From Candidatus Rhodoblastus alkanivorans (lineage in GTDB: Bacteria; Pseudomonadota; Alphaproteobacteria; Rhizobiales; Beijerinckiaceae): 64,000 bases of DNA. Below the pieces are notes generated by a model. The model did not search any database. It had not been told where the DNA came from and was given only the letters and a program-made list of their open reading frames with translations. Where the stretch lies: positions 1-64,000 of the forward strand of contig NZ_JAIVFP010000002.1 in the NCBI RefSeq assembly GCF_022760755.1. The letters are read 5' to 3'. Below are positions 1-64,000 of this stretch, piece by piece (within the stretch, counting starts at the first letter, position 1; every line of letters starts with the position of its first letter). A program made the translations under genes and the position numbers.

Positions 1-89
1 AAGCGCATGACTCTCATTGTGATTGCGGCGTCGCATGGTCTCAAGCTAACTCGTCAATGTCTTTGCCCGTCAATCCTGCCTATGGCAGA

Positions 90-3000
90 TCAGACGTCAT
101 AGGCCCCTGCTCGTTGCAGCTCCTCCGTCGAGCCCGCATCCAGTCGCTTAAGAGCCGCCAGCGCATGCCGCGCGAAGCGATGGGCACCGCTGCGGGAGCG
201 AAGCCTTTCGACGTCACTTCGATCACCATAAACTCCGACTGTGTTAAAAGCGAACGACATACTACTCTCATTGTCGGGGACCTGATGGTAGAACTGAGCA
301 TTAGTTCCGTCGTCGATGAAGCGTCTTGAAACTGTGAGGCAGTCCAGGGGATATGCCCCAGCTAAATCCAATGGGGGATACGCCTCGACCCTGTCCGCTT
401 GATAGGACCTCTCGAATAACGCCGTCTGGACCTCGCTGAGGCAGCCGACGACCAGCTGAGCGGGCATCTGGTGGAGACGTTGCCAAGCAAGCCGCGCATC
501 CATAGCGTCGGCTTCGTGCTTCGCCTCGACTGCATAGATCAGCGATCGAAGTTCAACGAGGCAGCGCTCTTCGGGCGTCGTTGAATCTATCGGCTCGAGT
601 TCGGCGTGGTGCCGACCGACAAACAGTGTCGCGACAGCGAAGGCGCCCCATTCCTCCTGTACAAACGGGTTTGTCCGGCTGGGTAAGCCCGTGAGCGGCC
701 GCAGTAAGGACGCATCCTCAGGATCGGCGAACGACGCTACCTCCTTGACAAGCCAGCTCAAACTTGTCGAACTTTTGACGTCCGATGCTCGGAGCGCTCG
801 ACGATACAGGCGCCGCCGCACCTCCTCATCCAGGTCGTAAATCTCCTCTGCGTAGATAGAGTCGAACGGATGGTCGAACATCCTCATGCACAGCGATAAA
901 GCGAGGTCATTGTCGGCCGCAGCGTCATCATCAACAAGCACAGATGCCAGCTCTGCCTTGACCTGCGCGCGCGAATCTTCTGCGTCGCCGTCAAGCGCCC
1001 CAAGCATTTTCAAAGCGTCGATGACGCTCGAATTAATGCCCCAATTTCCTGGCTTAACTTCGAGCGCGTTGATTGCCTCGACGAGGCGATCTATCAATTC
1101 CTGCGGCGCTCGACGTGCGTAGCCAATCGAATTCAGCATGACGAGCTGGACGTGGTACGGCTCCCACCGAAACCGCTCGCGAAACAGATAAATCAGATCC
1201 TTGGCAAAGCGGCTATCGTCGCCGTCGAAGAACACCCGCCGGCCTTCCAGGAGGAAATGAAGCTGGCCTGAGGTGATCTGCTCTAAATTGAATGGGTAGG
1301 CCTTGTACTCTTCAGACAGAGGCTCAAACCCACGCTGTGTCGACCTGGCGACCTCTGTAAATCCGATAGATTTACCGAAGCCGTAGTAGGTAAGTGCAAA
1401 ACTCTGGCTCCGGATCGGATATTGTTCCTGGCGGGCGAAATCCGCCCACCGCAGCCGTTCACTCGCCAACCGGGCGTCCATTTCGGCGCAGAGGTTTAGA
1501 AACAGCTCAATGCCAGGTCCCAAAGCAGCGCGACAGCCGACTGCCCGAAGGCGCGCCTCTTCAGCAAAGGTCCACTTGTGCCGGGAGCCCTCTTCCCACC
1601 CTATCCGAACAGCATCCCCGTCCTTCGATAGCGCGAGGCGGGCGCTGCGGATTTCGGCAATGCAAGCGTCTGTCGTCTCTTTCAGCAACTCCAACGCCGC
1701 CGACGATGCGATCGTGCCAAACCGCCCTCCGGCCGCCCCTGCCAGCAGTGACGAACTCATCACCTCGGATAGAAGTGCCCGACATACGGAAGCGTCCTCG
1801 ATCGCCGCAATGATATCGCCGGAAATCGGCTCAAGGAGTGGCGTTGACAGCCGCTGCCCAAAGCTTGCGGCATCTGTCGCCGCCGCCTGTGCGAGATCAA
1901 ACGCAGCGCACGCGTTCAGGATCATCTCATGGGCGAACGAAACGCGACCCGCACGTCGCAACAGCAGACCCGCCGTAAAAAGCATGTCGCACTCGGCGAA
2001 GCTTAGACCTTGAGCACGCATGAACTCGTCAAAACTCGTTTCGGCCATCGAGAATGCGACCTGCTCGTGTAGCGTGCTCGCAAGCCGTCTCAGTCCAAAC
2101 GATCCAGAGCGCGCGTGCTCGCCTAGGCGCTTACGAACGTATTGGTCGACCAAAAGCAAGCGCGTAGCGTTGGCCTTCAGATCGCCGCCAATCTGTCCAA
2201 CGAGCCCAGCCTCGATACCCGACGCCACGGCCCGAAGCACCTCCTGCGCGGTTGGCGTCAATTCCCCTCCGACCGACTGCGCGATCCGTCGCTTCAATTC
2301 CACGCTAGGGCGCGCAATCGTCACGCTGCGCAGCCCGCCGAATTCTTCAGGCTTCGCATCTTGGCCGGTGATGATGAGCCGTGCACCCATCCGTCGCACC
2401 AGAGCTCGGGCGCCGCGCAGCGCTTCCAGCGCCGCTGCCCCGAATTCGTTGATCCCGTCGATAATTAGGAAAACCGACCGATCGGAACGGGCGACTACAC
2501 GGTAAATGTCGGCGGAAACGCCATCTGTGAGCAATCCAACCTCCCGACGAAGGCTGTCAGCCCACGAACCAGTAAAGTTTTTTGCTGCGAGGAAGAAAAC
2601 CGGGTGGCCGTCCGCGGCCAACTTGGCTGCCAGCCATTTCGCCATTAGCGACTTGCCGCATCCGGATGGGCCGCGGATAAAGCAGCCAGCGTCAGCGGCG
2701 ACTGCGTTCATCAATTCATCGCGCTGCTCTTCCGTCTCCGGCAGCCATCGCGCCCCGTCGCGCCCGTACTCTGACGCGACTGCGTCGGTGTAGCGCTTCA
2801 GAAGGTCAAACGCCTCACGTACCTCCACGCCAGCTATGGCCTGATCCATCGTCACAGAGGTCAACTTGAGCTTCCGCGCAAATGCCTCCCAATCGGTTAT
2901 TGCCCACGGTGATGTCGCCACCGTTTTGAACCGACCGGGAAACAGGTCGATTGTAGTGACCTGCGCCTTGAAATTGCCGGGCGTGACCTCGGATCCTTCG

Positions 3001-3401
3001 GGAATCGGGCTGGTGAACACAACGAATCCGTCCGGATGGAAGTTGCCCACCGGTTTCGCCGCCTGCATAGCGTCGCGAACTCGGTTCTTCGCGCCAACCG
3101 CCTGCTTATAGGCGTTGGTATAGTCCTTCCATTCGCCAGACGCGGACAACCGCGTCCAGGTTCCGTTGATATCGCCGCGGATAGGAAGCTGACTGGTCTT
3201 GACCTCTATGACTGAAACGGAGTTGGCGGTCGCGACTATGCAATCAATTTGGCGTCCGTCGATTTCGACATTGGCGAGAACAATCGACGGGATCTTTTGC
3301 TCTTCGAGCCGAGACACTATGAACGCCAAGAACTTACGTTCCGACTCGTGATCGATCGCTCCGCCAATATAAATCTTAGTTTTGGTTGATTCCTCGCGCA
3401 T
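90..3401 (-). CDS. NERD nuclease fused to P-loop NTPase, large C-terminal region
   Basis: Large single-gene protein of about 1,100 residues. With the start at 3401, residues about 15-70 form a NERD-type PD-(D/E)XK core: an ER-K-F helix, D53 in QID, and E66-V-K68. A P-loop follows (G244 to S251, GPSGCGKS), with a Walker B-like strand (FLIIDG) further on. The remaining 700 residues are largely helical and resemble the sensor region of STAND-like ATPases. I infer a nucleic-acid-cleaving defence effector gated by the NTPase. An in-frame ATG at 3491 would add 30 low-complexity residues; I prefer 3401 because the NERD fold begins right after it. It diverges from the toxin-antitoxin pair to its right. 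The domains are clear, the function is inferred. Confidence 0.75.
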   Translation of the reverse strand: MREESTKTKIYIGGAIDHESERKFLAFIVSRLEEQKIPSIVLANVEIDGRQIDCIVATANSVSVIEVKTSQLPIRGDINGTWTRLSASGEWKDYTNAYKQAVGAKNRVRDAMQAAKPVGNFHPDGFVVFTSPIPEGSEVTPGNFKAQVTTIDLFPGRFKTVATSPWAITDWEAFARKLKLTSVTMDQAIAGVEVREAFDLLKRYTDAVASEYGRDGARWLPETEEQRDELMNAVAADAGCFIRGPSGCGKSLMAKWLAAKLAADGHPVFFLAAKNFTGSWADSLRREVGLLTDGVSADIYRVVARSDRSVFLIIDGINEFGAAALEALRGARALVRRMGARLIITGQDAKPEEFGGLRSVTIARPSVELKRRIAQSVGGELTPTAQEVLRAVASGIEAGLVGQIGGDLKANATRLLLVDQYVRKRLGEHARSGSFGLRRLASTLHEQVAFSMAETSFDEFMRAQGLSFAECDMLFTAGLLLRRAGRVSFAHEMILNACAAFDLAQAAATDAASFGQRLSTPLLEPISGDIIAAIEDASVCRALLSEVMSSSLLAGAAGGRFGTIASSAALELLKETTDACIAEIRSARLALSKDGDAVRIGWEEGSRHKWTFAEEARLRAVGCRAALGPGIELFLNLCAEMDARLASERLRWADFARQEQYPIRSQSFALTYYGFGKSIGFTEVARSTQRGFEPLSEEYKAYPFNLEQITSGQLHFLLEGRRVFFDGDDSRFAKDLIYLFRERFRWEPYHVQLVMLNSIGYARRAPQELIDRLVEAINALEVKPGNWGINSSVIDALKMLGALDGDAEDSRAQVKAELASVLVDDDAAADNDLALSLCMRMFDHPFDSIYAEEIYDLDEEVRRRLYRRALRASDVKSSTSLSWLVKEVASFADPEDASLLRPLTGLPSRTNPFVQEEWGAFAVATLFVGRHHAELEPIDSTTPEERCLVELRSLIYAVEAKHEADAMDARLAWQRLHQMPAQLVVGCLSEVQTALFERSYQADRVEAYPPLDLAGAYPLDCLTVSRRFIDDGTNAQFYHQVPDNESSMSFAFNTVGVYGDRSDVERLRSRSGAHRFARHALAALKRLDAGSTEELQRAGAYDV

Positions 3402-3505
3402 AAGCCCATGATAGCAGAGCAGAAAGCATATCGCACCGCGGCTGTTCCGGAAGTCGCCGTCCTCTCTCGCTCGCGCTGCAGCGTTGGTCACCTTGACAGC
3501 GATCC

Positions 3506-3534
3506 TTGATTGAATCGTCGCGTGCGGCTATATT
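3506..3534 (+). promoter_or_regulatory. Promoter of the VapBC-like operon
   Basis: A -35-like TTGATT (3506-3511) and a -10-like TATATT (3529-3534) are separated by 17 bases. They lie just upstream of an AGGAG ribosome-binding site (3548-3552) and the GTG start at 3559. Confidence 0.55.
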
Positions 3535-3558
3535 ACTGGAAATCTCTAGGAGACGGCC

Positions 3559-3858
3559 GTGGGCAACTCGCAGAAACGTGCAATTCAGAACTATCGATCT
3601 CGCCTTAGCGAGCGCGGTTTGGCGCGCTTTGATGTGCTCGGTCGCGATGCTGACCGCGACCTCATCCGATCTCTGGCGCGCCGGCTCGCAGAAGATGGGC
3701 CTGAGGCCTCGCGATTACGCGCAGCAGTCAGCCAGACCATTGCTGGCGAACCGCCCAAGAAAGGCGGCATCCTGGCCGCGCTCCGCCGCTCCCCGCTTGT
3801 GGGGGCCGATCTCGACCTTGCTCGTCCCCGCGTGGAAGGGCGTAAAGTCGAAATCTGA
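3559..3858 (+). CDS. VapB-like antitoxin
   Basis: A 99-residue, charged, helix-rich protein directly upstream of a PIN toxin gene and overlapping it by one base (TGATG), the classic antitoxin-first arrangement. It begins with GTG, supported by AGGAG six bases upstream. The N-terminal part (QKRAIQNYRSRLSERGLARFDV) looks like a ribbon-helix-helix/Phd-like DNA-binding segment. The C-terminal tail (GGILAALRRSPLVGADL) resembles the toxin-embracing tail of VapB-type antitoxins. It probably binds VapC and autoregulates the promoter just upstream. The exact antitoxin family is not certain. Confidence 0.75.
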   Translation: MGNSQKRAIQNYRSRLSERGLARFDVLGRDADRDLIRSLARRLAEDGPEASRLRAAVSQTIAGEPPKKGGILAALRRSPLVGADLDLARPRVEGRKVEI

Positions 3859-4286
3859 TGCGCTACCTGCTCGACACCAACATCATCAGCAACATCACGA
3901 AGCCTGATCCCTCTGAGTCCCTTCTCGCGTGGATGAGCGACCAAAACGACGAGGATCTGTTCATTGCCTCGCTGACGGTTGCCGAAATCCGCCGGGGCGT
4001 CCTCGAGAAGCCAGCCGGCAAACGGCGCGATCAGCTCGAAGTCTGGTTCTCAGGGCCGGACGGACCGCAGGCGCTGTTCGCCGGCCGTGTGCTCCCCTTC
4101 GACGAGAACGCCGGCCTGGTCTGGGCGCGGCTCATGGCGGACGGGAAAGCGCAGGGCCGACCTCGCAGTGCGCTGGACACGATCATTGCCGCCGTCGCCG
4201 AGGCCCACGGATGCACCGTAGTCACCGACAATGAAAAGGATTTTGAGGGCGTCGAAATCGTCAACCCATTGCGGCGCAAGACATGA
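3858..4286 (+). CDS. vapC: VapC-like PIN-domain toxin (ribonuclease)
   Basis: A 142-residue PIN-domain protein. It opens with the typical MRYLLDTNIIS strand carrying the first catalytic Asp. A TVAEIRRG helix holds the conserved Glu, and the distal Asp residues lie in SALDTIIAAVAEAHG and VVTDNEKDF. The length and motif order match VapC/FitB-type endoribonucleases, which use Mg2+ and usually cleave tRNA or rRNA. Translation is coupled to the antitoxin by a one-base overlap. It may stabilise the replicon or act as an abortive-infection module. Confidence 0.9.
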   Translation: MRYLLDTNIISNITKPDPSESLLAWMSDQNDEDLFIASLTVAEIRRGVLEKPAGKRRDQLEVWFSGPDGPQALFAGRVLPFDENAGLVWARLMADGKAQGRPRSALDTIIAAVAEAHGCTVVTDNEKDFEGVEIVNPLRRKT

Positions 4287-4397
4287 CGGGAGCATCAACG
4301 GGAATGCTTCATCAATGCACGACCCGTTGGACCGACCCAACCGCTAGCACTCGGCAGGCTGGGCTAAGCTATCGCATTCTCTCAGTGGGCGAAGCCA

Positions 4398-5357
4398 ATG
4401 CATACTTGTGAGCCGCCCACCGAAGTCCTTGAAGAATGGCTGGCGTCGAACGGAACGGTTAGGGGAACGTATGGCCATCTGCTGCTCGAACAGCAGACCC
4501 CGACAGACGAGGACCTCATCGCAGCCTTGCGGCCGTATTTTGAGTCCGCGCATCTCGACGCTCGCGAACATTTTCACCGCCAAATTGCCATCGATCTCCA
4601 TCCTGACGCAGACGCCCCCGGCGCGCACGCCTGCTATCCTGGCTGCCTCCCGTCCACCGCACGGCGCGGCCTCTTCGGAGAGGTCATGGCCGGGATGATG
4701 ACAGAAGCTTTCCAAACCAAATTCGTTGGTGGCCACGAATGGTGTGTCCCAATCTTTCTCTTTCGCGAGCACGCTGATGTTGAGGCCTATCTGTGGGACC
4801 TTGCACGCGATCCTGCCCGAACCCGCCAGATTTTCGGCCGCTTCGGCTCCGATTTCATAGGACTGTCGCTCAACGAAGCGGGAGAGGCTGTCCGCTTCAT
4901 CGCCGGAGAAGCGAAATGGCGTCAGCGTCTAACCAAATCTGCGGTCGACTCGTTGATGCTCGGTCCTTGGGAAGAAGACGAAGAGACCGGCGAGCGCGCA
5001 CGATCCGGTCGCGGTGTCTGGTTCGAAGTCAATCGAGATACGCCAGTCCCGCATGGATTGCGGCAGCTTCAGCGCCTTTTGGAGCTTCGCGATCCCGACG
5101 GCCACCAAGCTGCAATTTTGTCGATCGATCAGGCCATCATTCTGGAAAATGCCCCGCCGCTTCCGCGCACCAACCTCATCCTCATCGCCGGGAACGGAGC
5201 GCGGGACCGCAAGGAGCTCAATGTCTTGATCGGATGGGAAGAAGCGCCAGAAGAATATACGGCTCCGCATGACCTACAGGTCGTCGAACTCATCCTAACC
5301 GACGGCGAACAGCTGATTGATGGCCTCTATTCCAGCCTCTGGCAGGACGATGAATAA
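4398..5357 (+). CDS. hamA: Hachiman-like HamA nuclease (DUF1837-type)
   Basis: A 319-residue protein whose gene overlaps the helicase gene by one base. It keeps the expected order of a DUF1837 PD-(D/E)XK nuclease: a GLFGEV helix with E95, D152 in the FGSDFIGL strand, then E171 and K173 in GEAKW. In Hachiman and AbpAB systems this subunit is a DNase held inactive by the helicase HamB and released on DNA damage. I infer the same here from the catalytic pattern plus the adjacent large helicase. The rest of the protein looked divergent to me, so this could be a distant HamA subtype. The symbol denotes the family, not proven orthology. Confidence 0.65.
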   Translation: MHTCEPPTEVLEEWLASNGTVRGTYGHLLLEQQTPTDEDLIAALRPYFESAHLDAREHFHRQIAIDLHPDADAPGAHACYPGCLPSTARRGLFGEVMAGMMTEAFQTKFVGGHEWCVPIFLFREHADVEAYLWDLARDPARTRQIFGRFGSDFIGLSLNEAGEAVRFIAGEAKWRQRLTKSAVDSLMLGPWEEDEETGERARSGRGVWFEVNRDTPVPHGLRQLQRLLELRDPDGHQAAILSIDQAIILENAPPLPRTNLILIAGNGARDRKELNVLIGWEEAPEEYTAPHDLQVVELILTDGEQLIDGLYSSLWQDDE

Positions 5358-8300
5358 TGCCAGAGCTGGACGCCGAGCGCCTCGAAGTTGCCGACACCCT
5401 GCGCCGCAGGCTCGCCATCGAAAACGAGCTTTCACGTCCACAAGCTCGCGCCTATGTCCGATGCCTTCAAACCACGTGGCAGGTCCCCACCATTCAATGG
5501 GCTGAGCGAGAATCCACCCGGCAGCTTGCCGACGCCCGTCGCCTACTCCACGCGGCACACATTTTTCGAGAGATCGAGGGAGCCGGTTCGGCACGCGCGA
5601 TCGATTGCTTTAGGAGGACCGGCGAGATCCTTGAATGGTTGTCCCGCGCAGCCGACACGCTTCGCGCCGTCATCCCGATCGAGTTACTCGCGGGCGCCGC
5701 CTATCAGCTCGGAGGGCTGCCAGCTATGGCATCGGGCCTTCTCAGGCAGGTCGTCACCGAGCACGAAGGCGTCGCGCTATACGCTGCTTTTTTGAAAGCC
5801 GACTTTGACGGTGTCATTCGCCTCTCGGCGGCCTTCTGGAATGCGCATCCCGATTTGACGGCATCGGACGCATCGCTTCGACTGGCCGCGCCAGGTGTCG
5901 AAGACGACGAACTGGACGAGGACGACGATCGGGTTGTTTGGTTATTCACGGTCGAGCTTGTCCGCAGCCTTGGGCTGATCGCCGACAGCCTCCGGCGCGG
6001 CGACGATGCGCGGTTGGAGACCGCCATGGCGAAGCTCTATGCGCTGGACGAGATGGCCTTGAGGACATTCAGCGATGACGCGTCGTTGGCCCTCTCGCTC
6101 ATGCGACAGGTCGCAGACGGTTACAAAGCCGCGAGCATCTATCGCCCCTTAATCGCCCTTGCCGCCTTGAATCCGAACCGGAGGGGAAAGCTCGTGGCCT
6201 ACGCCCGAGACCAGTTCAGTCGCGGTCGCGGCATCCTTTGGACCTCGCAGCTTCAGGGGCTCGATCGGCTGCTCCGCGACTCTTCTTTCGCCCTCTGCAC
6301 GCCTACGGGCTCCGGCAAGACGCTCGTGGCGAACATGGCGCTCGTGAAAGAACTACTGCTTCGCGATCATGACGGCCTTGCGCCGCTGGCCATCTATCTC
6401 GTCCCGTCACGGGCGCTCGCTGGCGAGGTCGAAGCCAAACTTCGGTCGGAGCTCGGCGGCGAGATGACGATCACGGCGCTTTATGGCGGCGCCGACTGGG
6501 GGATCACGGACTATTGGCTCACGGGCGACGAGCCGACGGTCCTTATCGCCACCGTTGAAAAGGCCGACGCACTGATGCGCTATCTCGGCCCAATATTGAC
6601 GGCGCGTCTGCGCCTGCTCATTCTCGACGAGGCGCACCAAGTTGTGCCCGACGTCGGCGAGAACACGCGTATCAGCTTCTCGGATCACAGCAACCGTTCG
6701 ATCCGACTGGAGAATTTCGTCTCTCGCGTCTTAACGCAGCGCCCGGACGTGGTGCGCATTGCCCTTACGGCGGTCGCCGGCGGTGCCGCGCTCCCAGTTG
6801 CCCGATGGATCGAAGGCCGTCGCGACGCCGAGGCCGTCGGCGTACGCTATCGCAGCACGCGTCAGGTGATAGGTGTGCTTGAAACCGCGCCCAACGCGAC
6901 AGGCCGCATCCTCCTGGACATTATGAATGGCCGGACCCTCTACATTCGAGGCGAGGAACAGCCGGTGTACTTGCCACTGCGGATGCAACCAATGCCGCAG
7001 CTTCCGGCTGCAATGCGTAACAGCCTCAATCGTTTCAACTGTCTAAGCGTTCTTTGGACAGCGCTGCACCTCGTCGAGGAAGATCAGCGCATACTGATTT
7101 CGGTCACGCAAGAGCCCGAGCAAACGATGCGCTGGTTCAGGGAAGCTCTTGAACTCGACAGCTGGGCTGCCGTCCCGCGCTTCATCGCGCCCGATGGCGC
7201 CGATCGCGCACGATTCGATGAGGCGCGCGCGGCATGTATCGACTATTGCGGCGAAGGCTCGTTCGAACTCTTCCTCCTCGATCAAGGAATCGCGACCAGC
7301 CACGGCCAAATGCCGCAGCGCCTGCGGCGGCTGATGACGGAAATGATCGAACGTCGAATTTGTCCGATCACGGTTGCGACCGCGACACTGACCGAGGGCG
7401 TCAATCTCCCGTTCGACCTCATATTTCTCACGTCGCTTAAGCGCCGGTCGTGGGATCAGCTAACCCAGACACAGGTAATCGCCCCCCTTTCCACAGCCGA
7501 ATTCCGTAATCTCGCAGGTCGCGCCGGCAGGCCGGGCGCCGCGAAGGGCATCGAGGGCATGACCCTCATCGCCTTACCGACACAGGTATCCTCCACTGCG
7601 GCGGCCACAATACCGGTCCAACGCGGCCAGCTTCGGGAGCTGCAGAGAGATTACGACCGCCTGCGCGTGTCGCTTCTGCGCGAAGAAATGGACGCGGATG
7701 AGGTCGAAAGCCCGCTGGCGTTGCTCCTCGATGCGATCCGAGAACGAGCAGTCGGGCTGCTTGGCGTTGATCCCGATGAATTTCTCGACTGGCTGGAGCA
7801 AGTTCTGCCCACAGATATCAGCAGTGCAGCCGGAGAAGGTGCGACTGACGCACGCTCGAGGCTCGCCGATACGCTTGACGAGTTGGACGGAGTGCTCCTG
7901 ACCGCTCTCGAGGAGATCGCTCGGGCGGAAGACATGGCCATGACAGGCGCCAGAGCGGAAGAGCATCTCGTCAACCTGTGGCGGACAACCTTTACCTCGG
8001 CGGCCGCAATCCAGGAGGCCTGGCTCGAACGAGCATTTGTGCAGCGTGGGCGTGCGATCGTGGAAACTATCTATCCGGATGCCGATGAACGCCGCCGCCT
8101 TTATCAATATGGCTTCTCTCCGCTCGTCGGCCGTCGATTTGAGGAGATCGCGCCGCACGTTCGGGAGCTTATTGCCGCGGCGACGAATTATGGCGACGAC
8201 GACGCCGAGGCGCGAATTGATGTGTTTGAAGGGATCGCCGAGCTGCTGGCCGCTGATCGCGGGTTCGGCTTTCGCGTGCGGCAAACTGATGCTGACCAAG

Positions 8301-9007
8301 CGCTCCTCCGCACCTGGGCAAACGTTTTAGGCTGGTGGATGCACGAACCAGAATCTATGGCGCCCGCAGCCGACGATCTGCGTGCATGGCAGCGTTTTGT
8401 CGCCGACAATCTCGAATTTCGGCTCGGCGTCGCCATCGGCGCTGTGGTGGCGCAAGCGTGGTCCACGGGAGCTGGAGGCGCATTTGCCGTCCCCTCCCTT
8501 GCTGAATGGAAGGCTACGACAGGCCTGCCTTGGTTTGGCTTCTGGGCTCGAGAACTTCTAAGGTGGGGAACCCATGATCCGTTCGTCGCCTTCGCGCTGT
8601 CGCAGAATCTGGCGCAGACGCGCGAGGCGGCGGCAGGGCGCCGAGAGGAGTTCGATGCCTGGTTGAACCAGGAATTCGACGACATCGAGCCAGAGGACTG
8701 GATTGATCCCCAGCTCTTCCTTCAGTGGCAGGGCAACCTACCGCGCAGAGAGTGGATAGAGCCAGCGGAAGGGCCCGAAGCTGTCCAACTGACAGGCACC
8801 AACGGCCGTCGACGACGATACAGCGTCATCCCGGTGGAGAACGGCGGGCTCGTTCGATGGCTCGATCCCGCCGGCTTCGAACTCGCGCGTTCCAACGACA
8901 TTCTCGGAGAGTTCGCAACCCGAAGGATCAGTAACGACTACGAACTTCGCATTAGCCGGAGGGAAACTGCGGTCCATCGCACGTTCTCAGCCGCCCCACG
9001 GCCATAG
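5357..9007 (+). CDS. hamB: Hachiman-like HamB Ski2-type DEAH helicase
   Basis: A 1,216-residue SF2 helicase. About 300 helical N-terminal residues precede motif I (T315 to T322, TPTGSGKT). The DEAH box is at 424-427, the TATLTEGVNLPF motif V is characteristic of Ski2-like helicases, and NLAGRAGRPG forms motif VI. A long C-terminal region follows. HamB proteins share this large Ski2-like layout and act as gatekeepers of the HamA nuclease. The one-base overlap with the upstream nuclease gene indicates translational coupling. An unrelated helicase-nuclease pair cannot be excluded without a profile search. Confidence 0.7.
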   Translation: MPELDAERLEVADTLRRRLAIENELSRPQARAYVRCLQTTWQVPTIQWAERESTRQLADARRLLHAAHIFREIEGAGSARAIDCFRRTGEILEWLSRAADTLRAVIPIELLAGAAYQLGGLPAMASGLLRQVVTEHEGVALYAAFLKADFDGVIRLSAAFWNAHPDLTASDASLRLAAPGVEDDELDEDDDRVVWLFTVELVRSLGLIADSLRRGDDARLETAMAKLYALDEMALRTFSDDASLALSLMRQVADGYKAASIYRPLIALAALNPNRRGKLVAYARDQFSRGRGILWTSQLQGLDRLLRDSSFALCTPTGSGKTLVANMALVKELLLRDHDGLAPLAIYLVPSRALAGEVEAKLRSELGGEMTITALYGGADWGITDYWLTGDEPTVLIATVEKADALMRYLGPILTARLRLLILDEAHQVVPDVGENTRISFSDHSNRSIRLENFVSRVLTQRPDVVRIALTAVAGGAALPVARWIEGRRDAEAVGVRYRSTRQVIGVLETAPNATGRILLDIMNGRTLYIRGEEQPVYLPLRMQPMPQLPAAMRNSLNRFNCLSVLWTALHLVEEDQRILISVTQEPEQTMRWFREALELDSWAAVPRFIAPDGADRARFDEARAACIDYCGEGSFELFLLDQGIATSHGQMPQRLRRLMTEMIERRICPITVATATLTEGVNLPFDLIFLTSLKRRSWDQLTQTQVIAPLSTAEFRNLAGRAGRPGAAKGIEGMTLIALPTQVSSTAAATIPVQRGQLRELQRDYDRLRVSLLREEMDADEVESPLALLLDAIRERAVGLLGVDPDEFLDWLEQVLPTDISSAAGEGATDARSRLADTLDELDGVLLTALEEIARAEDMAMTGARAEEHLVNLWRTTFTSAAAIQEAWLERAFVQRGRAIVETIYPDADERRRLYQYGFSPLVGRRFEEIAPHVRELIAAATNYGDDDAEARIDVFEGIAELLAADRGFGFRVRQTDADQALLRTWANVLGWWMHEPESMAPAADDLRAWQRFVADNLEFRLGVAIGAVVAQAWSTGAGGAFAVPSLAEWKATTGLPWFGFWARELLRWGTHDPFVAFALSQNLAQTREAAAGRREEFDAWLNQEFDDIEPEDWIDPQLFLQWQGNLPRREWIEPAEGPEAVQLTGTNGRRRRYSVIPVENGGLVRWLDPAGFELARSNDILGEFATRRISNDYELRISRRETAVHRTFSAAPRP

Positions 9008-9207
9008 GGAGCAATTGGAGGCGCAGAATTGAAGGCACGAGGAAAAACATTTTGGCCGGGGTGAGCAAGTCGCACTACAAGCGTGCGCACGGGCGTAGTT
9101 TCCTCTTTGTTCCGCCCATCAGCAGATGGTAATGCCGTTGCCCAGGACGATGCGTTTGGAAAATCGCGAGTGACTATTGAGCACCACAGCCGGATGCGCC
9201 AAGCCGA

Positions 9208-9235
9208 CCGCCTGCGTGCTACGCCGGATGGATAC
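9208..9235. repeat. Solo IS66-type inverted-repeat end
   Basis: These 28 bases are identical to the right end of the second IS66 element (48969-48996). No transposase lies beside them. They mark an end left by a lost IS66-family copy, and the truncated gene that follows begins right after them. Apart from this, 9008-9239 holds no gene I can support. Confidence 0.7.
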
Positions 9236-9239
9236 CTGA

Positions 9240-9674
9240 GAAGCTACGAAGGCACGTATGATATCGAGCTTCGCGGGGCCATTCGAGGTCGTGGGCGACA
9301 TCGCCGCGGATATCACGCCGGAGGAGCGTGCTGAGAGCGTGAAAATGTGCCGCAATCTGCTCTATCATGCCATGAAGCAGCTTAAACATCGCAGGACCCT
9401 TCGGACGCTGCACATAGGCGGATCGCTTCATTCAGGAATGCGATGGGACAAGGAACGTAAGTTCAAACCGAACGACTATTACGACTTCCACCACGCGACC
9501 GCGGCGCTAAGCTATTGCGACTATTTCCTCACAGATGGTCCACTCCATGTTCTGATCACACGCCCCCAACTCGACCTCGAGCGCGTGAATGACTGTAAGG
9601 TTCTGTCCGATCCTGCAGAGGCGGCCGAAGCGATGCGGTTCGCGACGCGCCCTACCAAGGCAGTTCTCTCTTAA
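9240..9674 (+). pseudogene. C-terminal fragment of a PIN-like protein
   Basis: About 140 codons run in frame from a stop at 9237 to TAA at 9672. The segment YYDFHHATAALSYCDYFLTD followed by SDPAEAAEAM resembles the C-terminal half of a family of PIN-like proteins. No N-terminal half is present: the reading frame starts right where the solo IS66 end (9208-9235) stops. A later IS66 copy inserted at its stop codon, so that the 8-bp duplication overlaps the TAA. A short product from the ATG at 9258 is possible but is probably non-functional. Confidence 0.6.
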
Positions 9675-9735
9675 TTCGAGGTATCCCTCCGCCGTACCAC
9701 GCAGGCACGGGCTGACCGGCTTCAACGCGATCGCT

Positions 9736-11346
9736 TCAGGCGGCCTTGGCGGATGCGGCCGGCGACTGCGGCTTCCAGTTCCACGGCATCAGTTCGTCCA
9801 GTCGGTGCGCGGGGTGGCCGGCGATGCGGGTGAGGACGTCGGCCAGCCAGGCCTGCGGATCGACGCCATTCATCTTGCAGGTGATGATCAGGCTGTACAT
9901 CGCCGCGGCGCGCTCGCCCCCGCGATCCGACCCGCAGAACAACCACGATTTTCTTCCAAGGGCGATGCCGCGCAGGCCTCGCTCAGCAGCGTTGTTCGAG
10001 AGGCAAACGCGCCCGTCCTCAAGAAACAGCGTGAAGGCCGGCCAACGCTTGAGAATGTAATTGATCGCCTTGGCGAGATCGTGCCCGCGCGAGAACTTGC
10101 CGAACTGCTCGCGCAGATAGACTTGGAGATCCTCGATCAGCGGCCGGCTCTGCTTTTGCCGAACCGCCAGGCGCTCCGCGGCGCTCGTGCCGTTGATCGC
10201 GCGCTCGATCTCGAACAGCGCGTCGATGCGGCGCACGACCTCGATCGCGACGGGCGACAGCGGAATCTCCTTTTTGCCGGAGGCCTTGCGCCGCGCGTTC
10301 TCCTCGATGTCGGCCATGATGAAGAACGGTCGCCGCGCATGCGCCCAACACGCCGCCTCCTTGATCGGACCGGGCTTTCGGTCAGCCTGATAAAGCTTGC
10401 CGTAGCCTTCAAAGGCGTCCGCCTGGAAGATTCCGGAATATCCAGCCAGATGCGCCTGCGGATTCTCGCCCCGGCGATTGCGCGAATAATAGAACATCGC
10501 CGCCGGCGGCCCGGCGCCGCCGAAGGGCTTGTCGTCGCGCACGTAGATCCAGCATCGCCCGGTGTCGGTCTTGCCCTCGGCTAGAACTGGCACGGTCGTA
10601 TCGTCGCCATGCAGCCGCTCGGCCGCCATCACATGGGCCTCCATCAGACGAAGGATCGGATTCAGCGCCGCGCAGACCAATCCCACGGAGTCCGCCATGG
10701 TCGACAGCGGGATCGGCACGCCTTCCAGGGCGTAGCGTTCGGCTTGGCGGTTCAACGGCTGGTGCTGGCCGAACTTCTCGAACACGATCATCGCCAGCAG
10801 ACTCGGCCCCGCCCATCCTCTTGGGATGACGTGGAACGGCGCGGGCGCCTGACTGACCTTCTCGCAATTGCGGCAGGTGAACTTTTCGCGCACCGTCTCG
10901 ACCACCTTCCACTGACGCGGCTGCGACTCCAGCGTCCGCGTCACGTCCTCGCCGAGCTTGCGCAGCCGGTGGCCGCCGCAGCATTCGCACGCCGTCGGCG
11001 GCGCGATCACCACCCGTTCGCGGGGAAGATGCTCGGGGAACGTGTTGCGCTCGGGGCGTTGGCGCGTAAATCCGCGCACAGTCGTTGTCTGGGCGACGGC
11101 CTGTTCTGCCGCGAGTTCGTCTTGTGTGGCGCTGGCCTCCGCCTCTTCGAACGCCAGCGACAACTGATCGATTAGGCGCTCCGAGCGCTCGGAACGTTGT
11201 CCATAAATTTGGCGTTCCAGCTTGGCGATCCGCAGCTTCTGCTGCGCGATCAGCGCCGTGTCTTCCGAGGCTTTGGCCCGCGCCACCGCCAACTCCGCTT
11301 TCAGCGCGGCGTTTTCTTCTGCGAGGGCGAGGCGGGCGGCGTCCAT
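9736..11346 (-). CDS. tnpC: IS66 transposase TnpC
   Basis: DDE transposase of the IS66 family, 536 residues from the ATG at 11346 (an upstream in-frame ATG at 11400 would add 18 residues). It has an N-terminal coiled coil ([19 protein letters not shown]), a zinc-binding segment with CECCGG and CRNCEK, and the catalytic core: [21 protein letters not shown] and [10 protein letters not shown]. It closely resembles the TnpC of the second IS66 copy in this window. It appears intact. Confidence 0.95.
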
Positions 11347-11418
11347 GACCCAGAGTGAATCACAAATCGAGCGATTCGAGGCGCCCCAAAATGCGTTCAA
11401 CCCAAGATTTTTTCGCCC

Positions 11419-11766
11419 TTACCCGGCGCTGGTCGGTCGCCAGGTCAATTGCGGATTTCGCCAGTCGACCCCCTCAAGCATACAGGCCATCTGAGAAGCC
11501 GATATCGAAACGACGCCGTCTTTCGCTGAAGGCCAGATGAACTTTCCTCGGTCCAATCTCTTGGCGTAGAGAGAAAGCCCGACGCCGTCATGCCAAAGAA
11601 TCTTCGCCAGATCGCCGCGACGACCCCTGAAGATGTACAGGTCGCCGGCGTGGGGATCTCGCATCAACTGCTCCTGGACCTGAAGGGCCAAACCCTGCAT
11701 GCCCCGGCGCATGTCCGTGTGACCCATCGCAATCCAGACGCGGCATCCCGAGGGTATCGGGATCAT
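11419..11766 (-). CDS. tnpB: IS66 accessory protein TnpB
   Basis: 115 residues beginning MIPIPSGCRVWIAMGHTDMR, with the conserved [19 protein letters not shown] and [11 protein letters not shown] motifs of the IS66 Orf2 (TnpB) family, which is needed for transposition. It overlaps tnpA by four bases (ATGA), so the two are translationally coupled. Confidence 0.95.
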   Translation of the reverse strand: MIPIPSGCRVWIAMGHTDMRRGMQGLALQVQEQLMRDPHAGDLYIFRGRRGDLAKILWHDGVGLSLYAKRLDRGKFIWPSAKDGVVSISASQMACMLEGVDWRNPQLTWRPTSAG

Positions 11767-12128
11767 GGCTGCAACGCCTTCAAGGCCGCCGCGATCACCG
11801 ACGACGGCGCGCCAGCGTGGATCCGCACGCGCGCCTCCCTCAGCTCCACCTCGATCACGGCGGAACCCAAGTTCGTTGATGGCGATGAGCAAGGCGCCGC
11901 TGGCGCCGGCTTGATGACAACGGGCGCAAATCCGGAAGCATCCGCCTCAACAGCTTCGCGCATCTCCCGGCGCCATTTGAAGACGAGGCTGGTGCAAACA
12001 TCCTCGCGGCGCGCCACTTCCGCGATCACCGCCCCGGGTTCAAAACTGGCGGCGAGAATCCGCGCCCGGTCTTCGTCACTCCAGCGCCGGCGGCGCTCGG
12101 CGCCAGAAATCAATGTCATTCGTCCCAT
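11763..12128 (-). CDS. tnpA: IS66 accessory protein TnpA (HTH)
   Basis: A 121-residue HTH protein of the IS66 OrfA/TnpA family. The helix-turn-helix segment RRRWSDEDRARILAASFEPG...VCTSLVFKWRREMRE is typical of transposase DNA-binding domains. It is the first gene of the element and overlaps tnpB. Confidence 0.93.
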   Translation of the reverse strand: MGRMTLISGAERRRRWSDEDRARILAASFEPGAVIAEVARREDVCTSLVFKWRREMREAVEADASGFAPVVIKPAPAAPCSSPSTNLGSAVIEVELREARVRIHAGAPSSVIAAALKALQP

Positions 12129-12457
12129 GCTGCGCAGCTATCCTCGCTCATAAAGCCGATTTAGCTGCGTAGAATCGCTCTGAGGCCCTAATTCCTGCAA
12201 GGCGCGTCACGCCGGAGGGATACAATTCGAGAGACGGCAGATTTCAGATTTGAGTACGATGACCGCGCAACTTGTCTCGACCACGAACCGATCGGCCGGC
12301 CAGAGGCTTGAATTTGGTGTATACGCCACGTCGCCACGCATTGGCTTTCAATTTAACAACGGCGCCGCTATTCCGAGTCCGCTTTGACGCTCGGCACGTC
12401 CGATGAACCCGCTTCCTCGGCCGAAGGCCGACAGCGCCGAACAATTTAAATAATGCT

Positions 12458-13750
12458 GTGGAGAGCGACTTGAGCGATTCAGAAGACGGCGAGAAACCAA
12501 AGCAAGTTTTCCAGTTTATTCGGGGCTCCGAGTCTGACGGGCGCGAATATGATTGGGCGGAAGGAGCGGAGATCGTCCGCAAAGCTCTCGCAGAATCCCT
12601 TAACGCAAAGAATGTAGCATTCTTGCTGGGCGCTGGATGTTCATCGCTACGTGTTAATGGGGCAGAGGTTGGGATTCCGACCATGGCCCCGCTTGCTGAA
12701 GAATTTACGAAAAAGTTGGAGGAAGACGTCCCTGGCTTGCCAACGGCTAAAGAACGCCAGGCACTGATTGATCGGCTCGGCATTGATATTGGCGCCGACG
12801 AATATGCCCGCAACCTCGAACGTCTCATGGAATTGCTCCACAGCTTGCGCTTCTCTCTGGGACGGAGTTCGCTTGAGGCGGCGAAGAGGGACCTGGAAAT
12901 CGTCGAATCGATCATCGCAAAAGTGCAGGGCTTCCTCTGGGAAAAATGCACACAAGGAAAATTCGCCGAAGGCGACCGGAGTGTCCTGAATCTGTATGAG
13001 ACTTTTTACAGAAAACTCGTTCTCCGCGATCGTTCACTGCCCCGTCCTTGGATATTCACGACCAATTACGATCTTTTCAACGAGACGGCGATGGACAGGC
13101 TCGGCCTGCCGTATGCGAATGGATTCTCCGGCGTTGTTGAGCGCCGGTTCAATCCGGCGACCTTTCGATATGCTCTTGCGGAACAGCTCGATCTGACCAG
13201 CCGCAAATGGTCGGCCGTTGATGGTTTTGTCTATCTCTGCAAAATCCATGGTTCGATCAGTTGGACCGAGGACGATCACGGGCTTTATCCGATCAGGGAG
13301 GCGGCAGCCTCCAACGAGCCCGGGAAAGTGATGATTTATCCCACGCCCGCAAAACAGAACGCCAGCCTCGGATCGCCCTACGCTGACCTTTTTCGTGAAT
13401 TCCAATCGCGGGTCGTACGCGAGCAGAGCGTGCTGTTCACGATGGGCTACGCATTCGGCGACGAGCACATTAACAACATCATTTATCAGGCGCTGACGAT
13501 CCCCACCTTTCGGTTGGTGATCTTTGTTGACCCGACGCTGAAAGGCGAGATTGAGAAACTCAAGGCGTTGAGGGATCCGCGGATCTGGATCATTGGTGGC
13601 GACGGGCCCCAAGCTGGTCGCAAGGCGCACTATTTTGACACGATCATCGAACAGTTCCTGCCGCAGCGCCCGAGTGAACGCATTGACGATGCGATCCGGA
13701 AGGTTCTGGAAGCGATGTCTCCTCCTCGAAAGAGGGAGGAGGCAGAATGA
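12458..13750 (+). CDS. SIR2-like NADase/deacylase-fold protein of a SIR2-HerA system
   Basis: 430 residues with the signatures of defence-type SIR2 domains: FLLGAGCS for the nucleotide loop, FTTNYD with the key Asn near residue 203, and KIHGS with His264. Family members deplete NAD+ on infection. The gene overlaps the HerA ATPase gene by four bases, giving the SIR2-HerA (Nezha-type) pairing. No TIR gene is present, so it is not Thoeris. The start is uncertain: GTG at 12458 has no clear ribosome-binding site, whereas TTG at 12470 sits six bases after GGAGAG and gives MSDSEDGEK. Confidence 0.88.
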   Translation: MESDLSDSEDGEKPKQVFQFIRGSESDGREYDWAEGAEIVRKALAESLNAKNVAFLLGAGCSSLRVNGAEVGIPTMAPLAEEFTKKLEEDVPGLPTAKERQALIDRLGIDIGADEYARNLERLMELLHSLRFSLGRSSLEAAKRDLEIVESIIAKVQGFLWEKCTQGKFAEGDRSVLNLYETFYRKLVLRDRSLPRPWIFTTNYDLFNETAMDRLGLPYANGFSGVVERRFNPATFRYALAEQLDLTSRKWSAVDGFVYLCKIHGSISWTEDDHGLYPIREAAASNEPGKVMIYPTPAKQNASLGSPYADLFREFQSRVVREQSVLFTMGYAFGDEHINNIIYQALTIPTFRLVIFVDPTLKGEIEKLKALRDPRIWIIGGDGPQAGRKAHYFDTIIEQFLPQRPSERIDDAIRKVLEAMSPPRKREEAE

Positions 13751-15768
13751 GTCGGGATGATCGTAAACGCGCCATCGGTAAGGTCGTCTCCGTTGCGGCC
13801 GATCGATTCGTCGTCGAGATGCACGCCGGTACCGACAACTTCACCGTCGTTGGCTTCGATGACGTTCATTACGTCGCTCGGCTCGGCTCATTTCTGATGC
13901 TTCCGGTTCAAACCGAATATGTGGTCGCGGAAGTTGTTGGTCTACGCGAGCAGGATGTGAGCCGCCCTGGTCGTGGCGACGGGGAGATGGACAAAGCGTC
14001 ATCTGCGAAATTTCTGGACGTTGTCCCCGTTGGAATGTTGCCGCAGGACCGCCGGGAGAAATTTCGATTCGGCGTGTCCGTGTTTCCGTCCCTATACGCG
14101 GACGCGCTCTACGCGCTGGATGCGGAACTCGATCGTGTGTTCGAAACGGATGTCCCGAGTGAGCCCGCGCCAAAGAGGGGAGACGATCCGCCAATTCCGC
14201 CCGAGGCGACGCGTTTTCGCGCGCTATCGATCGGCAGGTCTGTCATCTTCGACGGCTACGACGTCAAAGTTCGTATTGATGACTTCTTTGGCGGGCATAC
14301 TGCGGTTCTCGGAAACACCGGCAGCGGCAAGTCCTGCACGGTAGCGTCTGTGCTGCAATCCTTGTTTGACAAAGCCGATGAACACCATGCCCGCGGTGCA
14401 ACCTTCGTCGTCTTCGATGTCAACGGTGAATATGCCAAGGCGCTGACGCCCCTGGCCAATGGGAGCGGGATTGGTGTTGCTCATATTGTGCTTGATGGTT
14501 CGTCGGCGAACGGGCGTTTCCGATTGCCTCATTGGTTCCTTGAGCAGTCGGAATGGGAGTTGCTTCTCCAGGCGAGCGAGCGGACCCAAGTACCAATTCT
14601 GCGCATGGCGCTCGGGCTCTCGACACTATTCTCAGGCGGGAACACGCGCGAGTTGAACGGCATCAAGAACCATATCTTGGCCACTTGCTTAAGCCAGATC
14701 CTTCGGGATGACTCGGGAAGTCCGTCCAAGCATGATCGGATGGTGGGGCTTCTACAACGATTCAATACGGTCGAGATCAACAACCGGATAATCGCCCAAT
14801 ACATCCGGATCAATTATGGCCAAATGGCAAATCCTGAGGGGCTGACCTCCTACCTGCTCGGTGGCGCTCAAGGTGGAGGGTTCATTATCGACGGGCTGAA
14901 GCTTCCCGCCTACGAGAGTCTTCCGTTCGAGTTTTCCGCGCTGGGTGAGGCACTCGACCTTGCGATTCTCTATGAGGAGGCGCACGGAAACAGGCAAATT
15001 CGCGACTATTGTTCCCAGTTGTTGACACGGTTTAAATCGTTGGAGGAGCGCCAAGAATACGCGTTTCTTAGGCAAGATCTTCAGGCTGACGGCAATAATC
15101 CGTCTATCGCCTCATTCCTGGAGCGCCTTCTAGGCTTGTCGCGAAACGGCGCCGGCTGGGTGAAGCAGAACCAGATCGTGATCATCGATATGAACGCGGT
15201 CGAGGACGAAGTCGTGGAACTGGTGGCTTCGGTTTTGGCGCGGATGGCATTCCGCTTGCTCCGCCAGGCTGATCCACGCAACCGCTTTCCCATCCACTTG
15301 TTGCTCGAAGAGGCGCATCGCTACATCGCTTCCACGCCGTCACGTTATGCAATCGACGCAAGCCGCGTCTTTGAGCGCATCGCCAAAGAGGGCCGTAAAT
15401 ACGGGCTGTTCCTGCTCGTTGCCTCTCAAAGACCGAGTGAACTGTCAAAGACCGTGCTGTCGCAGTGCTCAAATTTCGTAATCCACCGCATCCAGAACCC
15501 TGACGATCTCTCGCACATTCGGCAGATGACCCCGTTTATTTCGGATGCGGTCTTGAAGCGCCTGCCATCCTTGCCCAAGCAACATGCGCTGGTATTCGGA
15601 ACATCGGTGAATCTGCCGACGACGTTCAGGGTGCGCGACGCCCATCCGCTTCCCGCGAGCGATGATGCAAAAATCCGGGATCTTTGGTTCCATGAAGAAG
15701 GACGCACGGCTCAGGTCTGCATCGCAGCACCGCCTGTTAACGGCGCCGATGGCGGCGTGGTCGGCTGA
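13747..15768 (+). CDS. herA: HerA/FtsK-type hexameric ATPase of a SIR2-HerA system
   Basis: 673 residues. An N-terminal HAS-barrel-like domain (residues 8-66) precedes the RecA-like motor: Walker A at G189 to S196 (GNTGSGKS), Walker B LLLEEAHRYI at about 517-526, then VASQRPSEL with FVIHRIQNPDD for sensor and arginine-finger regions. HerA forms hexameric rings that translocate DNA and, in SIR2-HerA systems, assemble with SIR2 into a large NAD-depleting complex. It overlaps the SIR2 gene by four bases and the exonuclease gene by one base, so all three are probably co-translated. Confidence 0.9.
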   Translation: MSRDDRKRAIGKVVSVAADRFVVEMHAGTDNFTVVGFDDVHYVARLGSFLMLPVQTEYVVAEVVGLREQDVSRPGRGDGEMDKASSAKFLDVVPVGMLPQDRREKFRFGVSVFPSLYADALYALDAELDRVFETDVPSEPAPKRGDDPPIPPEATRFRALSIGRSVIFDGYDVKVRIDDFFGGHTAVLGNTGSGKSCTVASVLQSLFDKADEHHARGATFVVFDVNGEYAKALTPLANGSGIGVAHIVLDGSSANGRFRLPHWFLEQSEWELLLQASERTQVPILRMALGLSTLFSGGNTRELNGIKNHILATCLSQILRDDSGSPSKHDRMVGLLQRFNTVEINNRIIAQYIRINYGQMANPEGLTSYLLGGAQGGGFIIDGLKLPAYESLPFEFSALGEALDLAILYEEAHGNRQIRDYCSQLLTRFKSLEERQEYAFLRQDLQADGNNPSIASFLERLLGLSRNGAGWVKQNQIVIIDMNAVEDEVVELVASVLARMAFRLLRQADPRNRFPIHLLLEEAHRYIASTPSRYAIDASRVFERIAKEGRKYGLFLLVASQRPSELSKTVLSQCSNFVIHRIQNPDDLSHIRQMTPFISDAVLKRLPSLPKQHALVFGTSVNLPTTFRVRDAHPLPASDDAKIRDLWFHEEGRTAQVCIAAPPVNGADGGVVG

Positions 15769-16661
15769 TGACGGGTGAACCAGATCTCGAAAAATTTGCC
15801 GCTGCTCTGGAGAAAAGCCCAGACTATAAAGTTTTGCGGCGCCTTCAGCCGCGCGCGCCGATCGAAGGGTTTCCTGGCGTTGAAACTCGCGCCGGCCTTT
15901 TTGTCGATGTGGAGACGACAGGCCTCAATCCAGAACTGGATGAGATAGTTGAGTTAGCGATGGTGCCGTTCAGATATGCCCTGGACGGCACTGTGGTTCA
16001 GGTGCTCGACCCATTCGACCGTCTTCGTGAACCGTCCACGCCAATCCCTCCCGAAATAACGGCACTTACAGGCATAACCGCCGAAATGGTGTCTGGAAAA
16101 GAAATCGACCTAGCCGAGGTCGTCAAATTTGCTGCGCCAGCCGCTTTGGTTATCGCCCACAATGCTGCCTTTGATCGTCGCTTTTTGGAGCGGTTCTGCC
16201 CGATGTTTTCGACCAAGCCATGGGCTTGTTCTATGGCAGAGGTTGATTGGGCAGCCGAGGGATTCGAAGGGACGAAGCTTCCCTACCTCGCTATGGCGCA
16301 GGGCTTTTTCTATGATCGACACCGAGCAGCCAACGACTGTCTAGCGGCAATTGAGGTCTTGGCGCGCGAGCTTCCTCGCGCTCGTGTCCCAGCTTTGGCA
16401 AAATTACTTGAACGTGCACGCCAGCCAACGTGGCGCATTTGGGCGGAAAACTCCCCATTTGAATGCAAGGATTTTTTGAAAGCACGTGGCTACCGGTGGA
16501 ACGGCGAAGAGAACGGTCGACCAAGAGCGTGGTACATTGACGTCTCAGACGTTCAAAAGGATGCAGAACTCGTCTATATGCAGCGGGAGATTTATCGATA
16601 CGAGGTCGAGCTCAACCCCGTCCGCGTGACGGCTTATGATCGGTATTCTGACCGGGTCTAG
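15768..16661 (+). CDS. DnaQ-like DEDDh 3'-5' exonuclease with C-terminal domain
   Basis: 297 residues. The exonuclease domain carries Exo I FVDVETTG (D47, E49), Exo II AHNAAFDRRF (D136) and Exo III H185 plus D190, so all DEDDh catalytic residues are present. A C-terminal module (about 215-297) contains CKDFLKARGYRWN and GRPRAWYIDV, a domain seen in stand-alone bacterial DnaQ-like exonucleases. The gene starts one base inside the HerA stop codon, which ties it to the SIR2-HerA operon. Its role there is inferred: end trimming, nicotinamide-independent nuclease arm, or host-DNA protection. Confidence 0.88.
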   Translation: MTGEPDLEKFAAALEKSPDYKVLRRLQPRAPIEGFPGVETRAGLFVDVETTGLNPELDEIVELAMVPFRYALDGTVVQVLDPFDRLREPSTPIPPEITALTGITAEMVSGKEIDLAEVVKFAAPAALVIAHNAAFDRRFLERFCPMFSTKPWACSMAEVDWAAEGFEGTKLPYLAMAQGFFYDRHRAANDCLAAIEVLARELPRARVPALAKLLERARQPTWRIWAENSPFECKDFLKARGYRWNGEENGRPRAWYIDVSDVQKDAELVYMQREIYRYEVELNPVRVTAYDRYSDRV

Positions 16662-16816
16662 CGTTGGGGATCGATGATGATGCGACGCGAGCACATCTGT
16701 CGTTATGCCGGAACACTACAGCGCCGGCACCCAAATCGCTGCGATAGCCAAATGTGATCTTGCTCGGCGAACAGTGATAGCCTGAATGTCCATCGCCCCG
16801 AATTCGGTACGCTCCG

Positions 16817-19012
16817 ATGAAGCCCTCCTTCGATGCAACGCCGCCCAAAGATACGCTCGTCGGCGCGGTCGAGCGGGTCACGTTTCACAATGAGGACACC
16901 GGCTTCGCTGTTTTGAAAGTGAAGGCGCGGGGGCAGCGCGACCTTGTGCCGGTCGTCGGCCACGCCGCGTCGATTTCGGCTGGCGAATTCATCCACGCCG
17001 TCGGCGTCTGGATCACCGACCGAACCCACGGGCTGCAATTCAAGGCGGATTTCCTCAAGACTACGCCGCCGACGACGGCCGAGGGGATTGAGAAATACCT
17101 CGGCTCCGGCATGGTGCGCGGCATCGGCCCGAAGCTCGCCGAGCGGATCGTCGCCGTATTCGGCGCGGCGACGTTCGAAATCATCGAGGCGAGCCCGGAG
17201 AAGCTGAGGGACGTTTCGGGCATAGGCGAGTTCCGCGCCGGAAAAATCGCCGCCGGCTGGGCCGAGCAAAAGGCCGTCCGCGACATCATGCTCTTCCTGC
17301 ACTCCAACGGCGTTGGCACGTCGCGGGCGGTCCGCATCTTCAAGACTTATGGACACGACGCAATCCAGGTCATGACCGAGGATCCCTATCGGCTCGCGCG
17401 CGACATCCGCGGCATCGGGTTTCGCACCGCCGACGCCATCGCCATGAAGCTCGGCATGACGCGCGAAGCGCCGCAAAGGGTGCGCGCTGGCGTCTCCTTC
17501 GCGCTGCAGGAAGCGACCGACGAGGGCCATTGCGGTCTGCCGGCGGAGGACCTCATCAAACTGGCGACGACGCTGCTCGAAGTCGACGCCGGCGTCGTCG
17601 ACGCGGCCCTGGCCCATGAGATCGCCGGCAGCGAGGTCGTTGCGGACACGATCGAGGGGCGATCCTGCATCTTCCTGCGCGGGCTGTATCTCGCCGAGCG
17701 CGGCATCGCCGAACGCCTGCTTGCGTTGGCGCGGGGCGAGCCGCCATGGCCGGCGATCGAAGCCGACAAGGCTGTTCCGTGGGTCGAGAAAAAGACCGGC
17801 AAGACACTGGCGGCGTCGCAGCGCGCCGCGATCGCGATGGTGCTCCGGTCAAAGACGGCCGTAGTCACGGGCGGACCCGGCGTCGGCAAAACGACGCTGC
17901 TCGACGCCATCCTGCGCATCGTCCTCGCCAAGGGAACGAAGATCCTGCTCGCGGCGCCGACCGGCCGCGCCGCCAAGCGAATGTCCGAGCAGACCGGCAT
18001 CGAAGCCAAGACTATCCACCGGCTGCTTGAGACCGATCCCAAGAAGGGCGGGTTCAAACGCAACGCCGAGAACCAGCTTGATTGCGATCTTCTCGTCGTC
18101 GACGAGACCAGCATGCTCGATGCCTCGCTGATGTTCGCCCTGGTGAAGGCCATTCCCCCGAAGGCGGCCCTGCTGTTGGTCGGCGACGTCGACCAATTGC
18201 CGTCGGTCGGTCCGGGGCAGGTGCTTGCCGACGTCATCAATTCCGGCGCCGTCGCGGTCGCCCGGTTGACCGAGGTGTTCCGGCAAGCCGCCGAGAGCCG
18301 GATCGTCGTCAATGCGCATCGCATCAATCGCGGCGAAATGCCGGAATGGACCAAGCCGGGCGAAGACTCCGACTTCTTCTTCGTCGAGGCAGCTGATCCC
18401 GAGGATGGCGCCGCGAAGGTGGTCGAGATCGTCCGCGACAGAATTCCCCGACGCTTCGGCCTCGATCCGGTCCGCGACATTCAGGTGCTGTGCCCGATGC
18501 AGCGCGGGGCCCTTGGCGCGCGGGCGCTCAACGCCGATCTCCAGAACGCCCTAAATCCGAACATGGGCGAGAAAATCGAGCGTTTCGGCTCGGCCTTCGC
18601 TCCGGGCGACAAGGTCATGCAGACCGAAAACGACTACGACCGCGAGGTGTTCAACGGCGATCTCGGCAGGGTCCGGCGCATCGACCAGACCGACGGTGTT
18701 CTGATCGCCGACTTCGACGGGCGCGAGGTCGAATATCCGTTCGGTGAACTCGACGCGCTCGTTCCCGCCTACGCGACGACGATTCACAAGTCGCAGGGGT
18801 CGGAATATCCCGCCGTGGTGATCACGCTGGCGAAACAGCACTACACAATGCTCGCCAGGAACCTGGTCTATACCGCCGTCACCCGGGGCAAGCGCCTCGT
18901 CGTCATCGTCGGACAGCGCAAGGCGCTCGCCATCGCCGTCCGCAGCCATGGGTCGCGACGACGTTGGACGAAACTGCGCGAATGGCTGACGGGGAACGGG
19001 GCGGCGGCATGA
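16817..19012 (+). CDS. recD2: RecD2-like ATP-dependent DNA helicase (SF1B)
   Basis: 731 residues. An N-terminal OB-like domain (GAVERVTFHNEDTGFAVLKV) and helix-hairpin-helix repeats (MVRGIGPKLAERIV, VSGIGEFRAGKI, RGIGFRTADAIAMKLG) precede the motor. Walker A is G352 to T359 (GGPGVGKT), motif II is VVDETSMLD, and the SH3-containing C-terminal part ends with TTIHKSQGSEYPAVV and LVYTAVTRGKRLVVIVG. RecD2 is a 5'-3' helicase acting without RecBC. It follows the SIR2-HerA operon by about 150 bases and may be independent of it. Confidence 0.9.
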   Translation: MKPSFDATPPKDTLVGAVERVTFHNEDTGFAVLKVKARGQRDLVPVVGHAASISAGEFIHAVGVWITDRTHGLQFKADFLKTTPPTTAEGIEKYLGSGMVRGIGPKLAERIVAVFGAATFEIIEASPEKLRDVSGIGEFRAGKIAAGWAEQKAVRDIMLFLHSNGVGTSRAVRIFKTYGHDAIQVMTEDPYRLARDIRGIGFRTADAIAMKLGMTREAPQRVRAGVSFALQEATDEGHCGLPAEDLIKLATTLLEVDAGVVDAALAHEIAGSEVVADTIEGRSCIFLRGLYLAERGIAERLLALARGEPPWPAIEADKAVPWVEKKTGKTLAASQRAAIAMVLRSKTAVVTGGPGVGKTTLLDAILRIVLAKGTKILLAAPTGRAAKRMSEQTGIEAKTIHRLLETDPKKGGFKRNAENQLDCDLLVVDETSMLDASLMFALVKAIPPKAALLLVGDVDQLPSVGPGQVLADVINSGAVAVARLTEVFRQAAESRIVVNAHRINRGEMPEWTKPGEDSDFFFVEAADPEDGAAKVVEIVRDRIPRRFGLDPVRDIQVLCPMQRGALGARALNADLQNALNPNMGEKIERFGSAFAPGDKVMQTENDYDREVFNGDLGRVRRIDQTDGVLIADFDGREVEYPFGELDALVPAYATTIHKSQGSEYPAVVITLAKQHYTMLARNLVYTAVTRGKRLVVIVGQRKALAIAVRSHGSRRRWTKLREWLTGNGAAA

Positions 19013-19135
19013 TTGACGCCACACGCTTTCGTTCGAAACGCATACGAAAACGACCTCCTCCTAAATTCAGCGCCAGAAACTGAGGTTTGCGCAAAAAATA
19101 TCTCCAACCAAAACCAACTGCCTGCGCGAGCGCAG

Positions 19136-19408
19136 TTACACGACCGTTTGATAGCCGCGCCGACGCTTCGCCGAGATCAGACGCTTGATGCAATCGAAGG
19201 CGTCGTCGGCGCTGTCGCAAAGCTCCAATCGAATTCGGCCCTGACAGCCGATACGACCCCAGCGGCGCACGACCGCCCAGGTCCCAAATAGCGAGGGCTC
19301 AAGCGAGACTTCGTAGAACCTCGCCATGTTCCGCGTCGGGTCGATCCGGCGCAGGTGCACAGCTTCCGAGAATTTGCGCGTAGCGATCTTCAAGTCTGCT
19401 GGGGACAT
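19136..19408 (-). CDS. WGR-domain protein
   Basis: A 90-residue single-domain protein. RRIDPTRNMARFYEVSLEPS followed by LFGTWAVVRRWGRIGCQGR is the WGR signature, a nucleic-acid-binding module also found in PARPs and bacterial DNA-modification proteins. I use the ATG at 19408; a TTG at 19423 would add five residues. It is convergent with recD2. Free-standing WGR genes are frequent on alphaproteobacterial plasmids; their role is unknown. Confidence 0.8.
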   Translation of the reverse strand: MSPADLKIATRKFSEAVHLRRIDPTRNMARFYEVSLEPSLFGTWAVVRRWGRIGCQGRIRLELCDSADDAFDCIKRLISAKRRRGYQTVV

Positions 19409-19664
19409 GTCGAAGAGTCGCAAAGCGCCGACTCCGCGTCCAATTGGAAATTTGAATCAAAGCGCGTCGATTGATTCACGCGCTCGATCGGAGCTCGCCC
19501 ACTTCCGGCGATGGCGTGCGGCACGGCATCGATCTGCAAGAGGGGCTGGCGCTCCGGATCAACTAAGCGCCGCTTTACTGTAACCTCATTCGCAGCTACC
19601 TGACGTTCCTGATCACCAAGCACGAACGCCTTAGCCGGCGCGCGGCGTAGACGTTGGAGGGCGC

Positions 19665-22004
19665 GTGAGCGGCAAAGCCCCAAAGAACCAGACAGAATAC
19701 GACCTCGAGACCGCGATCTCCGCTGCGATCGAAGTCGCATTTCCGCGCTTGGGCGCGTCAAACATCAAGCATCAAATCGAATTCACGATCCGCCTCGGAC
19801 ACGCCACGATCACCGCCAAAGGGCGCGAAAGTTGGATCAAGCGTGGCCGCGCCGACATACTCCTGACCTTGGGCGACAAGCCGCTGGCCATACTGGAGCT
19901 CAAAAAGCGCGACGTATCGCTGTCGGCGAATGACGGCGAACAGGGCCTCTCCTATGCGCGGCTGCTACCCGTCATGGCGCCCTTCGTCGTTGTAACCAAC
20001 GGCGAGGAAACACGGATCATCGAAACCTTCTCGGGTCAGCCCTATCAGGGGGAATCGCCGGACGCGAAAACCTTCGAGGTTTTCATGGCCTCGGCGGCGA
20101 AAGTGGCCGCAGGCGATCGCGATGACGCAATCGCGACGCTGATGGGAACGGATCCGCAGGTTTGGACGAGCGCCGTAGGCGTCGCTTCGGCCAGGGCCAT
20201 CGACGAGCTCACCGCCACGACAGATCATCCTCTGCGCCCCTTCGGTCCGTTGAAGGTTCCTCGCCTGGCGACTCTGCGCGTCGCTTCCAAGTTACGCACC
20301 GCTCGACTGGTGCTGGTGTCCGGCCCGCCTCTCGTCGGAAAGACGAACGTCCTCGAACAGCTCATTCGTGGGATCAATCCGCAGGTGGCCGGCGGCCTGT
20401 TCCTCGAATGCGGGGCGAGCGAAGTCTTTCGACAGATCGCCGACCTACTGGCCGACACGCTCGACTGGCCCGTGGATCCGGAGACGGCACGCAACTGGGT
20501 GCGCCAGGTTTCCCGCGCCGGCGGACCAATTCTCGTTCTCGCCATCGACCGTCTCGATCCGGAAGATCGCGACGATGTTCGGACGATCGAAGACCTCACA
20601 TCGAACACGTTCGGTCCCGCCTTGCGCGTGGTTGTCGGCCTGGACGAGGACGCCACCCGGCGCGTGCTGACAAGCGCCGATGGCCGCAGGGAGTCACCCA
20701 TCGGCCGCCGGGCCACGATCGTAGAAGTCGCCGACCTTGCGGAGCCGGAATATGTCAAAGCGCTCGAAGCCCTGGCTGAGCTGCACATGGGCATCATGGA
20801 CGGCGGGCAGCACAGCCCCGACCTGCGCCGTCCCTGGCTCCTGCAAGCCATGGCAACACGTCTATCGGGGATCAAGCGCGAGGGCGTCGGCGTATTTCCG
20901 GCGGTGCCCGGGCTGGAAATCGTCGCCCAGGCCCGCGCCAACTTCGCCGATCCCGAGTTGCGACGGCGATACCGTGGGCTCGCTCACGCAATCACCGCAG
21001 ACGCCCAAGATCAGAGCAAGCCCTACGCCATGGCGCTCGAACTTATGGGACGGTACTTCGTCCGGCGCGCGACGCTGGAGGGCATCCTACCGGCCTCGGA
21101 CGTCGAGTGGCTCCTCAAGCAGGGTTACCTCACCCCTTCGATTGCCGATGGGAACATCCCCGTCGTGACCGTCGCCCTCCCCGAGCTTCTGGCGAGCGAA
21201 CTCGCGCGCCATCTTTCCGTTGAGCTGCGGGAAATGGTGGAAGACGGTCCCGTCGAGGCCGCCGAGTGGCTTGCGGGCGCAGCCAGCAATTTTCTGTTCG
21301 GCGACATCGTCGCCGCTCAAGCCGTTCTCGACCTCAGCTCGGGCAACGGCGGCGTTCCCTGGGCCCTCTATGATGCGCTGGCGAATATGACACCGGTCCG
21401 GGAGGCCGCTCAGGCCGGACAGCATCTTACGACCTGGGTCGAGGGTGTCGGTTCGATCGATATCCGACCGCAGGAAGACGGTTCAACGATCCTGACGATC
21501 AACGGCGAAGATCATACCGTGGAGGATGACGGCGATGAGCCCAGCTCCTTCGCGAATATACACGGATGGCTGATCCTCTCGCAGTTAGCCTCCCGCCGGT
21601 TTGTGGTCGAGGGAAATGGCAGCCAACTACGGCTCGACCCTGAAGTTCTGCTGCTGGTCGGAACCGCGGATTTCGTCCTGCGGCAGCCGCGCAACGACAT
21701 CCTGATGGACTCGGTGCCGGTTCACGACTCCGACGAAGGCGGCCAGTTCGTTTGCCATAACGCCGGCATCGTTGAGACGGTGACGCAATCGATCCTGAAA
21801 TACCTGTCGAACGAACCTCGCGAGGATCGCGACGCGTTCGTGTCGACGGCGATGGATATCGACAACGTCTATTTGATGGCCCGGCTCGATATCGCCCTGC
21901 GAATGTTGACGCGGTCCACCGATGCCGATCTGGCCGCATGGGCGGTTGAGGTGCTGACCAACACTGTTCGCCCAGCTTTCCTGCGCCATGTGGACGAACA
22001 CTAA
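19665..22004 (+). CDS. HsdR_N-like nuclease fused to P-loop ATPase
   Basis: 779 residues starting at GTG, with GGAGGG just upstream. Residues 1-130 form a type I restriction HsdR_N-like nuclease core: D64 in GRADILL, then E78-L-K80 in AILELKK. A P-loop NTPase follows, with Walker A at G220 to T227 (GPPLVGKT) and Walker B ILVLAIDRLD near 290-297. About 400 helix-rich residues follow, with an acidic stretch (EDDGDEPSS). The layout of nuclease, STAND/AAA-like NTPase and sensor region suggests a defence effector. The closely spaced nuclease gene downstream may be its partner. I do not recognise a named system. Confidence 0.7.
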   Translation: MSGKAPKNQTEYDLETAISAAIEVAFPRLGASNIKHQIEFTIRLGHATITAKGRESWIKRGRADILLTLGDKPLAILELKKRDVSLSANDGEQGLSYARLLPVMAPFVVVTNGEETRIIETFSGQPYQGESPDAKTFEVFMASAAKVAAGDRDDAIATLMGTDPQVWTSAVGVASARAIDELTATTDHPLRPFGPLKVPRLATLRVASKLRTARLVLVSGPPLVGKTNVLEQLIRGINPQVAGGLFLECGASEVFRQIADLLADTLDWPVDPETARNWVRQVSRAGGPILVLAIDRLDPEDRDDVRTIEDLTSNTFGPALRVVVGLDEDATRRVLTSADGRRESPIGRRATIVEVADLAEPEYVKALEALAELHMGIMDGGQHSPDLRRPWLLQAMATRLSGIKREGVGVFPAVPGLEIVAQARANFADPELRRRYRGLAHAITADAQDQSKPYAMALELMGRYFVRRATLEGILPASDVEWLLKQGYLTPSIADGNIPVVTVALPELLASELARHLSVELREMVEDGPVEAAEWLAGAASNFLFGDIVAAQAVLDLSSGNGGVPWALYDALANMTPVREAAQAGQHLTTWVEGVGSIDIRPQEDGSTILTINGEDHTVEDDGDEPSSFANIHGWLILSQLASRRFVVEGNGSQLRLDPEVLLLVGTADFVLRQPRNDILMDSVPVHDSDEGGQFVCHNAGIVETVTQSILKYLSNEPREDRDAFVSTAMDIDNVYLMARLDIALRMLTRSTDADLAAWAVEVLTNTVRPAFLRHVDEH

Positions 22005-22418
22005 ATGCAGGATTTTAGCCATTCGCATCGCTTCGGCGACCGCGAGGCCGCGTTTCCATATACATGCCGCGACGACCAGGCTTGCAACGGCTCCGGTCTT
22101 GACCCATGCGAACTGTCGCCCAAGGACCTGCGAACACGTGAAATCTAGATGCCGGACACTCATATCGACACGATCAAGGTCAAGGCGTGGAACTTCCATT
22201 GAGTGGCGTTCTAACCCGCTCGCACGGCCGCGTTCCGAAGCGGCCGAAGGCCGTGTGACAGACGACTGTGACAAGAGCCGGCCGACACCGATCCTCGGCG
22301 AACGTTTAAGATATTGATATTACGTTATTATTTGTTGCGTGTCGGCAGACGCAAAAATGGAGACGCCGTACTGAAGTATCGTTATAAATAGCGGAGTGTG
22401 ACAACGAGGGCGCGCCGC
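22005..22418. other. Intergenic region between the two nuclease genes
   Basis: No gene can be supported. The segment around 22305-22345 is distinctly AT-rich, and a TATAAA-like box lies at 22384, about 35 bases before the next gene. This suggests that the downstream gene has its own promoter. Confidence 0.4.
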
Positions 22419-24095
22419 ATGAGTACCGTAGAATCGATGCTGCTTTTGGACGGGCCCGCCCTTTCGTCGGACATCGCCCGCAAACTGGTCGCGCAAGGGT
22501 GCTCGGCCGACGTCGCACGGCAAAGGATCAGCCGCGCCGGGCCCAATGTGCGCCGGCTGAAGGGACTGGTTTTTCCGCGCAACGCCCGTTTCCTCTATCA
22601 CGCCAAGCATGAGGGCACCGAGCAATACTGGACTGCCCTGGCCCGCCATATTCGCGAGGCCAGCCCGGCATACGGACCCGCGCTCGCCGCGCTTCAGGCG
22701 CGCGATGGCGTCGTGCCGCTCGACCAGTTCGGGATCATCAGCGGTTCGCCGATCCGTCAGAAGGGCCAGGTCTCCAGCGACACGGTCCTGCAACGCCTCG
22801 AAGCCGTCCATCTCGTCGAGCGCGGCGAGCTGCAGGGTGTCGGACCCGTCGTCTCCCTTCGCGCTGACGGGCGCCTAGGCCATCCGAATTTCCAGCGGCT
22901 GCGCGCCCGCCTTGTCGTCGAAAAGATGCTGCTCCTGGCATTGCGCGACTGGGCCCGACGCTTGGGCGTCGCAAGCTATGACAAGATCGAAATCCGGGGA
23001 GAGACCGATCGCCTGCCGACGTTCGGCACGTTCAACTGGGACCTATGCGGCCCGTCCTACATGGTGCCGATCGTCCGCCGTCAAAAGGATGCGCCGCCAA
23101 AGCCCGGGTTCCTCGTGGGCGACGTCATCGCCGGCGCGGCCGTCGACGAACATGCTGTCGCGGCCTTCATCCGCAAATTTAGCCTGTCATCCTACCTGAA
23201 AAACCTCTCGCCGTTCATGCCCGTGCTCATGGCGGACGGGTATACCCAGGAGGCGTTCAACCTCGGACGCGCGCACGGGATAATGTTGGCGACCCCTAAG
23301 AACCTGTTCGGGCGCGACGTCGCCGTCGGGCTCGCGACCTTGCTTGAAACCCTGAGCAAGGCGGCCGCGGTCGCGGTCGCCAAGCCAGAGGTCATCGGCG
23401 AGCTGTTCGACAAGCTGAGCAGCATCGACGGGGCGGACCGGAACCTGCGCGGCTCTCTCTTCGAGCTCGTCGTCGGCCATGTCGTGCAAGCCCGCCACGG
23501 CGGATCGATTGATATCAATCACCTAATCCGATACGACACCTTCAAGGCGGAGATCGATGTTCGCAGGGTCGTCGCCGGCGAGGTCTGGATCTACGAGTGC
23601 AAGGGCTATCAGCCCGACCATCTGATCGATGCGCCGGAAATCGAGGCATGGCTGACCGAAAAGGTTCCTGGCGTCTACCGCGCCACGAAGGGCGAGGACC
23701 GCTTCAACACTTCCATGGTGCATTTCGAATTCTGGACCAGCGGCGGCTTCACCGACGCAGCGATCGCGGCGCTCGAGACGGCACGCGACAAAACGAAACG
23801 CTATGTCATTGGTTGGAAGACCGGCAAAGAGGTCCGGAACGAACTGGCGAGGCTGTCGTCCTCCGGCATGACGGCGATGTTCGATCAACATTTCCTCAAG
23901 CACCCGATCGCCGGATTCGACCGCCGCCACGATGGAGCCGGTGCCCTCGCCGGCATCGGCATCGATGCGACCGTTGCGGCCGATCCCATCGAGCCATCTG
24001 TGCCCGCCCCGCCGAAGCGCCAGTCGCCTCAGGAGATCCGCGCTGAGGTTCAGGCCGCCAAGGCCTACGAGCGCTCCGCTTACGCTGCCGAGTGA
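22419..24095 (+). CDS. Restriction-endonuclease-like protein with N-terminal winged-helix region
   Basis: 558 residues from the ATG at 22419, which has GAGGG nine bases upstream; GTG at 22398 is an in-frame alternative. The first 140 residues contain two DNA-binding-like segments (ALSSDIARKLVAQGCSADVA and KGQVSSDTVLQRLEAVHLVE). The C-terminal part has a PD-(D/E)XK pattern: RGSLFELVVGHVV, D380 in FKAEIDVRR, then E393-C-K395 in IYECKGYQ. I recognise no named family. The position behind the HsdR_N-ATPase gene suggests a two-gene nuclease system. Confidence 0.65.
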   Translation: MSTVESMLLLDGPALSSDIARKLVAQGCSADVARQRISRAGPNVRRLKGLVFPRNARFLYHAKHEGTEQYWTALARHIREASPAYGPALAALQARDGVVPLDQFGIISGSPIRQKGQVSSDTVLQRLEAVHLVERGELQGVGPVVSLRADGRLGHPNFQRLRARLVVEKMLLLALRDWARRLGVASYDKIEIRGETDRLPTFGTFNWDLCGPSYMVPIVRRQKDAPPKPGFLVGDVIAGAAVDEHAVAAFIRKFSLSSYLKNLSPFMPVLMADGYTQEAFNLGRAHGIMLATPKNLFGRDVAVGLATLLETLSKAAAVAVAKPEVIGELFDKLSSIDGADRNLRGSLFELVVGHVVQARHGGSIDINHLIRYDTFKAEIDVRRVVAGEVWIYECKGYQPDHLIDAPEIEAWLTEKVPGVYRATKGEDRFNTSMVHFEFWTSGGFTDAAIAALETARDKTKRYVIGWKTGKEVRNELARLSSSGMTAMFDQHFLKHPIAGFDRRHDGAGALAGIGIDATVAADPIEPSVPAPPKRQSPQEIRAEVQAAKAYERSAYAAE

Positions 24096-24467
24096 CCGGC
24101 GGCGCTAGAGCGAGACGAGCTCCGGTGAGGTTTTCGTTCAGCTCGGCATCGACATGGACGTCGCATTGCGCCGTTACGTCGATCCTAACATCGACCAATC
24201 CTTCTCCGCAGCGCTTCGGTCACACGATCGTTCAACGGTGTTTTACGCAGCAAGCAGACATCGCGGATGTCTGAAACGGGGTCAGAATGGGTCGAAGCGC
24301 CTATGACGGCTATCCGCCGACCCGGGCCATTTCCGGAGGCGATGTCGACGTACGCCAAGGGTCCGAGTCTGAACACCATATATGGCTCCAGGGGCGCCAA
24401 CCGGATAGGCAAGGTTCAATCGAACGAGCGGTGGCCTGCAGATCCGCGAAGACCGGCCGCCAAATGC
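24096..24467. other. Intergenic region, no supported gene
   Basis: Short frames on both strands lack ribosome-binding sites and recognisable motifs. It separates the defence block from the plasmid-type block. Confidence 0.4.
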
Positions 24468-24514
24468 TGCACTGCAATATATCCTTTGACAAATTGTGCA
24501 GTGCAACATAACTT
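24468..24514 (+). promoter_or_regulatory. Promoter with operator-like inverted repeat for the candidate sRNA
   Basis: A consensus -35 TTGACA (24486-24491) and a -10-like TAACTT (24509-24514) are spaced by 17 bases. A 9-base inverted repeat, TGCACTGCA (24468-24476) and TGCAGTGCA (24497-24505), brackets the -35 box and could bind a repressor. Transcription would begin at about 24521. Confidence 0.6.
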
Positions 24515-24520
24515 AACTGC

Positions 24521-24611
24521 GTGAGGCGCGGCCCTGCCGGCCTCATCGCCCTCCTTGGGCGTTTCCTCCCTAGACTTAGGCCGTTGGCGTCACAGCCGAC
24601 GGTCCTTTTTT
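24521..24611 (+). ncRNA. Candidate small RNA (about 91 nt) with intrinsic terminator
   Basis: Predicted from sequence only. It starts after a strong promoter. A first hairpin is TGAGGC...GCCTCA, a second is CGCCC-TCCTT-GGGCG, and an open CCTCCCT stretch follows. It ends at a GC-rich hairpin with a U-run. TCCTT and CCTCCCT are anti-Shine-Dalgarno-like, as in several alphaproteobacterial regulatory RNAs. A near copy lies at 43902-43991. It runs convergent to the DUF1612 gene. No function is known; a plasmid copy-control or target-repressing RNA is possible. Confidence 0.5.
24581..24611 (+). terminator. Rho-independent terminator of the candidate sRNA
   Basis: CCGTTGGC (24581-24588) pairs with GCCGACGG (24595-24602), with one G-U pair, across a six-base loop. 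Six T residues follow at 24606-24611. Confidence 0.7.
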
Positions 24612-24625
24612 GGCTCATCCCGGGC

Positions 24626-25377
24626 TCACAAAATGCCCCAGGCGCGATAGCGCCGCCGCCCGGTGAGCTCGCGCAGCCCCAGCTCGGCGATAAGATTCTG
24701 CCCCGCCCGCGCCGAAACTCTGAGCTCCTGCGCCAGCAGCTCCGCGGTGACGATCGGCCGGGCGAGAGCCAGATCCAACGCCTGCGGCAGATGCGAATTC
24801 CCCCTCCTGCCCTGCAACTTGCCCGCGCGTCCGGCGCGGGCGAGCAGCCAGCGGTCATGATCCTTCTGGCCTTTTTCGGCGGCGGCCAGAACCGCCGCCA
24901 GCCAGAACAGGATTTTGGCGACCGGATCGGCTGGTTTGAGCCGCAGCCGCGGGACCGCGCGGGCGCCGGAATTCACGCACAACAGATGGCTGCGCGTTTT
25001 TCCACGGTCACGCAACAGGGCGGCGGCGAGCAGGCGGCCGAGCCAGGGCGCATGTTGCAGCGGCTCGATGTCGTCCCACAAAGCCGCGGTCAAAGCCGCC
25101 GCCAGCACCGGCGGCAGGCCGGAAGTGAATTCCACCGCCTCCCGCCATTGCGCGAGCCGCTCGTCCTCGTCCCAGTCAAGATCGTAGACCAGTGGATCGC
25201 GTTCCTCTCGGTCGATCGCCGGCTTGCGTTCGAGCGCGCGCGTCGTGCGGTCGAGCGCGGCGTCAAGCGCCGCCAGTTCGGGGCCAAGCGGATCGTCGCG
25301 ATCGGAAAAAGGCTCATCGTCGAAAGCCCCCTCCCCTTCCGGCTCATCGCTGTTCTTCGGCTTCGCCACCTCTTCCT
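24626..25377 (-). pseudogene. DUF1612 / RHE_PE00001-family gene, 3' part (split by Tn3)
   Basis: C-terminal 250 or so codons of a protein of the DUF1612, HTH-containing RHE_PE00001 family common on rhizobial plasmids. A charged linker leads into a helical domain, and the end (RPIVTAELLAQELRVSARAGQNLIAELGLREL) is a helix-turn-helix. The 5' part is at 29140-29514. Removing the transposon and one copy of the TTCCT duplication joins the two in frame to an uninterrupted 373-residue protein. An internal ATG at 25369 could allow a truncated product. Confidence 0.85.
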
Positions 25378-25415
25378 GGGGTCATCGCAGAATCTTCCCA
25401 AAATCCTACGCTAAG
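25378..25415. repeat. Left terminal inverted repeat of the Tn3 element
   Basis: This 38-bp repeat is perfectly complementary to the right end. It begins with GGGG, as usual for Tn3-family ends. Confidence 0.97.
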
Positions 25416-25429
25416 GATTTGATCCCGTT

Positions 25430-25996
25430 TCAAACCCCGGCGCGAGCTTGAGAAACGAACCTCGACACGGTCGCGCGATGGATTTTGAACAGGCGGGCGA
25501 TTTCGGCGGCGGTCTTGCGGCCGGACGCCACGGCTTCGACGATCTCCTTTTGCTGTTCGGCCGTTATTTTGGGTTTGCGGCCGGGGACGCGGCCCTTGGC
25601 TCTCGCCTCGCGCAAGCCGGCGCGCGTGCGCTCTCGGATCATCGCCCGTTCGAATTCAGCGAAGGAGCCGAGCATCTGCATCAACATGCGGCCGGCCGGG
25701 CCGGATGTGTCGATCGCCTCGGTCAACGATCGGAATTTCGCGCCGGCGGCGTCGACCCGTTCGAGGATGGCGAGCAGGTCCTTGAGCGAGCGGGACAGGC
25801 GGTCGAGTTTCCAAACGACGAGGGTGTCGCCGGGGCGCAGTTGGTCGAGCAGCCGATGCAGCTCGGGCCGATCCCACCGTCCGCCGGACGCCGTTTCCTC
25901 GAACACCTTGACGCATTCCGCGTCTTTGAGCGCGCGAATTTGCGGAGCGGTGTCCTGATCGTCTGATTTGGAGACGCGCGCGTAGCCGAGAAGCAT
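25430..25996 (-). CDS. tnpR: Tn3 resolvase (small serine recombinase)
   Basis: 188 residues from the ATG at 25996 (an upstream ATG at 26038 lies inside the res region). MLLGYARVSKSDDQDTAPQI carries the catalytic Ser of serine resolvases, VVWKLDRLSRSL the conserved Arg residues, and the C-terminal EIARLFKIHRATVSRFV helix-turn-helix binds res. It resolves cointegrates made by the transposase. It is divergent from tnpA across the res region. Confidence 0.95.
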   Translation of the reverse strand: MLLGYARVSKSDDQDTAPQIRALKDAECVKVFEETASGGRWDRPELHRLLDQLRPGDTLVVWKLDRLSRSLKDLLAILERVDAAGAKFRSLTEAIDTSGPAGRMLMQMLGSFAEFERAMIRERTRAGLREARAKGRVPGRKPKITAEQQKEIVEAVASGRKTAAEIARLFKIHRATVSRFVSQARAGV

Positions 25997-26124
25997 GGGC
26001 GTTACTTTTTTCTGTTGCCAATCACCAGTATTTGGCAACAGAATTGCGCGTAGCGCAAGCTATTGAATTGTCGTGACGCGCCGAGCGGTCGCGCAAACGG
26101 TCGTTTGCGCGACGAGAGAGCGCC
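25997..26124. promoter_or_regulatory. res site and divergent promoter region of the Tn3 element
   Basis: Three inverted repeats lie between tnpR and tnpA. The first is TTCTGTTGCCAA with a 10-base spacer (26010-26043). The second is TTGCGC-GTA-GCGCAA (from about 26044). The third is GTCGCGCAAACG with a 2-base spacer (26088-26113). Three resolvase-binding subsites are what a Tn3 res needs. Confidence 0.7.
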
Positions 26125-29106
26125 ATGAAGAAACACGAAATCCTCTCGCCGCAATCTCGCGCGGCGCTGTTCGACCCGCCGACGGAGCCGATGGCGATTG
26201 TCCGGCACTACACATACTCAGTCGCGGACCTGGCGCTGATTCGGCGACGCCGCCGCGACGCGAATCGGCTGGGGTTCGCTGTTCACCTTGCCTATTTGAG
26301 GTTCCCTGGCCGCGCCCTTGGCGCCGAAGAAAGTCCGCCGCCTAACATGCTTTCTTTCGTCGCGTCGCAGATCGGGAGCGAACCAACATCGTTCGCCGCA
26401 TACGCGCGGCGTAGCGAAACCCGCTGGGAGCATCTCGGCGAACTTCAGGCGCATCTCGGGGTGCGCTCTTTCAGACGTGAGGACTACCGCGCTGTAGCGG
26501 AGATCGCTCTCGCCGAGGCAATCGGCACGGATCGCGGCGATGAGATCGTCGCCGCGATGATCGAACATATTCGAAGCCGGAGCATTTTGCTGCCGGCGCC
26601 GACAATATTTGAACGAATTGCCTTGGCCGCCCGCGCTCGCGCGCGAAAACGCGCGCACAAGAATCTCGTCGAAGGTTTGGCGCAAGAGACGATTGCCGGA
26701 CTGGAGGCGCTGATCGCCGTCGACGACGAGCGGGATCGAACGCCGCTCGCGTGGCTGCGCGAATGGCCGGAAGCGCCGACCCTGCGGAATCTGGCCGGAA
26801 TAATCGAACGCCTGCACGCCGTTCGAAAACTCGGCGTCGGACAAGATCGCGAGCAACGAATTCACCAGGCGCGCTATGCGGCGCTCGCCCGGGAAACGGT
26901 CATTCTCAGCGCGCAGCATCTTTCACGCTTCGATGCGCCGCGCCGATTGGCGACGCTGGTCGTGTTCGCGCGCGAAATGGAGGCGGTCCTCACGGACGCC
27001 GCCATCAGCATGTTCGACAAAATGCTCGGCGGCGTATTCCGCCGCGCCGATCGCGTGCACAAAGAGAACGTCGTCGATCGGGCGAAGACGCTCGACGCGT
27101 CGACGCGAGCCCTGATCGGCATGGCGAAAGCCATGTTGGCCGCCAAAGCGTCCGGAGTGGACCAGGTCGCGGCGGTGGAGCGCGCGATAGGCTGGGAACG
27201 CCTGAAAACTCTGGTCGCCGAGGCCGACAAGACGGTCGCGGATTCGCGCGACGACAATCTGAGCGAGATCGTCGAGCGCTATCCGACGGTGCGACGCATG
27301 GTTTCGATCCTCCTCGGCGCCTTCGTCTTCCGCTCCTGGAAACCGGGGGATCCTTTGCTTGCGGCGCTCGACGTGTTGCGCGGGCTCCATGCGACCGGCG
27401 CGAGAAATCTGCCGCCGCGCGCTCCGACGGCGTTTCTGAAACCGGCGTGGCGCAAGCTCGTCGGCGTCGGCGTCGGCGCCGCCGCCGATCGCCGGACCTA
27501 CGAGGTCGCGGTCATGACAACGCTGCGCGATCGCCTGCGCTCGGGCGATATCTGGGTCGAAGGCAGCCGCGCGTACCGCGCTTTCGACGATTTTCTCCTG
27601 CCGCCCGACACATTCGCGACGCGGCGCCAAGGCGACGAATTAGGCCTCGCCGTCGCCGATCGCTTCGACGACTGGCGCGCCGAACGCATCGGTCTCCTCC
27701 ACTCCCGGCTCCGGGAAATCGACGCGCTGGCGGCGGCCGGCGAGCTGCCCGAGGCGACGCTCACCGAAGAGGGGCTTTCGATCAGCCCGATCCGCAAGGA
27801 CGAAACCGACGCGACCGATCGCGTCGCACGGCGGCTCTACGCCATGTTGCCGCGCTTGCGCGTCACCGAGCTTCTCGCCGAAGTGCATGGCTGGACCGGT
27901 TTCGCCGAGCGGTTCAGCCATCTGCGCACGGGCGCGCCGCCCGAAGACAGCCGGGCGTTGATGACGGCTCTACTCGCCGACGCCACCAATCTCGGACTCG
28001 CCCGAATGGCCCACAGCTCCAAGGTGTTCAGCCATTCGAAGCTGCTCTGGATCGCGGAATGGCATGTCCGCGACGAAACCTATCAGGCGGCGCTGGCCTG
28101 TCTGGTCGACACCATCCATGCGCAGCCGTTCACGAAAATCTGGGGCGACGGCGACACGTCGTCCTCCGACGGCCAATTCTTCAGGGCCGGCGGGCATGGC
28201 GAGGCCCGCGCCGATTACAACGCCAAATACGGCTCGGAACCGGGCGTGAAATTCTACACGCATGTCTCCGACCGCTATGCGCCGTTCCACACCAGGGTCA
28301 TCGCCGCCAACGCTAGCGAGGCCGCGCATATTCTCGACGGCCTGCTGCATCACGAATGTTCGCTCGACATCCGCGAGCATTACACCGACACGGCCGGCGC
28401 GATCGATCATGTGTTCGGCCTGTGCCATCTCACCGGGTTTCGGTTCGCGCCGCGCATCCGCGATCTCGCCGACCGCCGCCTCTATGTCGCTGACGCCCGC
28501 GCGGCCTACGCCGCGCTGACCCCGATGATCGGCGGAACCGTGGATTTCAGGGTCATCGGCGAGAACTGGGACGAAACCTTGCGCCTCGCGGCGTCGATCA
28601 AGGCCGGAACCGTCGCGCCGTCGGTCTTGATGCGGCGGCTCGCGGCCTATCCCAAACAGAATGCGCTGGCGAAAACGCTCCGGGAGATCGGGCGCCTGGA
28701 GCGCACCCTCTTCACCCTCGACTGGATCAGCGATCCGGCGCTGCGGCGGCGGGCGAACGCCGGCCTCAACAAGGGCGAGGCGCGCAACGCCCTCGCCAGG
28801 GCGGTGTTCTTTCATCGCCTCGGCGAAATCCGCGACCGCACCTTCGAAAATCAGAAATACCGGGCGTCCGGCCTAAATCTCGCCGTCGCCGCCGTGATCC
28901 TCTGGAACACCGTCTATCTCGGCCGCGCCGTCGACGAGTTGCGCTCCCGGGGCGAGGCCGTCAGCGACGATCTGCTGGCCCACGTCGCCCCGCTCGGCTG
29001 GGAGCACATCGCCTTCAACGGCGATTACGTCTGGCCGACGGAGCCCCTGCAAAACGGCTTCCGCCCCCTCCGAGACCCGCGCTCAGCATTCCTCGACGCG
29101 GCTTAG
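26125..29106 (+). CDS. tnpA: Tn3-family transposase TnpA
   Basis: 993 residues, the usual Tn3 transposase length. The N-terminal part holds the DNA-binding region. The C-terminal catalytic half contains GARNLPPRAPTAFLKPAWRK, TNLGLARMAHSS, SDGQFFRAGG, the HYTDTAGAIDHVFGLCHLTG stretch and ALARAVFFHRLGEIRDRTFE, all typical of the family DDE core and end. The gene's stop codon lies inside the right inverted repeat. It appears intact. Confidence 0.97.
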   Translation: MKKHEILSPQSRAALFDPPTEPMAIVRHYTYSVADLALIRRRRRDANRLGFAVHLAYLRFPGRALGAEESPPPNMLSFVASQIGSEPTSFAAYARRSETRWEHLGELQAHLGVRSFRREDYRAVAEIALAEAIGTDRGDEIVAAMIEHIRSRSILLPAPTIFERIALAARARARKRAHKNLVEGLAQETIAGLEALIAVDDERDRTPLAWLREWPEAPTLRNLAGIIERLHAVRKLGVGQDREQRIHQARYAALARETVILSAQHLSRFDAPRRLATLVVFAREMEAVLTDAAISMFDKMLGGVFRRADRVHKENVVDRAKTLDASTRALIGMAKAMLAAKASGVDQVAAVERAIGWERLKTLVAEADKTVADSRDDNLSEIVERYPTVRRMVSILLGAFVFRSWKPGDPLLAALDVLRGLHATGARNLPPRAPTAFLKPAWRKLVGVGVGAAADRRTYEVAVMTTLRDRLRSGDIWVEGSRAYRAFDDFLLPPDTFATRRQGDELGLAVADRFDDWRAERIGLLHSRLREIDALAAAGELPEATLTEEGLSISPIRKDETDATDRVARRLYAMLPRLRVTELLAEVHGWTGFAERFSHLRTGAPPEDSRALMTALLADATNLGLARMAHSSKVFSHSKLLWIAEWHVRDETYQAALACLVDTIHAQPFTKIWGDGDTSSSDGQFFRAGGHGEARADYNAKYGSEPGVKFYTHVSDRYAPFHTRVIAANASEAAHILDGLLHHECSLDIREHYTDTAGAIDHVFGLCHLTGFRFAPRIRDLADRRLYVADARAAYAALTPMIGGTVDFRVIGENWDETLRLAASIKAGTVAPSVLMRRLAAYPKQNALAKTLREIGRLERTLFTLDWISDPALRRRANAGLNKGEARNALARAVFFHRLGEIRDRTFENQKYRASGLNLAVAAVILWNTVYLGRAVDELRSRGEAVSDDLLAHVAPLGWEHIAFNGDYVWPTEPLQNGFRPLRDPRSAFLDAA

Positions 29107-29139
29107 CGTAGGATTTTGGGAAGATTCTGCGATGACCCC
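29102..29139. repeat. Right terminal inverted repeat of the Tn3 element
   Basis: A perfect 38-bp inverted copy of the left end. It contains the stop codon of tnpA and ends in CCCC at 29139. Confidence 0.97.
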
Positions 29140-29514
29140 TTCCTCGCCGGCGGCGCCAAAGCCGCCGCTGCGCAGAGCGACGAGGCCGTCGGGCGACAGC
29201 GCCCAGCCCGGCGCCATGGAGAGGATTCGCCGGCGCGCGCCGAGCACGCGGGCGGCGCGGATAAGCTCCGCCGTCGGCGCGCGCGCGTCCATTCGCGCGT
29301 CGTGCAGCACGAGGTCTTCAAGATGCGCCAGCTCGCCGTCAAACCACAGGCTGGCGCAGGCGTCGGAAAAATGGCTGCGTTCGATCCAGCCTTGCCGGAT
29401 CGGGCTCGCCCGCAGCCGCTCGTCGAGCCGGGCGAGCGAGTCCTCGGCTTGCGCCAGGGGCGCGTAGATTCGCTCCCAATCGAGCCTTTCGACGATTCTT
29501 TGGTCGGCTTTCAA
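29140..29514 (-). pseudogene. DUF1612 / RHE_PE00001-family gene, 5' part (split by Tn3)
   Basis: N-terminal 120 or so codons, from ATG at 29514: RIYAPLAQAEDSLARLDERL, HFSDACASLWFDGELAHLEDLVLHDARMD and PGWALSPDGLVALRSGG are family landmarks. The frame now runs about 20 codons into the transposon end before stopping. The rest of the gene lies at 24626-25377. This insertion inactivated a gene usually linked to plasmid replication or integrase regions. Confidence 0.85.
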
Positions 29515-29603
29515 GCGCCTGTGATTCCTGCAAATAATTCGTTATAGCGAAGCTAACATGATCTTGTCTTCTGTCATAGGCGCAACTGTTTGGCGCGCCA
29601 TCT

Positions 29604-29640
29604 CACTATCGATAAGGATAGCTTATCGATAGTGTTGACG
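29604..29640 (+). promoter_or_regulatory. Perfect 13-bp inverted repeat next to a -35 box before the integrase gene
   Basis: CACTATCGATAAG (29604-29616) and its exact inverse (29622-29634) are separated by five bases. TTGACG follows immediately (29635-29640) with CAAAAT 17 bases further on. The arrangement suggests a repressor site controlling the recombinase gene. No T-run follows, so it is not a terminator. Confidence 0.55.
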
Positions 29641-29715
29641 CATACCCTTTAAAGCCGCAAAATGGGGGTCAAAACCGCCCGCACGCCGCGGGAGCGCCCA
29701 GAGAGAGCCTTCGCC

Positions 29716-30894
29716 ATGGACCCGACCCGCCGCCCGATCGCGCGCGCCAAACAGGCCGCCGAGGACCGCCGCGCGCTCGAGCTCGACGCGCTCGACGCGA
29801 TCCTGCCGATGGACCGGCGCGACGCCCTCGCTGGGCTTCTGACCGACGACGACGTCGCGACCCTCAAACATCTGGCGGGCGAAGGGATCGGCGAGAACAG
29901 CCTCCGCGCGCTCGCCTCCGACCTCGCCTATCTCGAAGCCTGGTCTCTGGCCGCGACTGGCGCCCCCCTGCCCTGGCCGGCGCCGGAATCGCAGGCTTTG
30001 AAATTCGTCGCGCATCATTTGTGGGACCCGCAAAAACGCGAGGCCGACGCCTTGCATGGCATGCCGGCCGCGGTCGAAGCAAGCTTGCGCGACAAGGGGC
30101 ATTTGCGGAGCCTGGGTCCGCACGCGCCCGCCACCGTCAAGCGGCGGCTGGCCCATTGGGGCACTTTGCATCGCTGGCGCGGCTTTGACGGGCCCTTTGC
30201 CGCCCCGACCCTGCGGGCGGCGCTACGCCTCGCCGTGCGCGCCTCGGCGCGGCCGCGCGGGCGCAAAAGCCAAAAAGCGGTGACGCGCGACGTACTCGAC
30301 CAGCTCATCGCCGTCTGCGACTGGAACCGTCTCGTCGATTTTCGCGACAAGGCGTTATTGCTGACCGCCTTTGCTTCCGGTGGCCGCCGCCGCAGCGAAA
30401 TCGCCCGCCTGCGGCTCGAGCAGATTTTTGTCGAGCCGCCCGTCCCGCTCGATCCCGCCGATCCGCGCTCCGAAGCCCTGCCCTGCCTGTCGATCGTGCT
30501 CGGCCGAACCAAAACCGGCTCGGCCGACGAGGAGACGCGCGTGCTGCTGATCGGGCCGCCGGTTCTGGCGCTGCAGGCATGGATCGCCAAAGCGGGGATC
30601 GCGAAAGGCGCGGTGTTTCGCGCCATCGACCGTTGGGGGACGCTGCAGGACAAGGCGTTGACGCCGCAGGCGGTAACTCTGATCGTCAAGGCGCGCTGCG
30701 CCCAGGCCGGGCTCGATCCTTCCGCGTTTAGCGCCCATGGCCTGCGCTCCGGCTTTTTGACCGAGGCGGCGCGGCGCGGCGTGCCTCTGCCCGAAGCCAT
30801 GCGCCAGTCGCAGCACCGCTCGGTGCAGCAGGCGGCGCGCTATTACAACGACGCCGAAGCGCGGCTCGGCGCCGCGGCGCGGCTGCTGGTGTGA
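29716..30894 (+). CDS. Tyrosine recombinase / phage-type integrase
   Basis: 392 residues from the ATG at 29716; an ATG at 29662 overlaps the proposed -10 region, so I do not use it. A SAM-like core-binding region (NSLRALASDLAYLEAWSLA) is followed by the catalytic domain: FASGGRRRSEIARL for the first Arg, GRTKTGS for the Lys, SAHGLRSGFLTEA for His-x-x-Arg, QHRSVQQAARYYND for the second His and the nucleophilic Tyr. All catalytic residues appear present. It was once adjacent to the DUF1612 gene, as in rhizobial plasmids, and it may serve plasmid resolution. Confidence 0.9.
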   Translation: MDPTRRPIARAKQAAEDRRALELDALDAILPMDRRDALAGLLTDDDVATLKHLAGEGIGENSLRALASDLAYLEAWSLAATGAPLPWPAPESQALKFVAHHLWDPQKREADALHGMPAAVEASLRDKGHLRSLGPHAPATVKRRLAHWGTLHRWRGFDGPFAAPTLRAALRLAVRASARPRGRKSQKAVTRDVLDQLIAVCDWNRLVDFRDKALLLTAFASGGRRRSEIARLRLEQIFVEPPVPLDPADPRSEALPCLSIVLGRTKTGSADEETRVLLIGPPVLALQAWIAKAGIAKGAVFRAIDRWGTLQDKALTPQAVTLIVKARCAQAGLDPSAFSAHGLRSGFLTEAARRGVPLPEAMRQSQHRSVQQAARYYNDAEARLGAAARLLV

Positions 30895-30920
30895 CGGAAG
30901 CATTCTTGGACCAAGCTTCC

Positions 30921-30951
30921 TTGGACAACGCTGGCCAAATGCCTATATAAT
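30921..30951 (+). promoter_or_regulatory. Promoter of the Xre/RES toxin-antitoxin operon
   Basis: TTGGAC (30921-30926) is followed by overlapping TATATA and TATAAT boxes (30944-30951) at 17 or 19 bases. The direct repeat CTTGGAC around 30905 and 30920 may be an antitoxin operator. Confidence 0.55.
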
Positions 30952-30976
30952 AGCGGCAAATGGCATCGGAGATCCC

Positions 30977-31408
30977 ATGATCGCGCCCGAAAAAACCGCA
31001 GAAATCGTTGGGGGCCCTAAAATGGTCGGCGTTGAAGTCCGCAGCGGCTTTGATCTCGCGCGGGCGGTGCGACGCGGCTTGCCGGTCGGCGCCGCCCAGC
31101 ACGTATTGGACAGCGGCAGGCTGACCCCCGCCGAAATGGATAAAGTCGTCCTGCCACGCAGGACCTTAGCCAATCGACGCAAGATCGGCACATTGACCGC
31201 CGAGCAATCCGACCGGCTGATCCGCGCCGCTCGCTTGCTCGCCCACGCCGAGGAAACTTTCGGCTCCACCGAAAAGGCCGGACTCTGGCTGCGCCGTCCG
31301 ACAAAGGCGTTAGGCGGCGAGCGGCCGCTTGATCTTCTCGACACGGAGGAAGGCGCCCGCGAGGTCGAAGTCCTGCTTGGCCGCATCGGTCACGGGATCG
31401 CCGCCTGA
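30977..31408 (+). CDS. Xre/MbcA/ParS-type antitoxin of a RES toxin
   Basis: 143 residues with the two-part layout of RES-linked antitoxins. An Xre-like N-terminal region contains RRGLPVGAAQHVLDSGRLTPAEMDKVVLPRRTL. The C-terminal toxin-binding domain has RAARLLAHAEETFGSTEKAGLWLRRP and GERPLDLLDTEEGAREVEVLLGRI. It overlaps the toxin gene by one base. It probably neutralises the RES NAD-phosphorylase and represses the promoter upstream. Confidence 0.93.
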   Translation: MIAPEKTAEIVGGPKMVGVEVRSGFDLARAVRRGLPVGAAQHVLDSGRLTPAEMDKVVLPRRTLANRRKIGTLTAEQSDRLIRAARLLAHAEETFGSTEKAGLWLRRPTKALGGERPLDLLDTEEGAREVEVLLGRIGHGIAA

Positions 31409-31839
31409 TGCAGGCGTGGCGGCTCTGCCGCGCGCCTTTCAGCGATCTGTCCGGCGAGGGCGCCCGGCTTTATGGCGGACGATGGAATTCGCCAGGAAGC
31501 GCTATGGTCTATGCCGCCGGCGAGCCCGCGCTTGCGGTACTGGAAGTGCGCGTTCATCTCGATCTGCCGCCCGAACTGATTCCGGACGATTACGTCCTGA
31601 TGAAACTGGATTTGTCCGGCCTGGCGGTGGAACATCTCGCGTTGTTGCCCGCCGATCCGCGCGCTTTCGGCGATCAATGGCTGGAACAAAAGCGCAGCCC
31701 GATCCTACGCGTTCCATCATTCATTGTGCCCGACGCCCACAATCTGCTGCTCAACCCGACTCATCCCGAAGCGGCGAACGCCAAAATCGTCGGCGCGAAC
31801 CCCTTCGCCTTTGATCCGCGGCTGTGGGCGCCGTTGTAA
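31408..31839 (+). CDS. RES-domain toxin (NAD+-degrading)
   Basis: 143 residues of the RES family: FSDLSGEGARLYGGRWNSPG carries the conserved Arg, and AGEPALAVLEVRVHLD and ADPRAFGDQWL follow in the usual order. RES toxins degrade NAD+ (phosphorolysis in characterised members). It is downstream of, and coupled to, its Xre-type antitoxin. The pair probably serves plasmid maintenance or abortive infection. Confidence 0.93.
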   Translation: MQAWRLCRAPFSDLSGEGARLYGGRWNSPGSAMVYAAGEPALAVLEVRVHLDLPPELIPDDYVLMKLDLSGLAVEHLALLPADPRAFGDQWLEQKRSPILRVPSFIVPDAHNLLLNPTHPEAANAKIVGANPFAFDPRLWAPL

Positions 31840-31849
31840 ATCCGGCTCG

Positions 31850-32647
31850 TCAGGACAGCAGAAAATTGACGGCGTCCGCTAGGTTTTGGGCGACGAAGGT
31901 CGGCGGCGGATCAAGCTCTTTCTCCTGACCGGCTCGATATTTGCCGGTCTGGACCAGAATGCCCATCAACCCCGCCGCCCTCGCGCCGCCGACATCGGCT
32001 TCAACGTCGTCGCCGATCATCGCGACGTCCTCCGCCGCGCAGCCGAGGCTGTCAACGGCCAGAGCGAAAAACAACGACGACGGCTTGCCCAGCACCAAGG
32101 CTTTGCGGCTGGAGGCGTATTCCAGAGCGGCGACAAAGGCGCCGAGGTCGAGGCTCAATTCGCCGTCGCGATCGAGAAAATTGCGGTTGTTGGCCAGCGC
32201 CAGAAATTCGGCGCCGCCCAAGATTTTACGAAAGGCGTCGTTCAGTGTGTCATAGGTGAAATAGGTGCCGGCGTCGCCCAGGACGACCGCTTCCCTCCCC
32301 TGCTCCGGCAATCCGGCGAAATCCTCACGCAGGTCCGGATGCGCCACGAGAAACGGCGCCCAATTTTCCCGCAACAAAAACGCGCGCGCCGAAATCGCCG
32401 GGGTGAACACGTCGTCGATAGTGACCTGCAAGCCCATTTGCGCGAGATCCTCGACGATCCGGCGGCGCGGAACACGGGTCGTGTTGGTGACGAATTTCAG
32501 CGGAATGTTTTCGGCCCTTACCCGCGCGATCGCGTCAAGCGAGCCAGGCAAGGCTTTTCCCCGCACGTGAACCACGCCATCGAGATCGAGCAGTATCCCG
32601 CGGATCCGGCGCCGGCCCGAAACGGATGGTTGAAGCTCCGACATCAT
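31850..32647 (-). CDS. HAD-IIA family phosphatase
   Basis: About 265 residues. GILLDLDGVVHV holds the HAD nucleophile and general acid Asp, VTNTTRVPR is motif II, LGKPSSLFF the Lys motif, and MIGDDVEADVGGARAAGL the Mg2+-binding motif. It belongs to the NagD-like class close to phospholysine phosphohistidine phosphatase-like proteins. AGAGG precedes tandem ATGs at 32647 and 32644; a start at 32704 is less likely. It is a metabolic-type gene sitting between a toxin and repC, perhaps as plasmid cargo. Substrate unknown. Confidence 0.85.
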   Translation of the reverse strand: MMSELQPSVSGRRRIRGILLDLDGVVHVRGKALPGSLDAIARVRAENIPLKFVTNTTRVPRRRIVEDLAQMGLQVTIDDVFTPAISARAFLLRENWAPFLVAHPDLREDFAGLPEQGREAVVLGDAGTYFTYDTLNDAFRKILGGAEFLALANNRNFLDRDGELSLDLGAFVAALEYASSRKALVLGKPSSLFFALAVDSLGCAAEDVAMIGDDVEADVGGARAAGLMGILVQTGKYRAGQEKELDPPPTFVAQNLADAVNFLLS

Positions 32648-32700
32648 ATTCCTCTCTGGGTCGCGTCCCGCCCGACGGCCAACTAAATTGGCCAGCCGTT

Positions 32701-33690
32701 TCATCCAGCGGATTTTCGTTCTCGCGCCGACTTGGCCAACTTGCCACGCAAAAGAGCCATCAACACCGGACCGATGGAAAACTCCTTTGCCCTCGCTTTG
32801 GCCGACAACGCGCGAAGATAGCCGCCCGGACTGCCGATCGCTTCGCCTTTCTGCAAGATCGCCGCGATAATCACCGCCGCATCGCCCGCCCCCATCGTTT
32901 CCTGGGCCTCACGCCAGGCGTCGGCCGAAATGCCCAGGGCGGCGCGCGCCAGGCCGGCCGTGGCGATCAGATCGCGCCACGAACCGATCCCGTCTTTGGC
33001 GTAGTCGGCGATGTCGGGGCAGGCGTCGAGCACCATGCCGAGAGGATAGGCTTTGGTCGCCGCGCTGACCCGTGACGTGTTGGCTCCCTCATTCTCTTGG
33101 GGTCTTTGGGGAGCGCTCGGTTCTGAAACAATTGAGCCCGGATCGTGGGCCCTGCCTTCTTGGAGGCCAGGTTCAAGATCAATAGGAGGGTTTGGTTTTG
33201 AATTGTGTATGTGGCGCTCAGTTTGAGACTCATTGGCGCTTATATTTTGAGAATTAATGTGGCTTTCCAACAGGCTGAGCACTTCGTTGGACAGCATCGC
33301 CAGCTCTTCGGCGACCGGCTCCAGTTCCTCGCGCGTCGCCGTGCGCGGAATGCGCACAACCATGCCGCGATAGAGCGCGTGAATTTCGGACCAGTCGGAC
33401 GGGCCCTGCCCTCCTCGCCGCGTCGGCGCGCCTTCCTCAATGCCGGTCACGATCATTTTGGCGATATCGCGTCGACAGATCGTGATCTTCTCCCGGACGC
33501 GTTTGAGCGCCCTCTCCTCGGCGCGCACGGCTTCGGCGAGAGATTCAAATTCATCGGCGCGCGCGACCAGAGGCGAAAGATCGAACCCGAAGGCCATTTC
33601 AACCTCCCCTGCCCCGTCCTTGCGCGCATAGCGTTTGCCGTTGGGGCTGTCGCGGCGCACAATCAGTCCGGCTGTCAGGCGACATCTTGG
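32701..33690 (-). pseudogene. repC: Truncated RepC plasmid replication initiator
   Basis: About 320 codons covering the middle and C-terminal part of RepC of repABC plasmids. The frame opens within AGLIVRRDSPNGKRYARKDG, the junction after the N-terminal winged-helix region, and continues through GFDLSPLVARA to DISADAWREAQETMG-type and GGYLRALSAKARAKEFSIGP motifs at the C-terminus. The N-terminal origin-binding domain (roughly the first 100-plus residues) is absent, and an in-frame stop lies just upstream. No repA or repB is adjacent. A GTG at 33660 could start a shortened protein, but replication function is unlikely. Confidence 0.75.
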
Positions 33691-33778
33691 GGTGAGAAAT
33701 CGAATGCAACGAAATCAAGTGTTTAGGCTTCGCCATGATATTTATGAATATCCATCTAATTTGATAATCTGCGTTGAC

Positions 33779-34078
33779 TTGGCCATCAATTGTGAGAATT
33801 TTGGTGCCGAACGTTAGAGCAAATTCGGTGGCCGGAATGAGCGACGATGAACGCGTCTTTGACGATGACGAAAAGCAGCGCGCATGGCTCGCGGGACTGG
33901 CGCGCGTTTTGGCTAATCCCGCCATGCTTCGGGATCTGCGCAGGGCGACCCTTCTGAGGGGCCAGCGAAACTTCGATAAATTCTGCCGCGAAGCGAAATT
34001 CGAACTGCCCGAGGCCGCCGACGCAAGCCATCAATAGTGAGAATGTTGCAGGACGAAATTCTCACTATTGATGGCCAA
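33779..34078. repeat. 300-bp segment bounded by 21-bp inverted repeats
   Basis: TTGGCCATCAATTGTGAGAAT (33779-33799) and its inverse (34058-34078) match at 20 of 21 positions. A third copy of 17 bases sits at 34028-34044, forming a perfect hairpin with the right-hand copy. The segment lies exactly between truncated repC and a truncated strawberry-notch-type gene. It could be a MITE-like element or a recombination site cluster. Confidence 0.6.
33837..34037 (+). CDS. Small hypothetical protein inside the inverted-repeat segment
   Basis: 66 residues, charged and helix-rich (DDDEKQRAWLAGLARVLANPAM, LLRGQRNFDKFCREAKFEL). I do not recognise it. The ATG is preceded by a GGTGG-type weak ribosome-binding site. 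Its stop codon lies within the internal 17-base repeat. It could be a small DNA-binding or toxin-antitoxin component, or a chance frame. Confidence 0.45.
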   Translation: MSDDERVFDDDEKQRAWLAGLARVLANPAMLRDLRRATLLRGQRNFDKFCREAKFELPEAADASHQ

Positions 34079-34092
34079 ATCCCAAATAATCT

Positions 34093-34764
34093 TCATATTC
34101 TCATTCCAAGGTGGCTCCTGACAATCGGCACGACGCTCGGCGTGACGTCCACGTTGAGATAATCGTCGATTTGCGCGGCGTCGAAGCGGGTCGCCGCGAC
34201 GCCGGGAAACAAGTGGCTGAGCAACCCGGCGCGGGTCTCGGCCAATTCATTGAGAACGAGCGATCCGCCGGCAAGCTCGGCGAGGATCGCCAGCAGCCCA
34301 GTCCCGGCCGAGGGCTCGAGGACAAGATCGACAGGCGTGATTGCGGCGGCGACGCGGGCGACGAGCCCGAGCGCGATCGGCGTCGAGAACTGCTGCAGCG
34401 TCTGGCTCTCTTCGGAGCGGCGCGTATGAGTGGGCAGAAGGCCGGCGATCTTGGTCAGCATCGCCAGCAGCGCCGCGGGCGAACCGGCGCGCGCCTGCAT
34501 GGCGGGGCCGAATTTGCGCAGGAACAGCACTGTCGCCGCCTCGCAACCGTCATAGGCCATTTTCCAGTCCCAGGCGCCCTGGGCGTCGGAGCCGCCGAAG
34601 GCAGACTCCATCGCGGCGCGCAGTATTGGCGCGTCGACGCGCTTGCCGCGCTCGAGAGCGGCAAGAAGATTCTGCGCGGCGCCGAACAAAGCATCGGGGA
34701 ACAGCGGGCCAGCTGGGATCGGCGCGGCGGCGAGCGTGGCAAGGCGAACGGGAGCATGGGTCAT
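34093..34764 (-). pseudogene. N-terminal fragment of a strawberry-notch-type helicase/methylase protein
   Basis: About 220 residues from the ATG at 34764. QQFSTPIALGLVARVAA followed by LEPSAGTGLLAILAELAGG is the SAM-binding start of the very large (usually over 1,300 residues) plasmid proteins that combine a class I methylase with a strawberry-notch helicase. Reading breaks at DVTPSVV, where the NPPF catalytic motif should follow, and runs out at an unrelated stop. The fragment is therefore non-functional. It follows a leader shared with other genes of this block. Confidence 0.7.
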
Positions 34765-34880
34765 AGGGAACAGCCTCGGGAGAGTTTTTCGGAATCGAAC
34801 CGGAGACCTCTCTCTCAAATCCCCCGGTTCATTCCCCTCACGGCCCTCCTCTTCCTCTCCTGGCGCGCCCCAAGAAAAAA
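34765..34880 (-). promoter_or_regulatory. Conserved leader region (copy 1 of a repeated 5' region)
   Basis: The stretch with GGGATTTGAGAGAGAGGTCTCCGG (broken here by one base difference) and GAGGAGGGCC on the minus strand is highly similar to 36247-36345. It lies directly upstream of the gene start, suggesting a shared 5' untranslated or promoter region copied between genes. Confidence 0.5.
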
Positions 34881-34939
34881 GGCCCGACGCGATGAGGCGC
34901 CAGACCTGAGTCGCGTGGACTTTGGCTACGGCGCGCGGC

Positions 34940-35272
34940 TCACGCGGCGGCCGCTAAGGCGTAGACAAGGCGCCAGACTGGAAGAACGGCGCCGTCGGCT
35001 TCAACCGCGCGTCCCGTGGCGGCAAGCATTCCGGTCGCTGCAGCGACGGCGAAGAACTTTGACGTCGGATCGAGGACGACCTCGCCTATGCTGAGGGTTT
35101 CGGAGACGCCGAGTATGTTTCGCGTCAGGGATCCGAGAAGACCTCTGGTTTTCGATGCGATCTGGAGAGCGACGGCGCCATTGGCGGCGTAGCTGGTCTG
35201 ATAGAGGCGCGCGTCATTGACAGCGCAGATGGCGATGGGACCAAGGTCGATGGCTTTCGGGTCAAGGCGCAT
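34940..35272 (-). CDS. Hypothetical plasmid protein
   Basis: 110 residues, unrecognised: MRLDPKAIDLGPIAICAVND, then a moderately hydrophobic C-terminal half ending in an Ala-rich tail. It belongs to the leftward block of DUF6915/DUF6878/DUF6927 genes that accompany ParB and ArdC, and has the same codon style. It follows the DUF6915 gene by about 15 bases, so it is probably in the same operon. Confidence 0.6.
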   Translation of the reverse strand: MRLDPKAIDLGPIAICAVNDARLYQTSYAANGAVALQIASKTRGLLGSLTRNILGVSETLSIGEVVLDPTSKFFAVAAATGMLAATGRAVEADGAVLPVWRLVYALAAAA

Positions 35273-35287
35273 TGGATATTTGCTCCG

Positions 35288-35851
35288 TTAAAATTCGAGG
35301 GACGCGTGCGTCGCGACGCGGCGCCGAATGCGAGTGATGTCGCGCGCATAGGGCTCGGGCGCACTGGGCTCGGGCGCTCTGAACTTGGGCGCTCTGAACT
35401 TGGGCGCGACATTGCTGGGGGAGGCTGTGTGGGCCGACTGGATGACGCGTGCTGGCGGTTTATTTTCCCGCCGAGCGTTTGGAACCGGCGCGGCCCTGTC
35501 GCCCTGTTCGACGGCGAGCGACCGGCGATAGCCAAAGTTCATCCAGGGTTCGAAGCGGATCGCGGAAAGCCAGTCAGCGACGGTCGGGATGATACCGCCG
35601 CAATCTTCCATAATGTGCTGCTCGCCGATGAGACGGACGGGCACATCTTTGCCGGCGGCGTTAGGAATGGTGACGCCGAACTGGCGTTCGCATTCGAAGA
35701 TTCCCTGACTGTGGTGACGCAGGGCGCGGTGGCGCGCGTCCGCCCACATTTCCTTGGTGGCGTCGAACCATTGGTGGATCGCCAGGTAATCGTCCGGCGC
35801 GCCACCGAACCGACGAGCCGACGACTGGGCGTGGAAATGCGCATGGCTCAT
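35288..35851 (-). CDS. DUF6915-family protein
   Basis: 187 residues. SHAHFHAQSSARRFGGAPDDYLAIHQWFDATK and RALRHHSQGIFECERQFGV and VRLIGEQHIMEDCG are typical of DUF6915, followed by TVADWLSAIRFEPWM. The C-terminal tail holds near-repeats (APKFRAPKFRAPEPSAPEP). Function unknown; members occur on alphaproteobacterial plasmids and prophages. It overlaps the upstream DUF6878 gene by four bases. Confidence 0.8.
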   Translation of the reverse strand: MSHAHFHAQSSARRFGGAPDDYLAIHQWFDATKEMWADARHRALRHHSQGIFECERQFGVTIPNAAGKDVPVRLIGEQHIMEDCGGIIPTVADWLSAIRFEPWMNFGYRRSLAVEQGDRAAPVPNARRENKPPARVIQSAHTASPSNVAPKFRAPKFRAPEPSAPEPYARDITRIRRRVATHASLEF

Positions 35852-36246
35852 GGCTGCACCGAGGTCGCGGTGGCTTTGGCGACGGCGTCAAAGTCACCGA
35901 TTGGAAGCGGATCGTTTTCGGCAAAACCCGTGTTGGTCACGGTCTCGTTCCAGTAAACGTCGCTGGAAAAGGTCTTGTTGGCGAGATCGAAGGTAAGCGT
36001 TCCGCCGCCACCATCCCCATCGTACCAATTGACGTCGGTGGCCTCGAGGTAGTCGTCGCCAAAATTCGAAAGGTCGGAGTAAAGCGTCGGATCGAGAGGG
36101 AGTTCGGGGTTCGTGCCAATGTCGTTAAGCTGTCCGGAGTCTCCGCAGCCTGAGAAGCAGAGAACGACCTCAGTGAAGCCGGCGGCCGCGAGGCGTGCGG
36201 CAAGGGCATTGCGGGTTTCGACAATTTCTGCGGGAATATCGGTCAT
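35848..36246 (-). CDS. DUF6878-family protein
   Basis: 132 residues from the ATG at 36246. LAAAGFTEVVLCFSGCGDSGQL and the Gly-rich YDGDGGGGTLTFDLANKTF segment are landmarks of DUF6878, an uncharacterised plasmid family. The longer frame upstream is the conserved leader, not coding. It overlaps the DUF6915 gene by four bases, so the two are translated together. Confidence 0.8.
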   Translation of the reverse strand: MTDIPAEIVETRNALAARLAAAGFTEVVLCFSGCGDSGQLNDIGTNPELPLDPTLYSDLSNFGDDYLEATDVNWYDGDGGGGTLTFDLANKTFSSDVYWNETVTNTGFAENDPLPIGDFDAVAKATATSVQP

Positions 36247-36383
36247 GGCGAAGATCTTTCGGAGAATGTTTCGGGAGCGAACCGGAGACCTCTCTCTCAA
36301 ATCCCTCGGTTCATTCCCCTCCCGGCCCTCCTCTTCCTCTCGGCGTTCATAAGAAAAGGTCCGGCGCGAGGCGCCAGACCCAT
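36247..36383 (-). promoter_or_regulatory. Conserved leader region (copy 2) with hairpin
   Basis: It is highly similar to the leader at 34765-34880 over about 100 bases. Its distal part contains a hairpin, GGTCCGGCGC-GAG-GCGCCAGACC (36357-36380; one unpaired base each side), which could terminate or attenuate transcription from the upstream gene. Confidence 0.5.
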
Positions 36384-36410
36384 CGATGCCGACCACGAAT
36401 ACCCCCGTCC

Positions 36411-37010
36411 TCAGCCGCGCGGTGGATCGAACAGCTGATAGGACCGGCTCTTAATGTTGGAAATCCGATAGAGGCCGCCGCTGTCCGGCGCGCGAAACAA
36501 TACGGCGCCCCGACCGCGCGGATTAGCGACGACCTCCAGTCGTTCAAAACTCCGGCCGTTGGCAAAGCGCAAGACCTCGTCGAAGACGATCACCTGTCCG
36601 GCGCGCGGTCCCGGTTTGGCCGCCCGCGCGCGACGAGTGGCGAGATTCTCGCGGCAGCGCGCCCGCCAGTCCAGGGCGTATTTCGCGTCAATTGGCGTCA
36701 GCAGATCGAGGATCGACGCCGGGCAATCGCATTCGCAGGGGCCCGAAGATTCATCCATGTCCTTGTATCCGAAGATGTAGCCTTCCTTGTCGCGCGGGTT
36801 GTAACGAACGAGGCACACCACGGCGAAGACGTCGCGCTTGCCCGTGTCCGAGCGGATAAGTTCCACGGCGGCGTAATAAACGCGCATGCCAGCAAGCGCC
36901 GAGCGCAACACTTTCGACGTCACTTCGGGACGTGTGTAAGTGAATTGCGCGTCGAGATATTGCTTCGGTCCGGAATGGCCGTCGAGCGATTGCATGTAAA
37001 GCCAGCCCAT
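36411..37010 (-). CDS. DUF6927-family protein
   Basis: 199 residues starting MGWLYMQSLDGHSGPKQYLD, the hallmark opening of DUF6927. Conserved later segments are AVCLVRYNP, YGYKDMDES-like GYKDMDESSGPCECDCPASILDLL and ALDWRARCRENL. Function unknown. It is a regular member of the ParB/ArdC accessory block on alphaproteobacterial plasmids. Confidence 0.8.
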   Translation of the reverse strand: MGWLYMQSLDGHSGPKQYLDAQFTYTRPEVTSKVLRSALAGMRVYYAAVELIRSDTGKRDVFAVVCLVRYNPRDKEGYIFGYKDMDESSGPCECDCPASILDLLTPIDAKYALDWRARCRENLATRRARAAKPGPRAGQVIVFDEVLRFANGRSFERLEVVANPRGRGAVLFRAPDSGGLYRISNIKSRSYQLFDPPRG

Positions 37011-37089
37011 AGCTGTCTCCTGTCGATGAGGGAATGAAAGCGGCGCGCGACCGAAAAGCCCCGCGCCGCGAAAGTGGAAATTTCGGGAT

Positions 37090-37323
37090 TCAGGCGGCCA
37101 GGGCGAGCCGCAATTCGGCCTGGCGGATCGCAGTCAGGGCCGCCTTGAAGACGGTGGAGCTTTGCTCCTCGGCGAGATCCGTCAGGGCGACCACGCCAAA
37201 ACAGGCGACGCGGATGTCCGTGTCCGAGACGGCGTCAGGCGCGAGCTTGGTCAGCGTCTCGTCGATAGCGATGAGGTTGGCGATCTCGTCGCGCACATTC
37301 TCTTCGCCTAGACGCAGCATCAC
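37090..37323 (-). CDS. Small hypothetical plasmid protein
   Basis: 77 residues, acidic and helical: MMLRLGEENVRDEIANLIAIDETLTKL and a tail of alternating Leu/Ala. Not recognised. It lies 45 bases downstream of the next gene in the leftward block and shares its strand and spacing, which supports that it is expressed. Confidence 0.6.
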   Translation of the reverse strand: MMLRLGEENVRDEIANLIAIDETLTKLAPDAVSDTDIRVACFGVVALTDLAEEQSSTVFKAALTAIRQAELRLALAA

Positions 37324-37368
37324 ATGGACGCCAAAGCCCGGCGCGCTCGCCAGCTGGCCATGTTCGGC

Positions 37369-37848
37369 CTAGTCGAGCAATTCGCAGAGAATATCCTCGG
37401 TGCTCTTGCCCTTGATGGCGTCGGCGGTGATGAGAATGGCCATGCCGCCAAAGCCGTCCGCCTGCATTTGCGAACAGGTGAAGGATGTAACGGCTGTGAG
37501 ATAGCGCAGCGTCGAGGACCTGCGCACAATGTCCTGGAAGATGCATTCCCAGGACATGCCGCTGAAATCGATCTCGATGTCGCCATCCACAATGGACGCG
37601 CTCGTGAGGCGGTCGGCGACATAATCGCCGGCCGAGCTTTCCGCCTTTGCCGAAGCGTCGAATGCCACGCGAAGATCGGTGATTGGCAACCAGATCGTGG
37701 TTGCCGGACCATCGGCGGCGTTGAAGCTGATCGTTTCTCCATCCGACTCGGCGTAAAAAATATGGCTGAGCACGAGCCGTTCGAGCGGCGTGATGTCGGC
37801 GACTGGGATTTGTTGCTGAATGACGGTGGGGGAATAGAAATCGGCCAT
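37369..37848 (-). CDS. Hypothetical plasmid protein
   Basis: 159 residues from the ATG at 37848. MADFYSPTVIQQQIPVADITPLERLVLSHIFYAE opens a compact alpha/beta protein with several acidic strands (DGDIEIDFSGMSWECIFQDIV). I cannot name the family, though proteins beginning this way recur next to large ParB genes. The frame upstream of 37848 is intergenic. Confidence 0.65.
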   Translation of the reverse strand: MADFYSPTVIQQQIPVADITPLERLVLSHIFYAESDGETISFNAADGPATTIWLPITDLRVAFDASAKAESSAGDYVADRLTSASIVDGDIEIDFSGMSWECIFQDIVRRSSTLRYLTAVTSFTCSQMQADGFGGMAILITADAIKGKSTEDILCELLD

Positions 37849-37949
37849 GACAGGTCTCCAGAAATGCGAAAGCCCGGCGCGACGGCCGGCATGTTTTGGA
37901 TTGAAGGTGGAGTGAAACGCGGGACGGCCGAAGCCGCCCCGCATCGGAA

Positions 37950-40058
37950 TCATTCGGCCGCGATAGATTGCGGCTGCGCTTGTTCGGGCTCTTCGGCCGC
38001 AGCCTCGTCCTCCTCGCCAGCGAGAAAGTCCGGCAGGGCCAGGGTCTCGGCTACATCAGACTGCGCTTCGGCTGCGGTCTCGATTTCGGCGAGACGCAGC
38101 GGCTCCGGCAGCCAGCCCGCGCCATCGAGCAGGCGCTCGGCTTCGCTCGCCATATCGCCCTTTTTCAGATGGTCGATCAGCTGGGCCGATTGTTCGCCCT
38201 TGGCCTCGCGCACCGCGTCGAGAATGCGGGCTTTCGGCACACGGCCGAGATAATTATCGACGGTCGGCTTCCAGCCCGCCGCCGCCAAGTCGAGATGGAC
38301 GGCGCGAGCGAGCGTATCGCCATGGGCCATGGCGTCGGGACGCCGGTTCCACGGCTCCTTGACGACATTGACGGTCAGCGAAGCGCAATGGGCGAGAAGG
38401 CTCGCCTGACTGACCCCGTCCAGTCCGGCCAATGCGTCCCAGAGATCGGCGGGCGTCTTCGGCAGGAAATTGACCCATTGCTGATGCCGCGCCTCGATCG
38501 CGCGCGCCGAAGCGCTTTCCGCCAGACCCGGCGCCTGAGCGGAAAAGGCGGTGTGTTTCGCCGTGATCTCCAGGCAGCTGTTCGAGGCGAAGCGATAGAA
38601 GGCGCTGAGGCAAAGCGCGTGAAGCACCGTCCGCAGCGCGACTTCGGGATCATTGGCTAGGCTATTGCGCAAAGCCAGCGTGCGATGCGCCGTCAGCTCG
38701 GTGACAAGCCGATCCGACAATGGACGTAGAACGTCCTCCTCCTCGGACGCCTCGGGTTCGGAACCCGTCGGGGCGCCGCCGATTGCGATGATGGTCTGCG
38801 GAGCGGCGTTCGCCGACCCTGTCGGCGCCAAGGTTTCTGGCTCACCACCTTCTACCGAAGTCACCGGCGCAACCGGCGCTTCGTCCTCCAATCGGACGAA
38901 GCCGCGCACGATTTGCAGAGCGCCCTTGTCGTCCAGGCTGACAAAAACGCCGGCCCGGGCGATTTCGGAGGGATCATAACTGAGGGGACGCTGCTCCAAA
39001 GCCACAATTGCCGCCTCGATTTCGGCCAGGCGCAGATCCGCCTCCTCCGGCAATTCGTCGGAGTCAGCATATTGCGTCTCGAGCGCCTCGTATTCGGCCC
39101 GCAATGCTTCGAGGCTGGCTTCCTCTTCCTCGGTAAAATCGGTCGCCTCGCCGGTCAGGCGGCGCAAACCGGCAGTGTGGCCATAGGGGAAGTCCGCAGC
39201 GATGGCGATCCATTTCCAGCCCTCGGGACGGAGTGCTTCGGCTTCAGCCTGGAGCTTTTCGATCACCAGCCTGTCGAGCAAAGCCGGGTCCTGCAGCCAG
39301 CCGCCGTCATCGTCGGTCTGGAACAGATCGCGCAGGACGACGCCGCCAGCGGCCTCATAAGCGTCAACGCCAACAAATTGCGCGCGACGATCCAAAGCCT
39401 TGACCGCGCCCTCGGTGAGCACGCGGCGGATGTAATAGGCCTCCTTGTTATAGGTCCGCGAAATCGCCTCCCACACCTGCTCCTGGCGCGCATGGTCGTT
39501 GGTGACGGTGAACGCCATCAACTGCTCCAGCGTCATGCCGTCCTCGGCATAGACGTCGAGCAACGTGTTGGAGACGGCGGCGAGGCGCAGGCGCTGCTTG
39601 ACCACGGTCGGGGTGACGAAGAAACGCGCGGCGATGTCGTCATCCCCAAGCCCCTTTTCGCGCAGGGCCTGAAACGCCCGGAACTGATCGAGCGGATGCA
39701 AGGCGACGCGCTGCACATTTTCGGCCAGGGAATCCTCCTCGGCGAGGCCGCCTTCGCGCACGACGCAAGGGACCGGCGCATTCTTGGCCAGGCGCTTCTG
39801 CTTGACCAGCAGTTCGAGCGCGCGAAAACGACGACCCCCGGCGGGAATCTCGAACATGCCGGTTTGCTGACCCTCGGCGTCGAGGACCGGCCGGACGCTG
39901 AGGCTCTGCAACAAGGTGCGCCGCGCGATATCCTCGGCGAGTTCCTCGACCGAAATACCGGCCTTCACGCGCCGGACATTGGATTGGCTCAACACCAGCT
40001 TGTTGAAGGGGATGTCGCGCGAGGCGCTGAGAACGATCTTTTGAACCGCATTAGCCAT
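37950..40058 (-). CDS. parB: Large ParB/RepB/Spo0J-like partition protein
   Basis: 702 residues. The ParB N-terminal nuclease/CTPase-like domain (about 15-130) has NVRRVKAGISVEELAEDI, GGRRFRALELL and ENVQRVALHPLDQFRAF, followed by the KorB-type helix-turn-helix (DDDIAARFFVTPTVVKQRLRLA). The middle is acidic and coiled-coil-like. The C-terminus is Glu/Ala/Gln-rich. This double-size ParB is a plasmid accessory type, usually without a ParA neighbour, as here. It may act in DNA binding or segregation rather than canonical ParABS. Confidence 0.88.
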   Translation of the reverse strand: MANAVQKIVLSASRDIPFNKLVLSQSNVRRVKAGISVEELAEDIARRTLLQSLSVRPVLDAEGQQTGMFEIPAGGRRFRALELLVKQKRLAKNAPVPCVVREGGLAEEDSLAENVQRVALHPLDQFRAFQALREKGLGDDDIAARFFVTPTVVKQRLRLAAVSNTLLDVYAEDGMTLEQLMAFTVTNDHARQEQVWEAISRTYNKEAYYIRRVLTEGAVKALDRRAQFVGVDAYEAAGGVVLRDLFQTDDDGGWLQDPALLDRLVIEKLQAEAEALRPEGWKWIAIAADFPYGHTAGLRRLTGEATDFTEEEEASLEALRAEYEALETQYADSDELPEEADLRLAEIEAAIVALEQRPLSYDPSEIARAGVFVSLDDKGALQIVRGFVRLEDEAPVAPVTSVEGGEPETLAPTGSANAAPQTIIAIGGAPTGSEPEASEEEDVLRPLSDRLVTELTAHRTLALRNSLANDPEVALRTVLHALCLSAFYRFASNSCLEITAKHTAFSAQAPGLAESASARAIEARHQQWVNFLPKTPADLWDALAGLDGVSQASLLAHCASLTVNVVKEPWNRRPDAMAHGDTLARAVHLDLAAAGWKPTVDNYLGRVPKARILDAVREAKGEQSAQLIDHLKKGDMASEAERLLDGAGWLPEPLRLAEIETAAEAQSDVAETLALPDFLAGEEDEAAAEEPEQAQPQSIAAE

Positions 40059-40110
40059 TGTCTTTTCTCCGCAACGGGCGCCGAGAATTCCTCTCTCGAC
40101 TTCCTACCCG
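40059..40110 (-). promoter_or_regulatory. Leader with GGGTAGGAAGTCGAGAGAGG-type motif
   Basis: Read on the minus strand, this leader shares the GAGAGAGG...GGCGCCCG pattern with the leader of the ArdC gene at 41196-41260, directly before each start codon. It may be a common regulatory or untranslated element. Confidence 0.45.
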
Positions 40111-40232
40111 TCACAAAAATCGGCGCAGCCCTCTGACTCTGGGCCGCGCCGCTTCAAACATCTCGACCTGAAAGGCCCGCGCGCCTCAGCCCTGTCTTTC
40201 GGCCGGACCAGGCGGGGCTGACCCCTTTTCAT

Positions 40233-41195
40233 TCAAGCCGCGACCTGCCCATCCTCGTCCTTAACAGCGGTTTCGGTTCGTTCGGCCACAGGCGCAAAGC
40301 CGAGAATGAAATCCGCCGCCTTCGACGCCGCACTCGCCGCGCGCACGATCGCCTTATTGTCGTCGTGCAAAACCTCGAGCCAGGAGCCGATGTAATCGGC
40401 GTGGCGGACCGTCGGCACGATGCCGAGCGAGGCGCAAAGAAAGGCTGCGGAGATTTCGGCGATCAGCTCCTCGAACGCGTATTTCTTCGAGCCGAAGGAC
40501 CCGCTCAAATCGCGATTGAGCCGGGAGAGATGGCCGCTCGCGTGAGAAACTTCATGCAGCGCCGTGCGGTGCCAATTGATCGGCTCGAAATAGGCTTGGG
40601 GAGGCGGAACCTGCACGTAATCGAGCCGTGGTTGGTAGAACGCCCTGTCCCCGCCGATCCGGAAATCCAGGCCCGTCGCCCGGATTAACGCCTCGACCTG
40701 CGGCAAAACAAGGTCGGTTTCGACGGGCGGCGCCGCCGCCGTCAGCTCTTCGGGCAGCCCCTCGCATTGGGCGACATTGAACACCGTGAACCGCTTGAGG
40801 AAGGCGATCGACCTGGCTTCATCGCCGGTCTCGGAGGCCTTACGACGTTCGTCCTCGGGCGTGAAGCGGTCGGCGTAAACGACGGTCGTGCCGCGTTCAC
40901 CCTTGCGCACATGGCCGCCAAGGCTCAGCGCCTGGCGAAAGGTCAACCAGCTTTGGCCGGTAAATCCGTGCTCGATCACCGCGCCCCACAGAATGAGCAC
41001 ATTGATTCCGGTATAGCGCCGATCCGTCGCGGCGTTCTTGGGCATGCCTAGCGGCGCCATGCCGGCCGCCGTCCCCCAGGGCTGAACCCAGGGCGCGCGT
41101 CCGGCCGCCAACTCGGCGACGATCTTGTCGGTGATTTCGGAATAAAGGTCCGTCCGGTCTTTGCCGAAGCGGGAGTTTGCAGCGCTCTTGCTCAT
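40233..41195 (-). CDS. ardC: ArdC-like antirestriction protein (ssDNA-binding, zincin-type)
   Basis: 320 residues from the ATG at 41195. DLYSEITDKIVAELAAGRAPWVQPW begins the N-terminal ssDNA-binding ArdC domain. TALHEVSHASGH contains the HExxH metallopeptidase site (H214, E215, H218), and FEELIAEISAAFLC supplies the downstream Glu. ArdC protects incoming plasmid DNA from restriction on conjugative entry. The frame starting at 41255 is the leader region. Confidence 0.92.
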   Translation of the reverse strand: MSKSAANSRFGKDRTDLYSEITDKIVAELAAGRAPWVQPWGTAAGMAPLGMPKNAATDRRYTGINVLILWGAVIEHGFTGQSWLTFRQALSLGGHVRKGERGTTVVYADRFTPEDERRKASETGDEARSIAFLKRFTVFNVAQCEGLPEELTAAAPPVETDLVLPQVEALIRATGLDFRIGGDRAFYQPRLDYVQVPPPQAYFEPINWHRTALHEVSHASGHLSRLNRDLSGSFGSKKYAFEELIAEISAAFLCASLGIVPTVRHADYIGSWLEVLHDDNKAIVRAASAASKAADFILGFAPVAERTETAVKDEDGQVAA

Positions 41196-41280
41196 CGGGA
41201 TTGTCCACGACGGGCGCCGCGAGCCTCTCTCGCAACCTCCTTCCCGTCGCGGCAAAGCTGGTCCGCACTCTCACTCTAAA
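41196..41280 (-). promoter_or_regulatory. Leader of the ArdC gene
   Basis: Minus-strand leader with GGGAAGGAGGTTGCGAGAGAGG and, closer to the start, GGCGCCCGTCG (first motif broken here by a base split). It matches the parB leader in order and spacing and may be a common 5' element. Confidence 0.4.
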
Positions 41281-41427
41281 GGGGAAACGCGAGCCCTTCA
41301 GGGAAATGGGCGGAGGAGCCGACGCCGGCAATCCCCGGCGAAGAAGCTTTACTTCTCGCCTCAGCAGTAGCGGGCGGCGCACACTGGCTGTAGAAGGTGG
41401 CGCTATTGTTTTCTGAAGGATTCCTGT

Positions 41428-41682
41428 TTGAGCCAGTCTGAATTTGATGACGCTTCGACACCGCGGCTTTGGTCCCTGCCCGGCAACGATCCGACGCAAT
41501 TCAACCGCGAGGACGATCCGCCTGAGCGCGTCGCGCTGAGAATTCTCGTCGATGATGATTTAAAGGAATACGCCCCGCCCTGGCCATACGAATTCCGGGA
41601 CGGAGACTTTTTCGCCATCGGATCCGGCCTGGCGCTTCACGAAAGTCTGTCGGTTCGCGGCTGGGCGCTATGGCGCGAATAA
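41428..41682 (+). CDS. Small hypothetical protein with TTG start
   Basis: 84 residues. The TTG start is supported by GAAGGA seven bases upstream. The sequence is soluble and acidic, with RVALRILVDDDLKEYAPPWPYEFRDGDFFAIG. Not recognised. It is divergent from ArdC and may share its promoter region. Confidence 0.55.
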   Translation: MSQSEFDDASTPRLWSLPGNDPTQFNREDDPPERVALRILVDDDLKEYAPPWPYEFRDGDFFAIGSGLALHESLSVRGWALWRE

Positions 41683-41738
41683 GCCTTGCGACGCCATCGG
41701 GCACATTTTGATCACCGCAAAGCCGACGTCAGTCTGTG

Positions 41739-41840
41739 ATCGCAAGGGGGCGTTGCGGGGTCTCCCCGCAGATGGGGGTGCGCCGACGACCTTGGCGTCG
41801 GCCAGGGGGAAGGCCTTCCCCTCCCCGCATACCCAGTTCG
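41739..41840. repeat. GC-rich dispersed repeat, copy A
   Basis: Begins GATCGCAAGGGGGCGTTGC and contains TCTCCCCGCAGATGGGGGTG and CCAGGGGGAAGGCCTTCCCC. A clearly similar copy is at 44159-44255. It contains several short complementary arms. Not coding in my reading. Confidence 0.6.
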
Positions 41841-41951
41841 AAGAGGCATTTTTGTGGTGGCCTCGGAAAGGATTTATTCTATTTCCGGTGCGCGCCCCAT
41901 GTCATAGGCATGGCATGTTCGGACCTGCCCTTTGTTTCTAATCCTCGGATA

Positions 41952-41979
41952 TTGCAAATTAAGACCTAGAGTTTATAAC
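41952..41979 (+). promoter_or_regulatory. Promoter of the AbiE operon
   Basis: TTGCAA (41952-41957) and TATAAC (41974-41979) are spaced by 16 bases, directly upstream of the abiEi start at 41987. The transcript would have almost no leader. Confidence 0.5.
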
Positions 41980-41986
41980 AGACGGC

Positions 41987-42601
41987 ATGACCGCCCAAAC
42001 TCATAGAGAACGAGCCCTGGAAGTCGCGCGCCGACAAGGAATCGCGCGAGGACGAGACTTTGACGCCGCTGGCGTGCCGCGCGTCTATCTGCAAAGGCTG
42101 CGCGATGAAGGCGTTCTCGAGCAGGTCGGCCGCGGCCTCTATAAGCTGGCGGGGACGGAATCCTCAAGCGGCGCCAGTCTGGCGGAAGCCACGCGCATCC
42201 AGCCGAAAGGGATCATCGGCCTGCTCTCGGCGCTGCAATTCCATAACCTCACGACCCAGACGCCCCACGCGATCTGGATGCTGCTCGGGCCGAAGGACTG
42301 GGCGCCGACGAATCCATCGGTATCGCTGAAGATCATTCGCGCCAGCGGCGAGGCGCTGACCGCCGGCGTGGAAAATCATCAGATCGATGGCGTGGCCGTG
42401 CCAATCACCTCACCGGCGAAGACTGTCGCCGACTGTTTCAAGCACCGCAACACGATCGGCCTCGACGTCGCGATCGAGGCGCTGCGAGATCTTCTCAAGA
42501 CGTCGACAGGACGGACTGGGCTGAATGAGCTTTGGCGATACGCCGCCATTGATCGCATCCAGACCGTGATGCGTCCCTATATCGAGGCCATGACTTCATG
42601 A
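41987..42601 (+). CDS. abiEi: AbiEi-like antitoxin (type IV toxin-antitoxin)
   Basis: 204 residues. The N-terminal winged helix (AGVPRVYLQRLRDEGVLEQVGRGLYKLAG) binds the promoter in AbiEi proteins. The C-terminal domain has SPAKTVADCFKHRNTIGLDVAIEALRD, typical of the family. It overlaps abiEii by four bases. It counteracts the nucleotidyltransferase and represses the operon. Confidence 0.92.
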   Translation: MTAQTHRERALEVARRQGIARGRDFDAAGVPRVYLQRLRDEGVLEQVGRGLYKLAGTESSSGASLAEATRIQPKGIIGLLSALQFHNLTTQTPHAIWMLLGPKDWAPTNPSVSLKIIRASGEALTAGVENHQIDGVAVPITSPAKTVADCFKHRNTIGLDVAIEALRDLLKTSTGRTGLNELWRYAAIDRIQTVMRPYIEAMTS

Positions 42602-43530
42602 AAGCGCCGAAGAACATGGGCGTCTCCATCCGCGAGCGGCTGACCCAGCGCGCCCGCGAGCGCCGTGAGAACGCCCAACTTCTGATGACGCGATACGCCA
42701 TCGAGCGCGTGCTTTACCGACTAAGCGTCTCGCCGCATCGAAATCACTTCGTCTTGAAGGGCGCGATGCTGTTTAGCCTCTGGGCGCCCGTGCCATATCG
42801 CGCGACGGGCGATCTCGATCTCCTCGGTTTCGGCGAGAACGGTCCTGACGCTATCACCGCCGTGTTTGCGGATATCCTCGCCACGCCCGTCGATGACGAT
42901 GGCCTGATTTTCAGGCTGGAGACGTTGCGGGCTGCGGTGGCCCGTGAGGAAGACGAATATTCTGGCGTGCGCCTTGATTTCGTTGCCGAACTCGCTGGCG
43001 CGCGCCTGCCCATGCATGTCGACATCGGCTATGGCGACGCGATTACGCCGGGCCCGGTCGATATCGAATATCCATCACTCATGGGTCAGCCGGCGGCGAA
43101 GCTCAAAGCCTATCCGCCTCAGACCGTCGTGGCGGAAAAGTTCCAAGCCATGGTGGTGCTGGACATGCTCAATTCGCGAATGAAGGATTTCTTCGATCTC
43201 TGGGCCATCGCCGGCGCCTTCGCGTTCGACGGCCCCGTTCTGGCGCGGGCGATACAGACGACCTTTGAGCGCCGCGCGACACCGCTACCGACCGAAAAGC
43301 CAATGGCGCTGTCGGCCAGTTTCGCGGAAGCAAAGCAGGTCCAATGGGCCGCGTTCCTCCGACGGACCGAAATCGCCCTCGCGCCAGACCCTCTCCTGGA
43401 GGTTCAAGCGCGCATCGCCGAATTTGTCATGCCTCCTCTGAGAGCTATCACCCGATCCCAATCCTTCGAAGCGAGCTGGGCCGCGGGCGGACCTTGGACG
43501 AGGTTGGACGAAATTGTAATTTCCACATGA
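42598..43530 (+). CDS. abiEii: AbiEii-like nucleotidyltransferase toxin
   Basis: 310 residues. HFVLKGAMLFSLW followed by RATGDLDLLGFGENG contains the nucleotidyltransferase G-D-L-D motif. PVDIEYPSLMGQPAAKLKAYPPQTVVAEKFQAMV and NSRMKDFFDLWAIA are the later family motifs. AbiEii-type toxins transfer nucleotides, probably to tRNA, and block translation when the antitoxin is lost. The complete gene is coupled to abiEi. Confidence 0.93.
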   Translation: MKAPKNMGVSIRERLTQRARERRENAQLLMTRYAIERVLYRLSVSPHRNHFVLKGAMLFSLWAPVPYRATGDLDLLGFGENGPDAITAVFADILATPVDDDGLIFRLETLRAAVAREEDEYSGVRLDFVAELAGARLPMHVDIGYGDAITPGPVDIEYPSLMGQPAAKLKAYPPQTVVAEKFQAMVVLDMLNSRMKDFFDLWAIAGAFAFDGPVLARAIQTTFERRATPLPTEKPMALSASFAEAKQVQWAAFLRRTEIALAPDPLLEVQARIAEFVMPPLRAITRSQSFEASWAAGGPWTRLDEIVIST

Positions 43531-43567
43531 TAATGTCCGTCATGATTTTGACGTCTTGGAGCGCGCG

Positions 43568-43810
43568 ATGAGCGACGACATTCGTTTTGACGGCAAGAAT
43601 ATCTATGCAGCCGGCGTCGCGGGCGCGGCCATCTACGACATTCGGGGCAACCGTATCCACGAGGCCGGTATCGCCAGTCAGCCAAAGTACGAGATCCGCG
43701 GCAATCACATTCGCCTATACATGAGCGCATCGCAGCCGAAGTTCGAGATCAAGGGCGATAAGATCCACGAGTACCTGAGTGCAGGCTCGGCGATCTATGA
43801 AATTCGATAG
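43568..43810 (+). CDS. Tandem-repeat beta protein (4-fold beta-flower-like)
   Basis: 80 residues built of four near-repeats of about 20 residues: IYDIRGNRIHEAG, KYEIRGNHIRLYM, KFEIKGDKIHEYL and IYEIR. The repeat pattern resembles 4-fold beta-flower domains; another such protein is at 50204-50509. TGGAG lies about ten bases before the ATG. Function unknown. Confidence 0.65.
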   Translation: MSDDIRFDGKNIYAAGVAGAAIYDIRGNRIHEAGIASQPKYEIRGNHIRLYMSASQPKFEIKGDKIHEYLSAGSAIYEIR

Positions 43811-43901
43811 CGCAGGCGCGTGTAACGTGCTCGCGCCCCTTGCCGCCGATCTCGTGCCGGCCATCGTTGTGGTAGGCGGCGAGCGCGGCTTTTTTAAATG
43901 T

Positions 43902-43991
43902 GTGAGGCGCCGCCCTGCCGGCCTCAAAGGCTTCCTTGGGCGTATCCTCCCTAGACTTGGGCCGTTGGCGTCAGAGCCGACGGTCTTTTTT
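43902..43991 (+). ncRNA. Second copy of the candidate small RNA
   Basis: Closely similar to 24521-24611, including the TGAGGC/GCCTCA hairpin, the CCTCCCTAGACTT segment and the terminator (43962-43991, CCGTTGGC/GCCGACGG then six T). The second hairpin is weakened. The upstream bases differ and I see no good promoter, so this copy may be silent. Confidence 0.4.
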
Positions 43992-44003
43992 CCCGTCTCG
44001 GGC

Positions 44004-44158
44004 TTACAAAATCCCCCAGGCGCGATAGCGCCGCCGCCCAGTCAGCTCGCGCAGCCCTAGTTCGGCGATGAGGTTCTGATTTCCGCGGTCGGGGCGCGGG
44101 CGTCCATCTGGGCGTCATGCAGAACGAGGTCTTCGAGATGCGCCAGCGCGCCCTTGAC
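44004..44158 (-). pseudogene. Remnant of a second DUF1612 gene with internal deletion
   Basis: The first 75 or so bases match the 3' end of the DUF1612 gene (compare 24626-24700), with its stop now TAA. The rest matches its 5' region (the HLEDLVLHDAQMDARAPTA-encoding part). About 300 codons between are missing. Together with the small-RNA copy it shows a duplicated and decayed locus. Confidence 0.65.
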
Positions 44159-44255
44159 CGCAAAGGGGGCGTTGCCGCGTCTCCCCGCAGAAGGGGGTGC
44201 GCCGGCGACATTGGGGCCGGCCAGGGGGAAGGCTTTCCCCCCGTATCCCCTGGCG
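44159..44255. repeat. GC-rich dispersed repeat, copy B
   Basis: Similar to 41739-41840 over about 95 bases (GCAAAGGGGGCGTTGCC, TCTCCCCGCAGAAGGGGGTG, CCAGGGGGAAGGCTTTCCCC). The region on to 44424 holds no supported gene. Confidence 0.6.
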
Positions 44256-44424
44256 TGTTCAGGGTTTCAGGTGTGAATAGGCAGTTCACTGTGACCCCTC
44301 CGGCGCCCAAGGAATCAATAGCTTTGGAAGCCGATCGGCGTCGAAACACATCGCCGTTTTTTTTACGCCCAAGGCTTGAGTCGATCACCGACATGCCTCA
44401 GTTTGCCACCAAAGGAGAGCAAAA

Positions 44425-44676
44425 ATGTTTGGCTGGTGGCGGCGTCGAAAGGAATTGCATGCCCACGTCGACGCCGACGCCACGGCCATGATCGCGGAGT
44501 TCGGCGCCTCCGCCTACCACGTCGCACGGGACCGCGCCCTTGAGCAGCGTCTTCACAAGATCGTCGACGCCGAACGGACGCCAGAGCACTGGAACCTTGT
44601 GCGCTTCGAAATCCGGAAGAGGACAGGACGGCAGGACGCAGACACGGCGACGAGATATCTTGAGGACGGCGGATGA
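44425..44676 (+). CDS. Small hypothetical protein
   Basis: 83 residues, basic N-terminus (MFGWWRRRKELHAHVDADA) then an amphipathic helix-rich body (AYHVARDRALEQRLHKIVDAERTPEHWNLVRFEIRKRTG). AAAGGAGAGC is an excellent ribosome-binding site ten bases upstream. Its stop overlaps the next ATG by four bases. Not recognised; conserved-looking. Confidence 0.65.
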   Translation: MFGWWRRRKELHAHVDADATAMIAEFGASAYHVARDRALEQRLHKIVDAERTPEHWNLVRFEIRKRTGRQDADTATRYLEDGG

Positions 44677-44906
44677 GCCACGTCATCCGATCCGAGGTCA
44701 CGGTCGCGAAGCTGGCCGAACATGGCATCGACTCCGTCGATGCGTTTTGCGAGAAATGCGGGAATTCGTGGCGGGCGCCGATCCACATTCTACCGCCTGC
44801 CACGACCCTCGCCAAGATCGCCGCGCTCATGGCCTGCCCGAAATGCGGCGGGCGCAATGTCGATGTCACTCCCGCCTCGCGAGAAGAACGCCCGACCGGT
44901 CATTGA
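44673..44906 (+). CDS. Small zinc-ribbon-like hypothetical protein
   Basis: 77 residues with two Cys pairs, FCEKCGNSW and ACPKCGGRNVDV, consistent with a zinc ribbon. It overlaps the previous gene by four bases (ATGA), so both are co-translated. Function unknown; nucleic-acid binding is possible. Confidence 0.65.
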   Translation: MSHVIRSEVTVAKLAEHGIDSVDAFCEKCGNSWRAPIHILPPATTLAKIAALMACPKCGGRNVDVTPASREERPTGH

Positions 44907-44978
44907 ACGTTTGGCGCGAGGGCGACGATCGTTGCTCTGCACGGGTACGACAGCGATTCCGAATTCAATTCGCGGCAT

Positions 44979-45236
44979 TCAATTGCGGTGGCCGCGGGGG
45001 TCGCCGTTGCTCCAATGCGTCTTCGCCAGGAACTCGTCGAGTTTGACGATCAGCGCTTCCATATGGCGTTGAGCTTCCTTCGCGTGAACCGCACCGTGGA
45101 TCTGGATTTCGAGCAGCGCGAATTCTGCTTCGACGCGCGCAATTTCGATCATCTCGCGCAGTTCCTCGTCCATTTCGGCCGGCTCGTTCCAGACTTTGAC
45201 CCCGCGTTGGGCCCGCGCCCCGTCGCGCGCACCCAC
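44979..45236 (-). CDS. Small hypothetical protein
   Basis: 85 residues with a long predicted helix (EMDEELREMIEIARVEAEFALLEIQIHGAVHAKEAQRHMEALIVKLDEFL). It lies 67 bases downstream of the Xre regulator on the same strand; TTGAC-GTTAG-GTCAA in between may be an operator. Not recognised. Confidence 0.5.
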   Translation of the reverse strand: MGARDGARAQRGVKVWNEPAEMDEELREMIEIARVEAEFALLEIQIHGAVHAKEAQRHMEALIVKLDEFLAKTHWSNGDPRGHRN

Positions 45237-45302
45237 TGTTATTACAAAGCTGAAGGTTAATTTGACGTTAGGTCAAGGCCTTGGACGATCGTCGCGACTT
45301 CG

Positions 45303-45704
45303 TCAGGATTTGTTCGCGCCGGAACCGTGGGTTTCGAAGGTGGCCAGCGAAATCGTCAACGCGATGATCGTTCTGCGCGCCGAAGCGTCGCGCACATTGG
45401 CGAAGGCGCGAAGGAGTTCTATGGCGTCCTCAGGAAGCAGGGTTTCCAGCGCTGGCGATTGCCCGGCAGCGACGGCGGCGCGGGCGTTTTGGAAGAAGTA
45501 GGCGACAGTCTGATCGAGCGCGACCGCGATATGCAAAAGATCTACTGCGCTGACCCTCGCCGTTCCGGCCTCATATTTCTCGATCTGCGCGGAACTCGCG
45601 CCGACGATTTGAGCCAAACGCTCCACGCTCATCTGACGCGACAGTCGCAGCAGTCGAAGCCGTCGTCCGACATGCTCGTCGATGGAATTCACAATCGATT
45701 TCAT
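45303..45704 (-). CDS. Xre-family HTH transcriptional regulator
   Basis: 133 residues from the ATG at 45704. RRLRLLRLSRQMSVERLAQIVGASSAQIEKYEAGTARVSAVDLLHIAVAL is a textbook Xre/Cro HTH. The C-terminal half is helical and may dimerise. It is divergent from the interrupted HNH nuclease gene, and the longer frame from 45812 runs through that promoter region, so I use the shorter start. Confidence 0.88.
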   Translation of the reverse strand: MKSIVNSIDEHVGRRLRLLRLSRQMSVERLAQIVGASSAQIEKYEAGTARVSAVDLLHIAVALDQTVAYFFQNARAAVAAGQSPALETLLPEDAIELLRAFANVRDASARRTIIALTISLATFETHGSGANKS

Positions 45705-45875
45705 CCTGAAGACTCTGGCAACCCGGTCTACATCCCGCTTATTCAGCGCGACTTTTTTTACGAAACATTCATCAATATTGCATTCGATAGCATGAGCGGT
45801 TGCTGAACACACATCCCTTGTCAGGTTTGCGTTAATTGGTTACCGCATGCCATGGCTTCTGCAAAGGCGTGTTTC

Positions 45876-46201
45876 ATGAAACCGATCCTCGCCTTCGTGG
45901 TGGTCGAACTCGCCGCCGGAGCCGCCATGGGCGGCGAGCCGGCGAAGCCCGCATTAAACCCCACGGTGACGCGGGCGAAGATCGCAGAGACGATCTGCGC
46001 GACCGGATGGACGCGGACGGTGCGTCCTTACGTCTCCGACATGAAGCGGATCAAGGCCGAGATGCTGGCCGCCATCGGCGAGCCCATCGAGCGGCGAAAC
46101 CGCTACGAACTCGACCACATCGTCCCGCTCGCCCTCGGCGGCGCCCTGATCGATCGTCGAAATCTTGCCCTCCAGCCCATCGACGAGGCGCGTGAGAAGG
46201 A
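45876..46201 (+). pseudogene. HNH endonuclease gene, 5' part (split by IS66)
   Basis: MKPILAFVVVELAAGAAMG is a signal peptide, followed by a domain with CATGWTRTVRPYVSDMKRIK and the HNH-like ELDHIVPLALGGALIDRRNLALQP. The IS66 insertion cuts it at EAREK. Joining 45876-46201 to 49005-49122 restores an uninterrupted 147-residue secreted or periplasmic HNH nuclease ending in GELCEEK. The HNH core is complete in this part but now reads into the insertion sequence, giving a chimeric tail. Confidence 0.88.
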
Positions 46202-46296
46202 GTATCCCTTCGGTGGCGGCCGCCTTCCGTTGAGATCGGATTTGGCGGAGAGATCGCTCTTACGAGCGCTGATACGAGCGCGCCTAAGAGTTGCTC

Positions 46297-46647
46297 ATGG
46301 CCCATTCTATTTTGCTGACAGGTCCAGATCGTCGCCGCTCCTGGTCCGATGACGAGCGGCGCGAGATTTTGGCGGAAGCCTTCGCTCCGGGCGCGATCGT
46401 GGCCGCGGTGGCGCGGCGTCGCGAGGTTTCGACCGGCCTCATTTACACGTGGCGTCGGAACGCCATGCGCGAGAGCGGCGCGCCGTTTTTACGCGCGCTT
46501 GTCACCCATGATCCGCCGCCGGCGGACAAACCGACACCTCAATTGGCGCCTGCAATCGTCGTGGATCTGCCCGGGGGCGCGCGGGTCAGCATCAGCGCGT
46601 CGGCGTGCGCCGATTTGATTGCCGCGACATTGCGGGGCCTGCGATGA
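46297..46647 (+). CDS. tnpA: IS66 accessory protein TnpA (HTH), copy 2
   Basis: 116 residues with the transposase HTH segment RRRSWSDDERREILAEAFAPG...EVSTGLIYTWRRNAMRES. It is clearly diverged from the copy 1 TnpA, unlike TnpB and TnpC, which are close. It overlaps tnpB by four bases. Confidence 0.92.
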   Translation: MAHSILLTGPDRRRSWSDDERREILAEAFAPGAIVAAVARRREVSTGLIYTWRRNAMRESGAPFLRALVTHDPPPADKPTPQLAPAIVVDLPGGARVSISASACADLIAATLRGLR

Positions 46648-46991
46648 TTCCGATCCCAAGCGGCGTCCGGGTCTGGATCGCGACAGGCCACACCGACATG
46701 AGGCGCGGCATGCAAGGCCTCGCGCTTCAGGTTCAGGAGGGGCTTCAACGTGATCCGCACGCTGGCGATCTGTACATTTTCCGGGGGCGCCGCGGCGATC
46801 TGGCGAAGATTCTCTGGCATGACGGCGTCGGGCTGTCTCTTTACGCCAAAAGATTGGACCGGGGAAAGTTCATCTGGCCGTCGGCATCCGATGGCGCTCT
46901 GTCGATCTCGGCGGCGCAGATGGCCTACATGCTTGAAGGAATTGATTGGCGTAATCCACAATTGACCTGGCGGCCAAAGAGCGCTGGGTGA
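46644..46991 (+). CDS. tnpB: IS66 accessory protein TnpB, copy 2
   Basis: 115 residues, nearly the same as copy 1 TnpB ([39 protein letters not shown]). It is coupled to tnpA by ATGA. Confidence 0.95.
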
Positions 46992-47064
46992 GCGTGAAAA
47001 AAACTCGGAGTCGGCCGCATTTTGGGGCGCCACGAATCGCAAAATATATGATTCACTGCGTCGC

Positions 47065-48717
47065 ATGGCCCCCGCTCGTGACGCCCTTCCTGACGATATC
47101 GCCGCCCTGAAAGCGGCGTTGATTGTCGAGCGTGCGAACGCCGTTGAAGTCGCTGCGGAATTGGCCGTCGCCAGGGCCAAGGCGTCCGAAGATCTGGCGC
47201 TGATCGCGCAGCAGAAGCTGCGGATCGCCAAGCTGGAGCGCCAGATTTACGGACAAAAGTCGGAGCGCTCGGAGCGTCTGGTCGACCAGTTGGCGCTGGC
47301 GTTCGAAGAGGCGGAGGCCGGCGCCACGGAAGACGAACTGGCGGCGGAAAAGGCCGTCGCCCTGGCGACCAACGTGCGCGGATTTACGCGCAAACGTCCC
47401 GAGCGCAATACGTTCCCTGACCATCTTCCGCGCGAACGGGTGGTGATCGCGCCGCCGACGGCGTGCGAGTGCTGCGGTGGCAAAAGGCTGCGCAAGCTCG
47501 GTGAGGACGTGACGCGGACGCTGGAGTCGCAGCCCCGTCAGTGGAAGGTGGTCGAGACGGTGCGCGAGAAATTCACGTGCCGCGATTGCGAGAAGATCTC
47601 CCAGGCGCCCGCGCCCTTCCACGTCATTGCACGGGGATGGGCGGGGCCGAGCCTCCTGGCGATGATCGTGTTCGAGAAGTTCGGCCAGCACCAGCCTTTG
47701 AACCGTCAGGCCGAACGCTACGCCCTGGAAGGCGTGCCAATCGCGATGTCGACCATGGCGGACGCGGTGGGATCGGTTTGCGCGGCGCTCGCGCCGGTCC
47801 TGCGCCTGGTCGAGGCGCATGTGATGGCGGCCGAGCGGTTGCATGGCGACGACACCACCGTGCCCGTTCTGGCCGAGGGCAAGACCGACACCGGGCGATG
47901 TTGGGTCTACGTGCGCGACGACAAGCCCTTCGGCGGCGCCGGGCCGCCGGCGGCGATGTTCTATTATTCGCGCAATCGCCGGGGCGAGCATCCGCAGTCG
48001 CATCTGGCCGGATATTCCGGAATTTTCCAAGCGGACGCCTTTGAAGGCTACGGCAAGCTTTATCAGGCCGACCGAAAGCCCGGTCCGATCAAGGAGGCGG
48101 CGTGTTGGGTGCATGCGCGACGGCCGTTCTTCGCCATGGCCGACATCGAGGAGAACGCGCGGCGCAAGGCCGCCGGCAAGAAGGAGATTCCGCTGTCGCC
48201 CATTGCGATCGAGGTTGTGCGCCGCATCGACGCGCTGTTCGAGATCGAGCGGATCATCAACGGCAAAAGCGCCGCGGAGCGCCTGGCGGTTCGACAAAAG
48301 CTCAGCCGGCCACTGGTCGAGGATCTCCAGGTCTATATGCGCGAGCAAGCCGCCCGACTGTCGCGGGGGCATGATCTGGTCAAGGCGATCAACTACATTC
48401 TCAAGCGTTGGGCCGCCTTCACACTTTTTCTGGATGATGGCCGTGTTTGCCTTTCCAACAACGCCGCCGAGCGTGGCCTGCGCGGCATCGCCCTTGGAAG
48501 AAAATCGTGGCTGTTCTGCGGTTCGGATCGTGGGGGCGAGCGCGCAGCGGCGATGTACAGCCTTATTATCACCTGCAAGATGAACGGCGTCGACCCGCAG
48601 GCCTGGTTGGCCGATGTCCTCTCCCGCATCGCCGGCCACCCCGCGCACCGGCTCGATGAGCTGGCGCCTTGGAACTGGAAGCCGCAGGCGCCGGCCAACT
48701 CCGCTCAGGCCGCCTGA
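47065..48717 (+). CDS. tnpC: IS66 transposase TnpC, copy 2
   Basis: 550 residues. Same domain order as copy 1: coiled coil with [19 protein letters not shown], zinc-binding CECCGG and CRDCEK, and catalytic [21 protein letters not shown] and [10 protein letters not shown]. Only a few residues differ in the catalytic half. An unbroken antisense frame over most of the gene is a GC-rich codon artefact. Confidence 0.95.
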
Positions 48718-48719
48718 CC

Positions 48720-48962
48720 GTGCACATCAACAAAGTCCATCACGTCAAGACGATCAGCCGCGTCGCCAGGGAGCTTGGCGAAGATGAGGACTGGCTGTTC
48801 GAAATCGCCATCGGCATGGAGGTCGAGGACGGCGTGATCTGGGTCTATGACACGTCCGAAGATGGCGAGATGGCCTTCACCGACTTCGGCATCGAGAACC
48901 TGATCGACCTCATCAAAATCCACAAAGACGATCCGACGATCATGGCGAGGCGATCAACCTGA
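48720..48962 (+). CDS. Passenger protein of IS66 copy 2
   Basis: 80 residues from GTG, two bases after the tnpC stop: HINKVHHVKTISRVARELGEDEDWLFEIAIGMEVEDGVIWVYD, acidic, ending near the right inverted repeat. Copy 1 lacks it. Not recognised. The RVARELGEDEDWLFEIA segment looks HTH-like, so a regulator of transposition is possible. Confidence 0.65.
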   Translation: MHINKVHHVKTISRVARELGEDEDWLFEIAIGMEVEDGVIWVYDTSEDGEMAFTDFGIENLIDLIKIHKDDPTIMARRST

Positions 48963-48996
48963 AGCTAGCCGCCTGCGTGCTACGCCGGATGGATAC

Positions 48997-49122
48997 GAGA
49001 AGGATGCCGTCGAGGTGTGCCTGTCGTCGCTCGTCTGCCAAGGAAAGATCGCGCTGGACGACGCACAATCCGCGATATTCGAGGACTGGCGAAAAGCCGG
49101 GGAGCTTTGCGAGGAAAAGTAG
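48997..49122 (+). pseudogene. HNH endonuclease gene, 3' part (split by IS66)
   Basis: After the 8-bp duplication the frame continues as DAVEVCLSSLVCQGKIALDD and ends GELCEEK before TAG at 49120. This is the missing tail of the gene at 45876-46201. Confidence 0.88.
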
Positions 49123-49558
49123 TGACCGCGCGGCGACTCTAATCGCTGGCTTGTCCGATCCCCGGCGTCTTCAACTGCGTCAAACCGTCGCTGCCCACGA
49201 CAAGATGCTCGACGGCATGATCGACGAGTTCTTCTCGGCAGCGTCGACCTGCCTGACGCCATTGGTGCATTCGTCCCAACGGACGCTGGACATTATCGTG
49301 TTGCAGGACCGCTGGATCGAGAAATCGGTGCGCCACACCCGCGACAGCCTCAGACTGATCACATGCGCACCAGCGGTTCCATGATCGAAAACAACCGCAC
49401 CCGATCCGGCTGGGATATCCGGTGCAGTGACCTGCCAAGGCCAATTTGATTCCGTACCATCGGCACAAATCGGATTGTGCAAAAATCACCACTGTCGCAA
49501 AGCAGGAGTACCGTTGATTTTGCAAGGCTTTTTTGTTGAATAAGTTAGGTGCGGATTG
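49123..49558. other. Intergenic region, no supported gene
   Basis: A 70-residue frame (DPRRLQLRQTVAAHDKMLDG up to 49384) shows protein-like composition but has no start signal and may be a relic. The last 150 bases are AT-richer. Confidence 0.35.
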
Positions 49559-50089
49559 CTAGCGCGCTGGGTGCGCTTTCGACCACTGCCAGAGTGCGCG
49601 ATCTAGATCGCGCAAAGCGACGTTGTGCGTTTTTGCGAGCTGACGGCAGCGGGTGAGATAAGCGAGATAGAAATTGACGGAGCGGTCTTTGCTCTCGCTT
49701 CCGAGCGCTTCGAGCGCCCGGAAATCGATCACCGTATAACGTTCCGGATCAATCGCGGTGAGGATAGCGGATGCGACGGGCGCAAGGACCCCTTGTAGTC
49801 CAAGCAAAACGGCGATGGCCGCGCGCTCGGTCTTGGCGCTTATCGCGAGACTCAAGGCGTCGGCGATCTCTTCGTCGCTGTTGCGGCGCAGACGGGATTT
49901 GCCACGTCCTCCCGTTTTCCAGTCGAAGATCGTCTCGATGTTTGAGCGCGTGTAATCCCCGGAGCGTATCCGGCGTCCGGCCGCGAGCGCATCATCGTCC
50001 GATTCATACGCATAGTCCTTTGCGAGCCTATGGATGTCGGCCGGGTCGAACTGCAAATTGAATTCGCAGGGGTTGGACTTGGGGGTCAC
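49559..50089 (-). CDS. Hypothetical protein, possibly helix-hairpin-helix/glycosylase-like
   Basis: 176 residues from GTG at 50089, with GAGG ten bases upstream. The all-helical body contains IETIFDWKTGGRGKSRLRRN and the segment LQGVLAPVASAILTAIDPERYTVIDFRALEALG, reminiscent of the HhH-GPD DNA-glycosylase core, where a Val-Pro-type turn is followed by a catalytic Asp. No iron-sulphur Cys motif. It is divergent from the beta-flower/DUF2513 pair. The assignment is tentative. Confidence 0.6.
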   Translation of the reverse strand: MTPKSNPCEFNLQFDPADIHRLAKDYAYESDDDALAAGRRIRSGDYTRSNIETIFDWKTGGRGKSRLRRNSDEEIADALSLAISAKTERAAIAVLLGLQGVLAPVASAILTAIDPERYTVIDFRALEALGSESKDRSVNFYLAYLTRCRQLAKTHNVALRDLDRALWQWSKAHPAR

Positions 50090-50203
50090 CTTATACCTCG
50101 TTCCCGGGTATCGAGTCTGACCCGATATCGTAGCGCGGCGCTCGCGCTGTTGCCAAGCTGGCGTTTGTGGATGGTAATAAGCTTTATCATATGGAGGGAG
50201 CTG

Positions 50204-50509
50204 ATGAGTTCTGATCTTTGGACGTGGGGCGGTACTTATTTCGGCCGCCGGGAAGGTGAAGACTTGTGGACTCACTCCGGTCACCATGTCGGCCGCTTTC
50301 ACGGCGACGAAGTGTTTGGTTCGGATGGCCGTTATCTTGGCGAAATTAAGAGCGGCAAGTTGATCACACAATTATCGTCGCAAACGCGTCGGGGCCATAG
50401 TTTTGCGCCTTATGCGTCGCGGGTTGGGCACGTTCCTTATGTTGGTCATATCGGCACGGTCATGTATTCCGGCTACGAGGATTTTCCAGACCCGGAGACA
50501 TTCAAATGA
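50204..50509 (+). CDS. 4-fold beta-flower domain protein
   Basis: 101 residues. LWTWGGTYFGRREGEDLWTHSGHHVGRFHGDEVFGSDGRYLGEI matches the repeating pattern of 4-fold beta-flower domains (aromatic/Gly repeats). GGAGGGAG lies close upstream of the ATG. Its stop overlaps the DUF2513 gene start by four bases. Function unknown. Confidence 0.75.
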   Translation: MSSDLWTWGGTYFGRREGEDLWTHSGHHVGRFHGDEVFGSDGRYLGEIKSGKLITQLSSQTRRGHSFAPYASRVGHVPYVGHIGTVMYSGYEDFPDPETFK

Positions 50510-50904
50510 AACGCGACATGGACCTCGTTCGCGAACTCCTTTTGAAGTTAGAGGCGCTCGACATCCCGCCCGGCGTTGTGAGGCCGTTGTCCCCCTATAA
50601 TCCGGCGATGGCCGTCAACGGTTTCACCGGCGATGAAGTTGGACACCATCTTCGTATGCTTGTCAGCGGAAATCTCGTCGAAACCGCTGGGTCTCAATCG
50701 TTTGGGCCGGACGGAAGCCTTGTCTTCCGTCAGATAAGCTGGGCGGGCCATGACTTTTTGGATTCCGTTCGCGATCCCGAAATTTGGGCAAAGACGAAAA
50801 AGGGCGCGGCGGCGGCAGGAGGATTTACCGTCGATCTCCTCAAAGACCTTGCGAAGGGCCTTGTGAAAAAACAGATCGAGGAATTCACGGGTGTTAAACT
50901 CTAA
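50506..50904 (+). CDS. DUF2513-family protein
   Basis: 132 residues. The MKRDMDLVRELLLKLEAL opening and the ISWAGHDFLDSVRDPEIWAKTKK segment are hallmarks of DUF2513, which looks like a winged-helix protein and is common in prophages and mobile elements. The C-terminal helix (FTVDLLKDLAKGLVKKQIEEFTG) is typical. It is co-translated with the preceding protein. Confidence 0.85.
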   Translation: MKRDMDLVRELLLKLEALDIPPGVVRPLSPYNPAMAVNGFTGDEVGHHLRMLVSGNLVETAGSQSFGPDGSLVFRQISWAGHDFLDSVRDPEIWAKTKKGAAAAGGFTVDLLKDLAKGLVKKQIEEFTGVKL

Positions 50905-51034
50905 TCTCCCATCCGTCCTTGCCGGTCGCGCCCCTGCCCTCGTCTCGGTAAGCGGCGAGCGCGCCTCCTATCGCTTCTTTGAATTCTTTACGGCGCAGAT
51001 CCGAAATCCACACACGCGTCGTGCTTATCGGCAG
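50891..51034 (+). pseudogene. N-terminal fragment of a tyrosine recombinase
   Basis: The frame reads GERASYRFFEFFTAQIRNPH followed by TRRAYRQ, a common start of SAM-like integrase N-terminal domains. The homology ends after RAYRQ, and no catalytic domain follows. It looks like a relic left when the next block arrived. Confidence 0.5.
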
Positions 51035-51158
51035 CGGGAGATTTATCGATCCGATTGCGTAAGCGTCGATGTTCCTGCAGAGTTCAAGTGCGCGAGGCGG
51101 GTTTTCGGGCTTGGCGGTGTTCATGTAATGTTCTAAAACAGCAACTTGGCTTTGAGAA

Positions 51159-53858
51159 GTGAATTCCGTGCTCAGCACCATTGTCGTTCCCAATCGCAAC
51201 TCCTGGCGCCATTGCCGTGCAAAAGCTGCCCTGGAGGGCAAGCACGGGGTAAAGCTGCTGACCATCGATCAGCTTGCCGCGCGTCTCGCCGGCGGCTTCC
51301 TTCAGCCCATCGACAGCGACCACCTGGCTGCGGCGGTCGGGGAGTCGATTGACCTCCCCCTTGGAGAGCTGGACGCAATTAAGACTTTGCCAGGCTTTCA
51401 GCGGGCCGTTGCCAACAGTTTGTCGAAAGCCTGGAGCGCCGGCCTCAGTCTCGAGAACGAAGCGAACGCCGCCTCGGACCAAGCGGCTCGGCTAAGACTG
51501 GAGGCGCTCGCGCTTTTGGAAAGAGAAGTGCTGGCGCTGTTGCCCAGGAACGAGCTGAGGCCCGCCGATCTCGTCGCGCGCGCGCTCGGGCGCACGGGTT
51601 ACGCGCCGGTCCTTTTCGGGTCGATTGAGATTCACGGCCGAACGGAAATGTCGCCGGTCTGGCGCCCCCTTCTGGCTGCGCTCGCCACCGAAGGCGAAGT
51701 GACCTGGGTCGCTGAGGCGCGGCGTGTGCCACCATGGCTGGCGCAATTGGGTGTGAAGACCGTAGAGAGCTCCCCAGAACAGCCTGTGCGCCGTTCCATC
51801 TCCTGCGCAAGTCCACGCCATGAGATCCTGGAGGCCGTTCGCTGGGCGCGTGGTCTCCTCGCCAGTGGGATCGGCGCTCAAGACATCGCCATCGCGACGG
51901 CATCTCCGGCCGGTTGGGATGATCACGTCCTCGCTCTTGCGGCGACCGCCAATATCCCCGTCCACTTCATTCACGGTCGTGCGGCGCTGGATAGTCCTGA
52001 AGGACAACTCGCGGCCGCCCTGGCTGAAGTTCTTCTGCGTGGTTTTTCGCAACCGCGCGTCAAACGCGTTATCGGCCTCCTGCGCGCGCAAACCGCCAAT
52101 TTTTCTAAATTGCCGAGCCAATGGTGGCGCAAACTTCCCGAAGACGCGCCGCTCCTGGACGCCGGGCGCTGGCAGCAGGAAATCGCCGCGCTCAATCCCG
52201 AGGATTTCCCTGACGGCGACGACCCAAGACCGCGCCTTCTCGACATCATCGACGCCATCGGCCTCGGCTTAGCCGAGGCCTCCGAGGTCGGCGAGCGGTT
52301 GCTTCAAGGAAAGGCCCTGGCGATTTGGCGCAAGGCGCTCACCGACGCCCCCGCCGAAGCCTTGGATGTCACCTTGGCGGGACTGCGAGTTGACGACGAC
52401 CTCGAGCCGACCGTCTCCGTGGTCTGGGGGCCTGCGTCCGCCATCGCCGCCGTTCCCAGACCTTACACTTGGCTGGTGGGACTGACCTCTAGGTCCTGGC
52501 CTCGCCGGGCCAGCGAAGATCCGCTGCTGCCCCATCACATCGTTCCCTCTTCCCGGCTTGATCCCCTACCGGTCCATCAGGCCGATACGCGCGACTTCGA
52601 GACGATCGAGGCGATGACCGCCAGCGAACTCGTATTTGCGCGCGCGCGGCGCGATAGCGGCGGACGCGTTAATGGCGTTTCGCCGCTCTATCCGCGCGAC
52701 ATTGTCGAGGTCTATCTCGCGCAAAGCCGCGAACCCGAGCAGGCGGCGAGCGATACCGATCGGCTTTTCGCCCGGCCCGCCGAATTCGCAGCCCTGCCCG
52801 AAGCCCGCCTAGCGCTGTCCTCCTGGATCGACTGGCACACCGAACGCATCACGGCGCACGATGGCAAGGTGCGCGCCAACCACCCGCTCCTCCTGCAGGC
52901 GCTCGATCGGCGTCAATCGGCGTCCTCCCTGGCGAAGCTGCTGCGCGATCCCCTGGGCTACCTCTGGCAGTACGGTTTTGGTTGGTCTTCACCGGACGAA
53001 ATCGACGAGCCGCTCACGCTCGACCCCCTGCAATTTGGCAACCTGCTTCATGAAATTCTCGAAGGCGCGATCCTGATTCTTGAAGGAAAGCCGGGTGGAT
53101 TTGCTGCCGCCGCCCAGGACGAGCAAGCGTTGAAAAACGTCATCGGAGCAGCGACCGCGTCGGTGGCCACGCGATGGGACTCGACAGCGCCCGTGCCGCC
53201 CCCCGTGATTTGGCGACGAAAGTGTCAAGACGCGTCGGAGCTTGCTCTGACCGCGCTTTCCGCCAATGAAGCCCCTTTGGTCGGGCAACGGAGTTTCGCG
53301 GAAATTCCGTTCGGTGGCGATTCCCGCGCGCTCGACATGGGCGACAATGTCCTGGCGACGTTGCCTTGGAATCCGCGAACCCCGGTCGTAATTCCCGGCA
53401 CAGGCATTTCGATCGGCGGCTCGATCGACCGGCTGGACCTCGCGGGCGACAACAGCGCGGCCAGGGTCACCGACTACAAGTCCGGGAAATTCCCTCGCGG
53501 CGTCCCTCAGCTCAAGGGTGGTGCCGAATTGCAGCGATGCCTTTATGCTTATGCGGTTCGATCGTTGATCGTCGGGTCCCCCGAAGTCGATGCGCGGCTG
53601 CTTTATCCGCGAAAAAATGGTGCGCTGCTGAACCTCGCGTCGCCCGACGCGACGCTCACCAAACTCACAGCGTTCTTGGCGGCCGCCTATTCCGCCTTCG
53701 CCGCGGGCAAAGCGCTGCCTGGCCCCGGCGCCGCGGAGGACTTTAACGACTTCGCCTTCGCTCTGCCCGGCGGAGCGAAGGAAAGTTACGTGGATCTCAT
53801 TCGGCCCTTGGTCGCGGCAGAACTTTCCGACCTCGCCCCGTTGTGGGAGGAGCCCTGA
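51159..53858 (+). CDS. AddB-like PD-(D/E)XK nuclease/inactivated helicase protein
   Basis: 899 residues. The first 600 resemble the helicase-like scaffold of AddB, without a usable P-loop. The C-terminal RecB-type nuclease has FGNLLHEILE, GSIDRLDL and D772-Y-K774 (DYKSGK), then LQRCLYAYA for the motif QxxxY-like end. The C-terminal Cys set that holds the iron-sulphur cluster in canonical AddB is absent. It starts with GTG. It ends one base before the helicase gene. It probably forms a two-nuclease complex with it, like AddAB. Confidence 0.75.
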   Translation: MNSVLSTIVVPNRNSWRHCRAKAALEGKHGVKLLTIDQLAARLAGGFLQPIDSDHLAAAVGESIDLPLGELDAIKTLPGFQRAVANSLSKAWSAGLSLENEANAASDQAARLRLEALALLEREVLALLPRNELRPADLVARALGRTGYAPVLFGSIEIHGRTEMSPVWRPLLAALATEGEVTWVAEARRVPPWLAQLGVKTVESSPEQPVRRSISCASPRHEILEAVRWARGLLASGIGAQDIAIATASPAGWDDHVLALAATANIPVHFIHGRAALDSPEGQLAAALAEVLLRGFSQPRVKRVIGLLRAQTANFSKLPSQWWRKLPEDAPLLDAGRWQQEIAALNPEDFPDGDDPRPRLLDIIDAIGLGLAEASEVGERLLQGKALAIWRKALTDAPAEALDVTLAGLRVDDDLEPTVSVVWGPASAIAAVPRPYTWLVGLTSRSWPRRASEDPLLPHHIVPSSRLDPLPVHQADTRDFETIEAMTASELVFARARRDSGGRVNGVSPLYPRDIVEVYLAQSREPEQAASDTDRLFARPAEFAALPEARLALSSWIDWHTERITAHDGKVRANHPLLLQALDRRQSASSLAKLLRDPLGYLWQYGFGWSSPDEIDEPLTLDPLQFGNLLHEILEGAILILEGKPGGFAAAAQDEQALKNVIGAATASVATRWDSTAPVPPPVIWRRKCQDASELALTALSANEAPLVGQRSFAEIPFGGDSRALDMGDNVLATLPWNPRTPVVIPGTGISIGGSIDRLDLAGDNSAARVTDYKSGKFPRGVPQLKGGAELQRCLYAYAVRSLIVGSPEVDARLLYPRKNGALLNLASPDATLTKLTAFLAAAYSAFAAGKALPGPGAAEDFNDFAFALPGGAKESYVDLIRPLVAAELSDLAPLWEEP

Positions 53859-53859
53859 A

Positions 53860-56800
53860 ATGGGAGCGATGGCAATGAATCTTCCGGATGCCGCGGCGCG
53901 CCTGACAGCGCTCACCGACCATGATCGCACGCTGCTTGTCGAAGCGGGCGCGGGCAGTGGCAAGACCGCGCTTATGGCCGGCCGCGTCGCGGTCATGCTG
54001 ACAGCCGGCGTGCTCCCGCGCGACATCGTGGCCATTACGTTTACCGAGGCCGCGGCAAGTGAGCTCTTGGAGCGCATCGAAAAGTTCGCGGGCCAGTTGC
54101 AACAGGGGACCGTCCCGACCGAGTTGCGGCAAGCCTTGGCATCACCCCTTTCCCAGATCCAGCGCGAGAATATCCAGAACGGCTGTCGAACCCTGGATGA
54201 AATCACCTGCACGACAATTCACGGCTTTTGCCAGCAGCTCGTGCGCCCCTATCCGGTCGAGACTGGAATCGATCCTGGCGCCCAGATCATCGACCCTGCC
54301 GCGGCCGAACTTGCCTTCCACGATTTGATGGAGGCTTGGCTCTCGGCGCGATTCGGGCGAGATCGCAGCGCCGAGGGGTTGGGCCGGATTCCACCCATGA
54401 AGGGGGCCGGCGGTGACGACGATTTTTTTGCCGAGCTGGTGAACATCGCTCCGGATGAAGCTGTCGATCTGATCGAGAAGGCCGCGGACTTTCTCAAGGA
54501 GCACCGCAGCGCCTCGGCGCCTCCGATTACGGTGGACCCGGCCGTATACTCGCGCTTGGTCTCCGCGATCGAAGACTTTGTTTCGTGGTATAATGGGTGT
54601 GCGGTCGTCGAGGAGAAGACAGCAGAGGTCGTGACGGATCTCGCGCGCATCGCGGATATCGCACGGGGCCTGGCGGGCAGCCCCATCACAGGCAAAACGA
54701 TCGCCCAGATGTTGGCGCACAAGCGTCCGAGCGCGTGCAAAAAGGACACGTCTGATTTTTCCCAGTGGGGAAAGAAGGGCAAATGGAAGGATGCCGCCAA
54801 AGCATTCGGGAAGAGCACCGCCTTCGGCGAAACCCTGAGCGCCGCCGGCGAAGTCCGTTACTGGAATTGCAATGCCGCATACGGCGAGTTTTGCGGCGCC
54901 TTGGGACAATTGGCGTTCCAGCGATTTGTCGCGGAGTTCACCGCGCTCAAGGACATTTACGCGCAATATAAGCGCGATGCCGCGCTGATGGATTTCGATG
55001 ATCTGCTTCACCATGCCCGCGACTTGCTCGCCAAAAGCGAACCGGTCCGGCAGGCGCTGGCGGTCCGATATCCCCGTATCCTTGTCGATGAGTTCCAGGA
55101 CACCGATCCGTTGCAGGCCGAAATTCTATGGCGTTTGGCTGGCGAGGGACCGCAAACATGCGCATGGCAGGACCGAAAGATTCGGTCCGGCGCGCTGTTC
55201 CTGGTAGGCGACCCGAAACAGGCGATTTATCGTTTCCGAGGCGCCGACGTTGCGACATATCTCACAGCAAAGAAGGCGCTGGCCGATCGCGATCCGTCGT
55301 CGATCCTCGAAATATCCGCGAATTTCCGATCCCAGCCGTCGATTCTGCAGTTCGTGAACGACAACTTCGCGAGCATGCTTGACCTCGCCCAGGGACAGCC
55401 GGGATTTGCCGCGTTGGCGCCTGTGCGAAAGCCAGGCTCCCGATCGGCAGTTGCGAAATTTGACTTAACGATCGAGGATAGGCACCGGAACGAGAGAGGA
55501 TTGATCGCCGTAGAGCTCAGGCGTGAGGAATCCCGACTCGTCGCCGACATCGTCCAACGCCTGATCGGGTCCTACCGTGTATGGGACAAGGACCTTGGTG
55601 ATTATCGGCCAGCAAGAGCCGGAGACATCGCCCTCCTCGCGCCGACCGGGACGAGCCTTTGGATCTACGAGCGGGCGCTGGAGAACCAAGACATTCCGAT
55701 CGCCACGCAGGCCGGCAAGGGATTCTTCAACCGCCAGGAAGTTCAGGACCTGATCGCTGTAGCGCGCGCGATCGCGGACCGCCGTGACACGTTGGCCTTG
55801 GGCGCGCTGTTGCGTGGTCCTGTCGTTGGCCTGACCGAGGAAGAGATCGCCGACGAAATCTTGCATTTGCAGAGCGTGACCAACAGCCATCGTCCGCTGC
55901 ATTTATGGACGAATGCCGAGCAGGTGCAGAACCCCAACCTGAAGCGGACGCTGACAATTCTGCAAAACCTGGCGAGGAAAGCCCGTCGCACGACTCCGCA
56001 TCAGTTGATGGCTGAGGCTGTCGAAGAGCTGAAAATCAGGCCGATTCTCAAGGCGCGTTATCGGCGCGGCGCCGAGCGCGCGCTGGCGAATGTCGAACTG
56101 GTCCTTGAGATGGCGCGCCCTTATGCGGCGCGCGGCATCGCGGAATTCTCCCGCGCAATATGGGATCGTTGGGAAGACACGGAATCGCAAGCCGAGGGTC
56201 GGCCTGACGCCGAGGTCGACTCCGTCTCCATCGTCACGATGCATTCGTCGAAGGGCCTCGAGTGGCCGATCGTCATCCCCATAAACTCGATGACCAAGCT
56301 CTATTCCAAGGATCAGTTCCTGTACCGACGACAGGACGATTCGGTTCATTTTGCGGTTCTTGATTTCGCGAGCCCGGACTACGACGCCGTGAAGCAGGCC
56401 GAGGCCGACGAGTTGCGCCGCGAGCGGGTCCGGCTCTGGTATGTCGCCCTGACGCGCGCCCGCGATCTTCTACTGTTGCCGCTGCAAAGCGAGCGATCGG
56501 GCGACGATTGGCTCAGCCTGCTCACGCTGGATTTGGCCTCGTTGCCAAAGTTTGACCCGGCCGCGTTCACGGGGGCGGCGGTCGCGCCTCCGACTGCGGC
56601 GGCGAACATTCAGGATCTCAAAACCTGGCAAGCCGAGGCGGCCGCGATCGTCGCAAACGAGCGCACGATCGCGTGGCGCCAGCCCAGCCGACACGAGCAA
56701 GGCGCCGATCACCCCGTCAGCGAGTTTTCCATTTTCACCGGTCCCGACGCCGTCGCGGAACAACCGCCTGACGTTGGAACGCCCGTCATCCAGGGCGGGC

Positions 56801-57300
56801 GGGAACGAGGACTTGTCCTGCATAAGCTCATCGAGGAGGTGCTGACGGGCGAGACCTCCGAGGCGGAAGATGCGCTTCAGGCGCGCGCGGCTGAATTGCT
56901 TGCGGAAATGGGCGTGGCAGATAACCCGGACGCGGCCGAAGGTTGCAATAGTGCCGAACTTGCCGCCAGCGTGTTGCGCGGCCTGGGGCTGCCCGAAATC
57001 TTGGCGCTGCGCCCGCTGCTTCGGCCTGAGGTTTCCATTTTCAGTTCAAGAGCCGACGGCGCCAATTTCGAGATGACCTCCGGCGTCGCCGACGCCTTGG
57101 CCCTCGGTCCTGACGGATCGATCGGCGCGGTGGTCGACTGGAAGAGTGATGTCGATCCTGATGCAAAGACTGTGAAACTCTATCGCGGTCAGGTTAGCGA
57201 ATATCTCGCGGCAACCGGCGCGCCCACGGGACTCATCGTTTTTTTGACGTCCGGTCGAGTCGAGAAAATCGCGCCGGCGATTGGCTCGGCGCGGGTCTGA
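53860..57300 (+). CDS. AddA-like UvrD helicase/nuclease
   Basis: 1,146 residues. GGAGGAG lies seven bases upstream. Motif I is G30 to T36 (GAGSGKT), motif Ia DIVAITFTEAAASEL, motif II LVDEFQDTD (D410, E411), motif III VGDPKQAIYRFRGAD, motif V TMHSSKGLEWPIVIP and motif VI LWYVALTRARDLLLL. The C-terminal nuclease domain has VVDWKSDVD (D1093, K1095). This is the AddA layout: SF1A helicase fused to a RecB-type nuclease. It could be the host's AddAB, but the plasmid/defence setting suggests an accessory DNA-degrading pair. Confidence 0.8.
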   Translation: MGAMAMNLPDAAARLTALTDHDRTLLVEAGAGSGKTALMAGRVAVMLTAGVLPRDIVAITFTEAAASELLERIEKFAGQLQQGTVPTELRQALASPLSQIQRENIQNGCRTLDEITCTTIHGFCQQLVRPYPVETGIDPGAQIIDPAAAELAFHDLMEAWLSARFGRDRSAEGLGRIPPMKGAGGDDDFFAELVNIAPDEAVDLIEKAADFLKEHRSASAPPITVDPAVYSRLVSAIEDFVSWYNGCAVVEEKTAEVVTDLARIADIARGLAGSPITGKTIAQMLAHKRPSACKKDTSDFSQWGKKGKWKDAAKAFGKSTAFGETLSAAGEVRYWNCNAAYGEFCGALGQLAFQRFVAEFTALKDIYAQYKRDAALMDFDDLLHHARDLLAKSEPVRQALAVRYPRILVDEFQDTDPLQAEILWRLAGEGPQTCAWQDRKIRSGALFLVGDPKQAIYRFRGADVATYLTAKKALADRDPSSILEISANFRSQPSILQFVNDNFASMLDLAQGQPGFAALAPVRKPGSRSAVAKFDLTIEDRHRNERGLIAVELRREESRLVADIVQRLIGSYRVWDKDLGDYRPARAGDIALLAPTGTSLWIYERALENQDIPIATQAGKGFFNRQEVQDLIAVARAIADRRDTLALGALLRGPVVGLTEEEIADEILHLQSVTNSHRPLHLWTNAEQVQNPNLKRTLTILQNLARKARRTTPHQLMAEAVEELKIRPILKARYRRGAERALANVELVLEMARPYAARGIAEFSRAIWDRWEDTESQAEGRPDAEVDSVSIVTMHSSKGLEWPIVIPINSMTKLYSKDQFLYRRQDDSVHFAVLDFASPDYDAVKQAEADELRRERVRLWYVALTRARDLLLLPLQSERSGDDWLSLLTLDLASLPKFDPAAFTGAAVAPPTAAANIQDLKTWQAEAAAIVANERTIAWRQPSRHEQGADHPVSEFSIFTGPDAVAEQPPDVGTPVIQGGRERGLVLHKLIEEVLTGETSEAEDALQARAAELLAEMGVADNPDAAEGCNSAELAASVLRGLGLPEILALRPLLRPEVSIFSSRADGANFEMTSGVADALALGPDGSIGAVVDWKSDVDPDAKTVKLYRGQVSEYLAATGAPTGLIVFLTSGRVEKIAPAIGSARV

Positions 57301-57488
57301 TGGACGTCGAGAAAGTGAATTCACTCTAGACGATTGGTTCAACAGAGGTCGGCAAGCGTTGGTGGATATTTGGCAGCCTGCGGCCGAAGGGGCCGGAAAT
57401 GCTGCCACTCCCGTATCGGTTATCTGTTTGCTAAGGTACAGCTTATGCGTTAGTCCGAATAAATATTGCCGAAGGGGCAACGAACAAA

Positions 57489-59825
57489 ATGCATGTTCAT
57501 TCTCTCGCCTTCAAAAATTTCCGACGATTGAAGGACGCACGGATCGATTTTGCCCATGACCTGACGATTTTCGTCGGGGCCAATAACAGCGGGAAGACGT
57601 CGGCCACTCACGCAATTGAGCTTTTCCTTTCGGGTGGTAAGGACAAGTTTACGGTTCACGACTTTTGCGCGGACTGCTGGACCGACTTCGAGAACTTCCC
57701 GGCCGAAGGCGCGGCCGACGCGAAGGTAGAATTTCCGGCCATATCCCTTGATGTCTGGATTGGCGTAGACGCGGACAATCTCTATCGCGTGGTCGAGTTG
57801 CTGCCGCGCGCCGCGTGGGAAGGATCGCTGGTCGGACTTCGGATCGAATTCGCGGCTAAGGATGCCGCGCAGACCCTCGCGAACTTCAGGGCAAAGGCGG
57901 CCGAAGCAGCCAAATTTGCAAAGACCAAGGAAAAAGACGGGCAGGACTACAAGCCTTGGCCGCGCAACATGCGCGACTATCTCTCCCGAGAGCTGAAGAA
58001 CGAATATGGCCTGCGCTACTTCATTCTGGATGAGGCGCAGCTCAAGGCGAAAAGTGCCGACGCGGCCTATGCGCCCAAAGAGATCATCGGTGATGCCGAG
58101 CGATCTGGACACACCGTCATCAACTCGCTGATCAAAGTCGACTTCCTTAGCGCTCAGCGCCACCTAAGCGACGGGAACGCTCAGGCAAGGACGGAAGACC
58201 TCTCGAAACGGCTGAGCCGATTCTACACACGCAATCAGAAGAAACGGGAAGACGATCACAACGCGTTGCGAGCCCTCGCGCTCTCCGAAAACCAGCTCAC
58301 CATACACTTTGCCGACGTATTTAGCGACACGTTCAAGTCGCTCCGCAAGCTTGGCTATCCAGGCCTCGCAAACCCCAGCCTCGAGATTCGCGCCGCGCTC
58401 AAGTTGGAGCGTCTCATGGGCGATCAGCAGGCGAAAGTTCACTACCTGTTAGAAGAGGCGACTGCCGACGCGGAAGCTCTCGCGCTCCCTGACAGCTATA
58501 ACGGACTTGGGTTCAAGAACCTCATCTACATGGGCGTTGAACTCCTAGATCTGCATTCGGACTGGTCCACCACCGAGGAAGGCGAGGAAGACAAACGACA
58601 GCCTATCCACCTCATTTTCATTGAGGAGCCGGAGGCGCACATGCATGCCCAGCTCCAACAGGCATTTGTGCGCAAGCTCACCGACCTGATTCCACCTGCG
58701 GGTGGTGACGGTTATGCGACGCAATTTGTGATCACCACACACTCGCCGCACATTCTCTATGAGCGTGGTTTCCAGCCGATCCGCTACTTCAGACGCTCGC
58801 CGGAGACCGGCGCGAAGCAGAGCTCAGCCGTTTTCAACCTGTCGGTGTTTTACGATCAGAACGAGCCCGACCGGGATTTCCTTCAACGCTATATGAAGCT
58901 GACGCATTGCGACCTCTTCTTCGCGGATGCGGCCATTCTGGTTGAAGGAAACGTCGAGCGTCTGGTCCTGCCGCTGATGATAGCGCGAGGTGCCAAGAAA
59001 CTCGGCGCGGCCTATCTGAGTATCCTCGAAGTGGGCGGCGCCTTTGCCTACCGCTTCCGCAAGCTGATCGAATTCCTCGGACTGCCGACGCTGATCGTAA
59101 CCGACCTCGACAGTGTGCATCCACCATCGCCGAAAAAGGAAGAAGAAGCGGCAGCGGAAGACGACGCGGCCGCCGAAGCGGCGCAAGCGGCTGAAGACGC
59201 CGAAGACGAAGATGACGATGACGACGTGGGCCAAGACGTGGAAGGTGAGAAAAAGCCCAAGCCAAAGTCGAAATGTCCCGCGGGAACGCCGGGCGCAATC
59301 ACTGCGAACCAGACCCTGCTGCAATGGCTTCCCGGCAAGTCATTGGTCGATGAGCTCCTGGCTGCGCCGGTCGGCAACAGACTTCAGGCTCCTACGGCGG
59401 ATGGCGGCGCGCATGTGATGGTCGCCTATCAGTGCCCCGTGAATGCGACGTGGGGCACGGATACGCTCGAGCTCAAGAGTCGTACGCTTGAGGAGGCGTT
59501 CGCCTATGAAAATCTCGTCTGGTGCCAAAAGAAGGAGCATCACGAGGTTGGGCTCCGCTGGGCCAAATCGTCCACGATGTCGCTCGAAGACCTTGCTGCC
59601 AAAATCCACAAGCGGGTGAAGGGTGAAAGCTTCAAGAAGACGAACTTCGCGCTGGGGCTCCTGGCTAGCAACGATGCGAGCTGGGTTGTCCCCGCCTATA
59701 TCCAGCTGGGTCTCGACTGGCTCACTAAGCATGTCGCGATCGGTGACGACACGATCGAGAGCGCCGCCGCGAAGCTGGAGCCTGCTCCTGACGCTGCCCG
59801 CAACGCTGTTGAGGCGACCGTATGA
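57489..59825 (+). CDS. OLD-family ATP-dependent endonuclease (Gabija GajA-like)
   Basis: 778 residues. The ATPase domain starts LAFKNFRRLKDARIDFAHDL, with Walker A G30 to T37 (GANNSGKT) and the ABC-type LIFIEEPEAHMHAQLQQAF and ITTHSPHIL. The TOPRIM domain has ILVEGNVERLVLP (E486) and VTDLDSV (D539, D541). A long acidic stretch (about 549-590) interrupts the TOPRIM. Downstream, a UvrD gene overlaps by four bases, which makes this a class 2 OLD pair as in Gabija. It is longer than usual GajA (about 580 residues). Confidence 0.85.
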   Translation: MHVHSLAFKNFRRLKDARIDFAHDLTIFVGANNSGKTSATHAIELFLSGGKDKFTVHDFCADCWTDFENFPAEGAADAKVEFPAISLDVWIGVDADNLYRVVELLPRAAWEGSLVGLRIEFAAKDAAQTLANFRAKAAEAAKFAKTKEKDGQDYKPWPRNMRDYLSRELKNEYGLRYFILDEAQLKAKSADAAYAPKEIIGDAERSGHTVINSLIKVDFLSAQRHLSDGNAQARTEDLSKRLSRFYTRNQKKREDDHNALRALALSENQLTIHFADVFSDTFKSLRKLGYPGLANPSLEIRAALKLERLMGDQQAKVHYLLEEATADAEALALPDSYNGLGFKNLIYMGVELLDLHSDWSTTEEGEEDKRQPIHLIFIEEPEAHMHAQLQQAFVRKLTDLIPPAGGDGYATQFVITTHSPHILYERGFQPIRYFRRSPETGAKQSSAVFNLSVFYDQNEPDRDFLQRYMKLTHCDLFFADAAILVEGNVERLVLPLMIARGAKKLGAAYLSILEVGGAFAYRFRKLIEFLGLPTLIVTDLDSVHPPSPKKEEEAAAEDDAAAEAAQAAEDAEDEDDDDDVGQDVEGEKKPKPKSKCPAGTPGAITANQTLLQWLPGKSLVDELLAAPVGNRLQAPTADGGAHVMVAYQCPVNATWGTDTLELKSRTLEEAFAYENLVWCQKKEHHEVGLRWAKSSTMSLEDLAAKIHKRVKGESFKKTNFALGLLASNDASWVVPAYIQLGLDWLTKHVAIGDDTIESAAAKLEPAPDAARNAVEATV

Positions 59826-61711
59826 CGAGCCGAGCGGGCAAGCCGGATACGCAGGCTGATATCGAGCTTCGGACTCTTCTTGACGCTGACGCTTCGACGG
59901 GCTTCGTCATGGTCTCGGGCGCGGGCTCGGGGAAAACCACTTCGATCATCAAGGCGCTCGATCACCTCCGAAAAACACGCGGACCGTACCTTCGCCAACG
60001 GGCAAAGAAGATTGCCTGCATCACCTACACCGAGGTCGCTGTCGGTGAGATATGGGGCGACGTCGGGAACGATCCGCTCTTCCACGTTTCGACCATTCAC
60101 AGCTTCCTCTGGACCGCCCTCAAGCCTTTTCAGGCAGACATCGCAAGCTGGGTGGATCGCCGGCTCGATCAGAAGATCGCCGACACTGAAGAGAAGATCG
60201 CAGCCTTTACGAAACGGACGCAGGAGAAGACGCGGGTTCAGGCTGCGGCCGATATCGAGCGCTACCGCGAGCAGAAGTTGAAGATCGTCTCTGTTGACCG
60301 TTTCACCTATGGCGTCGGGAGTGACTACCCAAAAGGGATCTTGGGGCATGATGATGTGATCAGACTGTCGACCGAGCTCATCCGCTCCCAACCTCTCATC
60401 GCCAAGGTCGTCGGTCAGAAATACCCGTTCGTTTTCGTGGACGAGAGCCAGGACACAGCTCCCGAGGTGGTTGAGGCGCTCAAGGCAATATCGGAAGCGC
60501 TGGGTTCGAAGTTCTGCCTCGGCTTTATCGGCGACCCGATGCAGAAGATATACACCGCTGGCGCGGGGGTGATTGAGCCTCTCGCCGGATGGAAGCCCAT
60601 CAAAAAGCCAGAAAACTTCCGGTGCCCTGTGGCAGTCCTGAAGGTCATCAATAACATCAGGGCCAGCGGCGACGGTCTGACCCAGACGGGCGGTAAGACT
60701 GAACTCGTTGGAGAAGAGCGAAAGCCCGTTCAAGGCACGGCAAAGCTTCTAGTCGTTCCCAAGGATGACCGGAGCGGGCGGTTGGCCGCAGCTCGCCAAT
60801 GGCTAGCGGATCAACATGGCGATCCCCTCTGGCTCAGCGATGAGCCGGAAGCCGATGTGAAGGTGTTGGTGATCGCGCACCGCATGGCCGCCAGCCGTCT
60901 CGGCTTTGGCGGTCTCTACGAGGCCTTCCACGACAAAACGTCTGAAGGGCTGAAGGATGGGTTCGATGATGGCTCGCATTGGTCGGTACAGCCCTTCCTG
61001 AAGTTTCTGATGCCGCTGGTCCTGGCCAGCCGAGCTAACGATCAGTTCGAGGCGATGAATCTGTTGCGCCGCTTCGCTCCGTCTCTTCAGCGCGAATACG
61101 CGCGCGCGAACGCGTTGCCGGCGATCCTCAAGGAGCTGGACAGAGAAGTGAAGACCCTCGCCGAGGTATGCGGCGCGACCTCAACCGTTGCTGCGTTCGA
61201 GGCACTGAGGCATCTTCGGGATGGCAGGATGTTCAGGCTGGATGATCGCCTTCTGACGGCGATGGCCGAATACAACGCATCCGTTCCGCCCACGGACTCA
61301 GGCGACGCGGCAGCTTTGCAAAAGCTACTTCACACTCCAATGGAGGAGCTCTGGTGCTACCGGACCTACATTGAGGAGCAGTCGCCCTTCGAGACGCATC
61401 AGGGGGTCAAGGGGGCTGAGTTCAGCCGCGTCCTGACAGTTCTCGATGACGAGGAAGGCCGCCACAACCAGTTCTCATACGGGAAACTTTTCGGCATCAC
61501 GCCGCCGTCCGATACGGACCGAACGAACCTGAGTGAGGGCAAGGAGACAACTTTCGACCGCACTCGGCGTCTGCTGTATGTGTGCTGCTCGCGTGCCGGA
61601 AAAGATCTGGCTGTGATTTTCTTCGCGGACGATCCTGCGGCGGCGCATGCCGCTATCGCGGGCCTTGGACTGTTCCCGGCCGGGGACGTCCACAATCTTG
61701 CGATCGTCTAA
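59822..61711 (+). CDS. UvrD/Rep-type helicase (Gabija GajB-like)
   Basis: 629 residues. Motif I is G33 to T39 (GAGSGKTT), motif II FVDESQDT (D207, E208), motif III FIGDPMQKIYTAGAG, motif V ETHQGVKGAEFSRVLTVLDDEEG, and motif VI RLLYVCCSRAGKDLAVIFFAD. No nuclease domain. It overlaps the OLD gene by four bases. In Gabija the helicase activates the OLD nuclease; I infer the same function. It is somewhat longer than GajB. Confidence 0.85.
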   Translation: MTSRAGKPDTQADIELRTLLDADASTGFVMVSGAGSGKTTSIIKALDHLRKTRGPYLRQRAKKIACITYTEVAVGEIWGDVGNDPLFHVSTIHSFLWTALKPFQADIASWVDRRLDQKIADTEEKIAAFTKRTQEKTRVQAAADIERYREQKLKIVSVDRFTYGVGSDYPKGILGHDDVIRLSTELIRSQPLIAKVVGQKYPFVFVDESQDTAPEVVEALKAISEALGSKFCLGFIGDPMQKIYTAGAGVIEPLAGWKPIKKPENFRCPVAVLKVINNIRASGDGLTQTGGKTELVGEERKPVQGTAKLLVVPKDDRSGRLAAARQWLADQHGDPLWLSDEPEADVKVLVIAHRMAASRLGFGGLYEAFHDKTSEGLKDGFDDGSHWSVQPFLKFLMPLVLASRANDQFEAMNLLRRFAPSLQREYARANALPAILKELDREVKTLAEVCGATSTVAAFEALRHLRDGRMFRLDDRLLTAMAEYNASVPPTDSGDAAALQKLLHTPMEELWCYRTYIEEQSPFETHQGVKGAEFSRVLTVLDDEEGRHNQFSYGKLFGITPPSDTDRTNLSEGKETTFDRTRRLLYVCCSRAGKDLAVIFFADDPAAAHAAIAGLGLFPAGDVHNLAIV

Positions 61712-62097
61712 TCCGAGATGCATGCTGCGGCCTCGCCACCACGTGATCGAGCACCGGCAGCATTTTAGACCGATCTGATAGTTCGGCGGACCGGCGGCGC
61801 GGCGTTATGCCATTCCAAGTCACGGAGGCGGTCATCGCCAGCGAGCGCACACAATTCCCGATTATAGGCGCCGATGACCAGACATATTCGACCGGTGGTG
61901 AATTACTACTCGTTTATGTGCGATCCGCTTTCGTCTGCGGTTAGACGATACGTCATTCTTTAGCAGTCGAGCTTGACCGGTGGCCACTAGCCACTTATGT
62001 CTCGTGGTATCGGTCATATACGACGCGTGGTTAGCCCTTGCCACGAAGCTGAAAGGCCCGCATTTATTGTTCAAACAAGCGGTGAGGCAAGACTACC
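61712..62097. other. Intergenic region, no supported gene
   Basis: No gene with a ribosome-binding site or family motif was found. Short frames at 61653-61850 (minus) and 61862-62074 (minus) look random. Confidence 0.4.
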
Positions 62098-62619
62098 ATG
62101 GATGGAACCACTCAGCAATCAAGCGAAACGGCGGGCCCGACGCCCTTCGTGAGAACAACCAACAAAGCGTCAGCCGAGAAATGGGGGCAAGCGGTGATGG
62201 ATCTCGGCTTCTGCCTGGTTCCTTCGCTTCTTCTTCGTGCACAGCGGCGCCTGAACCTGAATCCGACGCAGCTCGCGGTTTTGCTACAGCTCTGCGATTT
62301 CTGGTGGGATAAGGAACGAAAGCCGTTCCCCAGCAAAGAAACTCTCTCTCAGCGGCTCAGCCTCAGCGAGCGACAAATTCAACGATATATCGCCGAACTC
62401 GAACAAGAGGGGCTCGTCAAGCGCATCGAACGCCGCGCGGCCAATGGCGGCAAGCTGAGCAATACCTATGACCTCTCCGGTCTGGTGAAGCGCCTGCAAA
62501 GCCTGGAACCGGAGTTTCGCGAAGTGGAGGAGGCCAGCAAGGCAGCGCGCAAGGCCGTTTCGAAGCGAGGCTATAAGCCGCCGGCCCGGCAGACGTCCGC
62601 CAAAACGACTTCCGCATAG
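62098..62619 (+). CDS. Winged-HTH DNA-binding protein (replication-initiator-like)
   Basis: 173 residues. LNLNPTQLAVLLQLCDFWW and KPFPSKETLSQRLSLSERQIQRYIAELEQEGLVKR form a winged helix as in phage/plasmid replication or DnaD-like proteins. NGGKLSNTYDLSGLVKRL follows, and the Lys/Ala-rich tail is probably disordered. It may regulate the following Abi-like gene or be a leftover replication gene. Confidence 0.75.
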   Translation: MDGTTQQSSETAGPTPFVRTTNKASAEKWGQAVMDLGFCLVPSLLLRAQRRLNLNPTQLAVLLQLCDFWWDKERKPFPSKETLSQRLSLSERQIQRYIAELEQEGLVKRIERRAANGGKLSNTYDLSGLVKRLQSLEPEFREVEEASKAARKAVSKRGYKPPARQTSAKTTSA

Positions 62620-62708
62620 GCGGTCCGAAGGTCGTACGGACCCCATAAAAAGCTGAGCCCCGGGCGCATGCCAGAGGCAGAGGCGTATCCAGGGCTTACG
62701 AGGACAAT

Positions 62709-63428
62709 ATGAATTCCAACGAGCCAGTAGTCAAGGGCGCCTTCTCGTATACGGACACATTGCTCGACGGCTTGGAGACGTCACTGTCACCGGAGCGAAT
62801 GACCGCTTATTTATCTCGGACTGGCGGGGACCGTCTAGGCGCGGTGCGTCTATACACGTGGAATACCGCGGTCAGCGCCGCTTTTTATGGACCGCTGCAA
62901 GGCCTCGAGGTGGCCCTCCGCAACGCTATGCACCGCGAGCTGAGCGCCAAATACGGGGCCGACTGGTACGATAATTCAGCCTGCGGCCTCGATGCTGGAA
63001 CAGAAGCGAGAATCGCCGCGGCGCGCGCCGATCTGGCGCGAGATCAATATGTCGATGATCCGCCTCATATGGTCGCGGCGCTTTCGTTCGGGTTTTGGGT
63101 CGGATTGTTGGGCTCCGGCGGCAGGCTCTCTGGATACGGTAAAGCCAACTACGAAATGACCCTCTGGCGGCCGGCGCTGTATCGGGCGTTCCGCCATGTC
63201 AAAATCAATCGCAAAAACGCGCACGCGCCGCTCGATTATTTGCGAACATTCAGAAATAGAATCGCCCACCACGAGCCGATTCTCGATCGCCACCTGGCAA
63301 AAGATTATACCTCGATTCTTCAAGTCGCCGGCTGGATTTCGCCCCCAACCCAAACGTGGATTTCTCACCACAGCCGGGTCCCTGCGCTGCTCGCGCAGTC
63401 TTCCGACGATCCTCACCTCATGTTTTGA
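62709..63428 (+). CDS. Abi-like HEPN-domain protein
   Basis: 239 residues. YTWNTAVSAAFYGPLQGLEVALRNAMHREL, SFGFWVGLLGSGG and LRTFRNRIAHHEPIL define an Abi (AbiD/AbiF-like) protein. R-N-R-I-A-H is the HEPN ribonuclease R(4)xH motif. It is likely an RNase of an abortive-infection type, activated by infection. RBS GAGGAC lies before the ATG. No partner antitoxin is obvious; the HTH gene upstream is the only near candidate. Confidence 0.82.
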   Translation: MNSNEPVVKGAFSYTDTLLDGLETSLSPERMTAYLSRTGGDRLGAVRLYTWNTAVSAAFYGPLQGLEVALRNAMHRELSAKYGADWYDNSACGLDAGTEARIAAARADLARDQYVDDPPHMVAALSFGFWVGLLGSGGRLSGYGKANYEMTLWRPALYRAFRHVKINRKNAHAPLDYLRTFRNRIAHHEPILDRHLAKDYTSILQVAGWISPPTQTWISHHSRVPALLAQSSDDPHLMF

Positions 63429-63442
63429 TCAGTTTATCATCA

Positions 63443-64000
63443 ATGTCTGCACTTGCCGCGACACAAATTCCAAAACCGGCCGACGAACAAGCCTTCGAGC
63501 GGGCTTCGGTTGTGCTTTTTCGCTGCCTTCTTGGCGACCCGAATGTTTCGCGACACGGTCGCAGAGGCCAACGGCAAAACGGTGTCGACCTGGTGGGGAT
63601 AAGGAATGGCGATCCGGCTCATCTCGTCGGCATCCAATGCAAGCTCAAGGGCGCCGGCCATGAGCTCTCGGAGAAAGAGGTTCGGGACGAACTCACCAAG
63701 GCTCTCACCTTTAGTCCAGAACTGCGCGAATATTTCATCGTCACCACATCGCCAGACGACGTCGACCTTCAGCAGCTCGCTCGCGAGCTGGCAGTTGATC
63801 TGATCGCGAAAGGTCGACGTCTCCTCATTCATGTCTGGGGCTGGAACACGCTCGAGGAGCGAATCAGCGAACACGCCGACGCCCTCAAAGCCTTCGATCC
63901 CGGCCACGGCGTCTTCAGCGAGCAGATCCTCGAAAAAGTGACCGAAGGAGTCGACTTGCAAGTCGACATCAAAAACGATCTTGCCTTAGGTTTCTCAGCG
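63443..64000 (+). CDS. N-terminal part of a restriction-nuclease-type effector, runs off the window
   Basis: The frame is open from ATG 63443 to the window end (186 residues). QNGVDLVGIRNGDPAHLVGIQCKLKG shows the D...QxK core of Mrr-like PD-(D/E)XK nucleases. A helical segment follows (REYFIVTTSPDDVDLQQLARELAVDLIAKGRRLLIHVWGWNTLEERI). Such N-termini are often fused to STAND NTPase and repeat domains in Avs-like antiphage proteins, which would lie beyond 64000. The start is uncertain, 15 bases after the Abi gene stop. Confidence 0.7.
   Translation, partial: MSALAATQIPKPADEQAFERASVVLFRCLLGDPNVSRHGRRGQRQNGVDLVGIRNGDPAHLVGIQCKLKGAGHELSEKEVRDELTKALTFSPELREYFIVTTSPDDVDLQQLARELAVDLIAKGRRLLIHVWGWNTLEERISEHADALKAFDPGHGVFSEQILEKVTEGVDLQVDIKNDLALGFSA

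Follow-up and report, generated by a model that had tools for sequence, protein, structure and literature searches.

Two adjacent nuclease genes in a Rhodoblastus defence island are probably independent candidate defence genes

Introduction

The nuclease effectors known from Avs proteins are of the Mrr and Cap4 types, and Upx and other single-gene PD-(D/E)XK defence proteins are solitary nuclease genes found in defence islands. The effectors of Avs1-4 are termed nuclease-based in the available part of the Avs5 paper (PMC12931631).

Here we analyze two adjacent genes, A and B, in a window of 64,000 nucleotides from Candidatus Rhodoblastus alkanivorans (contig NZ_JAIVFP010000002.1). The original prediction joined them in a two-gene nuclease system without a name. 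Neither gene acquired a name from the libraries that we searched, in agreement with that prediction, and neither matches a PADLOC model convincingly. We also recognized no published account of gene A or gene B among the open-licence papers listed by literature searches. A defence gene with an ATPase from a Gifsy prophage encodes a protein described by its authors as ParA/AAA_31-like (PMC12724215). A Campylobacter gene labelled ‘HsdR N-terminal’ spans about 1 kb (PMC8713573).

Results

Gene coordinates and setting

An ORF check found both open reading frames at the coordinates and on the shared strand originally given for them:

19665..22004, + strand: gene A, encoding an HsdR_N-type nuclease, a STAND/AAA-like NTPase and a largely helical C-terminal region (ORF, 779 aa)
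22005..22418, no strand assigned: the 414-base gap between A and B (ORF coordinates)
22419..24095, + strand: gene B, a solitary PD-(D/E)XK nuclease gene (ORF; 558 aa from ATG 22419)

Gene A starts with the GTG at 19665 and its stop codon ends at 22004. For gene B, the mechanical ORF begins at GTG 22398 and would give 565 aa, but alignments with its homologues begin near the internal ATG at 22419, and we therefore took this ATG as the start; the numbering of D380, E393 and K395 and the length of the gap follow from that choice. The window also contains Hachiman-like, SIR2-HerA, RecD2, NERD-NACHT, AddAB-like and OLD/UvrD genes, which confirms the defence-island setting proposed for the pair. Separate regulation of gene B, which had been suggested from the long gap, is unsupported, because a simple scan of 22005..22418 detected neither a terminator-like site nor, on the + strand, a promoter-like one. 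The same scan gave one promoter-like site on the - strand, which is near the chance number. The length of the gap fits two genes that were acquired separately.

Co-occurrence of the two families

We then compared the distributions of A and B, since the original prediction had named their co-occurrence as its own check. A genuine two-gene defence system, in which A would sense and signal and B would serve as a second nuclease effector, is suggested by their adjacency, their shared strand, the presence of a nuclease in both and their place within a defence island. However, gene B was missing from all 11 other genomes or records with gene A (5 of the 18 gene-A plasmid records were searched whole for gene B), and gene A was missing from all six plasmid records with gene B. 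Among 394 genomes of the family including Rhizobium sp. NFR07, A was found in seven, B in five and both in one (Fisher p 0.086, which alone is not a strong exclusion of pairing). That one genome is a point in favour of the two-gene system, but it carries A and B on different contigs. Within a set of 100 relatives, A occurred in its own genome only and B in its own genome plus two others, while a class sample of 385 had each gene in its own genome only; the best two to three candidate places per genome were scored for the 394-genome and 385-genome counts.

Neighbouring genes gave the same picture. None of the 17 other A loci and 25 other B loci in the comparison had A and B next to each other, and with four predicted frames taken on each side, any one neighbour family was common to at most five of 18 gene-A loci and at most five of 26 gene-B loci. 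The 18 gene-A loci comprise the window and 17 further loci, with L065 in place of the split E. coli copy L021 in the neighbour count, and they represent fewer independent events because L017/L027 and L024/L025 are near-duplicates. In the count of 26 gene-B loci, L052 (a frame with one stop) was included by position only; L068 and L069 are in none of the counts. The 414-base gap and the remnant of a different neighbour, UP284, retained beside gene A (see below) also argue against pairing. Altogether, the two families rarely co-occur and were found adjacent only in this window, the kind of outcome that the original prediction had named as its own refutation. The two-gene reading is thus already largely refuted, and we regard it as extremely improbable. 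We favour, with somewhat better than even confidence, a locus with two candidate defence nucleases that are independent of each other and were acquired separately: A, a STAND/NLR-like sensor-effector, and B, a solitary restriction-type nuclease.

Domain organization of gene A

The following features were assigned within gene A:

19695..20039, + strand: nuclease domain, residues 11-125 with D64, E78 and K80 (HSDR_N at 60-125; conservation; helix-strand order of the model)
20265..20726, + strand: NTPase domain, residues 201-354 with Walker A 220-227 and Walker B D295 (weak profiles, motifs, model)
21060..21173, + strand: putative winged-helix-like segment, residues 466-503 (H-H-E-E order in a model with mean pLDDT 60)

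Profiles and motif conservation agree with the predicted arrangement of an HsdR_N-like nuclease (D64, E78, K80), a P-loop NTPase and a long tail. In Pfam, the protein passes the cut-off for HSDR_N (31.5 bits; cut-off 25.1), barely passes that for HSDR_N_2 (25.2 bits; cut-off 25) and falls under that for AAA_16 (24.1 bits; cut-off 32.6). HSDR_N matches all 11 aligned members, and AAA_16, nSTAND_NTPase5 and nSTAND3 match 10, six and three of them, respectively, with weak scores (E up to 0.1). D64, E78 and K80 are invariant in 16/16 rows covering these positions, as are G225-K226 of Walker A in 17/17 and D295 of Walker B in 16/16 covering rows; the conservation of the active-site residues of gene A, like that of gene B, is far beyond chance. 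The alignment of 11 sequences (A5) omits the split or truncated copies L019, L021, L026, L028 and L047, and likewise L017 and L025, which nearly duplicate L027 and L024, respectively; L065 was obtained later. Members of the family are only about 780-815 aa long, and no C-terminal repeats were recognized in the 11 by Pfam profiles. Gene A is a full-length match to the PHROGs family phrog_26510 (E 4e-79). The only broad PADLOC match was to MTase_II, in 11/11 members (best E 9.1e-6), and in the window protein it falls at the nuclease region.

The HSDR_N score above cut-off raises the question of whether gene A is a variant of the type I restriction R subunit (HsdR). Relatives of gene A are named ‘type I restriction endonuclease’ in RefSeq, the EcoR124I HsdR subunit is a weak structural match to the gene A model (rank 38, E 1.4e-3), and in locus L044 a relative of a DNA methyltransferase lies ~6 kb away, separated from gene A by an opposite-strand gene. 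However, Pfam matched no DEAD or ResIII helicase in gene A or its 11 aligned members, and the annotated gene-A loci show neither HsdM nor HsdS next to the gene. Having the N-terminal nuclease but no SF2 helicase match, gene A was rejected as an HsdR, an identity that we consider highly unlikely.

Structural model of gene A

A model of gene A built on seven sequences was mediocre (mean pLDDT 60, pTM 0.46). Foldseek returned 32 PDB matches at E <= 0.001, headed by NLRC4 and including ORC/Cdc6, AVAST5 and CED-4, but TM-scores were low (0.18 or less on the query) and rmsd was 14 A or more for these 32 best matches. Given the low TM-scores and the mediocre model, the assignment to STAND draws on similarity in local fold and in motifs. 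An NLR-like protein was the top viral model matching the structure, and PDB sequence searches with gene A and gene B gave weak matches only. Residues 466-503 may be winged-helix-like, as expected after a STAND/ORC-type NTPase.

Chains of ORC, Cdc6, RFC and MuB score almost level with NLRC4, and gene A is found on plasmids and beside prophage-like genes in E. coli. Both observations would suit a nuclease-bearing AAA+/ORC-like DNA-loading ATPase, acting in DNA processing or in plasmid or prophage maintenance, rather than an NLR-like sensor. We find this unlikely, since it is opposed by the nSTAND profiles and the AVAST5, NLRC4 and CED-4 matches, as well as by the sporadic presence and frequent decay of gene A, which to us look defence-like. 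Most likely, gene A encodes a compact sensor-effector of the STAND/NLR-like kind that carries an HsdR-type nuclease, and it resembles a compact bacterial version of animal and plant NLR immune sensors. We propose that a signal of infection would be sensed by the C-terminal helical region, that the NTPase would bind ATP and oligomerize, and that this would activate the N-terminal nuclease, of the HsdR-type PD-(D/E)XK kind, against DNA, with the effect of stopping the phage or the cell. We infer the detail of the STAND fold, the sensing, the oligomerization, the DNA substrate and the anti-phage activity.

Relatives of gene A and the UP284 remnant

Immediately upstream of gene A, the window retains part of another gene:

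19492..19650, + strand: decayed 3' end of UP284, the gene preceding gene A on Agrobacterium plasmids (tblastn, translation)

The remnant corresponds to residues 232-282 of 284 (79% identical) and is interrupted in its translation by an in-frame stop at 19564-19566; its spacing from the start of gene A matches that in L017. A row of genes, AbiEi-AbiEii-UP284-A-TIGR02391, is present in 4/18 loci (L017, L018, L026 and L027, not all independent), where the genes overlap or lie a few bases apart, and pTi of strain Ach5 has the same row. In L045, AbiE-UP284 lies beside gene A in convergent orientation.

These rows, the L045 neighbours and the retained 3' end in the window could mean that gene A forms the centre of a larger AbiEi-AbiEii-UP284-A-TIGR02391 module, of which the window copy would be a decayed, non-working remnant. 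However, 12 of the 18 loci have no UP284 gene among the neighbours, with no remnant seen by tblastn in loci up to L030, and gene A of the window retains its full frame and all catalytic residues. Furthermore, UP284 in L045 stays with AbiE, off the strand of gene A, so it looks like a companion of AbiE. We therefore think it doubtful that gene A is the core of such a module. Given the tight flanking genes on Agrobacterium plasmids, gene A as a sensor-effector may need partners that are missing in the window.

DNA like the E. coli copy of gene A was found in 234 of 5,426 E. coli genomes. No relative of gene A or gene B was found in the viral contigs scanned, nor any match in phage records, despite the full-length PHROGs family for A; that family possibly derives from predicted prophages. 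Tentatively, and with somewhat less than even confidence, we suggest that gene A is the founding member of a family of compact NLR-like immune proteins that couple an HsdR-type nuclease directly to a STAND switch. The family would have a scattered distribution on plasmids of rhizobia and Agrobacterium (Ti included), in Bradyrhizobium and at prophage-linked E. coli loci, and on Agrobacterium plasmids it would work with AbiE, UP284 and TIGR02391 companions.

Gene B as a probable solitary nuclease gene

One domain was assigned within gene B:

23451..23738, + strand: nuclease domain, residues 345-440 in ATG numbering, with E349, D380, E393 and K395 (23/23 sequences; weak Card1/DUF1887 match)

The assignment of gene B as a PD-(D/E)XK nuclease with D380, E393 and K395 held up, as these residues and E349 are invariant in 23/23 aligned sequences (the window, six genomes and 16 of 358 plasmid records). 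The nuclease region has a weak match to a Card1/DUF1887 profile, and some members match CARF_PDDEXK, Mrr_cat, Card1_endonuc or NERD. Mrr_cat (Pfam) matches 4/13 members, with a best E of 0.0051, and CARF_PDDEXK (PADLOC) matches 5/13, with a best E of 2.4e-5 over a stretch that may be the nuclease only; the window protein matches neither, and no model scores it above a curated cut-off. A predicted N-terminal winged helix received no profile support, and the single-sequence model was unusable (pLDDT 36.5). An internal duplication into two PD-(D/E)XK folds, suspected from the alignment, reached a profile-profile probability of only 8.5%, and we do not propose it.

Relatives of gene B are present in 358 of 72,556 plasmid records and, among the 40 matches listed, are mostly labelled hypothetical protein. 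Its neighbours include a Gabija-like ATPase gene in 5/26 loci and an AbiE-type toxin in 4/26; several loci have tight downstream neighbours, with a DUF4238-type gene in 4/26. Most likely, gene B is a solitary restriction-type nuclease, with an N-terminal region that would bind DNA and an Mrr/NERD/Card1-like PD-(D/E)XK domain that would cut incoming DNA.

Discussion

Dropping the two-gene system, which we take to be false, leaves two candidates that can each be tested separately. With gene A, the effectors carried by small NLR-like bacterial sensors would come to include a restriction-enzyme nuclease, and this reading would account for an unnamed gene found on Agrobacterium Ti plasmids and in E. 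coli.

One of the closest known arrangements is the Agrobacterium row (pAt1D1609a, pTi Ach5), whose gene A is 70% identical to that of the window and whose junction before gene A is spaced as in the window. The row has AbiE and TIGR02391, whereas neither was detected in the window, which has only the UP284 fragment.

Gene A shares with AVAST/Avs and other STAND defence proteins the order of N-terminal effector, central STAND-like NTPase and C-terminal region, and AVAST5 is among its best structural matches. Its effector, however, belongs to the HsdR_N type and differs from the Mrr/Cap4 types of known Avs; members are only about 780-815 aa long, with no C-terminal repeats recognized. The 11 members had no Avs model among their PADLOC matches at E 0.1, and we rejected a known Avs type by sequence on this basis. 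With HsdR, gene A has in common the N-terminal PD-(D/E)XK domain (HSDR_N), but gene A has no match to the SF2 helicase domain of HsdR, and HsdM and HsdS are absent from the annotations beside it in the annotated loci.

Gene B has the nuclease core and E-D-ExK residues of the Mrr/NERD/Card1-type nucleases (type IV restriction, CRISPR ancillary), from which it differs in having ~340 N-terminal residues without an assigned domain and in passing no curated cut-off. No Upx model appeared among the PADLOC matches of 13 gene-B members at E 0.5, but like the Upx-type proteins, gene B is a solitary nuclease gene of defence islands. Both candidate defence genes appear to be novel variants on familiar types.

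Two nuclease genes in a defence island

Gene A (an HsdR_N-type nuclease joined to a P-loop NTPase) and gene B (a PD-(D/E)XK nuclease) had been proposed to form an unnamed two-gene nuclease system. The observation behind this proposal, two genes on the same strand with their nuclease motifs, was confirmed. Pfam placed HSDR_N on gene A residues 60-125 (31.5 bits against a cut-off of 25.1), and the P-loop region matched AAA_16 under the Pfam cut-off. The nuclease residues of gene A, D64, E78 and K80, were identical in all 16 rows covering them, and those of gene B, D380, E393 and K395, in 23 of 23 sequences. Gene B of the window had no Pfam match above cut-off, and PADLOC and NCBIfam searches with it gave no match. 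Neither gene carries a name in the libraries searched. The reported 414-base gap between the two is also correct with a gene B start at ATG 22419, because the alignment of gene B homologues begins at about that codon.

The window is the initial 64 kb of contig C2, in an assembly of 4.35 Mb. The reported defence-island setting is borne out by its NERD-NACHT, Hachiman-like, SIR2-HerA, RecD2, AddB/AddA-like and OLD/UvrD genes.

Features of the window (coordinates, strand where noted, description)
90-3491, fusion of a NERD nuclease with a NACHT-type NTPase
4398-9007, pair resembling Hachiman (clear match to HamB, E 9e-46; weak match to HamA, E 1.9e-4)
9589-10584, +, 331-aa frame, probably not a true gene, overlapping an IS66-type transposase frame on the other strand (9736-11400, -)
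12458-15768, SIR2-HerA pair, frames overlapping by a few bases
19136-19423, -, small frame with a WGR domain, located after RecD2 and before gene A
19665-22004, +, gene A (ORF)
22419-24095, +, gene B (ORF; mechanical ORF from 22398)
24626-25369 and 29170-29460, two pieces of a DUF1612/HTH_13 gene flanking a putative Tn3-like element, the latter our reading of a resolvase frame and a 993-aa frame in the ORF listing
29662-30894, tyrosine recombinase adjoining the split DUF1612/HTH_13 gene
51159-57300, AddB/AddA-like helicase-nuclease pair
57489-61711, OLD-like TOPRIM ATPase and UvrD helicase, which we read as Gabija-like

Genes for a DEDD 3'-5' exonuclease and for a RecD2 helicase come directly after the SIR2-HerA pair (12458-19012), and all of them may form one extended SIR2-HerA operon. 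The same recombinase and DUF1612 families are found near gene A in three other loci (L020, L029 and L046).

Genes A and B rarely occur together

In a tblastn search of 72,556 plasmid records, relatives of gene A were found in 18 records and relatives of gene B in 358. Gene B was absent from all 11 genomes or records bearing gene A that were searched for it, and gene A from all six plasmid records bearing gene B that were searched likewise; as a positive control for these empty answers, the same queries detected relatives elsewhere at identities down to 28% (A) and 36% (B). Among 394 genomes of the family containing Rhizobium sp. NFR07 (G480, the genome of locus L026), gene A occurred in seven, gene B in five and both in a single genome (G748), on separate contigs, C3 and C4 (Fisher p = 0.086). 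Among 100 relatives of the window's genome, itself counted, gene A was found in its own genome only, and gene B there and in two others. Each gene occurred only in its own genome in a class sample of 385. In the 394- and 385-genome searches, the best two to three candidate places per genome were scored. The two-gene system is not supported, and we concluded that A and B are not a system.

Gene A has other neighbours, and one left a remnant

A scan of genome contigs gave seven gene A loci. In pAt1D1609a (L017), L018, L026, L027 and the pTi of strain Ach5, gene A stands in the row AbiEi-AbiEii-UP284-A-TIGR02391, with overlapping genes or gaps of a few bases; here it is 70% identical to the window copy. 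UP284, the 284-aa gene preceding gene A, has a shorter annotation on pTi Ach5 (213 codons), and an older Ti record annotates gene A in pieces. In the window, 19492-19647 is 79% identical to residues 232-282 of the 284-aa UP284 of L017. A stop codon interrupts the frame at 19564-19566, and the distance to the gene A start equals that in L017; gene A was therefore once joined to neighbours other than gene B. Neither AbiE nor TIGR02391 was detected in the window. In L045, UP284 has remained with AbiE and gene A has the opposite orientation, an arrangement that points to UP284 as belonging with AbiE.

Elsewhere, gene A lies about 72 bases downstream of an AddA-like gene (Bradyrhizobium and a Sphingomonas bin, 85% identical), comes after a Tmn-like gene (L020, where Pfam gives YobI ATPase, and L029) or, as a relative whose annotation reads HsdR N-terminal domain protein, adjoins prophage-like genes (E. 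coli E2865). With four predicted frames examined per side, no neighbouring family was common to more than 5 of 18 loci. Broken copies are common: gene A is in two frames in L019, has a stop in L026, has a replaced C-terminus in L028, and lacks its N-terminus in L047, where a neighbour is related to an IS6 transposase.

Relatives of the window's AddB/AddA-like pair (36-39% identical) occur in L024, directly before gene A (as does the AddA part in L025), and in L029, a few kb after it. L044 carries a DNA methyltransferase relative next to a 1144-aa frame (1-4763); some 6 kb, including a gene on the opposite strand, separate them from gene A, and they may be a restriction-modification set of their own.

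Gene B reads most simply as a solitary nuclease

Over the nuclease region, the gene B family profile had weak matches to DUF1887/Card1 chains, at E 0.029 and 0.26. Among 13 members, CARF_PDDEXK, Csx1 and DUF4143 models each matched five, Mrr_cat and DUF234 four each, Card1_endonuc two and NERD one. Across 26 loci, a Gabija-like ATPase gene (our name for an annotated AAA ATPase/ATP-dependent endonuclease) lay near gene B in five, four of them with a UvrD-type helicase relative; an AbiE-type toxin lay nearby in four, and a DUF4238-type gene in four, all from Enterobacteria. Since no partner of gene B is constant, we read it most simply as a solitary nuclease of the restriction type. The N-terminal winged helix proposed for gene B stays a putative feature. 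A gene of 375-389 aa closely follows gene B in L016, L062, L066 and L067, annotated as DUF4238 in three of the four.

Gene A is a probable STAND-like sensor-effector

The gene A model (7 sequences) had a mean pLDDT of 60 and a pTM of 0.46. In it, we read a predicted restriction-nuclease-like N-terminus, a putative NTPase at residues 201-354 and a possible winged-helix-like segment at residues 466-503. Against the PDB it gave 32 matches at E <= 0.001, NLRC4 first; the others include ORC/Cdc6, AVAST5, a single chain of a maltose-system regulator, and CED-4. TM-scores were low (<= 0.18 on the query), so these matches support the NTPase class, not the detailed fold. The best-matching viral model was named NLR-like. 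Pfam at E 0.1 found HSDR_N in 11 of 11 members, AAA_16 in 10, nSTAND_NTPase5 in six and nSTAND3 in three. MTase_II was the only PADLOC model to match all 11 (best E 9.1e-6), falling on the nuclease region in the window protein.

Altogether, A and B are candidate defence genes, both of kinds already known, with functions that we infer. In our reading, gene A is a compact sensor-effector of nuclease-STAND type. PADLOC's Avs models matched none of the 11 members; without assigning gene A to that group, we read it as working in the manner of the Avs proteins, of which Avs1-4 have nuclease effectors according to PMC12931631.
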